This document shows, one piece after another, positions 1-36,417 of a stretch of DNA of 36,417 bases; position 1 is the stretch's first letter; the number at the start of each line of letters is the position of its first letter. Below the pieces are notes generated by a model. It saw only the letters and a list, made by a program, of their open reading frames with translations, did not search any database and had not been told where the DNA came from. The stretch comes from an uncultured Opitutaceae bacterium (lineage in GTDB: Bacteria > Verrucomicrobiota > Verrucomicrobiia > Opitutales > Opitutaceae): positions 1-36,417 of the forward strand of contig CALFNN010000073.1 in assembly GCA_937902925.1 (NCBI GenBank), read 5' to 3'. Position numbers and translations under genes: made by a program.

Positions 1-288
1 CCGCAGGCCTTTTTCCTGCGGCGTCTTCGTCGGCGCCACCACGATGCAGTCGAGCGCGAGCTGCTGCAGCCGCCGATAGACGACGAAGCCCGTCGGCCCC
101 GCCTCGTAGACCACGTGCAAGGTGATGCCGGCGCCGCCGAGTTTGCGCAGGACTTTTTCCGGCGCGCCCAAGTCCGACGAAATCTCGCCGTAGAGCCGGA
201 CTTCCCCGTCGCGGCCGCCATCGGCCACCGCGATCACGGTCGTATCTTTATGGACATCCAAACCCACATATTTATTTAACGTCTTCAT
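1..288 (-). CDS. IS110-family transposase (bridge-RNA-guided recombinase), N-terminal part
   Basis: The first 96 codons of a transposase are visible; the rest runs off the left edge. The start ATG at 288 is preceded by GGAGA about 7 bases upstream, a fair ribosome binding site. The N-terminus contains YVGLDVHKDTTVIAV, the first Asp-bearing segment of the DEDD RuvC-like domain of IS110 enzymes, and later VVYEAGPTGFVVYRRL, which fits the second acidic segment. IS110 recombinases move DNA with a DEDD domain and a C-terminal serine-containing Tnp domain; that second domain is not visible here. Codon use is less GC-biased at the very start (AAATAAATATGTG) than in neighbouring genes, consistent with mobile origin. 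Family assignment is firm; subgroup is not. Confidence 0.9.
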   Translation of the reverse strand, partial: MKTLNKYVGLDVHKDTTVIAVADGGRDGEVRLYGEISSDLGAPEKVLRKLGGAGITLHVVYEAGPTGFVVYRRLQQLALDCIVVAPTKTPQEKGLR

Positions 289-309
289 GTGCTTGTCTCC
301 GTTTTTGGT

Positions 310-416
310 TGTTGGTTTCGCGACCACACCCATGCGGCTCGGCTCCCTCTCCGGGAGCAACCCGCGTTTGCGGGGACAAGCACCTTCTAATTTTTCGGCT
401 GCGCTCGGCACGCAGC
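310..416 (-). ncRNA. candidate IS110 bridge RNA region (structured leader)
   Basis: The non-coding stretch upstream of the transposase holds three closely spaced inverted repeats: GCTCCC/GGGAGC (342-347 and 353-358), CCCGC/GCGGG (361-365 and 370-374) and GCTGCG/CGCAGC (398-403 and 411-416). In IS110-group elements such as IS621 the non-coding left end upstream of the recombinase encodes the bridge RNA, whose loops pair with donor and target DNA. Position and hairpins fit that. The guide loops cannot be identified without the right end of the element and the target, so the exact RNA limits are a guess. Confidence 0.35.
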
Positions 417-422
417 TATAAT
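417..422 (+). promoter_or_regulatory. putative -10 element of the small membrane protein gene
   Basis: A perfect TATAAT lies 15 bases upstream of the ATG at 438, so a transcript from it would have a very short leader. No good -35 is seen 17 bases upstream (T-rich TTTTTCGG only). If real, the promoter may lie in or overlap the end of the insertion element. Confidence 0.3.
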
Positions 423-437
423 GTCTCGGCAAAGAAG

Positions 438-743
438 ATGACGCATATTGAATCTCCAATCGCGGTGATAGTGTTGCTGGCACTTCTCGGACTCGGAGCG
501 TATTTGATCTATCCGATCTTCTTTCTGTTTACCGATCGCCCGGCTCTCGAAGACTTCGGCGCTCGCCGCGGTTGGATTTTGAAGCGGACATGGTGCCTGC
601 CGATTCCGGGAAGCCGGAGCACGAACGGGCGGACCTATTATCGGGCTACGTTTCTCACGGCGGAAGGTCGGAAAGAAAAGATTTGGTTTGAGGCCACGAA
701 TAACGAGCCCATCGAATCCACCGGCCCGTTCGGAAAGCCGTGA
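438..743 (+). CDS. small membrane-anchored protein of unknown function
   Basis: This 101-residue protein has one hydrophobic segment near its N-terminus (about residues 9-32, rich in Val, Leu, Ile and Tyr/Phe), then a hydrophilic domain of about 65 residues with several Trp and Arg and the segment GRTYYRATFLTAEGRKEKIWF, which reads as beta strands. I chose the ATG at 438 rather than the earlier in-frame GTG-type codon at 309 because the upstream part falls in the insertion-element leader and encodes low-quality sequence. AAGAAG directly upstream of the ATG is a weak ribosome binding site. I do not recognise the family. It looks like a single-pass membrane protein with a soluble tail. It stands alone between the insertion element and the large secreted GH9 gene. 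Confidence 0.6.
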   Translation: MTHIESPIAVIVLLALLGLGAYLIYPIFFLFTDRPALEDFGARRGWILKRTWCLPIPGSRSTNGRTYYRATFLTAEGRKEKIWFEATNNEPIESTGPFGKP

Positions 744-808
744 ACGCGCTCATTCGAGGCGACGGCGCGCCGGGTCCGCATTTTTTACGACGTTTTCCCG
801 GGAACCGT

Positions 809-864
809 TTTGTCGGACAAACACCGACAAAGGGCGGGCAATAAGTCCGACAACCGATTCGGAC
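809..864. promoter_or_regulatory. palindrome cluster upstream of the giant GH9 gene (possible operator)
   Basis: Two symmetrical sequences built on the same GTCSGAC core lie 49-104 bases upstream of the ATG at 913. The first is TTTGTCGGACAAA (809-821), a perfect 13-base palindrome around one central G. The second is GTCCGA-N8-TCGGAC (845-864), which starts with GTCCGAC (845-851). A further half-site, CCGACAAAG, lies at 824-832. Such clusters are typical of repressor or activator sites for dimeric regulators. The regulator is unknown. Confidence 0.4.
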
Positions 865-912
865 CCGCGCCGATAATTAAAAAACGCCGCTTCCGGCACG
901 CTGGGCGGCGCT

Positions 913-3900
913 ATGAGAAAATTCATCAGTGCTGCCTTGGTTCTGCTTGTCACCACCCTCGGGGCCGTCACCGGCCGCGCCGTCGAAGACACTTGGGATT
1001 ACAGTGTGCGGATCAGTTCCGCCGTCCAAGCCTCCCCCGCCACCATCACCCTCACCTGGCCGCAGGACACCAACGGCGTCCCGACCAGCTACACCGTCTA
1101 CCGCAAGGCGCCCGGCGCCACCGCCTGGGGCTCCGGCGCCGCCCTGCCCGGCAGCGCCACGAGCTACGCCGACACGGGCGTCGCCGTCGGCACCGCCTAC
1201 GAATATCGCGTCGTCAAGGTCGCCGGCTCCTACACCGGCTACGGCTACATCCAGACGGGCATCGACGTCCCGCTCGTGGACAGCCGCGGCAAGGTCGTGC
1301 TCGTCGTCGACAACACCTACGCCGCGCAACTCGCCCCCGAACTCACCCGCCTCCAGCAGGATCTCGCCGGCGACGGCTGGACGGTGCTGCGCCACGATGT
1401 CGGCCGCACCGACTCCGTCGCGAGCGTGAAGAATCTCATCAAGGCCGACTATGCCGCCGACCCGGCAAACGTGAAATCCGTCTTCCTCTTCGGTCACGTG
1501 CCCGTGCCCTACTCCGGCCAGCTCAATCCCGACGGCCATCCCGACCACGTCGGCGCGTGGCCGGCCGATGTCTACTATGGCGACATGGACGGCAACTGGA
1601 CCGACAGCACCGTCAACTACACGCAGACCGTCAACACCGACCCTGCCGACGCCGCGCGTCTCACGAACGTCCCCGGTGACGGCAAGTTCGACCAGACGAC
1701 GATTCCGTCCGCCGTCGAGCTGCAAGTCGGCCGCGTCGACCTAGCGAATCTCCCCGGCCGCCTGACCTGGGGCGGGCCCGCGACGTTCCCCGACGAGCAG
1801 GCGCTGCTCCGCCAATACCTGAACAAGGATCATAATTTCCGTCACCGCTTGATCAACGTCCAGCGCCGCGCGATCGTCGGCGACTACTTCGGCGTGCGCG
1901 GCGGTGAGGCATTTTCCTCGAGCGCCCACGGCGCGTTCGCGGCGTTCTTCGGCGCGAACGGCACGACCAATCTCAACGTCCTCGACAACGACACGCAGGG
2001 TGTCTGGGTGCCGGCGCTTGCCGCAGGCGACTACCTGTTTGCCTACGGTTGCGGCGCGGGCAGCTACTCGACGATCAGCGGCCTCGGCAACGCCGCCAAC
2101 TACAACGGCACCACCACGCCCGAGATCGTCGGCAGCGACATCCACGCCGTCTTTACGCTGCTCTTCGGCAGCTGGCTCGGCGACTGGGACCACGAGGACG
2201 ACATCCTCCGCTCCGTCCTCGCCACGCCCACCGACGGCCTCGCCGCCGCCTGGTCCGGCCGGCCGCACTGGTTCGTCCACCCGATGGGTCTCGGCGAAAC
2301 CATCGGCTACACCGCTCGCCTCACGCAGAACAACACCGGCCTTTATCAAAACCAGATCGACAGCTCCGCGAACTATATTCACATCGCGCTGATGGGCGAC
2401 CCGACGCTGCGGCTGCACCCGGTCGCGCCCGTGGCCGGACTCGGCGGTTCGCTCAGCGGCACGACCGCGGGCCTCGCATGGACGCCCTCGCCCGACACCG
2501 TCGTCGGCTATAACGTCTACCGCGCGACCTCGGCCAACGGTCCGTTCACCAAGCTGACCGGCTCGCCCATCGCGGGCACGACGTTCTCGGATGCCTCCGC
2601 CCCGGCCGGCGCCACCTACATGGTTCGTGCCGTGAAGCTCGAGAGCACCACGAGCGGCAGCTACTACAACGCCAGTCAGGGCGTGTTCTGGACCGTGGGC
2701 GGCGCGTCCGTCCCGACGGTGGACACCACCGCACCCGCCGTGCAGCTCACGACGCCACTTTCCGACGGCACACTCTCCGGCTCCGGCGTCACCGTGTCCG
2801 CGAACGCCTCCGACGATGTCGGCGTCGTCGGCGTGCAGTTCAAACTCGATGGCGTCAACCTCGGCGCCGAGGACCTGATCCCGCCGTTCAGCACGACGTG
2901 GGACACCACCTTCGCGGCGAACGGCCCGCACACGCTCACCGCCGTCGCCCGCGATCTCGCCGGCAACCAGGCGACCGCGGCCACGATTTCCGTCACCGTC
3001 AACAACGCGTCCGCCAGCTCCGTCGCGTGGATCGACGACTCCCTCCCCGCCGGCGCGGGCCCCGGCGCGAACGGCGGCGACGGGTGGAACTGGGTCGGCG
3101 CGAATCCCGCGCCCTTCTCCGGCACCGTCGCGCACCAGTCCAATCTCGCGACCGGCCTCCACGAACATTTCTTCAACTGGGCGGGCGTGCCGCTCAATGT
3201 CGCCGCTGGCGACGTGCTCTTCACCTACGTCTATCTCGATCCCGCGAACCCGCCGGGCGAGATCATGCTGAGCTGGGGTGCGACGGACTGGGAGCACCGC
3301 GCCTACTGGGGCAGCAACGAGATCACGTATGGCGCCTACGGCACGCCCGCCCGTTACTACATGGGCCCGCTTCCCGCGACCGGCCAATGGGTGCGCCTCG
3401 AAGTTCCGGCCAGCGCCGTCGCGCTCGAGGGCGCGGCCGTCCAGGGCATGTGCTTCAGCGCCTACAACGGCCGCGTCACGTGGGACTACACCGGCAAGTC
3501 CTCCCAGGCCACGCCGCCCCCACCTGCACTTCCGACGGTGACCGTCGCGGCCACCGACGCGACGGCGACCGTCGGTGACAACACCGACACGGCCGTGCTC
3601 ACCTTCACCCGCACGGGCGACACGAGCACCGCCCTCAACGTCAACTTCACCCTCGGCGGCACCGCCGTGAAGTGGACCGATTACCGCACCACCGACGGCG
3701 ACATGCCCGTCGCCCTGACGATTCCCGCCGGGTCCGGCACCGCCACGATGACCATTGCCGCCGTGGCGAATTCAACGAACGCGAACCCCGAGACCGCCAC
3801 GGTCACGCTCGCAACCGACGCGGCTTACTCCGTCGGCACGCAAAACAGTGCATTGCTCACGCTCGCCAGCAGCGCCACCCCGCCGCCCCCTCCGCCCCCG

Positions 3901-6900
3901 CCCGCGCCCACGCCGACCACGGACATCGCATGGGTTGACGATGCCCTGCCAGCCGGCGCGGGCGGAGGCGCCGACGGCGGCGACGCCTGGACGTGGGTGA
4001 GCAGCGGCCCCGCGCCGTTCTCCGGCACGCTCGCGCACCAATCGGCCATCGCGGCCGGCCTCCATGAACATTATTTCAACTGGGCCGCCACGCCGCTCAC
4101 CATCGCGACCGGCGACAAGCTCTACGCCTACGTCTACCTCGACCCGGCAAATCCGCCGAGCGAGATCATGCTCGCGTGGGGCACGACGGACTGGGAGCAC
4201 CGCGCCTACTGGGGTGCCAACAACATCGCCTACGGCACGGACAACACGCCCGGCCGCTACAACATGGGCGCGCTGCCCGCTGCCGGCCAGTGGGTCCGAC
4301 TCGATGTTTCCGCCAGCGCTGTCGCGCTCGAAGGCGCCTCGATCCAGGCCATGTGTTTCAGCGTATTCGACGGTCGCGCCACGTGGGATAACGCTGGCAA
4401 GTCCGTCGCCTCCGCCACGTCCGGCTCCTCGTCGCCGACCCCAACGCCCACCGGCGCCGACGACACGGTCTGGGTCGACGACGCCCTGCCCGCCGGCGCC
4501 GGCCCGAGCGCCGACGGCGGCGACGCGTGGACGTGGGTCGCCAGCAGCCCCGCGCCCTACTCCGGCACGGTCGCCCATCAATCGGCCATCGCGGCCGGCC
4601 TCCATGAACATTATTTCAACTGGGCCAGCTCGCCGCTCGCCGTCGGCACCGGCGACGTGTTGTTCACCTACGTTTATCTCGATCCCGCGAACCTGCCGAG
4701 CGAGCTCATGCTGAGTTGGGGCACGACGGACTGGGAGCACCGCGCCTACTGGGGCGCCAACAACATCGCCTATGGCACGGACAACACGCCCGGCCGTTAC
4801 TACATGGGCGCGCTGCCCGCCGCCGGCCAGTGGGTCCGCCTCGAGGTCCCGGCCAACGCCGTCGCGCTCGAAGGCGCGAGCGTCCAGGGCATGTGCTTCA
4901 GCGTGTTCGACGGCCGCGCGACGTGGGACAAGTCCGGCAAGGGCGCCGCCGCGCCGGTCTTCCCGGGCGTGAGCGTCACCGCCACCGACGGCACCGCCAC
5001 CATCGGCACGAGCGACAACGCCGTCCTCACCTTCACCCGCACCGGGGCCACGACCGCCGACCTCACCGTGAACTTCACGCTGGGCGGCACGGCGGTGAAG
5101 TGGGACGACTATCGCACCGCCTCGGGCGACATGCCCGTCACCATCACGATTCCCGCCGGCGCATCGTCCGCCACCATGACCATCGCCGCGATGGCGAACG
5201 AGACGAACGCGAACCCGGAGACCGCGACGTTCACGCTCGCCGCCGATCCGGCCTACACCACCGACACGGCGAACACCGCGTCCATCACGCTCGCCAGCAA
5301 CGCCACCGCCGGCACCGGAGGCAGCACGGGAACCGGCACCGGCATGGGCACGGGTTCCAGCACCGGAACTGGAACCGAAACCGGGGCCGACACCGGCTCC
5401 GGCGGCACGGTCACGGTCCCGCTCGGTGTCGCCGAAAACGCGGCGATGACACTCCCGAACACCGGCGACAACGGCCTCACGCTCCTCACGCCCACGATGC
5501 TCGAGGTCGAGCGCATCAATACCAAGCAGCCCGACCCGGCGCCCGTCGACAGCTGGAACTTCGTCGACGCCAACGGCAACTTCGCCGCCCCCGCGCTCAG
5601 CGAGTTCGCGGTCACCGTCAATGGCCAGCCCGCGACCGTGGCCTCCGTCGGCTTCAAGCGCCGCGTGCGTTACGCGCCGCTCGTGACCCGCGACCTGCGC
5701 ATCGACAACTGCCTCTATCTCCAGCTCGCGACCCCGGTTCCCGACGGCGCGACCGTCGCAGTGACCAATCCGAGCGGCGCCCTCTGGCCCGCGGCCATGA
5801 AGTTCGCCACCGCCGCCGATCCGCTGCGCCACAGCCCGGCGATCCACGTCAACGAGGAAGGCTACGTCCCGTCGTTCCCGAAAAAGGCGATGGTCGGCTA
5901 CTACCTCGGCAGCAAGGGAGAGATGGACGTGCCGGCCTCGTCGGCCTTCACGCTCGTCAACGCCGCCACCGGCGTGAGCGTCTACCAGGGCACGCTCACC
6001 GCGCGGCCCGACACCGGCTACACCTATTCGCCCACGCCCTACCAGAAAGTGCTGATGGCCGACTTCAGCAATTTCACGACGCCGGGCGAATACGAACTCG
6101 TCGTGCCGGGCCTCGGGGCCTCGTTCCCCTTCCTCATCGACGACGGCATCGCGATGGGCTTCCTGCGCACCTACGAGCTCGGGCTCTATCACCAGCGCTG
6201 CGGCACGACCAACGAGATGCCGTATACCCGCTTCGTCCACGACGCGTGCCATACCGCACCGGCCGAGGTGCCCTCGCCGCAGTCGTCCTATCAATTCACC
6301 TGGACGACGATCGCGACGAAGAACGCCGACACCGGCACGACCGACCCCGCCGGCGCCGGCCCGCAACTCAAGGATGAGGCCTCGCAGCTCTATCCGTTCG
6401 TAAACAAGGGCGCCGTCGACGTCGCCGGCGGCCACCACGACGCGGGCGACTACAGCAAATACACGATCAACAGCGCCCAGCTCACGCACGAGCTCATGTT
6501 CACGGCCGACTCGATCGCCGGCGCGTCCGATCTCGACAACCTCGGCATTCCCGAGAGCGGCGACGGCATCGGCGACATCATGCAGGAGGCGAAGCAGGAG
6601 GCCGACTATCTCGCGAAGCTGCAGGACGCCGACGGCGGTTTCTACTTCATCGTCTACCCGAAGAACCGCGAATATGAGAACAACGTGACGCCCGACCACG
6701 GCGACACGCAGGTCGTCTGGCCGAAGAACACCTCGGCCACCGCCGCGGCCACCGCCGCGCTCGCGCAATGCGCCTCGTCGCCGAAATTCAAGACCGCATA
6801 TCCCGCGGTCGCCGCGAACTACCTCGCGAAGGCGAAGCTCGGCTGGCAGTTCCTCATGAACGCCATCGCCAAATACGGCAAGGACGGCGCCTACCAGAAG

Positions 6901-8481
6901 ATCACGTTCTACGGCGACAACTGGACCCACAACGACGAGATCGCCTGGGCCGCGTGCGAGCTCTACCTCGCCACCGGCGACTCGCAGTATTCCAAGGCGC
7001 TCGCCGATTGGTTCCCGAATCCCGCCGACCCGAACACCTTCAAGTGGGGCTGGTGGCGCTGCTCGGAATCCTGGGGCAACGCCATCCGCAGCTATGCGTT
7101 CGCCGTCCGCTCCGGCCGCCTGACCTCCGGCCAGGTCGACGCGAATTACCTCGCCGCGTGCGAGACGCAGATCAAGGCCGCCGGCGACGACGCGCTCGCG
7201 TGGTCGAACCAGAACGCCTACGGCAGCTCGTTTCCCACGGAGACGAAGCATGTCATGAGCGCCGGCTGGTATTTCTCGCTCGACCAGGCGTCCGACATGG
7301 CCGCCGCCTACCAGCTCGATCCGCGCCCGGAATATCTCGACGCGCTCGTCGCCAACATGAACTACGAGGGCGGCACCAACCCGGTGAACGTCGCCTACCT
7401 CACGGGCATCGGCCTCAAGCGCCAGCACGAGATCGTGAACCAATACGCGCTCAACGACCGCCGCGTGCTTCCGCCCGACGGCATCCCGCTCGGCAACGTC
7501 CAGTCGAATTTCGACTTCCTCTCGAACTACGGCGCACAGGGCAACGAGCTCGCCAAGCTCAGCTTCCCCTCCGACAGCGGCACGAATTCGCCCTATCCGT
7601 TCTACGACCGCTGGGCCGACACGTGGAACGTCACGACCGAGTTCATCTCCGTGAACCAGGCCCGCAGCGTCATGGCGCTCGCGTGCCTCGCCAGCCAGAC
7701 CGCCGCGAAATCCACGCCGTGGAAATCCTCCACCGCCGCGCAGATCGTCGTGCCGTCCGCCGTCGCGCAGGTCGGCGTGCCCGTCACGCTGAGCCTCGTC
7801 GCTCCCGGCCTCGATCTCGGCAGCGCCCGCATCACGTGGGAGGCCCGCGACCAGCAGCCGGACTTCGGCGCGACCTACACCGTCTCGCCGAAAAACAACG
7901 GCGTGCAGTGGGTCGAGGCGGAGATCGAGTGGCCGGACGGCCGCCGCGCGTTTGCCACGAATACCTTCAGCGCCAACGCCCCGGTCATCACGTGGGTCGA
8001 CGACGCCCTGCCCGCCGGCGCCAGCACGCAGGCTGACGGCGGCGACTCGTGGAACTGGGTTTCGGGCGGCCCCGCGCCCTATGCCGGCACGCTGGCGCAC
8101 CAGTCCGCCATCGCCGCGGGCCTGCACGAGCACGGCTTCAACGACACGACCACGCCGCTCGTGATCGACGCCGGCGACACGTTGTTCGCCTACGTTTATC
8201 TCGATCCGGCGAATCCGCCGAGCGAGATCATGCTGCACTGGAACGACGGCACCTGGGAGCACCGCGCTTACTGGGGCGCCAACACCATCAGCTACGGCAC
8301 GTTCGGCACCGTGAGCCGCTCCTACATCGGCGCGCTCCCCGCCGCCGGCCAGTGGGTCCGCCTCGAGGTGCCGGCCAGTGTCGTCGGACTCGAGGGCAGC
8401 ACCGTCAAGGGCATGTGCTTCTCCTGCTTCGACGGCCGCGCCACGTGGGACGCCGCGGGCAAGACTTCGCCGGCCAACTGA
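913..8481 (+). CDS. giant secreted multidomain GH9 glycosidase with gingipain-like, Calx-beta and repeated accessory modules
   Basis: The product has 2522 residues. Approximate domain order: signal peptide (1-23); fibronectin III (36-112); peptidase C25/gingipain-like region (118-503) with candidate dyad H339 and C380 and the closing MGDPTLRLHP; fibronectin III (505-597); bacterial Ig-like (601-698); accessory module 1 (704-863); Calx-beta (874-985); Pro-rich linker; module 2 (1005-1165); module 3 (1186-1345); Calx-beta (1350-1463); Gly/Thr linker; CelD-type Ig-like domain (1502-1740); GH9 catalytic domain (1743-2272); Ig-like (2276-2356); module 4 (2359-2520). GH9 enzymes hydrolyse beta-1,4-glucans by inversion; the DAGD motif (D1843, D1846) and likely acid E2243 are present. 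The protein is expected outside the cell or on its surface; no anchor is seen. The terminator at 8543-8580 suggests a single-gene transcript. Whether the C25 region is active is uncertain. Confidence 0.93.
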   Translation: MRKFISAALVLLVTTLGAVTGRAVEDTWDYSVRISSAVQASPATITLTWPQDTNGVPTSYTVYRKAPGATAWGSGAALPGSATSYADTGVAVGTAYEYRVVKVAGSYTGYGYIQTGIDVPLVDSRGKVVLVVDNTYAAQLAPELTRLQQDLAGDGWTVLRHDVGRTDSVASVKNLIKADYAADPANVKSVFLFGHVPVPYSGQLNPDGHPDHVGAWPADVYYGDMDGNWTDSTVNYTQTVNTDPADAARLTNVPGDGKFDQTTIPSAVELQVGRVDLANLPGRLTWGGPATFPDEQALLRQYLNKDHNFRHRLINVQRRAIVGDYFGVRGGEAFSSSAHGAFAAFFGANGTTNLNVLDNDTQGVWVPALAAGDYLFAYGCGAGSYSTISGLGNAANYNGTTTPEIVGSDIHAVFTLLFGSWLGDWDHEDDILRSVLATPTDGLAAAWSGRPHWFVHPMGLGETIGYTARLTQNNTGLYQNQIDSSANYIHIALMGDPTLRLHPVAPVAGLGGSLSGTTAGLAWTPSPDTVVGYNVYRATSANGPFTKLTGSPIAGTTFSDASAPAGATYMVRAVKLESTTSGSYYNASQGVFWTVGGASVPTVDTTAPAVQLTTPLSDGTLSGSGVTVSANASDDVGVVGVQFKLDGVNLGAEDLIPPFSTTWDTTFAANGPHTLTAVARDLAGNQATAATISVTVNNASASSVAWIDDSLPAGAGPGANGGDGWNWVGANPAPFSGTVAHQSNLATGLHEHFFNWAGVPLNVAAGDVLFTYVYLDPANPPGEIMLSWGATDWEHRAYWGSNEITYGAYGTPARYYMGPLPATGQWVRLEVPASAVALEGAAVQGMCFSAYNGRVTWDYTGKSSQATPPPPALPTVTVAATDATATVGDNTDTAVLTFTRTGDTSTALNVNFTLGGTAVKWTDYRTTDGDMPVALTIPAGSGTATMTIAAVANSTNANPETATVTLATDAAYSVGTQNSALLTLASSATPPPPPPPPAPTPTTDIAWVDDALPAGAGGGADGGDAWTWVSSGPAPFSGTLAHQSAIAAGLHEHYFNWAATPLTIATGDKLYAYVYLDPANPPSEIMLAWGTTDWEHRAYWGANNIAYGTDNTPGRYNMGALPAAGQWVRLDVSASAVALEGASIQAMCFSVFDGRATWDNAGKSVASATSGSSSPTPTPTGADDTVWVDDALPAGAGPSADGGDAWTWVASSPAPYSGTVAHQSAIAAGLHEHYFNWASSPLAVGTGDVLFTYVYLDPANLPSELMLSWGTTDWEHRAYWGANNIAYGTDNTPGRYYMGALPAAGQWVRLEVPANAVALEGASVQGMCFSVFDGRATWDKSGKGAAAPVFPGVSVTATDGTATIGTSDNAVLTFTRTGATTADLTVNFTLGGTAVKWDDYRTASGDMPVTITIPAGASSATMTIAAMANETNANPETATFTLAADPAYTTDTANTASITLASNATAGTGGSTGTGTGMGTGSSTGTGTETGADTGSGGTVTVPLGVAENAAMTLPNTGDNGLTLLTPTMLEVERINTKQPDPAPVDSWNFVDANGNFAAPALSEFAVTVNGQPATVASVGFKRRVRYAPLVTRDLRIDNCLYLQLATPVPDGATVAVTNPSGALWPAAMKFATAADPLRHSPAIHVNEEGYVPSFPKKAMVGYYLGSKGEMDVPASSAFTLVNAATGVSVYQGTLTARPDTGYTYSPTPYQKVLMADFSNFTTPGEYELVVPGLGASFPFLIDDGIAMGFLRTYELGLYHQRCGTTNEMPYTRFVHDACHTAPAEVPSPQSSYQFTWTTIATKNADTGTTDPAGAGPQLKDEASQLYPFVNKGAVDVAGGHHDAGDYSKYTINSAQLTHELMFTADSIAGASDLDNLGIPESGDGIGDIMQEAKQEADYLAKLQDADGGFYFIVYPKNREYENNVTPDHGDTQVVWPKNTSATAAATAALAQCASSPKFKTAYPAVAANYLAKAKLGWQFLMNAIAKYGKDGAYQKITFYGDNWTHNDEIAWAACELYLATGDSQYSKALADWFPNPADPNTFKWGWWRCSESWGNAIRSYAFAVRSGRLTSGQVDANYLAACETQIKAAGDDALAWSNQNAYGSSFPTETKHVMSAGWYFSLDQASDMAAAYQLDPRPEYLDALVANMNYEGGTNPVNVAYLTGIGLKRQHEIVNQYALNDRRVLPPDGIPLGNVQSNFDFLSNYGAQGNELAKLSFPSDSGTNSPYPFYDRWADTWNVTTEFISVNQARSVMALACLASQTAAKSTPWKSSTAAQIVVPSAVAQVGVPVTLSLVAPGLDLGSARITWEARDQQPDFGATYTVSPKNNGVQWVEAEIEWPDGRRAFATNTFSANAPVITWVDDALPAGASTQADGGDSWNWVSGGPAPYAGTLAHQSAIAAGLHEHGFNDTTTPLVIDAGDTLFAYVYLDPANPPSEIMLHWNDGTWEHRAYWGANTISYGTFGTVSRSYIGALPAAGQWVRLEVPASVVGLEGSTVKGMCFSCFDGRATWDAAGKTSPAN
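3022..3510 (+). repeat. copy 1 of the ~160-residue WxDD/LPAGA accessory module
   Basis: This segment encodes VAWIDDSLPAGAG through WDYTGKSS. Shared landmarks in all four copies are W-[IV]-DD-xLPAGA, GGDxWxWV, AHQS, GLHEHxFN, YVYLDPAN, EHRAYWG, GQWVRLxVPA and the closing G-R-[AV]-TWD. It reads as a beta-sandwich, possibly a carbohydrate-binding or lectin-like domain. The function is not known to me. Confidence 0.75.
3925..4950 (+). repeat. copies 2 and 3 of the accessory module, tandem with a 540-bp period
   Basis: Copies 2 (from about 3925) and 3 (from about 4465) are in exact register at 540 bp. A 48-base run starting at 4039 is identical to the one starting at 4579, and 4179-4255 is nearly identical to 4719-4795. 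This indicates recent tandem duplication or gene conversion inside the gene. Confidence 0.8.
7984..8475 (+). repeat. copy 4 of the accessory module, at the C-terminus
   Basis: This copy follows the GH9 domain and its Ig-like domain and closes the protein. It has the same landmarks but GFNDTTTP replaces the FNWA segment, and WNDGTWEHR replaces the ATDWEHR type, so it is the most divergent copy. Its terminal position fits a substrate-binding or surface-binding role, which is an inference. Confidence 0.75.
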
Positions 8482-8542
8482 CGGAACGGCAAAAACAAAA
8501 ACCCATTCCGACGCGGAAGCACTGCCGCGCCGGATCATAGCG

Positions 8543-8580
8543 AGCGCCGGGTGACATGGGTCGCCCGGCGCTTTGTTTTT
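8543..8580 (+). terminator. rho-independent terminator of the giant GH9 gene
   Basis: AGCGCCGGG (8543-8551) pairs perfectly with CCCGGCGCT (8564-8572) across a 12-base loop and is followed by TTTGTTTTT. It lies 62 bases after the stop codon. The rest of the 8482-8742 gap shows no gene. Confidence 0.85.
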
Positions 8581-8742
8581 GGCTGCTCCGACGCGCGGCG
8601 CATCGCATGGGGCGTGTTCCTCCCCGCGCCCCGGTCGCACAGCCCATGGCGGATTCCCCTGTCATCTGAAAAAATATGAACAAAGCCCGGCGCGTCACGA
8701 ACCGGTTACGATGCCTCATGTCCATGCGCGCCGGTGCCGCGC

Positions 8743-11700
8743 ATGAGAAATTCCGCCTGTTTTTTCGCCTTCCTTCCCTCACTCGCGCACCGGGCGGCAC
8801 TCATCGGCCTCGTTCTCGCGCTGGGCGGCCCCGCGGTCGCCCAGACGATCAACACGCCGCCGCAAAGCCAGTCGATCGCGCCCGGCGCGACCGCCACCGT
8901 CAGTGTCGCCGCCACCGGTCCCGCGTCGCTCGGCTACCAGTGGCAGCGAAACGGCACCGTGCTCACCGGCGCCAGCAGCTCCGCGCTGAGCCTCGCGAAT
9001 TTTCAGCCGGCAAATTCCGGCGTCTACACCGCGGTCGTCACCAGCGGCGCGACGAGCGTCGACGCCTCCGCCGTCCTCGGCGTGGCCGCCACCGCCAAGG
9101 TCACCGGCTCCGGCACCGAGGTCGGCCCGAATATCCACCATCCGAATGGCAACATCTACGACCAGGTGCTGCTCCAGGGTCCGGCCGCGACCGTCACCGC
9201 CGATCCCGGCCAGGTCACGCGCATCTCCTATCTCGATCTGAACGACGACATCGTGCAGGTCGAGTTTTCCGGCGCCGGCACGCTCTCGCTCGTCCTCGAC
9301 AGCGCCACGGGACCCGCGCCGGCCACGAAATACAACCAGCCGGCCGTGTCCTACATGAAGGGCCAGGCCAGTATCGTCATCGCCGGCGCCGACGAAACGA
9401 CCAATGTCTCCGTCTTCACGGTCGGCCGCCTCACCGCCGTCGACCCGTCCGTCCTGCAAAACAGCGCCGTTTACGACGGCGTGGCCGATCTCGCCTATCT
9501 CGCGATCCTCAGCCCCAGCGGAAAATTCGGCGGCGTCCGCGCCGCCAACGCCAGCTTCAACGCCACGCATGGCCCCACCGGCCTCTACGCGCCGGGCGTG
9601 AATTTCACCGGCCCGGTCTACCTCGGCAACGTCGACGCCTTTGACACCGCCACGCCCGTTCTCCTCCTCGGTTCCGCGAACGAGGTCCGGATCGCCGGCG
9701 GCGATCTGCTCCAGTCCAACGCCGAACCGATCGTGGTGAGCGGCGTCTCCTCGCTCGTCTTTGCCGCCGGCACCACCTCGGGCGCGGTGCCGCTCCCCGC
9801 CCAGGCGAACCAGGCCCGCTTCGAGCAGAACGGCACCGACGTCACGAACCAACTCGTTCCGCCCAACGCCCCGCCGACCGTCATCCCGGCCTCGCTCTAC
9901 CTCGCCTCGCTCCGGCCGGAAACCTCGGCGGCAAGTTCCACCGCCTCCGGCACCGCCACGATCGCGTTCGACGGCACCGGCACCATCGGACATGTCACGG
10001 TCAGCTACGCCAACCTGAGCTCCGACACGACCAACGCCTATCTGCGCCTCGGCGCACCCGGCACTGACGGCGCCTATCTGGTCGCGATCCCACCCGGCCA
10101 GCCCGGCACGGTCGATTGGAACGTCTTCGCCACGGCGGCCTATTCGGTCGCCGACATCGTCAACGCGCTCAAGAACGGCCTCGTTTACGTCAGCATCCCG
10201 ACCGCCAATTTTCCCTCGGGCGAGCTCCGCGGCGCGTTCGTCGCCGCCACCGGCTCGCAGACGTTCACCGCGCCACCCGCCCCGCCCGCGCTCGCCGATC
10301 CGCCGCTCACCGCCGGCGACGCCTCGCGGTTTCTCACCCAGGCCACCTTCGGCCCCACCCTCGCCGACGTCGATGCCCTGACCGGCAAACACCTCGCCGA
10401 CCTCGACCAGTGGATCGCCGCACAGATGGCCGCGCCCGCCACGTCGCTCCTCGACGCCACGCGCGCCGAATATGCGACCGACAAGCAGCTCAACCCCGCG
10501 GCGGTGCGCGACCCCGACCTCGCGAGCTACGCCGACCGGCGCATGGCGTGGTGGGATGTCGTCCTCCATGCCCCCGACCAGCTCCGCCAGCGCGTCGCCT
10601 TCGCGCTGAGCGAGCTCTTCGTCATCTCCGACGAAAACATGATCGTCTACGATTACGCGGAAGGCACGGCGAACTACTACGATCTGCTCGTCCACGGCGC
10701 GTTCGGAAATTTCCGCAACCTCCTCGGGCAGATTGCGCTGAACCCGATGATGGGGGCGTATCTCTCCCATCTCAAAAACAGCAAGGCCGCGGACGGCGCG
10801 CTCCCCGACGAAAATTTCGCGCGCGAGGTCATGCAGCTCTTCACCATCGGGCTCGATCAACTCAATCCCGACGGCTCGCTCCGCCTCGACGCGACCGGCC
10901 AGCCCATCCCCACTTACAACCAGACCACGGTCACCGAGATGGCGCGGGTGTTCACGGGTTTCGGGTTTTATCAAACCACGCCCGACGCCAGTTTCCGCGG
11001 CGGCGGCGCCCGCGAGGACAACTACCTGAACCCGATGGAACTTTTCCCCGAGTTCCACGACGACGGCGCCAAGACCATCGTCGACGGCGTGCAGCTTCCC
11101 GCGGGCGCGGGCGGCGACGCGGATGTGCGCGGCACGCTCGACACGCTGTTCAATCACGCAAACACCGGCCCGTTCGTCGCCCGCCGTCTGATCCAGGCGC
11201 TCGTCACCAGCAACCCGAGCCCCGCCTACGTTTATCGCGTCGCGAAGATTTTCGCCGACAACGGCTCGGGCGTGCGCGGCGACCTCGGCGCCGTCATCCG
11301 CGCGATCCTGCTGGATTACGAAGCCCGCTCGCCCGCCGTCGCGGCCAACCCCGGCTTCGGGCGCCTCAAGGAGCCGCTCGTCCGCGCGACGTCCCTGATG
11401 CGGGCGCTCGCGGTCGCCTCGAACACCGGCCGTTTCACCAACGTCATGGTCGCGCGCCCCGAGGAGGATCTCGAGGAGGAGACCCTGCACTCGCCGACCG
11501 TCTTCAACTTCTTCGAGCCCGACTACGTGCAGCCCGGTTCGCTCGCGGCCGCGGGCCTGCGGGCGCCGGAATTCGAAATCCTCACCTCGGCCACCGCCAT
11601 CACCGTGCCCGACTATCTGTTCAAATTGATCTACGCCGACCGGCCCGCCGCGCCGGATTCGGACACGCTTTGCCTCGACTTCGGCGCCCTGCTGCCCAAC

Positions 11701-11889
11701 GCCCAAAATCCCTCCGCCCTCCTCGATCAACTCAACGTGCTTTTTTGCGGCGGCGGCCTTTCGCCGTTCGCACGCGACCGCATCGCCGCCGCGATGCTCA
11801 CCCTGCCTGCCGGCGTGACCGACCTCGACCGCGTCCGCAATGCCGTCTACCTCGTCGTCTCCACCGCCGTCGGCGCCGTGCAAAAGTAG
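8743..11889 (+). CDS. secreted DUF1800 protein with Ig-like and CHRD domains
   Basis: This 1048-residue protein has a signal peptide (residues 1-33, ending in PAVAQ), an Ig-like domain (about 34-112, with YQWQRNGTVL and SGVYTAVV), a region of no clear family (115-375), a CHRD domain (about 380-502: strand-rich, ending in FPSGELRGAFVAA) and a C-terminal DUF1800 domain (about 520-1048). DUF1800 hallmarks are FLTQATFGPT, NFAREVMQLFTIGL and the HSPTVFNFFEP segment. DUF1800 proteins are common in Planctomycetes and Verrucomicrobia, usually next to a DUF1501 gene as here; their molecular function is unknown. I prefer the ATG at 8743 to the GTG at 8734 because it starts a clean signal peptide; neither has a good ribosome binding site. 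It is probably co-transcribed with the next gene, 31 bases downstream. Confidence 0.92.
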   Translation: MRNSACFFAFLPSLAHRAALIGLVLALGGPAVAQTINTPPQSQSIAPGATATVSVAATGPASLGYQWQRNGTVLTGASSSALSLANFQPANSGVYTAVVTSGATSVDASAVLGVAATAKVTGSGTEVGPNIHHPNGNIYDQVLLQGPAATVTADPGQVTRISYLDLNDDIVQVEFSGAGTLSLVLDSATGPAPATKYNQPAVSYMKGQASIVIAGADETTNVSVFTVGRLTAVDPSVLQNSAVYDGVADLAYLAILSPSGKFGGVRAANASFNATHGPTGLYAPGVNFTGPVYLGNVDAFDTATPVLLLGSANEVRIAGGDLLQSNAEPIVVSGVSSLVFAAGTTSGAVPLPAQANQARFEQNGTDVTNQLVPPNAPPTVIPASLYLASLRPETSAASSTASGTATIAFDGTGTIGHVTVSYANLSSDTTNAYLRLGAPGTDGAYLVAIPPGQPGTVDWNVFATAAYSVADIVNALKNGLVYVSIPTANFPSGELRGAFVAATGSQTFTAPPAPPALADPPLTAGDASRFLTQATFGPTLADVDALTGKHLADLDQWIAAQMAAPATSLLDATRAEYATDKQLNPAAVRDPDLASYADRRMAWWDVVLHAPDQLRQRVAFALSELFVISDENMIVYDYAEGTANYYDLLVHGAFGNFRNLLGQIALNPMMGAYLSHLKNSKAADGALPDENFAREVMQLFTIGLDQLNPDGSLRLDATGQPIPTYNQTTVTEMARVFTGFGFYQTTPDASFRGGGAREDNYLNPMELFPEFHDDGAKTIVDGVQLPAGAGGDADVRGTLDTLFNHANTGPFVARRLIQALVTSNPSPAYVYRVAKIFADNGSGVRGDLGAVIRAILLDYEARSPAVAANPGFGRLKEPLVRATSLMRALAVASNTGRFTNVMVARPEEDLEEETLHSPTVFNFFEPDYVQPGSLAAAGLRAPEFEILTSATAITVPDYLFKLIYADRPAAPDSDTLCLDFGALLPNAQNPSALLDQLNVLFCGGGLSPFARDRIAAAMLTLPAGVTDLDRVRNAVYLVVSTAVGAVQK

Positions 11890-11920
11890 CCCAGGTCAAC
11901 GCGTCCATCCGCCCGCCGCC

Positions 11921-13351
11921 ATGAACCCGTCACTCTCGTTTCCGCCCGATCCCACCCGCCGCCGGTTCCTGCGCGATTGCTGCGCCGCCGTCACCGCCAC
12001 CGGCCTGCTGTCCGCCCTCGCGCAGCTCCGGCTGATCGGCGCGGTCGCGTCGCCGGCCGCGCCCGACTTCAAGGCGCTCGTGTGCCTCTTTCTCGGCGGG
12101 GGCAACGATGCCAACAACGTCCTCATTCCCTCCGACCCCGCCGGCTACCAGACCTACGCCGCGGGCCGCACCGTGCTCGCGCTTCCGTCCGGCGCGCTCC
12201 TCCCGATCGCCCCGCGCACCGGCGATGGACACAACTACGCCCTGCACCCGAGCCTCGCCGCCGACCAGAACGCCGCCGCCGGCGGCCTCAAGGCGCTCTT
12301 CGATTCCGGTCAGCTCGCCTTTCTCGCCAACGTCGGCACGCTCTGCGTGCCGACCACGCGCGACCAGTATCTCGCGCAATCCGTCCCGCTCCCGCCGCAG
12401 CTTTTCTCGCACAGCGACCAGCAGATCGAGTGGCAGAGCAGCGTGCCCGACCGGCAGTTCAGCACCGGCTGGGGCGGCCGGCTCGCCGACCTCGTGAACG
12501 CGTTCAACTCGAACAACCAGATTTCGATGGCGATCAGCCTCAACGGCCAGAACGCGTTTCAAGTCGGCCAGACCGTCACCCAATACGCGATCAGCTCCGC
12601 CGGGGCCTTTCCGCTCAACAGCGCCGATCGCGCGATCACCACTTCCATCACGGACGTCCGCACCGCCGCGATGAACGATCTCCTCGCTTCGCCGGGCAAC
12701 AACCTGCTCGACGCCGCCTTCAGCGGGCTCACGGCGCGCGCCATCGGCGACTCCACCCTGCTCACATCCGCTCTCGCCGGCGGCCCGTCCTTCGCGACGA
12801 ACTTTCCCTCGTCCGACCTCGGCAAGCAGATGCAGATCATCGCCCGTTTAATCGGCGCCGCGCCCGCGCTCGGCCTCCGCCGCCAGATTTTCTTCGCGCG
12901 CGTCGGCGGGTTCGACCTTCACGACAACCAGGTCGCGCCCGGCAACACCTCGACCGGCGCCCACGCCGCCCTGCTCGACGATGTCTCCCGTTCCGTGAAG
13001 GCTTTCTACGATGCCACCGCCGAGCTCGGCGTCGCGAACCAGGTGACCACGTTCACCGCCTCCGACTTCGGCCGCACGTTCAACACCAATGGCGACGGCT
13101 CCGACCACGGCTGGGGCTCGCACCACTTCATCGTCGGCGGCGCCGTCAAGGGCGGGGACATCTACGGCCGGATGCCCGACTTCTCGCTCAACGGCCCCGA
13201 CGACGCCGGCCGCGGCCGCTGGATTCCCACGACGAGTGTCGACGAATACAGCGCGACGCTGGCCACCTGGTTCGGGGTCAGCGCCACCGACCTCCCCGTC
13301 GTCCTCCCGAACCTCGGCCGCTTTTCCCGGAGCAATCTCGGCTTTCTCTGA
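11921..13351 (+). CDS. Tat-exported DUF1501 protein
   Basis: This 476-residue protein begins with a twin-arginine signal (RRRFLRDCC at residues 13-21, followed by a hydrophobic stretch to about 45), so it is probably exported folded. Family landmarks are VCLFLGGGNDANNVLIP near the start of the mature protein, FARVGGFDLHDNQ in the middle, and SDFGRTFNTNG with DHGWGSHHFIVGGAVKGG near the end. DUF1501 proteins are related to the alkaline phosphatase/sulfatase fold, and their role is unknown. I chose the ATG at 11921 over an earlier in-frame start at 11840 because the latter overlaps the DUF1800 gene and would bury the Tat signal. The partner DUF1800 protein is encoded just upstream; the two are thought to work together. 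The gene ends 17 bases before the convergent response regulator gene, with no clear terminator between them. Confidence 0.93.
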   Translation: MNPSLSFPPDPTRRRFLRDCCAAVTATGLLSALAQLRLIGAVASPAAPDFKALVCLFLGGGNDANNVLIPSDPAGYQTYAAGRTVLALPSGALLPIAPRTGDGHNYALHPSLAADQNAAAGGLKALFDSGQLAFLANVGTLCVPTTRDQYLAQSVPLPPQLFSHSDQQIEWQSSVPDRQFSTGWGGRLADLVNAFNSNNQISMAISLNGQNAFQVGQTVTQYAISSAGAFPLNSADRAITTSITDVRTAAMNDLLASPGNNLLDAAFSGLTARAIGDSTLLTSALAGGPSFATNFPSSDLGKQMQIIARLIGAAPALGLRRQIFFARVGGFDLHDNQVAPGNTSTGAHAALLDDVSRSVKAFYDATAELGVANQVTTFTASDFGRTFNTNGDGSDHGWGSHHFIVGGAVKGGDIYGRMPDFSLNGPDDAGRGRWIPTTSVDEYSATLATWFGVSATDLPVVLPNLGRFSRSNLGFL

Positions 13352-13368
13352 TCCGCCGCACTCCGGCC

Positions 13369-14040
13369 TCACGCCAGCCGCGGCGTGCTCTCGATCACCC
13401 CGCGCGCGATCGCGTAGCGCGTGAGCCCGGCGACGTCGTGGATGTTGAGCTTGTTCATCACCTGCTGCCGGTGTTTTTCCACCGTCTTGATGCTGAGGCA
13501 CAGCGACGCGGCGATCTGCTTGTTGACATGCCCCTCCGCCACGAGCTGGAGCACCTCGAGCTCGCGCGAAGTCAGTTGCACGCCCTGCTTCTTCATCGGT
13601 TTCCCGTTGAGAAAGACCTCACGGTAGTAGTCGAGCAGGCGCTTCGAAATCGCCGGGCTGAAGAAGGCGTTGCCCTTGTAGGCCTCGCGGATCGCCTTGA
13701 TCAGGTCGTTGGCCGCCGTCTGCTTGATCAGGTAACCGGCGGCACCGGCCTCGGTCAGCTGGTGGACGTATTCGTCGTCGCTGTAGGACGAGAGGATCAG
13801 CACCTTCGTGGCAATCCGCTCGCTGATGATCTGCCGGGTCGCCTCGAGGCCGTTCAGTTCCGGCATCGCGATGTCCATGATGACGACGTCGGGGGTGAGT
13901 TGCATGGCCATCTGCACGGCCTGGCGGCCATTCTCGGCCTCGCCGACGACCTCGATATCCGGTTCCGCCAGCAGCAGGGAGCGCAGCCCCTGCCGGACGA
14001 CGGTGTGGTCGTCCGCCAATAGAACGGTGATTTTTTTCAT
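13369..14040 (-). CDS. NarL/FixJ-type response regulator, output of the stressosome-linked kinase
   Basis: This 223-residue protein has a receiver domain (about 4-120) with the acidic pair D10-D11, phosphoacceptor D56 (in VIMDIAMPELNG), switch residue S84 or S85, and K106. A LuxR-type helix-turn-helix lies at about 155-212 (LTSRELEVLQLVAEG, then NKQIAASLCLSIKTVEKHRQQV). It is the last gene of the operon. Its ATG overlaps the stop of the histidine kinase gene (ATGA), so translation is coupled and it is the obvious cognate partner. Phosphorylated NarL-type regulators bind DNA as dimers. The motif upstream of both RsbR-type genes is a candidate site, but that is an inference. All key residues are present, so I expect it to be functional. 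Confidence 0.95.
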   Translation of the reverse strand: MKKITVLLADDHTVVRQGLRSLLLAEPDIEVVGEAENGRQAVQMAMQLTPDVVIMDIAMPELNGLEATRQIISERIATKVLILSSYSDDEYVHQLTEAGAAGYLIKQTAANDLIKAIREAYKGNAFFSPAISKRLLDYYREVFLNGKPMKKQGVQLTSRELEVLQLVAEGHVNKQIAASLCLSIKTVEKHRQQVMNKLNIHDVAGLTRYAIARGVIESTPRLA

Positions 14041-16346
14041 GGTAAGGTGCCCCGAAGGGGCGGAGTTGAGGAAGCCTGGGCCGGGTCCACGAGTCGTTTT
14101 CTTCCGGCCGTCCCGTGCCGGAACGGCAGCGGAATCTCCACACGGACCGTCGTGCCGCGCCCTGGTGCCGACTCGATTGAAAATTTGCCGTCAACGAGGC
14201 GGACCCGCTCCTGCATGCCGAGCAGCCCCAGGCGCTGGCTGCCCTTGCCCTCCAGGATTTCGCGGGTCGGAAACGACCGGCCGTTGTCCGCAATCTCCAT
14301 GCAGACGCCGCGCGGCAGCCGCCGCAGGCCGATCGCCACGCGCGTCGCCTGCGCGTGCTTGAACACGTTCGTGAGGCTCTCCTGCGCGACGCGAAACAGC
14401 ACGGTGCCCTGCTGGCCGTTGAGCCGGTCGAGTCCCGGCTGGCCGCGCAGCGCCACCTTGATGCCGGTCCGTTCGCTGAAGGCGGTCACGTAGGAGCGCA
14501 ACGCCGGGTAGACGCCGAGGTCGTCGAGCATCGCCGGCCGCAGTTCGCGCGCAAACCGGTGCACGGCCTCCATCGTCTGCTCCAGCAACTGTTGCGCGGC
14601 GGCCACCCGCTTCTGGAACGCCGGGTTGCGCCCCGCCTCCTTCCGGAAGAGCGCGATGCTCACGTTGACCGCCGTCAGCGTCTGGCCGATCTCGTCGTGG
14701 AGCTCCCGGCTGATGTGCTTGCGCTCCTCCTCCTGCACCGACAGCACCTTGTTCGACAGCAGGCGGAGGTTCTCCTCCATCGCGCGCGCCTGCTGGAAGA
14801 GTTGAAAATAGTGCTCCTTGCTCTCGCGCAGCGCCTCCTCCCCGCGCTTTCGCGCGGTAATGTCGCGCACGAGTCCCGTGTAGAACATGCCCGCCTGCGT
14901 CCGCCACACGGACAGCGAGAGCTCGGAGGGAAACTCGACGCCGTCCTTGCGCCGGCCGTTCAACTCGATGCTGCGGCCGAGCAGCCGCGACCGGCCGCCG
15001 GCGGTCAGCCGCTGCAGCCGGCGCCGGTGCGCCCCGCGGTAGCGCACGGGCACGAGCTGGGTGAACGAGCGCCCCAGCAGTTCCTCCCGCTTGTAGCCGA
15101 AAATCCCCTCCGCCGCGCGGTTCACGAACACGATCCGCCCCGCACTGTCGGCCGTGATGATGCCGTCCTGCGCCGACTCGACCACCGAGCGGTATTTCGC
15201 CTCGGATTCCTGCAACCCGTCCTCGGCGCGCTTGCGCTCGGTGATGTCGCGCGTGACCACGATCGCGTGGGTGACCACGCCTTGGTGCTGGAACGGATAG
15301 TAGCTCACCGCGAAATACCGCAGACCCATCCGGCGGAACTTGAGCCAGGACTCATAGTGGACGTCCTCGCCCTCGAAGCACCGGTCGAGGTGCTGCTTGA
15401 TGACTGTCGCGAACGCCTTCCGTCCCCAGAGATTGGCGATGGTCCGCCCGACGACCTGGTCGCGCGACCGGCCGTGGGCGCGACAGTAGGCGTCGTTCAC
15501 CGCCTCGTAGCGATAGTTCCGGTCGATCAGGGTCAGCAGCTCGCGGGCGGTGTTCACGATGGCTTCGTAACGCTCCCACATCTCCTCCGCCCGCCGCCGC
15601 TCGGTGATATCCTGGCTCGCGCCGACGACGCGGATGGGCTGGCCGTCCTTGCCCACGACCACCTCCCCGCGGGAACTCACGACGCGGACCTTTCGATCCG
15701 GCCGGATCACGCGGCGATCGAAGGCAAACGAGCGCCGCTCTTGGATCGCGTCGGCGATCGTCCGGCGCACGCGCTCCCGGTCGTCCGGGTGCACGCGGGC
15801 CAGATAGTGCTCGAACGAGACATTGCCCTTGGTCGGCGCGAGTCCGTGAATCCGGAAGAGTTCGTCCGACCACGTCACCCGGTTGGTTTCGAGTTCCCAC
15901 TCGAAGCTGCCGAGGTGGGCGAGCCGCTGGGCCTCCGCGAGCTGCTCCTGCGCGTGCCGGCGGCCGGCGATTTCCTGGCCGAGCGCCGTGTTCGTGGCGG
16001 CGAGTTCGTGGTTGCGTTGCTCCAGCGTCGCATTGAGCCGGTTCAGCCGGGCGCAGGTGTCCCGAAACGCCCGGTGCGCCGCCTCGAACGGCGAGAGCGC
16101 CTCCAGCAGGAAGGTTTCCATGGCCCGCGCCCGGGATCCGTTCGCCGCCGCCGGCGCGGCGGCGTCCGCCAGCCGCGCGAGCGCCTCCTGGTGGAGCCGC
16201 GCCACGTCGAGCACGCCGAGACCCTGGTTAAGCGCGATGCGGCCGAACTCGTAGGCGCGTTGCAAGCGCGCCTCGTCCCCGCGCGTCACGTAGTCGTGCA
16301 GGGCCCGTTGGTATTTTCCCACCAGTTTTTGCCACGCCTCACCCAT
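14037..16346 (-). CDS. sensor histidine kinase with RsbU-type N-terminal domain and three PAS domains
   Basis: This 769-residue soluble kinase has no membrane segment. Residues about 5-95 align by eye with the N-terminal RsbT-binding domain of Bacillus RsbU: KYQRALHDYV against RYHQLLSRYI, AYEFGRIAL against AQKFSRKTI, and ARLHQEALARL against SIHRKVLKEL. A coiled coil follows (97-140), then PAS 1 (about 140-260), PAS 2 (260-380), PAS 3 (380-505), a HisKA_3 dimerisation domain with phospho-acceptor H550 (SRELHDEIGQTL) and a HATPase domain (about 640-745; N box QESLTNVFKHA, IADNGRSF, LGLLGMQERV). I chose the ATG at 16346, which overlaps the upstream phosphatase stop as ATGGGTGA; a TTG at 16358 is possible. 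Its place directly after rsbR-S-T-X suggests RsbT activates it in place of an RsbU phosphatase. Confidence 0.93.
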   Translation of the reverse strand: MGEAWQKLVGKYQRALHDYVTRGDEARLQRAYEFGRIALNQGLGVLDVARLHQEALARLADAAAPAAANGSRARAMETFLLEALSPFEAAHRAFRDTCARLNRLNATLEQRNHELAATNTALGQEIAGRRHAQEQLAEAQRLAHLGSFEWELETNRVTWSDELFRIHGLAPTKGNVSFEHYLARVHPDDRERVRRTIADAIQERRSFAFDRRVIRPDRKVRVVSSRGEVVVGKDGQPIRVVGASQDITERRRAEEMWERYEAIVNTARELLTLIDRNYRYEAVNDAYCRAHGRSRDQVVGRTIANLWGRKAFATVIKQHLDRCFEGEDVHYESWLKFRRMGLRYFAVSYYPFQHQGVVTHAIVVTRDITERKRAEDGLQESEAKYRSVVESAQDGIITADSAGRIVFVNRAAEGIFGYKREELLGRSFTQLVPVRYRGAHRRRLQRLTAGGRSRLLGRSIELNGRRKDGVEFPSELSLSVWRTQAGMFYTGLVRDITARKRGEEALRESKEHYFQLFQQARAMEENLRLLSNKVLSVQEEERKHISRELHDEIGQTLTAVNVSIALFRKEAGRNPAFQKRVAAAQQLLEQTMEAVHRFARELRPAMLDDLGVYPALRSYVTAFSERTGIKVALRGQPGLDRLNGQQGTVLFRVAQESLTNVFKHAQATRVAIGLRRLPRGVCMEIADNGRSFPTREILEGKGSQRLGLLGMQERVRLVDGKFSIESAPGRGTTVRVEIPLPFRHGTAGRKRLVDPAQASSTPPLRGTLP

Positions 16347-16968
16347 CCGGTTTGCCAAGATATCGGATTGCCAGCACGAGTGCGTCGTCCGTGCCGCGAA
16401 AATGCCGGGTCATGATTTTTCCGACCAGCTGCGGCAGCGGGTCGCCCAGGTTGACCCCTTCGGTGAAGCCATCGCGCACGCCGTCGGTCGCGAAAATCAT
16501 CACGTCGCCCGGAAACACGGGCAGCACGCTCGCGTGCAGCGCCGGCAACTGGAAACCGACGAGGCCGCCGCGCAACAGGACGCTCTCCCGCGACGGATTT
16601 GCCGCCGGGTTCGCGCGCAGGAGCACGGTCTCGACGTTGCCGACGCCCAGCATCGCGACCGTGTGCTCGACCATGTTGAACGAAACCAGGGTCATGACCG
16701 CCCCGCGGGTGGTGCGCAGCGCGCCGTCGCAGCGCCGCATCAGGCCGATGACCGACTCGTCGACATGCTGCTCCAGCACCTCGATCGCCCGCTTCGCCGC
16801 CACGCTCGCCTCGTCGCCGTGGCCCAGCCCGTCCACCACGGCCGCAAGCATGCCGTCGCGGCGCGGCCGCACGAGCTGCAAATCGCCGGATTGTTTCTGC
16901 CCTGGCACCGCCCGCGACGCGACGTCCCATTCGAGGCCCTGGCTGCGCTGGAACGGGGTCGGACTCAT
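16339..16968 (-). CDS. rsbX: RsbX-like PP2C (SpoIIE-type) serine/threonine phosphatase
   Basis: This 209-residue protein is a single PP2C domain without a sensory domain, the usual size of RsbX. Metal-binding acidic residues are visible: D29 (SGDL), D46-G47 (VVDGLGHGDEA), D162-G163 (FATDGVRDGF) and D192-D193 (GTDDALVL). In Bacillus, RsbX removes phosphate from RsbS and RsbR and so resets the stressosome after RsbT has acted. The gene overlaps rsbT by 4 bases (ATGA) and the histidine kinase gene by 8, so the set is translationally coupled. RsbX-like proteins are close to other small SpoIIE phosphatases; the name rests on size, intact metal sites and gene order rather than on diagnostic residues. 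Confidence 0.88.
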   Translation of the reverse strand: MSPTPFQRSQGLEWDVASRAVPGQKQSGDLQLVRPRRDGMLAAVVDGLGHGDEASVAAKRAIEVLEQHVDESVIGLMRRCDGALRTTRGAVMTLVSFNMVEHTVAMLGVGNVETVLLRANPAANPSRESVLLRGGLVGFQLPALHASVLPVFPGDVMIFATDGVRDGFTEGVNLGDPLPQLVGKIMTRHFRGTDDALVLAIRYLGKPDG

Positions 16969-17393
16969 TTATAGGGCAGCCATTTTTTCATCGTCACCGT
17001 GGTTCCCCGTCCCAGCCGCGAGTCGATGTCAAACTCGTCCATCAGCCACTTCGCCCCCGGCAGCCCGACGCCCAGTCCCCGGCGGGTCGAGTAGCCGTAT
17101 TGCATCGCCTGGGCCACATCCGGAATGCCCGGCCCCTCGTCCCGCGCGATGATCTGGATCCCGCGCCGGCCGGACCCGCTGTTGCTCGTCGCACTGCTCA
17201 TGACGCTGCTCATGACGATCTCTCCCTTCTTGGCATGATCGACGATGTTGCGCGCCACCTCCGAGATTGCGGCGGCGATCAACGTCACCTCCGCGCCGTT
17301 GAAACCCAACTGGAGGGCGAGGGTCCGCCCTCGCTGGCGTGCGGTCACTATGTCGGCGGCGGAGTGGATCTCCGTTTGTGCCTCAGTTTCCAT
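16965..17393 (-). CDS. rsbT: RsbT-like serine/threonine kinase (switch kinase of the stressosome)
   Basis: This 142-residue protein is a GHKL-type ATPase/kinase of the RsbT/RsbW group. It shows the N box ISEVARNIVDHA (N49), DEGPGIPD (D85) and the glycine-rich GLGVGLPGAKWLMDEF (from G106). RsbT is held by RsbR/RsbS complexes; under stress it phosphorylates them, is released and activates a downstream protein. I chose the ATG at 17393, which gives an 11-base overlap with rsbS; a longer reading upstream encodes the shadow of rsbS. A short extra Ser-rich segment (about residues 61-76, containing MSSVMSS) sits between two core strands and is probably a surface loop. No RsbU phosphatase gene is seen nearby; the next-but-one product carries an RsbU-type N-domain instead. 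Confidence 0.93.
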   Translation of the reverse strand: METEAQTEIHSAADIVTARQRGRTLALQLGFNGAEVTLIAAAISEVARNIVDHAKKGEIVMSSVMSSATSNSGSGRRGIQIIARDEGPGIPDVAQAMQYGYSTRRGLGVGLPGAKWLMDEFDIDSRLGRGTTVTMKKWLPYK

Positions 17394-17757
17394 CGGCCGG
17401 GATTCGCTTGGTCTTCGTGTCGAGATAGGCGAGCCCCTCTTCCAGATCCAGGGCCGTGCCCACGCCCTCGAGGGTGAGGCCCAATTGCACCATGGCAAAA
17501 GCCACGTCGGGCTGGATGCCGACGATGACCGTCTCCGCGCCGCGGAGCTTGAGCATGTGGGCGATCGCCCGCAGCATCCGGGTCGCGAAGGAGTCGATGA
17601 CATCGAGCACGGTCACGTCGATGATCACGCCGCGGGAGCGAAACTCGCCCACGCGGTCGCCGAGGCTGTCGCGCAACTGCAGCAGGTCGGCGTCGGACAA
17701 CACCGATTGAATGCTGGCGATCAGGTAACCGCCTTGCTTCAGGATGGGAACCTGCAT
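17383..17757 (-). CDS. rsbS: RsbS stressosome scaffold, STAS domain
   Basis: This 124-residue single STAS domain is the usual size of RsbS. The phosphorylated serine is conserved: S56 in DVIDSFATR, matching S59 of Bacillus RsbS (VDSF-TR). With RsbR it forms the stressosome core that sequesters RsbT; phosphorylation of this serine by RsbT disrupts binding. Other family landmarks are ILKQGGYLIASIQ at the start and LRGAETVIVGIQPDVAFAMVQLG in the second half. The gene starts 3 bases after the rsbR stop and overlaps rsbT by 11 bases, so the three are clearly one translational unit. I see nothing missing. Confidence 0.96.
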   Translation of the reverse strand: MQVPILKQGGYLIASIQSVLSDADLLQLRDSLGDRVGEFRSRGVIIDVTVLDVIDSFATRMLRAIAHMLKLRGAETVIVGIQPDVAFAMVQLGLTLEGVGTALDLEEGLAYLDTKTKRIPADGN

Positions 17758-17760
17758 GGG

Positions 17761-18684
17761 CTAGAGCTTGGGCTCTTTCAGCGACAACGGTTCCTGGCTG
17801 ATGATGACCTTGTAGCCCAGCAGGCGTTCGGCCTCCTCGATGCCACCCTGGAGATCGCCGACCGCGTTCATCTTGCTGAGATCGACGCCGATGGTGACGA
17901 GGATCTGCGCGATTTCGGCGGACAGGCCGGTGATGATGACGCTCGCGCCCATGAGGCGCGAGGCTTCGACCGTCTTCACCAGGTGATTCGCGACAATCTG
18001 GTCGATCGTCGGGACGCCGGTGATGTCGACGACGACGACCTTCGCGCGGTTGCCGCGGATGCCGCGGAGCAATTGTTCGGTCAACTGCCGAGCCCGCTGC
18101 GCGTCGATCACGCCGATGATGGGCAGGATCAGCAGGCGCTCGCGCACCTGGAGCACCGGCGTGGACAGCTCGCGGATCGCCTCCTGCTGCTGGCGGATGA
18201 CGCGCTCGCGCTCCTGCACGAAGCTGACCGCCACCGTGTTCGCGATGCGGTTGGCCGCCGGCTCGTAGGCGTCGAGCACGCGGTTGAGCAGGTCGAAATC
18301 GGCCTGGTATTTCTTGAACAGCGAACGTGCGAGCACGTCGCGCAACAGCAGCACGATGCCGACGACCTCGTGCGTTTCGACGCCGCGGGGGATGATGCGC
18401 TCGGACAGGTTGCGCGCGTAGGCCTGCAGGGCCTCGACACTGCCGGTCTCGAGCACTTCCACGTAGTTGTCATACACCGAGGTCGCCTCGGAGAAGATTT
18501 CCTCCTTCGTCATCGCCGTCAGCAATTGTGCGTCCGTGATGCGGCGCGCCCATTCCTCGCGCAACTGCGTGCGGTTTTGGCGAAGGTGCGAGACTAGTTC
18601 CCGCAGCAATGGATCGCTGTAATCCGCGGTCGGTTTCGTGGGTTGCGTGATGTTCTGGATCTTGAATTCGGGCTTTTTTTTCAT
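17761..18684 (-). CDS. rsbR: RsbR-type stressosome sensor (RsbRD N-domain plus STAS)
   Basis: This 307-residue protein has an N-terminal helical, globin-like RsbRD domain (about 25-160: LREEWARRI, EEIFSEATSVYDNYV, VVGIVLLLRDVLARSLF), a helical linker and a C-terminal STAS domain (about 178-295). The linker threonine T175 (ELSTPVL) matches T171 of Bacillus RsbRA. The position of RsbRA T205, inside the STAS domain, appears as Gln (Q229 in PTIDQIVANHL), so only one of the two RsbT sites is kept, if my alignment is right. RsbR proteins form the turrets and core of the stressosome and sense stress through the N-domain; the signal here is unknown and no heme ligand can be assigned. I chose the ATG at 18684 because the region upstream is intergenic and holds the shared promoter-type motif. 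Confidence 0.95.
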   Translation of the reverse strand: MKKKPEFKIQNITQPTKPTADYSDPLLRELVSHLRQNRTQLREEWARRITDAQLLTAMTKEEIFSEATSVYDNYVEVLETGSVEALQAYARNLSERIIPRGVETHEVVGIVLLLRDVLARSLFKKYQADFDLLNRVLDAYEPAANRIANTVAVSFVQERERVIRQQQEAIRELSTPVLQVRERLLILPIIGVIDAQRARQLTEQLLRGIRGNRAKVVVVDITGVPTIDQIVANHLVKTVEASRLMGASVIITGLSAEIAQILVTIGVDLSKMNAVGDLQGGIEEAERLLGYKVIISQEPLSLKEPKL

Positions 18685-18770
18685 GGGCAGGCGGCGGAAT
18701 GTGAAGTGATGCTGAATGCAGCGGTTACAGGATGCGCGGCGAGTGTAGTGATCCCTTCTAGTGACGGCAC

Positions 18771-18811
18771 ATGGGGTAGGCAACGAAGACCAAGGTAGGT
18801 ATATACCCCAT
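18771..18811 (-). promoter_or_regulatory. inverted repeat and shared motif upstream of rsbR (site A)
   Basis: ATGGGGTA (18771-18778) and TACCCCAT (18804-18811) form an 8-base inverted repeat with a 25-base spacer. On the minus strand the right half reads ATGGGGTATATACCTACC followed by TTGG (18790-18811) and closely matches site B. It ends 106 bases upstream of the rsbR ATG. It could be an activator site, an alternative-sigma promoter (GGGTAT resembles a sigma-B -10) or both. Confidence 0.5.
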
Positions 18812-18819
18812 AGGCCCGG

Positions 18820-19329
18820 TCAGACTTGGGAAAATTCGAATTTCGACTGTGCAGTCGGCACCGTGCCGAGCACCGGGCGGTGCCCAGGCTCCGCGCTCGC
18901 GCTCTCCGCGCCGCTGGCAAACAAGGCCGGTTCGCGATCGGCATGCCGGAATCGCTGGAACAGGGAACGACCGAGCAGATCCCGTAACAGCAGGACCGTC
19001 CCGATGACGTCGACCGTGCGCACTCCGCGCGCATCCACGCGCGCCTGGAGATAGTCGCTGCATTCCCGCAGCGCCGAGCCGCCACCGCGCGCAAACGCCG
19101 CGAGGTAGCGATCCAGCGCCGCCGCCGCCTCGCTGAAAATCTCCTGGTGCGTCAGCGGCGACAACAGCTGGGCGTGAACGATTCGTCGACACCACTCCGC
19201 CTGCAGTTGCATTCGCGTCGAATGCAGGTGGGCCAGAAAATTTGCGCGCAACGGTGGCTGCGCCTCGTCGGATGCGCTGCCGGCCCGATGGGCGGCACCG
19301 CGGTTCGTCGACTCAAGCACGTGTTTCAT
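18820..19329 (-). CDS. RsbR N-domain paralogue lacking the STAS domain
   Basis: This 169-residue protein aligns over about 100 residues with the N-terminal half of the next gene's product, RsbR: EWCRRIVHAQLLSPLTHQEIF against EWARRITDAQLLTAMTKEEIF, and VIGTVLLLRDLLGRSLFQRF against VVGIVLLLRDVLARSLFKKY. After that it ends in about 40 low-complexity residues with no STAS domain, so it cannot enter the stressosome core in the usual way. It could dimerise with the RsbR turret and change sensing, act as an independent sensor, or be a decaying gene. The reading frame is intact and the domain is well kept, which argues against simple decay. The ATG at 19329 has no strong ribosome binding site. It lies 135 bases upstream of rsbR and may be separately transcribed. 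Confidence 0.85.
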   Translation of the reverse strand: MKHVLESTNRGAAHRAGSASDEAQPPLRANFLAHLHSTRMQLQAEWCRRIVHAQLLSPLTHQEIFSEAAAALDRYLAAFARGGGSALRECSDYLQARVDARGVRTVDVIGTVLLLRDLLGRSLFQRFRHADREPALFASGAESASAEPGHRPVLGTVPTAQSKFEFSQV

Positions 19330-19434
19330 GTTCGGACTGGATGCGGGTTGTTCTGGGTTGGGTTCCTGCTGGACCGACGGGGAAGTGCCGGACGCCTTCC
19401 TTCCTCCCTGTTTTATTAGGTTTCGAAAGAACCC

Positions 19435-19455
19435 CCAAGTAGGTTCTCACCCCAT
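19435..19455 (-). promoter_or_regulatory. shared motif between the RsbR N-domain gene and the second GH9 gene (site B)
   Basis: On the minus strand this reads ATGGGGTGAGAACCTAC followed by TTGG, matching site A except in the central bases and for one missing base. It ends 106 bases upstream of the ATG at 19329, the same distance as site A from rsbR. It also lies 36-56 bases upstream of the GTG of the divergent GH9 gene, so it could affect both directions. The rest of the 19330-19490 gap shows no gene. Confidence 0.5.
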
Positions 19456-19490
19456 CCGCACGGACGTTGTGAATAACCTTTAATGGGCGC

Positions 19491-22121
19491 GTGAGACCCG
19501 ACGCCGAACTCCGTGGCCGCGCATCCGTCGTCGTCGCCACGATCGGCGCGATTCTTTCCCATTCGTTCCTTTTCGCCGCGCCTCCCGTCGCACCGCGCTT
19601 CCCTTCGCTGGCGCTGCCTGTGCCCGGCGCGACCAGTCTGGCCGTGCTCTCGCCCACCGTGCTCGAAATCACGACGATCACGGCGCCCCCCGCGCCCGCC
19701 AACGCAGGCGAAATTCAACCGCCGGGCGATCTGCCCTCGCTCGTCCCGTCTGACTACGCCGTCACCGTTGATACGCGGGCTGTCTCCGTGCGCGCGGTGG
19801 GTTTCAAGCGGAGGCCCGTCTATGCGCCGCTCAAGTCCCGTGACCTCCGCGTCGGTAACTGCATCTATCTCCAACTCGCCGCCTCGATTCCCGATGGCGC
19901 GCGCGTCGCCGTCGCCACCGCCACCACAAAACTTTTCCCGCCGGGCCTTCAGGTCACCGCAGTCGCCGATCCGCTGCGGTCCGGTCCGGCCCTGCATGTC
20001 GACCAGGTCGGCTACGCGACTCCCGATTCGAAAACAGCCTTCGTCGGTTTCTATCTCGGCTCGCTCGGTGAACTCGCGTTGCCCGCCGCGCAGGATTTCA
20101 CGTTGCTCGATGCCCGCTCCGGCCGGCCGGTGTTTCACGGCCGGTTGACGCCGCGCCCCGACCGCGGATTTCCGCAGCCGTGGTATCGGCAGGTGGCCGA
20201 GGCCGACTTCACCGCCTTCCGCACGCCGGGCGAATACCGGCTGGCCGTGCCCGGTCTCGGCGCCTCCGACCCGTTCTTCATCGCCGACGGCATCGCCGGC
20301 GCCTTCGCCCGCACCTTCGCCCTCGGCCTGTATCATCAGCGCTGTGGAACCGACAACGCCCTCCCCTTCACCCGGTTCGTCCACGACGCCTGCCACACCG
20401 CCCCCGCCGAGGTGCCGACCGCGGACTTCAAGCCGACGCAGCAATTCCTCGCCGCGGCGGCGGCCGAGAATCCCAACCCGCGCCAGACCGCCCCACCACT
20501 CACCAGCACCGACGCGAGCCTCTACCCGTTTGTCCGCCAGGGAAAAATCGACGTCTCCGGCGGCCACCACGACGCGGGCGACTACAGCAAATACACCATC
20601 AACAGCGCGGGGCTGATCCATCACCTGGTGTTCGCCGCCGATGTGTTTCCCGGCGCCGGCGATCTCGACAACCTGGGGCTGCCCGAAAGCGGCGACGGCC
20701 GCAGCGATCTCCTGCAGGAGGCGAAATGGGAGGCGGATTTCCTCGTGAAGATGCAGGACGACGACGGCGGTTTCTATTTTCTCGTCTACCCGCGCGACCG
20801 GAAATACGAGCACGACGTCCTGCCCGACCACGGCGACCCGCAGGTCGTCTGGCCGAAAAATACCGCGGCCACCGCCGCCGCGGTCGCCGCGCTCGCGCAG
20901 TGCGGATCGTCGCCGCGCTTCCGGCGCGAGTTTCCCGACGCCGCCGCCCGCTACCTCCAGGCCGCGCGCCGCGGCTGGGAATTCCTCCTCGCCGCGATCG
21001 CGCGCCACGATCGCGACGGCGCCTATCAAAAACTCACGCACTACGGGGACGAGTTCATGCACGACGACGAACTCGCCTGGGCCGCCTGCGAGCTTTTTGC
21101 CGCGACCGGCGACCCATCGTTTCACGACCGGATTCAGGCGTGGCTGCACCCCGCCGATCCGGCGACCCGCCGCTGGGGCTGGTGGCGGATGTGCGAGGGT
21201 TATGGCCGGGCCATCCGCTGCTACGCCTTCGCCGCGCGCTCCGGCCGGCTGGCCCGCGACCGGCTCGATCCGCTTCTGCTCACCCAGTGCGAGAACGAAA
21301 TCGCCGCCTGCGCCGACGACTGGCTCCATGCCGCGCAACAGAGCGCCTACGGCACCAGTTTCCCGGAGCAGACCAAGCGCACCCTCAGCGCCGGCTGGTA
21401 TTTTCCCACCGATCCGGCGTTCGACCTCGCGGTTGCCTGTCAGCTCGATTTTCCAAAATTCAACGACCCGCGCGCCGCTTATCGCGCGGCGATCTTCACG
21501 AACCTCAACTACGCCGCCGGCTGCAACCCGGTCAATGTATCCTACATCGCGGGCCTCGGCTGGCACCGGCCGCAGGAGATCGTGCATCAGTATGCGCAAA
21601 ACGACCGTCGCGCCCTCCCGCCCTCCGGCATTCCGATCGGCGCGTTGCAGGACGGCTTCGGCTGGATGGATCTCTACGGGCGCGAACTCGGCGCGGAGTG
21701 CTATCCGCTCGATGGCGCCAAGGAGAATCCCTACCCGATCTACGATCGCTGGGGCGACAGCTTCAACCTGAAGACGGAATTCGTCATCGTGAACCAGGCG
21801 CGCGCGCTCGCGACGGCCGCCTGGCTCATGGCGCAATCGCCATTGCGCGACCAGCCCTGGCGGCCGGTTCCCGCCAAGATCGCCGGCGTGCCGGCCACGT
21901 TGACCGTGAACCAAACCGTGACAGCCCGACTGCAGGTCGCCGGCCTCGACTTCGCGCAGGCGCGCATCGTGTGGGAGGCGCGCGGCCAGCCACCGGCGTT
22001 CGCCCGCGAATTCACGTTCGCTGCGCACGAGTCCGGACCGCAATGGATCGAGGCCGAGGCCCAATGGCCCGACGGTCGCCGGGAGTTCGGCGCAATGGAA
22101 TTCACCGCCGTCCCGCGGTAG
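19491..22121 (+). CDS. secreted GH9 family glycosidase (probable endo-beta-1,4-glucanase)
   Basis: This 876-residue protein has a signal-type N-terminus (hydrophobic stretch about 11-29), a CelD-type Ig-like domain (about 35-270), a GH9 catalytic (alpha/alpha)6 domain (about 275-790) and a C-terminal Ig-like domain (about 793-875). Catalytic residues are D361 and D364 in GGHHDAGDYSKY and likely proton donor E763 in NLKTEF. It closely matches residues about 1502-2356 of the giant GH9 protein, with long shared runs such as VGFKRR, LGLYHQRCGT and TRFVHDACHTAPAEVP, but it lacks every accessory module. The start is GTG at 19491; an ATG at 19482 meets a stop after three codons. The two genes are clear paralogues and may differ in location: this form soluble or periplasmic, the giant form surface- or polymer-bound. 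Substrate is not determined by sequence alone. Confidence 0.93.
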   Translation: MRPDAELRGRASVVVATIGAILSHSFLFAAPPVAPRFPSLALPVPGATSLAVLSPTVLEITTITAPPAPANAGEIQPPGDLPSLVPSDYAVTVDTRAVSVRAVGFKRRPVYAPLKSRDLRVGNCIYLQLAASIPDGARVAVATATTKLFPPGLQVTAVADPLRSGPALHVDQVGYATPDSKTAFVGFYLGSLGELALPAAQDFTLLDARSGRPVFHGRLTPRPDRGFPQPWYRQVAEADFTAFRTPGEYRLAVPGLGASDPFFIADGIAGAFARTFALGLYHQRCGTDNALPFTRFVHDACHTAPAEVPTADFKPTQQFLAAAAAENPNPRQTAPPLTSTDASLYPFVRQGKIDVSGGHHDAGDYSKYTINSAGLIHHLVFAADVFPGAGDLDNLGLPESGDGRSDLLQEAKWEADFLVKMQDDDGGFYFLVYPRDRKYEHDVLPDHGDPQVVWPKNTAATAAAVAALAQCGSSPRFRREFPDAAARYLQAARRGWEFLLAAIARHDRDGAYQKLTHYGDEFMHDDELAWAACELFAATGDPSFHDRIQAWLHPADPATRRWGWWRMCEGYGRAIRCYAFAARSGRLARDRLDPLLLTQCENEIAACADDWLHAAQQSAYGTSFPEQTKRTLSAGWYFPTDPAFDLAVACQLDFPKFNDPRAAYRAAIFTNLNYAAGCNPVNVSYIAGLGWHRPQEIVHQYAQNDRRALPPSGIPIGALQDGFGWMDLYGRELGAECYPLDGAKENPYPIYDRWGDSFNLKTEFVIVNQARALATAAWLMAQSPLRDQPWRPVPAKIAGVPATLTVNQTVTARLQVAGLDFAQARIVWEARGQPPAFAREFTFAAHESGPQWIEAEAQWPDGRREFGAMEFTAVPR

Positions 22122-22154
22122 CGCGGAAATTTCAGCACCTTCGCCGCGCCTCGA

Positions 22155-22216
22155 CGGAGAACGGACGTCCTCGCCGTTCCCTTGTCTCCTGAACGCACGA
22201 GGACGTCCGTTCTCCG
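22155..22216. repeat. perfect 19-bp inverted repeat downstream of the second GH9 gene
   Basis: CGGAGAACGGACGTCCTCG (22155-22173) is repeated in perfect reverse complement at 22198-22216, with a 24-base spacer. No T-run follows, so it is not a standard terminator. It may be a REP-like dispersed palindrome or a transcript-stabilising hairpin. No second copy occurs in this window. The arms themselves contain the palindrome GGACGTCC. Confidence 0.85.
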
Positions 22217-22260
22217 CTATCGCCGGGGCCTCGACCGCCCTCGCCGTCCCTCGCCGCGGC

Positions 22261-22283
22261 GGCCGGACGGCGGCCATTTTTTT
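22261..22283 (+). terminator. possible weak terminator before the exopolysaccharide operon
   Basis: GGCCG (22261-22265) pairs with CGGCC (22271-22275) over a 5-base loop, followed by A and seven T. The stem is short but all G/C. It would end transcription from the second GH9 gene. The remaining 22284-22401 gap holds no gene. Confidence 0.4.
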
Positions 22284-22401
22284 GGGGCCTCGTCCTCAGC
22301 CATTATAGGTGTTCACCCACTGCAACCAATCGGCGGTTGAAGTTACTGTATCGTAACACGGCCGCAGAACCGGTCGCGCCCGAACGCCATTAAGACCAAT
22401 C

Positions 22402-23601
22402 ATGAGACTGCTTTTCGTCCACGAAAGATTTGGTGCTCTCGGGGGCGCCGAGGTGAATGTCCTGCTGACGGCCCGCGAACTTTCCGCCCGCGGCCACACG
22501 GTCGGCCTGCTGCACGGGCCGGCGACTGGCCGGGAGGAGGCGGCCTGGCGCGAGACCTTTCCCGCCCGATTTTCGCTCGCGGGTGCCTCCTCGGCCATCG
22601 ACGCGCTCGACGGGGCGTTGCAACAGTTTCAGCCGGACGTGGCCTTCGTCCACAAGCTGGCGGATCTCGACGTCGTGGCCGCGCTGGCCGCGCAACCCGT
22701 GCCGGTCGCCCGCATGGTGCACGATCACGACCTGTGCTGCCTGCGCCGCTACAAATATCACCCGCTCAGCCGGCGGATCTGCACGCGGGCGCTCTCGCCG
22801 TATTGCGTGTTTCCGTGCGGGGCGACGCTCGCGCGCGATCCGGAGCGGCGGCTGACTTTTCGCTGGATCAGCTACGGTGCGAAGCGGCGCGAACTCGCCC
22901 TCAACCGCCGGTTTCAACGCGTCATCGTCGCCACGGACTACATGAAACAAGAGTTGATGCGCAACGGCTTTGCCGGCGATGCCATCGAGACCCACGCGCC
23001 GGTGCCCCGGCCCGCCGCCACGGCCTTTCAGTCCACGTTCGGTCCGCGCAACCTCATCGTCTACGCGGGCCAGGTGATCCGCGGCAAGGGCGTCGATGTT
23101 CTCCTCGAGGCGCTGGCGCGCGTCCGCGAGCCGTTTGAATGCGTCGTGCTCGGGGACGGCAACCACCGCGCGCACTGCGAAGACCTGAGCCACCGCCTCG
23201 GCCTCGCCGGCCGCGTCCGGTTCGCCGGCTTCGTGCCGCCGGAGGAAATCCCCGGATTCTATCGCGAAGCCACGCTCGCCGTGATGAGCTCGGTGTGGCC
23301 CGAGCCGTTTGGCGCCGTCGGCCTCGAGGCGATGCGCTGCGGGCTGCCGGTGGTGGCGTTCGACGCCGGCGGCATCCGCGAATGGCTCGTCGACGGCTGG
23401 AACGGTTTCCTCGTCCCGTGGATGGATCGCGCCGGCTACGCGGACCGCGTGGAGCGCCTGCTGCGCGACAAACCCCTCGCCCGGCAGCTCGGCGAACACG
23501 GGCGCACCTGGGCCGGCGAGCGCTTCGGCTTCGCGAACTACGTCACCGGCCTCGAGAATCTTTTCCGCCGCCTCGCGGGGCGCGGACCCACCATCCCATG
23601 A
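22402..23601 (+). CDS. GT4-type glycosyltransferase, first gene of the exopolysaccharide operon
   Basis: This 399-residue protein has the two-domain GT-B fold. The N-terminal donor-independent half starts MRLLFVHERFGALGGAEVNV; the C-terminal half has VYAGQVIRGKGVDVLLEAL, FAGFVPPEEIPGFY and the EX7E motif (E301 to E309 in EPFGAVGLE), which binds the nucleotide sugar in a retaining reaction. It probably adds a hexose to a lipid-linked intermediate on the cytoplasmic face. A cysteine-rich stretch (about residues 112-140, HDHDLCCLRRYK and RICTRALSPYCVFPCG) suggests a small metal-binding insertion found in some GT4 enzymes. The ATG follows a gap of 280 bases and opens the operon; the stop overlaps the next ATG (ATGA). 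The sugar cannot be named. Confidence 0.92.
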   Translation: MRLLFVHERFGALGGAEVNVLLTARELSARGHTVGLLHGPATGREEAAWRETFPARFSLAGASSAIDALDGALQQFQPDVAFVHKLADLDVVAALAAQPVPVARMVHDHDLCCLRRYKYHPLSRRICTRALSPYCVFPCGATLARDPERRLTFRWISYGAKRRELALNRRFQRVIVATDYMKQELMRNGFAGDAIETHAPVPRPAATAFQSTFGPRNLIVYAGQVIRGKGVDVLLEALARVREPFECVVLGDGNHRAHCEDLSHRLGLAGRVRFAGFVPPEEIPGFYREATLAVMSSVWPEPFGAVGLEAMRCGLPVVAFDAGGIREWLVDGWNGFLVPWMDRAGYADRVERLLRDKPLARQLGEHGRTWAGERFGFANYVTGLENLFRRLAGRGPTIP

Positions 23602-24302
23602 GGAAGCCCGGCGCCTATCAACTCGTCGCCGTCGTCGGCGGCAGCGGGGCCGGCAAAAGCTGGCTCGTCGGCCAGCTCCGCCGCCTGCTCGGCGAGAAGG
23701 CCGGGCATCTCGCGCTCGACGATTTCTACACCGACCTTTCGCATCTCGCCCCGAGCCGGCGCGAAGAGGTCAACCTCGACACTCCCGAGGCCATCGATTG
23801 GGAATGCCTCGGCCAGGTGCTGGCGGATCTCCGCGCCGGCACGCCCACCCTCGTCCCGCGTTTCGATCTCCTGACCCGGTGCCGGCTCGCCGAGCGCCTG
23901 CCGTGGTCGCCGCGCCCGCTCGTGCTGGTCGAAGGCCTCTGGCTGCTGCGCAGCCCCGCGCTGCGGCGGCTGTTCGACCTCAAGATCTTTCTCGACTCCC
24001 CCGCGCCGCTGCGCCTCCGCCGGCGCCTGCTGCGCGACGTCTCCGAGCGCGGGCGCACCGCCGCCGAGGTCAAGCACGCCTTCAAGTTCACCATCTCCCG
24101 GATGCACCGGCGCCACGTGGAGCCGCAACGGAAATGGGCCGATCTCGTGCTGACCCAGCCGCTGGTCGAGATCGAGGTGCGGGCGCTCGCCGACCGCTTC
24201 TGGGTTCTCCTGGAGACCGGCTCGCTGCTGCCGGCGTGGATGCGCGAAACCTTCCGCGCCGAATTGCTCGCCCTGCTTACCCAAGATGCCGCCCGCAACT
24301 GA
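23598..24302 (+). CDS. uridine kinase/phosphoribulokinase-family P-loop kinase
   Basis: This 234-residue protein has a Walker A motif GGSGAGKSW (about residues 14-22), ALDDFYTD (about 39-46), NLDTPEAIDWE in the place of the NFDHP segment of uridine kinases, PRFDLLTRCR, LVLVEGLWLL and the lid region RRRLLRDVSERGR. Family members phosphorylate uridine or related small molecules. It overlaps the upstream glycosyltransferase by 4 bases and the downstream transferase by 17, so it is firmly in the exopolysaccharide operon. A uridine kinase could feed UDP-sugar synthesis, but it could equally phosphorylate a sugar or another small molecule. The C-terminal third is less typical. Substrate is uncertain; kinase activity is likely. 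Confidence 0.82.
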   Translation: MRKPGAYQLVAVVGGSGAGKSWLVGQLRRLLGEKAGHLALDDFYTDLSHLAPSRREEVNLDTPEAIDWECLGQVLADLRAGTPTLVPRFDLLTRCRLAERLPWSPRPLVLVEGLWLLRSPALRRLFDLKIFLDSPAPLRLRRRLLRDVSERGRTAAEVKHAFKFTISRMHRRHVEPQRKWADLVLTQPLVEIEVRALADRFWVLLETGSLLPAWMRETFRAELLALLTQDAARN

Positions 24303-25023
24303 CCACGCCTGTCCGCCGCGCCTGCTCGCGCACTTCGATACCTTCGCCTCCCCCTGGGGCCGGCGCCGGCGGCAACTCTACCTCGGGTGGAAACGGCTGA
24401 GCTGGCGCTGGCTCGTGGGCGGCGCCCATCTGACGAAACGCGCGCTCGACCTCGCCGCCAGCTTCGCCGCCCTCGTGCTGCTCAGCCCCCTCTTCCTGCT
24501 CATTGCCTGCCTGATCAAGCTCGAGGATCGCGGCCCCGTGATTTTCCCGCAGATTCGCGTCGGCCGCTTCGGGCGCGAATTCCGGATGTTCAAGTTTCGC
24601 TCGATGCGGCCCGACGCCGAGCAACGGCTCCAGGAACTGCTCGCGAGGAACCGCCACCTCCACGGCGTCACGTTCAAGCTCAAGGACGACCCGCGGATCA
24701 CGCGCGTCGGCCACTGGCTGCGGAAATACTCCTTCGACGAGCTGCCCCAGTTCTACAACGTGCTCGTCGGCGACATGTCGCTCGTCGGGCCGCGCCCGCC
24801 CGTGCCGCGCGAGGTCGCGCTCTACTCGCTCGCCGACCGCCGGCGCCTCGCGATCAAGCCCGGCATCACGTGCATCTGGCAGATCAGCGGTCGCGCCGAG
24901 ATCGATTTTCCCGGGCAGGTGCAGCTCGACGTCCGCTACATCGAGAGCCGCAGCCTCTGGCAGGACCTCAAGATCCTCGGCCGGACGATTCCCGCGGTGC
25001 TCGCGGGCACGGGAGCCTATTGA
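24286..25023 (+). CDS. undecaprenyl-phosphate sugar-1-phosphate transferase (polyisoprenyl-phosphate hexose-1-phosphate transferase family)
   Basis: This 245-residue protein has the bacterial sugar transferase domain with one hydrophobic, probably re-entrant membrane segment (about 56-78) and no extra N-terminal membrane domain. Family landmarks are KFRSMRPDAE, KDDPRITRVGHWLRKYSFDELPQF with the catalytic Asp-Glu pair D151-E152, VGDMSLVGPRP and the closing KPGITCIWQISGRAEIDF. It would transfer a sugar phosphate from a nucleotide sugar to undecaprenyl phosphate, the first committed step of exopolysaccharide repeat-unit assembly, at the inner membrane. It overlaps the kinase gene by 17 bases and the next gene by one base (TGATG). 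Which sugar is used cannot be read from the sequence. All key residues are present. Confidence 0.94.
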   Translation: MPPATDHACPPRLLAHFDTFASPWGRRRRQLYLGWKRLSWRWLVGGAHLTKRALDLAASFAALVLLSPLFLLIACLIKLEDRGPVIFPQIRVGRFGREFRMFKFRSMRPDAEQRLQELLARNRHLHGVTFKLKDDPRITRVGHWLRKYSFDELPQFYNVLVGDMSLVGPRPPVPREVALYSLADRRRLAIKPGITCIWQISGRAEIDFPGQVQLDVRYIESRSLWQDLKILGRTIPAVLAGTGAY

Positions 25024-26354
25024 TGAAAACGCTGCTGATCTGTCCCGCCCGCCGCGCGGCCGTCGCCGCCCTCGCCGACTCCTCCCCGCTGGCGCTCGTC
25101 CCGGTGTTCGGCCGCTGCCTCCTCGAATACTGGATCGCCGAGCGGGTCGCGCGCGGCGCCCGGCACGTGCTCGTCCTCGCCTCGGACCGGCCCGACCAAG
25201 TGCGTGCGAAACTGGACGACGGCACGCGCTGGGGTGTGCGCATCGAGGTCCTGCCCGAGATTCGCGAACTGACCGCCGCCGAGGCCCGCGCCAAGTATCG
25301 CGCCTCGCCCGCCGCGGGCTGGCTGCCGGCACCGGCGGATGCGCTCCTCGTCGACCGCCTGCCGGGCCTCCCGGATCATCCGCTGTTAGAGGGCTACGCC
25401 GCCTGGTTCGCGGCGCTCCAGGCCTGGCAGCCGCACCCGTTCACGCCCGACCGGATCGGCCAGCGCGAAGTGCGCCCCGGCGTCTGGGTCGGCCTGCACT
25501 CCCGCATCGACCCCACCGCGCAGATCGAGGCGCCCTGCTGGATCGGGGAGAACGTCACCATCGGGCCGGACGCGGTGATCGGCCCCGAATCCATTCTCGA
25601 CGACGGCGTGTTGGTCGACACTGGCGCCCGCGTCGCACGCAGCGTCGTCGGCCCGCAGACCTACGTCGGCGAATGGACGTCCGTCGAAAACTCCTTCGCG
25701 CACGGCGACGCCCTCACCAACTGGCGGACCGGGTCCGCGTTGCGGGTTCCCGACGCCTTTCTCCTGAGCTCGCTCGCACCGCGACCCCGCGGCACCGAGT
25801 CGGCCGGCTGGTCCGGCCGGACGCTGGCCCTGCTGGCGCTGGTGGTCACCGCCCCCGCGGCGGCGCTGGCCATCCTTGTCGCGGCGTGTCGCGAAAATCC
25901 GGTTCTGCCGGCGCGACTCGCCATCCGACCCGGCACCCCTTCGCCCGCCGCCGCGGTCGCCACATTCACCTTCCGGGAAATCGCCGGAGTCGCCGGCTGG
26001 CTCCGCCGCTGGCCGCAGCTCTGGAGCATCGTGCGCGGCGACCTCGCGTGGTTCGGCAACCGTCCGCTGTCCCCCGCCGCCGCCGCCGCGCTCGCCAACG
26101 ACTTCGAGCGCCTCTGGCTCGCCGCCCCGGCCGGCTTTTTCTCCCTGGCCGACGCGCACGGCTGTGCCGAAAGCCCGTCGGAGGAGACGCACGCGCACGC
26201 CAGCTATTATGCGGTCCACGCGTGCCCCCGCCTGAATTGGTTCATCCTCACCCGCGCGCTGTTCCGCTCCGGGCCGATCCACCCGGGCCGGCCCCGGCGC
26301 TCCCTGCTCCGCCCCGCCGCCCTCTCCCATCTCGTGCAAAAACAACAAAGCTGA
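25023..26354 (+). CDS. degenerate nucleotidyltransferase/hexapeptide protein fused to a degenerate sugar-transferase-like domain
   Basis: This 443-residue protein starts like a sugar-nucleotide pyrophosphorylase (1-100: SPLALVPVFGRCLLEYWI), but the GxGTR nucleotide-binding loop is absent. Residues about 148-235 form hexapeptide repeats (left-handed beta helix: IGENVTIGPDAVIGPESILDDG). A membrane segment (about 266-288) and RLAIRPG, WPQLWSIVRGDLAWFGNRPL and LWLAAPAGFFSLADAHG follow the layout of a bacterial sugar transferase, but the catalytic Asp-Glu pair appears as R328-R329. Both enzyme ends therefore look inactive, while the reading frame is intact. It may act as a membrane scaffold or regulator for the real transferase encoded just upstream (one-base overlap). 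This is an inference; the fold assignment of the C-terminal part is by eye. Confidence 0.8.
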   Translation: MKTLLICPARRAAVAALADSSPLALVPVFGRCLLEYWIAERVARGARHVLVLASDRPDQVRAKLDDGTRWGVRIEVLPEIRELTAAEARAKYRASPAAGWLPAPADALLVDRLPGLPDHPLLEGYAAWFAALQAWQPHPFTPDRIGQREVRPGVWVGLHSRIDPTAQIEAPCWIGENVTIGPDAVIGPESILDDGVLVDTGARVARSVVGPQTYVGEWTSVENSFAHGDALTNWRTGSALRVPDAFLLSSLAPRPRGTESAGWSGRTLALLALVVTAPAAALAILVAACRENPVLPARLAIRPGTPSPAAAVATFTFREIAGVAGWLRRWPQLWSIVRGDLAWFGNRPLSPAAAAALANDFERLWLAAPAGFFSLADAHGCAESPSEETHAHASYYAVHACPRLNWFILTRALFRSGPIHPGRPRRSLLRPAALSHLVQKQQS

Positions 26355-26371
26355 GCGAAAGCCGACGACCC

Positions 26372-26680
26372 ATGAAAATCGAGCATGACGGAAACAATCT
26401 CCGCGTCAGTGACATCGCGGAACTGAATGCGCTGAACGCGACGACGTTTCGCGACGAAGTGCGGGCCGCGCTGCCGCTCGAGCCGGGCACGATCGAGATC
26501 GACCTCTCGCAAACCCAGTTCGTCGACAGCTCCGGCCTCGGCGCGCTGTTCTCGCTCTACCGGGCCGCCCATGGCGGCCACAACGGCGTCACGATGCGGC
26601 TCCTCAATCCGAAGCCGCCGATCCAGCAATTGTTCGAGCTGACCCAACTGCATCAGCTCTTCGAAATCTGCTGCCGCTGA
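26372..26680 (+). CDS. STAS-domain anti-sigma-factor antagonist, SypA/SpoIIAA-like
   Basis: This 102-residue single STAS domain has the phospho-site segment FVDSSGLGALFSLY; S53 or S54 aligns with S58 of SpoIIAA. The protein would be switched by phosphorylation and dephosphorylation. The gene lies 17 bases after the fusion gene and 3 bases before a gene encoding both a kinase and a phosphatase domain, which is very likely its partner. Its site in an exopolysaccharide operon resembles SypA of Vibrio fischeri, a STAS protein needed for syp polysaccharide biofilms and inhibited by phosphorylation. The alternative is control of a sigma factor; no sigma factor gene is in this window. Confidence 0.92.
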   Translation: MKIEHDGNNLRVSDIAELNALNATTFRDEVRAALPLEPGTIEIDLSQTQFVDSSGLGALFSLYRAAHGGHNGVTMRLLNPKPPIQQLFELTQLHQLFEICCR

Positions 26681-26683
26681 ACC

Positions 26684-28588
26684 ATGGCCGGCCCCCCTTC
26701 CACTCCGGAACACGGCCTGACCAGCCGCATCACGTTTCGCTGCGACCTGGGTGAGGCGCGCGCCGCCGCGCGCGCCCTGCGCGACTTTCTCGTCACCCTC
26801 GGCCTGGACGAAACCGAGTTGTTCAACTGCGAGCTCTGCCTCACCGAGGCCTGCAACAACGCCGTCCAGCACGCCAGCCCCACGGGGGTCCACGCACCGG
26901 TCGTCGCCGCGGTGTCCGCGCACGGTGCGGAAATCGAACTCACCGTGACCGACCACACGCCGGGCTTCGCCCTCGCCACCCGCGCCGGCCCGCTGTCGCC
27001 CGATCACGACCACGGCCGCGGTCTGTTCATCATCCAGTCGCTCATGGACGAGGTCAGCTATTTCCGTGGCTCCCGCGAAAACACCCTGGTCATGCGGCTG
27101 GCCCGGCGCGCGCACCCGCTCCCGCCACCGCTCCCGGCATCCGCCGCTTCCGACGCCACCGGGCGCCAGCTGGCCGAATGCCGGCAGACCATCGGCGCCA
27201 TGGCGCGCGAGCTTTGCTTCCGGTCGGAAAGTCTCGCGGCGATTTTCCGCTGCTGCTCCGAACTCGGCCGCACCACCGACCTCGCGGGCTTCAGCCAGCG
27301 CCTGCTGGGCGATCTGCTGCATCTCGCCGCGGCCGACTGGTTCGTTCTCCGCTTGAACTCGGCGGATGGCTCCCGGCTGGCGGTCTTCGCCACGTCGACG
27401 GCCAAGCTGGGCGGCGCGCCGCTGCCCCTCGCTCCGCGGGATGCGTCGCCCGGGTCCGCCGAGCTCGCCGCCGCCCAATCCGGTCGCGAGCTCGAGTTTG
27501 CCACCCGCCTGGCGTCGCCCGCGGTCGAGCCGCTGTGCGCCGCCGGCCCCGAGGCCACCGGCCGCGTCCATCCGCTGCTGTTTGACGAGATGCTCGTCGG
27601 CACGCTGGCCGTCGGCCACAGCACCGCCGGGTCGCCGTTCTCGGCGCTGCAGGTCGAGATGATCCGCACGATCGCCGAGTTTCTGGCGATCCATGTCGTG
27701 AGCGCCCGCCATCAGGACGAGCAGCTTCGTGCACAGCTCGTCGCGCACGAACTCGAGATCGCCCGCCGGATCCAACGGGCCCTGCTGCCGCGCGCGTTGC
27801 CGCAGCCGCCTCCCTTCAGCCTCGCCGCGAGCTGGGAGAGCGCGCGGCAGGTCGGGGGCGATTTCTACGATGCCCTTCCGCTCGGCGAACAGTCGCTGCT
27901 GCTGGTGGTGGCGGACGTCATGGGCAACGGCGTGCCGGCCGCGATGTTCGCCACGATCACGCGCAGCCTCCTTCGGGCGCTGGCCGGGCGCGGCCACGGC
28001 CCGGCGAATCTCCTGCGCCAGCTTAACGAACTGCTCTACGAGGAGCTCTCCGCCGTCGGGATGTTTGTCACCGTCCAGCTCGTGTTGGTTGACTTGGTCC
28101 GCCGGCAACTCGTCGCGGCCAGCGCCGGCCACTGTCCCATTCTCGTCGCCGGCGGCGCCGCCGCGGGCGTGCAGACGCTTTGCCCGACGGGCCTGCCCCT
28201 CGGCATCATGCCGGACAGCACCTATTGCCAGCAAACGCTCGCCCTCGCCGACCCGGGCACCCTGCTGCTCTACACCGACGGCCTCACCGAGGCGCAGAAT
28301 CCCGCGGGCGAAATGTTCGGCCAGGAACGACTGGCCGAGTGGCTGCGCGACAATTTCCCCCTGCCCGGCGCCGACCAGCTGCGCGACCGGCTCTCGGCGG
28401 AGATCGGCCGGTTTCGCGACGGCGCCGCGCTGCACGACGACCAGGCTTTCCTCATCCTCGCCGGCGGGAGTGTTGCGTCCGCCGCACCCGCGCCGATTCC
28501 CGGCTCCCCGGATGCGGCCCCAATTCCTTCCGACGCCCACGCCACCGCCCTCCACGCCGGTTCCCCGGCTCTTGCGGCCACCGACTGA
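26684..28588 (+). CDS. partner-switching protein: RsbW-type kinase, GAF and PP2C phosphatase domains
   Basis: This 634-residue protein has an N-terminal HATPase of the RsbW type (about 15-140; N box LTEACNNAVQHA, glycine loop DHDHGRGLFIIQSLMDEV), a helical link, a GAF sensor domain (about 180-350), a coiled coil and a C-terminal SpoIIE-type PP2C domain (about 365-600). PP2C metal residues are D393 and D396 (GGDFYD), D411 (ADVMGNG), D532 (YTDGLTEAQN) and D585-D586. It could both phosphorylate and dephosphorylate the STAS protein encoded 3 bases upstream, with the GAF domain choosing between the two. SypE of Vibrio fischeri has the same kinase and phosphatase ends around a receiver domain. In the kinase the usual DxGxG segment is altered (TDHTPGFAL), so its activity needs testing. 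A Pro/Ala-rich tail follows about residue 595. Confidence 0.92.
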   Translation: MAGPPSTPEHGLTSRITFRCDLGEARAAARALRDFLVTLGLDETELFNCELCLTEACNNAVQHASPTGVHAPVVAAVSAHGAEIELTVTDHTPGFALATRAGPLSPDHDHGRGLFIIQSLMDEVSYFRGSRENTLVMRLARRAHPLPPPLPASAASDATGRQLAECRQTIGAMARELCFRSESLAAIFRCCSELGRTTDLAGFSQRLLGDLLHLAAADWFVLRLNSADGSRLAVFATSTAKLGGAPLPLAPRDASPGSAELAAAQSGRELEFATRLASPAVEPLCAAGPEATGRVHPLLFDEMLVGTLAVGHSTAGSPFSALQVEMIRTIAEFLAIHVVSARHQDEQLRAQLVAHELEIARRIQRALLPRALPQPPPFSLAASWESARQVGGDFYDALPLGEQSLLLVVADVMGNGVPAAMFATITRSLLRALAGRGHGPANLLRQLNELLYEELSAVGMFVTVQLVLVDLVRRQLVAASAGHCPILVAGGAAAGVQTLCPTGLPLGIMPDSTYCQQTLALADPGTLLLYTDGLTEAQNPAGEMFGQERLAEWLRDNFPLPGADQLRDRLSAEIGRFRDGAALHDDQAFLILAGGSVASAAPAPIPGSPDAAPIPSDAHATALHAGSPALAATD

Positions 28589-28591
28589 TCC

Positions 28592-29788
28592 ATGAAACCG
28601 ATCCTCCCCCTGTTTGTATTCATCGACGCGTGCGGCTGGGAAATCATCCGCGACGAACCGTTCGCGCGCGCCGTCGCCCCGCACCGCCGGCGCCTGCGCT
28701 CCGTCTTCGGCTACAGCTCGGCCTGCATTCCCTCGATCCTCTCCGGCCGCTGGCCGGTGGAGCATCGCAACTGGTGCTACTTCGTCTACGACCCGCCGCG
28801 CTCCCCGTTCCGCGCCCTGCGTTCGCTGCGCTGGCTGCCATCCGCGCTCACGAGCCGGCGCCGCTTCCGGCGCTGGCTCTCCAAGTCGCTCAAGACGCAC
28901 CTGAAATTCCGCGGCTACTTCGACCTCTACAACATCCCGTTCCGCCATATCTCGCTGTTCGATTTCACCGAAAAGAAAAATCCACTGCAGCCCGGCGGCC
29001 TCAATCGCGGCCCGAACATTTTCGATTACCTGCAGGACCGTGGCATCGCCTACCACGTCAGCGATCCCGTCCGCACCGAGTCGGCCAACCTCGACGCGCT
29101 CGTGCGGGACATCGCCGCGGAGCAAATCGACTTCGCGTTTCTCTACTGGCCCGAACTCGACGGCTTGATGCACCGGGTCGGCAACACCGCGCCGGACATC
29201 GGGCCCCAGCTCCGCCGCTATGAGCAGGGGCTCGACCGCCTCCTCGCCGCGGCGCACGCCCACTATGACGACGTGCATCTCTACGTGTTCAGCGACCACG
29301 GCATGGCCAATTGCGACCGGTTGCTCGACCTGCGCGCCACGATCGACGCGCTGGGCTGGCAGATGGGCGGGGATTATGCGGTCGTCTACGATTCCACCAT
29401 GGCCCGCTTCTGGTTTTTCCAGGAGGAGGCCCGGCGCGAGATCACGGAGTGTCTCGAACGCGTGCCGCAAGGCCACGTGCTCACGGATACCGAACTCGCC
29501 GATCTCGGCGCGCTGTTTCCCGACCGCTACTTCGGCGAACTCATTTTCCTCGTGGAGGAAGGCACGCTGATCGTCCCCAGCCACATGGGCGAGCGGCCGA
29601 TTCGCGCGATGCACGGCTATCACCCCGACGCCCCGCACAGCTACGCGTCGTTGCTGACGAACCAGCCGGACACGCCCTCCGACATCACCGCGATTCCCCA
29701 CGTCTTCAAGCTCATGGTCCGCGAGGCCAACCTCGCGCATGCCCGCAATCACCCGGTAAACCCAGCCCCGGTCCTGGCCGCTTCATGA
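28592..29788 (+). CDS. alkaline phosphatase superfamily enzyme (phosphodiesterase/nucleotide pyrophosphatase-like)
   Basis: This 398-residue protein has no signal peptide or membrane segment. Metal-site landmarks of the superfamily are D12 (FVFIDACGW), ELDGLMHRVG, VFSDHGM and MHGYHPDAPHS. In the nucleophile region it reads SSACIPSILSGRWPVEH; C45 in CIPS sits where sulfatases have Cys in CxPxR, but the Arg is replaced by Ile, so conversion to formylglycine is doubtful, and S42 or S43 may be the nucleophile. A basic stretch (about 80-105) may form a cap or a membrane-facing surface. In this operon it could act on phosphate-bearing glycan, lipid or nucleotide-sugar intermediates, but the substrate is unknown. 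It starts 3 bases after the switch protein gene and overlaps the acyltransferase gene by 4 bases (ATGA). Confidence 0.85.
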   Translation: MKPILPLFVFIDACGWEIIRDEPFARAVAPHRRRLRSVFGYSSACIPSILSGRWPVEHRNWCYFVYDPPRSPFRALRSLRWLPSALTSRRRFRRWLSKSLKTHLKFRGYFDLYNIPFRHISLFDFTEKKNPLQPGGLNRGPNIFDYLQDRGIAYHVSDPVRTESANLDALVRDIAAEQIDFAFLYWPELDGLMHRVGNTAPDIGPQLRRYEQGLDRLLAAAHAHYDDVHLYVFSDHGMANCDRLLDLRATIDALGWQMGGDYAVVYDSTMARFWFFQEEARREITECLERVPQGHVLTDTELADLGALFPDRYFGELIFLVEEGTLIVPSHMGERPIRAMHGYHPDAPHSYASLLTNQPDTPSDITAIPHVFKLMVREANLAHARNHPVNPAPVLAAS

Positions 29789-30966
29789 AGGTTCCCGCGA
29801 CGGGTTCCGACGCCGGTGAGGCCTTCCAGCGCACGTCCTACTTCACGGCGCTCGACTGCCTCCGCGCCGTCTCGATTCTCCTGGTGCTGCTGCATCACGT
29901 GCCGCCGCTGCCCGCCGGCAGCCTCTGGCGCACGCTGCAGGAAAACGGCCGCTATGGCGTCGCGTTCTTCTTCGCGATCAGCGGATTTCTCATCTGCACG
30001 CTGTTCCTGCGCGAGGAGCGGCGGACCGGCCGGGTTCAGCTCGCGAAATTTTACGGCCGCCGGGCGGTGCGGCTGCTGCCGCTCTACTACGTCGTGCTGG
30101 CGCTGCAGGCCGCGCTGGTTTTCGGCGCGCATCAATATACTCCGGAAAACCAGGAACTTTTCCGCGCGAAGCTTCCCGCCTATCTCGCCTACTACGCCAA
30201 CTGGCTGCCCACGGCGACGGCGGGCCCTTTCTTTTGCGCGTGGTCGCTCGCCGCCGAGGAGCAATTCTACCTCGTGTTCGGCCTGCTGTTCGTCCTCGTC
30301 CGCCGCCGCGCGCTCGTCGGCGTGGCGGCCGGCGCCCTCCTGCTGAAGGCCGCCGTCTACGCCGCGTTCGGCAACGTCGACACCCTCTCGCCCTGGTGGC
30401 GGGTGATCTTCAGTTATCAGGAGGCGATCCTCTGGGGCGTCCTGCTCGCGTTCGCGCTCGACGACTGCGCCGGTCGCCGCTCGCTCACCCGCTGGCTGGG
30501 CTCCCGCTGGTTGCTCGCGGGTGCGAGCCTGGCCGCCGCCGTCTGGCTCGTGATCCATCCGATGTCGGGCCAGAGTTCGTGGGACGCCCAACTGCTCTTC
30601 GTCCTCATGACCGCCGTCATCGCGGGCCTTGTGCTGCGCCCGGCGCCGCCGGGATTTGGCGGCGGGCTCCTCGTCCACGTCGGCCGCATCAGCTACGGCA
30701 TCTATCTGCTCCACATGTTCGTCATCAGCGCGGTGAAGAAACTTCCCTCCGGCACGTCCCCGGTCGTCTGTCTCGCGGTCAGCACCGTCGTCGTCGTCCT
30801 GCTGGCCTCCGTCGTGCACCGGTGGTTCGAGCGCCCGATCATCGAGCGGTGCAAACAAAGGCTTTCGCCCGCCCTCAGTTCGCCGCCGCGACCGGCTCCG
30901 CCGGAGGCGTCGTCCGGATTTCCCCTGCCGGCAGTCGCACTCCCGCCAGGACATCGAACGAAATGA
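29785..30966 (+). CDS. membrane O-acyltransferase, acyltransferase-3 family
   Basis: This 393-residue integral membrane protein has about ten hydrophobic segments. Near the start, FTALDCLRAVSILLVLLHH holds the family's R-x10-H pair (R27, H38), followed by GVAFFFAISGFLICTLFL and KFYGRRAVRLLPLYY, both typical. The last segment ends in HRWFERPII. Such enzymes move acyl groups, often acetyl, onto sugars at the inner membrane, so it probably decorates the exopolysaccharide. It is the last plus-strand gene of the operon. Its C-terminal about 30 residues are Pro-rich and lie over the 3' end of the convergent deacetylase-like gene (92-base overlap), so this tail may be a recent extension. Start ATG at 29785 overlaps the previous stop. 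Confidence 0.93.
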   Translation: MKVPATGSDAGEAFQRTSYFTALDCLRAVSILLVLLHHVPPLPAGSLWRTLQENGRYGVAFFFAISGFLICTLFLREERRTGRVQLAKFYGRRAVRLLPLYYVVLALQAALVFGAHQYTPENQELFRAKLPAYLAYYANWLPTATAGPFFCAWSLAAEEQFYLVFGLLFVLVRRRALVGVAAGALLLKAAVYAAFGNVDTLSPWWRVIFSYQEAILWGVLLAFALDDCAGRRSLTRWLGSRWLLAGASLAAAVWLVIHPMSGQSSWDAQLLFVLMTAVIAGLVLRPAPPGFGGGLLVHVGRISYGIYLLHMFVISAVKKLPSGTSPVVCLAVSTVVVVLLASVVHRWFERPIIERCKQRLSPALSSPPRPAPPEASSGFPLPAVALPPGHRTK

Positions 30967-31735
30967 CCAGAATATCCGGCTGGTCGGCCAGATAACCGGC
31001 CACCTGATGCAGGATGCCGATGAATCGCTCGTCCGGCACCCCACCGCGAAAATATTCCCACCAGTGTGTCACCAGGACGGTGAGTTGCTGCCGCGCGACC
31101 GCACGTTTCACGGCTTCGAGCATGCCCTCGCGCGGCCGCGTATAGGAAAGCAGGCAGCCCGGATGGCTCAGCAGCCAGCTCGATCCCACCCGCCAATGCG
31201 GTTGCCCGAGCATTTTTTTCCAGGCATAGCGCAACCACCAGCGACACGGCACGCGCCGCCATTCGAACCAGCCCGTGGAGACGACGTCGAACCGGCGCGC
31301 CACCTCGAGCAGGCCCGGCCGTGACAGCCGGTCGTAGGGCGCCACGAACGCCCGCGGCCGCTGCAGGCCCGCCTCGACGAAGCGCTGGGCCCCGGTTTCG
31401 ATCCGCCGCACGATTCCGGCGCGATCCCGGCGGTCGAATTCGAAATAATCATGATGACACCCGTGCTGGGCGAAGTGGTAGCCGGGCTCGCCGCGAAGAT
31501 AGCTCACCAACCCGGGATTGGCGGCGAGCGGCAGCGTGTCCCGCGCCGGCCCCGGCCGGTCCCGGATGAACTCCTCCCGCTGGCCGTCCGGCCGGCAGAC
31601 ATCCGAACGCGCCTCGGGAATCACGGCAAGATTCACCGGCAGGCCCCGCGCCAGAAACGGCCGATACAACCGCTCGAGACAATCGACCGGCGTAAAGGCG
31701 GACGTGTCGTCGTCACGCAGAATGATATACCGCAT
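30875..31735 (-). CDS. polysaccharide deacetylase-like protein (DUF2334/NodB-like fold)
   Basis: This 286-residue protein begins MRYIILRDDDTSAFTP; the D8-D9-D10 run and HGCHHDYF (H91, H94, H95) fit the metal-binding Asp and His motifs of the carbohydrate esterase 4/NodB fold. Further landmarks are VNLAVIPEA, RAFVAPYDRLS (the RxxxxP type segment) and VLVTHWWEYF. No signal peptide is seen, so it probably acts in the cytoplasm, perhaps on a lipid-linked or nucleotide-linked amino sugar, or it is a related hydrolase. The gene overlaps the upstream glycosyltransferase by 23 bases and, on the opposite strand, the acyltransferase by 92. Fold assignment is fairly sure; enzymatic role is inferred from the cluster. 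Confidence 0.82.
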   Translation of the reverse strand: MRYIILRDDDTSAFTPVDCLERLYRPFLARGLPVNLAVIPEARSDVCRPDGQREEFIRDRPGPARDTLPLAANPGLVSYLRGEPGYHFAQHGCHHDYFEFDRRDRAGIVRRIETGAQRFVEAGLQRPRAFVAPYDRLSRPGLLEVARRFDVVSTGWFEWRRVPCRWWLRYAWKKMLGQPHWRVGSSWLLSHPGCLLSYTRPREGMLEAVKRAVARQQLTVLVTHWWEYFRGGVPDERFIGILHQVAGYLADQPDILVISFDVLAGVRLPAGEIRTTPPAEPVAAAN

Positions 31736-32972
31736 GTTTTTCCTCCCGCAGGATTTCGTAGAGCTGCTGCATCCGGCCGGCGATCACGTCCGCGTCGTAG
31801 TCGGCGACCACGGTCGCATGTCCCGCCGCGGCGGCCCGCCGGCGCGAGTCCTCGTTCGACAACAGCCGGTCGATCGCGGCGTGGAAGCCGCGGGGCCGTT
31901 CGAGGTCGAACAACCAGCCGTTTTTCTCGTGCTCGATCAGCCCGCTGGCGCCCGAGGTCCGGCTCGAAACCACCGGCGTGCCCGCCGCCCAGGCCTCGAG
32001 AATGACGAGCCCGAAAGTTTCCGAGAGCGAAGGCAGGACCGCGACGCGCGCTTCCTGCAGCAGTCCGATCAGCCGCGGGTCGGCCGGCGGCAACTTCCCC
32101 GTGAGCACGACCTGACCGCCCAGTCCCAGATGCTCGATCCGTGCCCGCAGTCGTTCGCCGTAAGCCTCGTCGGTGCAGGCACCGGCGAGCACGAGCAGGA
32201 CGTTCGGATGCCGCTGGCTTAGCTCCGGCAGCTGCTCGACCAGCCAGCCCTGGTTCTTGACCGGGTCGATGCGTCCGACCGCCAGCAACACCGCGCGTCC
32301 CGCGATCGCCGGAAAGGCCGCCCGGGCCTCCTCCCGGCGGTCCGGTTCATAGCGAGCGGCGGGCACGCCATGCGGCTGGACGATGACGCGCCGGTCCGGA
32401 TGCCGCTGCCGGAGCAGCGCCGCCTCGCGCCGGTTGCAGGTCAGGATCGCATCGGCATCCGTCAGCACCCGCCGCGAGCGCAGCAGCAAACCAAACGGCT
32501 TGCCCCACTCGACGCCGCCGGCCGGCGCATGCAGCGATTGCCGCACCCCGTCCGGCAGATCGTAGACGCCGCCATGCACGGTGACGACGAACGGAATTTT
32601 CCGCCGTCGGGCCAACGTCAACCCGATCCCGCCCACGCGACCCAGCGCATGCGTGTGAATCACCGAGAGCCCCGGCTCGCGCCACAGCGCGCGAATCAGG
32701 TCGAACGACATCAGGTTCCCGCCGACGGCGACCATTTGTCGTTTCTGCTCGGCGGTCACGCCCCAGACCGGCACCCAGGCGTTGAATCGCCGCACCGTGC
32801 AACCGGCTTCCATGAGCGGGTCGGGCACGGCGCGATTCTCCGGGATGGAGGGACAATATACCACCGAGCCAACCGCGCGCCGCCGGAGACCGGTGAACAA
32901 CTGGTGGATGACGGTCTCGGTGCCGCCCCACTCGGCCGGGTTATATTTGCGCAGGAGATGGGCGATGCGCAT
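31713..32972 (-). CDS. GT4-type glycosyltransferase
   Basis: This 419-residue GT-B protein has an N-terminal half starting MRIAHLLRKYNPAEWGGTETVI and a middle VIHTHALGRVGGIGLTLARRRKIPFVVTVHGG. The C-terminal half has LLAVGRIDPVKNQGWLVEQL, VVLTGKLPPADPRLIGLLQEA and EX7E (E318 to E326 in SETFGLVILE). It is a retaining enzyme using a nucleotide sugar and probably extends the repeat unit. The gene lies 3 bases after the O-antigen ligase-like gene and overlaps the deacetylase-like gene by 23, so the three plus the GT2 gene upstream form a minus-strand operon converging on the main one. Donor sugar unknown. Confidence 0.93.
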   Translation of the reverse strand: MRIAHLLRKYNPAEWGGTETVIHQLFTGLRRRAVGSVVYCPSIPENRAVPDPLMEAGCTVRRFNAWVPVWGVTAEQKRQMVAVGGNLMSFDLIRALWREPGLSVIHTHALGRVGGIGLTLARRRKIPFVVTVHGGVYDLPDGVRQSLHAPAGGVEWGKPFGLLLRSRRVLTDADAILTCNRREAALLRQRHPDRRVIVQPHGVPAARYEPDRREEARAAFPAIAGRAVLLAVGRIDPVKNQGWLVEQLPELSQRHPNVLLVLAGACTDEAYGERLRARIEHLGLGGQVVLTGKLPPADPRLIGLLQEARVAVLPSLSETFGLVILEAWAAGTPVVSSRTSGASGLIEHEKNGWLFDLERPRGFHAAIDRLLSNEDSRRRAAAAGHATVVADYDADVIAGRMQQLYEILREEKHAVYHSA

Positions 32973-32975
32973 CGG

Positions 32976-34436
32976 TCATTGCCCTCCGAGTCCAGCCACC
33001 TCGAGCTCCGCCGCGGCCTCGTCCGTTTCCGCCCAATCTGCGGGGGCCGCGACGTCCTCGTCGGCGGCGGTTTCGTGCCGCCGGTGATGACACAGGCTCG
33101 CGAGCGCACCGAGCATCAGGTTGAACGTGAAAAAAATCGCCGTCTGCCGGTAGGTCCACTCGGTGGTGCTCTGCATGAATATCCCGCACGTCCCGAAAAA
33201 CAGCCCGACGCCGAGGCGAAACATCGGGTCGCTCCGGCGCCGCCGGAGAAATCCCGCTCCCATTTGAAACCACCGGAGCCACATGAGGCCGAACAGCACC
33301 AGCCCGGGCACGCCGAGTTCGCCCACCGTCAGCGCCGCGAGGCTGTGCGCCGGCGCCGCGTAGCGGATGCTCGGCAGGTCGGCTTTCTCCGGCTGCGTCT
33401 GGATCTCGTCGTAGTCCTCATACTCGAAACCCAGTCGCGGACCGTAAACCTTGCTGACCCAATACGACCAGTTGTTCAACCCCACCCCGAGGAAATGATC
33501 CTCCACGATGGCCGCGGCCCACCGCAGGTAGACGCCCCGGCCCTCGCTCTGGTCGTCGAGATATTCCTCCGCGAGCGTCGCCTCGCCGTAGCGATAGGCC
33601 AGCAGATCCCACGATTTCAGCACCAGCAGACCCGCCCCGAGCAGGACCGCGCAGGCCACCGCGATTTTCTTCACCGTGATCCGCCACGACACGCACCACG
33701 CCGCCGTGCCGAGCATCACCAGCGCGAAAATCGGAATGCCGGCGCGCGAGATCGTCAGCATGATCCCCACGGCGGCCACGCTCGCGCCCAGCCACGAAAA
33801 TCGCCGCAACCAGCGCGGCAGGTCCGACGTCGCCGCGGCGACGAACACCGGGCTCACGAGGCACAGATACATCGAGAGACTGTTCGCGTGATCCAGCGTC
33901 CCGCCCACGCGGTAGATGCCGCCGAGGTAGCGTTGCTTGAGCCCGAACGCCCCTTGCAGGCAAACGGCGCAGCCCAGCGCGGCCACCAGGATCGCCACCT
34001 CGCGCCGCGTGCGGACGAACTGCGCCGCGGCGAGGAACACGACGATGCCCCGCAGCACCTTGGAGAGTTCCCAGACGCCGAAGAGCCGCGGCTGCGACCA
34101 CGCCAGCGACGCCGCACAATAGAGAAAGTAGAGCAGCATCGCCCCGAGGCTCGCCGGCCAGTAGGCGCGCCGCCCGGGGTAGCGCGGTGCGAGCCAGGTC
34201 CCCACGAGCAGGCTGATCGCCAGCACGTCGAGCAGCGAGATCTCCACGCCGCGCGTCGTCCCGCGATACCAGTATTCGCCGAAGAAATTGACATCCATCC
34301 GCTCGGTGAGCACCGCCCCCGCCACCAGCAGGAAGAACACGGCGTCGCGCGCGCGCTGCGACACCGTCGTCAGGAGGGTGCTGGCGCCGCCCAGCACGAG
34401 CAGCGCCAGCAGCGCGACAATTTCCTTGGTCTCCAT
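32976..34436 (-). CDS. O-antigen ligase/polymerase-like membrane protein (Wzy/WaaL type)
   Basis: This 486-residue protein has about ten membrane segments and a large periplasmic loop (about 280-360) that contains RGVYLRWAAAIVEDHFLGVGLNNWSYW and the conserved H of PAHSLAALTVGELG, the pattern of the Wzy_C/O-antigen ligase family. Such proteins polymerise repeat units or attach a finished glycan to an acceptor at the periplasmic face. The 40-residue C-terminal tail is acidic and cytoplasmic (EVAG, DEDVAAPADWAETDEAA). It lies 27 bases after the GT2 gene and 3 bases before the GT4 gene. Polymerase and ligase cannot be told apart from sequence alone; in an exopolysaccharide cluster I favour polymerase. 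Confidence 0.87.
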   Translation of the reverse strand: METKEIVALLALLVLGGASTLLTTVSQRARDAVFFLLVAGAVLTERMDVNFFGEYWYRGTTRGVEISLLDVLAISLLVGTWLAPRYPGRRAYWPASLGAMLLYFLYCAASLAWSQPRLFGVWELSKVLRGIVVFLAAAQFVRTRREVAILVAALGCAVCLQGAFGLKQRYLGGIYRVGGTLDHANSLSMYLCLVSPVFVAAATSDLPRWLRRFSWLGASVAAVGIMLTISRAGIPIFALVMLGTAAWCVSWRITVKKIAVACAVLLGAGLLVLKSWDLLAYRYGEATLAEEYLDDQSEGRGVYLRWAAAIVEDHFLGVGLNNWSYWVSKVYGPRLGFEYEDYDEIQTQPEKADLPSIRYAAPAHSLAALTVGELGVPGLVLFGLMWLRWFQMGAGFLRRRRSDPMFRLGVGLFFGTCGIFMQSTTEWTYRQTAIFFTFNLMLGALASLCHHRRHETAADEDVAAPADWAETDEAAAELEVAGLGGQ

Positions 34437-34463
34437 GCGACGGGCGGCGATCGGCGCGGCGGG

Positions 34464-35600
34464 TTACTTCACGCTGGGCTGCGGCGCGCCGACGACGGGT
34501 TGCCGGCGGACCTTGGGCCAGTATTGCGACATGCCGCGCCTTAAAAACCGGTGGGCGCGCCAGCAGGCGATCAACGTCACCCCGAATCCCGCGAGCGCCG
34601 CCGGCAGATGGGTGAGCTTGCGCCAGCCCGGCAGTTTCCAGAGCCGTCGAAAACGAAACGTCAGGATGCCCGGAAAGAGCCGCCAGAAGAAACGCGTCCG
34701 GTGGATGTGCGCGTCGATTTTTTTCGCCAGCCACTCCGGGTCGCGGTTTTCGTGCTCCCGCAGCGTGTCCGCCAGGTTCGTCCGTTCGTCGAACGACCGC
34801 GTCTTCAGATACTCCAGAAGCACGTGCACCGTCGTCTGGCCGATCATCTGGCGTTTCTGGTTGTTCAACACGTCGCGCGGCGAAACGTAGGCCTCGAAGA
34901 CATGCGCCGCCTCCGGCGCCGTCGCGATGCGGTTCGGGTCCGGCGCGCTCGTGAGAAAATTCGTGCAGACGATCGCCTTCATGAACCCGTCGTCCGTGGC
35001 GCCGAGATCGCGTGGCAGCAGGAGATTTCGCGCCACGCCCGCCCGCAGGCAGTAGAGCTGCCCGCTGAAGCGGCCCTCGATCGTCGCGGTCATGGCCGAC
35101 GTCGCGAGCGAGAGCCGGTCGCGCAGCGTGGGACGGGCCTTGAACTGGATATCCTTGCACTGCCGTCCCGCCGCGACGCCGGCGCGCGGGTTTCGCTCCA
35201 GCGTGGTCATGAGGCTGTGCAGCGTGTTCGGGTTGCGAAACACGATGTCGGCATCCATCAGGCAGAGGAATCGCGACTCCGGCGCCGAGAACTCGTGCAC
35301 GAAGCGGTTCCACGCGTTGTTCCGCCCCGGCTCCGCGATGTCCCTCACCTGCGCGTCGAAGGTCTCCCGCCACGGGTGGCGCCGCCGGACCTCCCCGAAA
35401 AATTCCTCCGTCACCGGCACCGTGCGATCGGTGCAGCCGTTCGCCAGGCAGAGGATCTCGCACCGCTCGTGCCGCAGCGCCAGCCGCTCGAACACCGATT
35501 GCTGAAAAAGCGATTCGAGGGTCCGGCCGATCCCGTCGGCTTCGTTCCACGCCATGATGCCGATGGAAAGACTGACGGGCCGGTGTTCGGAAAGGTTCAT
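34464..35600 (-). CDS. GT2-type glycosyltransferase
   Basis: This 378-residue protein has a GT-A domain (about 8-260): VSLSIGIMAWNEADGIGRTLESLF, LCLANGCTDRT, CLMDADIVF (the DxD-type metal site) and ATDDGFMKAI as the acceptor-side acidic motif. The C-terminal part holds one or two hydrophobic segments (about 340-360, AALAGFGVTLIACWRAH) with a basic end, so it is probably attached to the inner membrane. I chose the ATG at 35600: an earlier in-frame start at 35786 would need about 60 residues of Pro/Arg/Gly-rich sequence and would overlap the divergent gene. It heads the minus-strand operon. Inverting transfer of an unknown sugar is likely. Confidence 0.9.
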   Translation of the reverse strand: MNLSEHRPVSLSIGIMAWNEADGIGRTLESLFQQSVFERLALRHERCEILCLANGCTDRTVPVTEEFFGEVRRRHPWRETFDAQVRDIAEPGRNNAWNRFVHEFSAPESRFLCLMDADIVFRNPNTLHSLMTTLERNPRAGVAAGRQCKDIQFKARPTLRDRLSLATSAMTATIEGRFSGQLYCLRAGVARNLLLPRDLGATDDGFMKAIVCTNFLTSAPDPNRIATAPEAAHVFEAYVSPRDVLNNQKRQMIGQTTVHVLLEYLKTRSFDERTNLADTLREHENRDPEWLAKKIDAHIHRTRFFWRLFPGILTFRFRRLWKLPGWRKLTHLPAALAGFGVTLIACWRAHRFLRRGMSQYWPKVRRQPVVGAPQPSVK

Positions 35601-35773
35601 GGCGCGGGGACGTTGGATTCGTGCCGGTGGGTGGCCCCCGTAGCATAGCGGCGCGGGGCTTTCCGCGGCAGTGGGTGAAAGCCTACGGCCCCGGGGGTCC
35701 GCACCCCATCCCGCCGATCGCTCGCCGGCGCTAGACTCCGGTTGCCCCGCGCCGCCGGCGGGAATTTCGCGCC
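35601..35773. promoter_or_regulatory. divergent intergenic region between two GT2 genes
   Basis: The 173-base gap must hold promoters for both directions. Weak -10-like boxes are TAGACT (35732-35737, plus) and TATGCT (minus, complement of 35642-35647). No clear -35 boxes accompany them. The T-poor, GC-rich sequence holds no gene. ACCCCAT (35703-35709) repeats part of the motif seen upstream of rsbR, but the rest of that motif is missing. Confidence 0.3.
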
Positions 35774-36417
35774 ATGCCCGAGCCATCCGTCAGCATCATC
35801 ATGCGTTCCTACAACGAGGGCTGGGCGCTGCGCGAAACGCTGCCCGCCCTGCGCGCCCAAAGCCGCCGCGACTGGGAACTCATCGTGATCGACTCCGGCT
35901 CGAACGACGGTTCCGTCGAACTCATCCGCGCCGCGCGCCCGGCGCACTTCGTGCAAATCCTCCCGCACGAATACAACCCGGGCCGCGTGTTGAACCACGG
36001 CATGAACCTCGCCCGCGGCAACCTCGCGATTTTCCTCAACGCCGACGCCACGCCCCAGGGGCCGGACTGGTTGCAACCGCTCGTCGCCGCGCTGCACGCG
36101 CCGGAAACCGCGGCCGTGTTCAGCCGGCAGATCCCCCGGCCCGACTGCGCGGCGGTCTACGCGTGCGACTATGAGCGCTGCTTCGGTCCGCGGCGCGAGT
36201 CCGCACGGTGGGAGCATTTTTTCAGCCTCGCCAGCAGCGGGATTCGCAAGGACGTCTGGGCGCAGCGCGGCTTTCTCGTGACGATGCAGTATTCCGAGGA
36301 CGACGAGTTCACCCGCTGGTGCCGGTCGGCGGGCTGGCGCGTCGCGTTCTGCCCGGACTCGATCGTGATGCACTCGCACAACTACACGCCGCGCCAGGCC
36401 TACAAGCGCAGCTTCGG
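35774..36417 (+). CDS. GT2-type glycosyltransferase, N-terminal part
   Basis: The first 214 codons are visible; the gene continues past the right edge. The protein starts MPEPSVSIIMRSYNEGWAL, typical for GT2 enzymes, followed by WELIVIDSGSNDGS, NHGMNLARGNLAIFLNADATP (metal-site Asp) and YSEDDEFTRWC as the catalytic ED motif. HNYTPRQAYKRS near the edge is common in rhamnosyltransferase-like GT2 proteins. The ATG at 35774 is the first good start after the divergent gap; no strong ribosome binding site is seen. It probably opens another glycan gene set to the right. The sugar cannot be named. Confidence 0.9.
   Translation, partial: MPEPSVSIIMRSYNEGWALRETLPALRAQSRRDWELIVIDSGSNDGSVELIRAARPAHFVQILPHEYNPGRVLNHGMNLARGNLAIFLNADATPQGPDWLQPLVAALHAPETAAVFSRQIPRPDCAAVYACDYERCFGPRRESARWEHFFSLASSGIRKDVWAQRGFLVTMQYSEDDEFTRWCRSAGWRVAFCPDSIVMHSHNYTPRQAYKRSF

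Follow-up and report, generated by a model that had tools for sequence, protein, structure and literature searches.

A STAS protein and a predicted kinase-GAF-phosphatase switch encoded in a verrucomicrobial exopolysaccharide operon

In the window analyzed here (36,417 nt of DNA from an uncultured Opitutaceae bacterium), genes for a STAS protein and for a bifunctional kinase-phosphatase lie within an exopolysaccharide (EPS) operon. This raises the question of whether the two proteins form a partner-switching module, similar to SypA/SypE of Vibrio fischeri, that controls how active the EPS machinery of their own operon is. The analysis indicated that they probably do.

The STAS-switch pair and its operon

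The eight genes of the operon, presumably co-transcribed, span 22402-30966 with intergenic gaps of -17 to +17 nt (E values in parentheses):

22402-23601, + strand, GT4 glycosyltransferase, first gene of the operon (Glycos_transf_1 3.3e-37; syntenic in relatives)
23598-24302, + strand, uridine kinase/phosphoribulokinase-like protein, overlapping the GT4 gene by 4 nt (NCBIfam uridine kinase 2.3e-43, under its cut-off)
24286-25023, + strand, initiating sugar transferase, Bac_transf (Pfam 1.1e-66; TIGR03025 EPS sugar transferase 2.6e-84, slightly under cut-off)
25023-26354, + strand, sugar nucleotidyltransferase-like protein with hexapeptide (beta-helix) repeats (Hexapep 1.2e-8) and a C-terminal Bac_transf-like stretch (6.2e-6, just under cut-off; NCBIfam GlmU/RmlA-like matches far under cut-off)
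26372-26680, + strand, single-domain STAS protein, 102 aa (Pfam STAS 5.7e-14)
26684-28588, + strand, bifunctional switch, 634 aa (Pfam, predicted fold, PDB matches and kept catalytic residues)
28592-29788, + strand, type I phosphodiesterase family protein, 3 nt 3' of the switch (Phosphodiest 2.8e-16)
29785-30966, + strand, acyltransferase 3 family protein (Acyl_transf_3 1.7e-30)

The solved structures closest by sequence to the STAS protein were TM1442 and RsbV. Alignment with RsbV (MDSTGLG) placed the predicted phospho-acceptor at S53, the first Ser of DSSG in VDSSGLG, so that of the two sites originally suggested, S53 and S54, the former was retained and the latter dropped. RsbV and SpoIIAA are also phosphorylated at the equivalent serine. 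The D-S pair was kept in 70 of 70 aligned STAS entries outside WecG fusions (59 distinct ones come from switch loci), which were gathered by similarity to the STAS proteins of those loci. The 26372-26680 protein thus carries an RsbV/SypA-type STAS domain with a D-S phospho-acceptor, and the phosphosite of SypA is described as the equivalent Ser, S56 (PMC4517449).

The switch gene starts 3 nt after the STAS stop, and coordinates and Pfam matches agreed with the original prediction of a STAS gene followed by an RsbW-type kinase and a PP2C phosphatase at opposite ends of one protein. Pfam HATPase_c_2 (RsbW/SpoIIAB-type kinase) matched aa 21-138 (E 8.3e-25; kinase domain about 12-142), GAF matched aa 202-337 (E 1.6e-4; GAF domain about 173-348) and SpoIIE matched aa 402-592 (E 2.4e-46; PP2C domain about 349-594). 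The GAF score just passed its cut-off (22.7 against 22.4 bits) and is backed by matches of the predicted structure (mean pLDDT 86, pTM 0.56) to solved GAF folds, with residues 173-348 aligning to 3ci6_B at Z 18.3 over 162 residues (rmsd 2.7) and to 3trc at Z 17.3. Residues 10-142 of the model resembled SpoIIAB (1th8_A, Z 17.6) and residues 12-142 RsbW (6m37_C, Z 17.3, rmsd 1.8), while the phosphatase domain (residues 346-595) was closest in fold to the PP2C domain of SiaA (6k4e_B, Z 29.0); by sequence, Rv1364c came first. As predicted, no internal receiver was detectable in the switch protein, Response_reg giving no match in it at E up to 1. The fold matches listed for the central part included no receiver domain either, but PP2C entries fill that list and it was given no weight. 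Neither the STAS protein nor the 634-aa switch had an NCBIfam match above cut-off, and no relative of the switch was found in the viral contigs searched.

Catalytic residues were compared in sets of 53-56 sequences, and the GRG motif in 33. Kinase E55 and N59 were kept in 53/53 sequences covering that stretch, D90 was D in 50/53 and E in 3/53, and G111-R112-G113 was invariant in the 33 aligned sequences. In the phosphatase, Asp393 and Asp411 were present in 56/56 sequences and Asp532, Asp585 and Asp586 in 55/55 with a residue at those positions; we take these five to be the PP2C metal ligands. The motif TDHTPGFAL, whose D is D90, had been regarded as an oddity of the kinase, a view that did not survive comparison: DH was found at this position in 25/53 sequences (20 DHT, 2 DHS, 2 DHG and 1 DHN), the DHG variant fits the kinase motif D-x-G-x-G, and E55, N59 and GRG are intact beside it. 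Judged by its distribution among the aligned sequences, TDHTPGFAL is a variant of a large clade and not a defect; this G1 motif was accordingly rejected as the mark of a dead or odd kinase, the N-box beside it being kept. Kinase activity of SypE is reported to depend on a conserved Asn, N52 (PMC3610818), of which N59 is the putative counterpart.

In the proposed module, the kinase domain would phosphorylate the STAS protein at S53 and the PP2C domain, at the other end of the switch protein, would strip the phosphate. Once unphosphorylated, the STAS protein would be free to bind a target and so allow EPS output, and the choice between kinase and phosphatase would depend on the state of the GAF domain and, in many relatives, on a separate downstream receiver.

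Recurrence of the switch beside EPS genes

Distinct switch loci numbered 65 (L126 is the window again, in neither of the subsets used below), and a tree was built from 64 sequences. Among the 47 well-flanked kinase-GAF-phosphatase loci (>=4.5 kb 5' and >=2.5 kb 3' flank), which were gathered by similarity to the switch and are no random sample, 40 had a STAS gene within 9 kb of the switch and 7 had none found there. A sugar transferase and/or nucleotidyltransferase lay within the same distance in 30/47 and both in 29/47; neither was found in the other 17. The near-identical L062 and L063 are both counted in the sets. Relatives also have the phosphodiesterase gene 3' of the switch, and 17/47 loci have it within 9 kb. 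EPS association changed at least 11 times on the switch tree which, together with the 17 loci without EPS genes, means that the module can work outside EPS.

An earlier control of 35 PP2C loci without a fused kinase, mostly cyanobacterial and including the truncated or broken switches L067, L070 and L088, contained a sugar transferase in one locus, necessarily L070. A control from another phylum is weak, and a comparison of 20 verrucomicrobial SpoIIE loci, hand-picked from phosphatase-only matches, was therefore added. Two of the 20 turned out to be fused to a kinase, and both had both EPS genes and a STAS gene, whereas 0/18 of the remaining loci had either EPS gene. A STAS neighbor is not special to the fused kinase, since it was found in 9 of these 18 loci (8 of the 9 low-scoring).

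The kinase-GAF part was sparse in the phylum sample, being detected in 15 of the 240 genomes, a minimum because mostly 8 candidates per genome were scored. A receiver-PP2C-kinase protein (L149, genome G264) stands in the place of the switch within a similar EPS operon. The predicted EPS context was thus borne out in the window and recurs across Verrucomicrobiota; recurrence in one EPS cluster of many members of the phylum suggests that polysaccharide output is under this switch.

Input and target of the switch

A stand-alone receiver gene lay directly 3' of the switch (at -30 to +150 nt relative to where the phosphatase domain ends) in 37 of the 61 loci with enough 3' sequence; the L076 receiver, which overlaps by 40, was scored absent in this count and present on the tree. 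Phosphorelay control therefore looks typical of the switch family, and the idea of a system that senses a ligand instead of using a phosphorelay finds no support as a general property. A narrower version, in which a small molecule bound by the GAF domain takes the place of phosphorelay control in the window's own clade, is possible but doubtful. The predicted GAF fold has good structural matches, and in the seven-member clade (SH-aLRT 100) no receiver gene adjoins the switch, unlike in its sister L046. However, receiver-bearing relatives carry the same GAF, which therefore did not come in the receiver's place, and a simple pattern search of the GAF domain found no motif of the NKFDE type, that of cyclic-nucleotide-binding GAF domains. 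A receiver encoded elsewhere could also act, and the window has two-component genes facing the operon, next to a stressosome module:

13369-14040, - strand, NarL/LuxR-type response regulator (Response_reg 6.8e-29, GerE 8.4e-18)
14037-16358, - strand, histidine kinase with RsbU_N (Pfam, 9e-9) and PAS domains and HisKA_3
16339-18684, - strand, RsbR-RsbS-RsbT-RsbX stressosome module, divergent from the EPS operon (RsbRD_N, just under cut-off, with STAS; STAS; HATPase_c_2; SpoIIE)

A stressosome module with a histidine kinase likewise faces the operon in three relatives, L034, L043 and L059, the four stressosome genes being the same as in the window; in L044 there is RsbR alone, at a contig end.

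As for the target, the SypA analogy provides none, because the mechanism of SypA is described as an open question even in Vibrio (PMC4517449). One alternative to an EPS target is that the kinase domain acts as an anti-sigma factor with the STAS protein as its antagonist, as in RsbW/RsbV. The STAS protein resembles RsbV, the kinase model resembles SpoIIAB, including its structure with sigma-F (1l0o_A, Z 17.4), and any of the 58 sigma70_r2 matches in the window's genome could be a distant partner. None of the 58, however, is on the window's contig, so that no partner sigma factor was found encoded with the switch, the region-2 profile built from these matches was found in 3/65 loci, about 3-4 kb from the switch, and fusion to a phosphatase departs from the RsbW arrangement. 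Such a role is improbable. Still less credence is given to a c-di-GMP route, in which free STAS protein would raise EPS output by activating a diguanylate cyclase as in SiaC-SiaD, HsbA-HsbD being a further example. The top fold match to SiaA and the control of aggregation by the SiaABC partner switch (PMC7647112) fit this route, but the window's genome (about 95% complete) has a single GGDEF match, on another contig.

A further rival reading, likewise unlikely, is a direct target: the switch would phosphorylate the STAS domains of fusion proteins with a WecG/TagA/CpsF glycosyltransferase and so couple phospho-state to sugar transfer. WecG matches reaching model position >=369 numbered 26; of the 25 checked for STAS (all but G086), 21 were confirmed and G058, G235, G132 and G175 showed none. 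Fusions no more than 9 kb from the switch were present in 8/65 distinct loci (7 checked with Pfam, L141 by our own profiles), and in 4 of the 8 the receiver was the sole gene found between, with 0.5-0.75 kb from phosphatase to WecG domain. A confirmed fusion occurred in 6/15 switch genomes, on the switch's contig in 5 of the 6 (0.8-33 kb off). In G093, G102 and G215 (L171, L172 and L174), no STAS was found near the switch and a stand-alone STAS lay 2.4 kb from the fusion. One fusion, with D-S in both STAS domains (the serines standing in IDSTG), is present in the window's genome, although on contig C48, separate from the switch. Among two-STAS fusions, D-S in the first STAS was found in 7/8 with a switch versus 1/10 without (raw counts that ignore kinship); in the latter, though, the second STAS has D-S in 10/10, and the L076 fusion has no D-S. 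Fusions without the switch also outnumber those with it, 15 being confirmed among the other 225 genomes. A HATPase_c_2 search of 14 switch-less fusion genomes gave no match in 5 at E 1e-11, a cut-off that also missed the L149 kinase of G264, and placed 0 of the 12 matches listed on the fusion's contig; the notion that every WecG-STAS fusion is paired with a nearby RsbW-like kinase was not upheld by this search.

A fully wired EPS circuit, in which the switch is instructed by a receiver or a stressosome-linked pathway and phosphorylates both the free and the WecG-fused STAS, would gate sugar transfer with neither sigma factor nor second messenger. We regard it as distinctly unlikely; if true, it would give a target to the class of polysaccharide partner switches typified by SypA. 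Receiver-bearing and receiver-less loci are natural variants that could separate input by receiver from input by GAF, and output is likewise separable into EPS enzymes and STAS-bearing glycosyltransferases.

Comparison with known partner switches

The literature search, which mostly covered papers outside subscription, found no verrucomicrobial partner switch or EPS switch; a search combining glycosyltransferase or WecG with STAS or partner switching returned, by title, only STAS proteins generally and SypA.

SypA/SypE is also encoded in a polysaccharide locus, syp, the transcription of which is described as governed by a separate two-component cascade (PMC4517449; PMC3610818). As in SypE-type proteins, the window's switch has an N-terminal kinase with N59 and a C-terminal PP2C with the Asp residues, and it is encoded alongside its STAS partner among polysaccharide genes. 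The central domain differs, being a receiver in SypE and a GAF here, and any receiver in relatives is a separate protein. Domain make-up, kept residues and EPS context support the predicted SypA/SypE-like logic.

HsbR/HsbA of Pseudomonas aeruginosa likewise consists of one bifunctional kinase-phosphatase and a STAS protein, but HsbR differs from the switch in domain order and central domain; its order is comparable to the receiver-PP2C-kinase order of L149. SiaABC(D) of the same species, the source of the PP2C nearest in fold, is described as a partner switch on aggregation and biofilm in which, unlike here, kinase and phosphatase are separate proteins, the phosphosite of SiaC is Thr68 and action through a diguanylate cyclase is proposed (PMC7647112). 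HmpU/V/W of Nostoc punctiforme, from a different phylum, is described as a STAS partner switch from a locus whose name refers to motility and polysaccharide, again with separate kinase (HmpW) and phosphatase (HmpU) (PMC8256260). RSTX stressosome modules with two-component outputs are described as rsbRSTX with downstream signaling proteins, some with RsbU_N (PMC9237108); the window's module, divergent from the EPS operon, is a side matter to the switch. A SypA/SypE-like module in this operon would add a poorly studied phylum to those in which polysaccharide is under a partner switch, the literature searched having offered cases from Vibrio, Pseudomonas and Nostoc.

Anatomy of the STAS protein and the switch

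The STAS protein and the switch are encoded within an eight-gene series on the + strand of the window, in which successive genes are separated by -4, -17, -1, 17, 3, 3 and -4 nt. The genes from 22402 onward, together with a set on the opposite strand between 30875 and 35786, were read as an exopolysaccharide (EPS) locus.

Features of the EPS locus
start 22402, +, GT4 glycosyltransferase, operon gene 1
start 23598, +, uridine-kinase-like protein, operon gene 2
start 24286, +, initiating sugar transferase, operon gene 3
start 25023, +, nucleotidyltransferase-like protein with hexapeptide repeats, operon gene 4
26372-26680, +, STAS protein, 102 aa, operon gene 5
26684-28588, +, switch, 634 aa, operon gene 6
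start 28592, +, type I phosphodiesterase, operon gene 7
start 29785, +, acyltransferase, operon gene 8
30875-35786, -, DUF2334, GT4, Wzy-type and GT2 proteins, opposite strand

The original prediction that the STAS gene adjoins a kinase-GAF-phosphatase gene was borne out, with 3 nt between the two. Pfam placed HATPase_c_2 at residues 21-138 of the switch, GAF at 202-337 (barely above the cut-off) and SpoIIE at 402-592. All three domains were backed by the predicted structure (mean pLDDT 86, from a 33-sequence alignment), the low pTM of which (0.56) means that it gives no domain arrangement. In fold comparisons of this model, the kinase domain matched SpoIIAB and RsbW (Z 17.3-17.6), the GAF domain the GAF domains of PtsP (Z 17.3-18.3) and the phosphatase domain SiaA (Z 29.0).

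Active-site residues of both enzymatic domains are conserved. E55 and N59 were found in 53/53 switch sequences spanning the N-box, and D90 and G111-R112-G113 were invariant in the 33 aligned switches, while in the larger set of 53 sequences D90 is conserved in 50 and replaced by E in 3. The phosphatase residues Asp393 and Asp411 were present in 56/56 sequences and Asp532, Asp585 and Asp586 in 55/55. The kinase motif TDHTPGFAL, originally considered an altered oddity, reads D-H-T-x-G-F and is a variant shared with many relatives: the same place holds DHT in 20 of 53 sequences, another DH in 5 (DHG in 2), DPG in 17 and other letters in 11. In the STAS proteins, gathered by similarity to those of switch loci, D-S was kept in 70/70 aligned entries outside WecG fusions, 59 of them distinct entries from switch loci. 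A second, tandem STAS gene precedes the switch in six subdivision 3-type loci (L051, L054, L055, L057, L058 and L068); the residue following its DS serine is E, D, N or H.

Recurrence and the link to EPS genes

Some genomes related to the window's carry full-length relatives of the switch; most matches there covered the phosphatase part only. Full-length relatives were also present in named Verrucomicrobiota contigs among the best 80 of at least 472 relatives; the lower part of these 80 was largely cyanobacterial and matched the phosphatase part only. Gene order was obtained by two routes, mapping of the window's genes onto relatives and separate ORF clustering. A first gene order, GT4-kinase-sugar transferase-nucleotidyltransferase-STAS-switch-(receiver)-phosphodiesterase-GT4, recurs in contigs that bear labels such as Opitutaceae, Pedosphaera and subdivision 3. 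In a second order, seen for example in L073 and L079 of Pelagicoccus, STAS is divergent and the switch comes after the genes for the sugar transferase and nucleotidyltransferase. A quick tree of the switches (64 sequences) showed a single change in STAS orientation.

Our own profiles were used to score 47 loci with at least 4.5 kb of 5' and 2.5 kb of 3' flank. Within 9 kb of the switch, 40 had a STAS gene, 30 a sugar transferase or nucleotidyltransferase (29 had both) and 17 a phosphodiesterase. The comparison set comprised 20 SpoIIE loci where the phosphatase part alone had matched. Two turned out to have a fused kinase, and both showed the EPS order with divergent STAS. In the remaining 18 (17 without a kinase match and L186 with the kinase on a separate gene), no sugar transferase or nucleotidyltransferase was found (0/18) and a STAS match was nearby in 9, 8 of which scored 23-28 bits, indicating that the fused switch is set apart by its EPS link and not by its STAS link. 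By anatomy, the STAS protein and switch are a real, recurring EPS-linked partner-switch module.

The kinase-GAF part was detected in at least 15 of 240 genomes of the phylum sample (matches reaching model position 297 or beyond, one in two pieces); for most genomes 8 candidates were scored, which makes this count a minimum. The system is widely spread and not common in the phylum. Several variants were also observed. L186 (7479-9458, -) encodes another split form, a receiver-PP2C protein with a separate kinase gene and an adjoining STAS gene, EPS genes being absent. The switch gene of L070 (3346-5990, +) lies in two pieces (3346-4188 and 5067-5990) and is broken or interrupted. A second, stand-alone RsbW-like kinase gene stands beside the kinase-GAF-phosphatase gene in L168 (7762-8139), L169 (4829-5209) and L170 (8056-8436). 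The Opitutaceae MAG E14_metabat.bin.223 has two different EPS loci with switches (L059 and L061), either a true second copy or a mixed bin.

Candidate targets of the module

A sigma-factor profile built from the window genome's own matches had hits in three of the 65 distinct loci, at a distance of 3-4 kb from the switch gene, and none of the 58 sigma70_r2 matches of the window's genome was on the window's contig. GGDEF had a single match in that genome. The switch was by far its strongest HATPase_c_2 match (1.9e-25), followed by a 1170-aa frame on contig C105 (7.6e-10) and RsbT (1.3e-9); the C105 match and the other 20 weaker ones were taken for histidine kinases. The STAS matches of the genome, several labelled by our own reading of the sequences, were three SulP-like transporters, RsbR, RsbS, the operon's own STAS protein, a STAS protein encoded next to a GAF-PP2C protein, one of receiver-receiver-STAS make-up and a two-STAS WecG glycosyltransferase.

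WecG-STAS fusion of the window's genome
L135 (contig C48), 9346-11205, -, WecG/TagA/CpsF glycosyltransferase with two C-terminal STAS domains, both IDSTG

In the neighbourhood of this gene are NRPS-like genes and one that is GT4-like, all labelled from sequence. That the switch acts on such a STAS-bearing glycosyltransferase is a lead, not a result; if true, the interest of the module would be high. Eight of 65 loci have a fusion no more than 9 kb away from the switch, and in L141 the fusion, divergent STAS, switch and receiver are all inside 4.3 kb. Confirmed fusions occurred in 6 of the 15 switch genomes, five on the switch's contig, but 15 more were confirmed in the 225 genomes without a switch, where the kinases listed are located on other contigs. 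In two-STAS fusions, D-S of the first STAS was kept in 7/8 with a switch versus 1/10 without (kinship ignored), whereas the second STAS kept it in 10/10 without a switch. In three of the switch genomes that carry a fusion (G093, G102 and G215), a stand-alone STAS gene is located at 2.4 kb from it, and the surroundings of the switch yielded none. The EPS operon of L149 (6654-12289, -) encodes in a row a receiver-PP2C-kinase protein, a sugar transferase, STAS, a nucleotidyltransferase and WecG-STAS-STAS.

Possible inputs and comparison with the syp system

A stressosome module faces the EPS operon in the window.

13369-18684, -, RsbR, RsbS, RsbT, RsbX, histidine kinase with RsbU_N domain, NarL-type regulator

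RsbR-S-T-X and at least part of the histidine kinase lie opposite the operon in L034, L043 and L059, with the regulator also in L034; L044 showed RsbR alone, at the contig end, and L045 the histidine kinase and regulator without Rsb genes. Blocks of RsbRSTX genes with signalling proteins after them, including some that carry RsbU_N, have been described (PMC9237108). Two members of glycoside hydrolase family 9, both with CelD_N domains, are encoded near the EPS locus (913-8481 and 19491-22121, +), one of which separates the operon from the stressosome module.

Of 61 loci with sufficient 3' sequence, 37 encode a stand-alone receiver protein directly 3' of the switch and on its strand; in 32 such proteins from ORF clustering, D10 was kept in 32/32, D53 in 31/32 (one gap) and K105 in 31/32. 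The window's switch falls in a seven-row clade (SH-aLRT 100), all without an adjacent receiver, the sister of which (L046) has one; the other 20 members of the enclosing 27-row clade have it in 18 cases, lack it in one and end early in one. The simplest reading is that the receiver gene was lost in the window's clade. Parsimony gave 5 changes over the whole switch tree, indicating gain or loss elsewhere too, and the Pelagicoccus-type clade is also without the receiver. In the window's clade, the input may now come from a ligand of the GAF domain, from a distant receiver or from both, and the recurring locus makes the module's target and input testable.

By inference, the stressosome, histidine kinase and regulator would form a transcriptional layer for the EPS operon, as RscS-SypF-SypG does for syp (PMC4517449). 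SypE carries its receiver internally (PMC3610818), which makes the relatives with a receiver gene resemble a split form of SypE-type control, whereas the window's switch, having no internal receiver, falls outside the definition of SypE. A STAS neighbour was also present in half of the comparison set, which slightly lowers confidence in a SypA/SypE-like explanation; we nevertheless consider it fairly probable, by analogy, that the module works like SypA/SypE.
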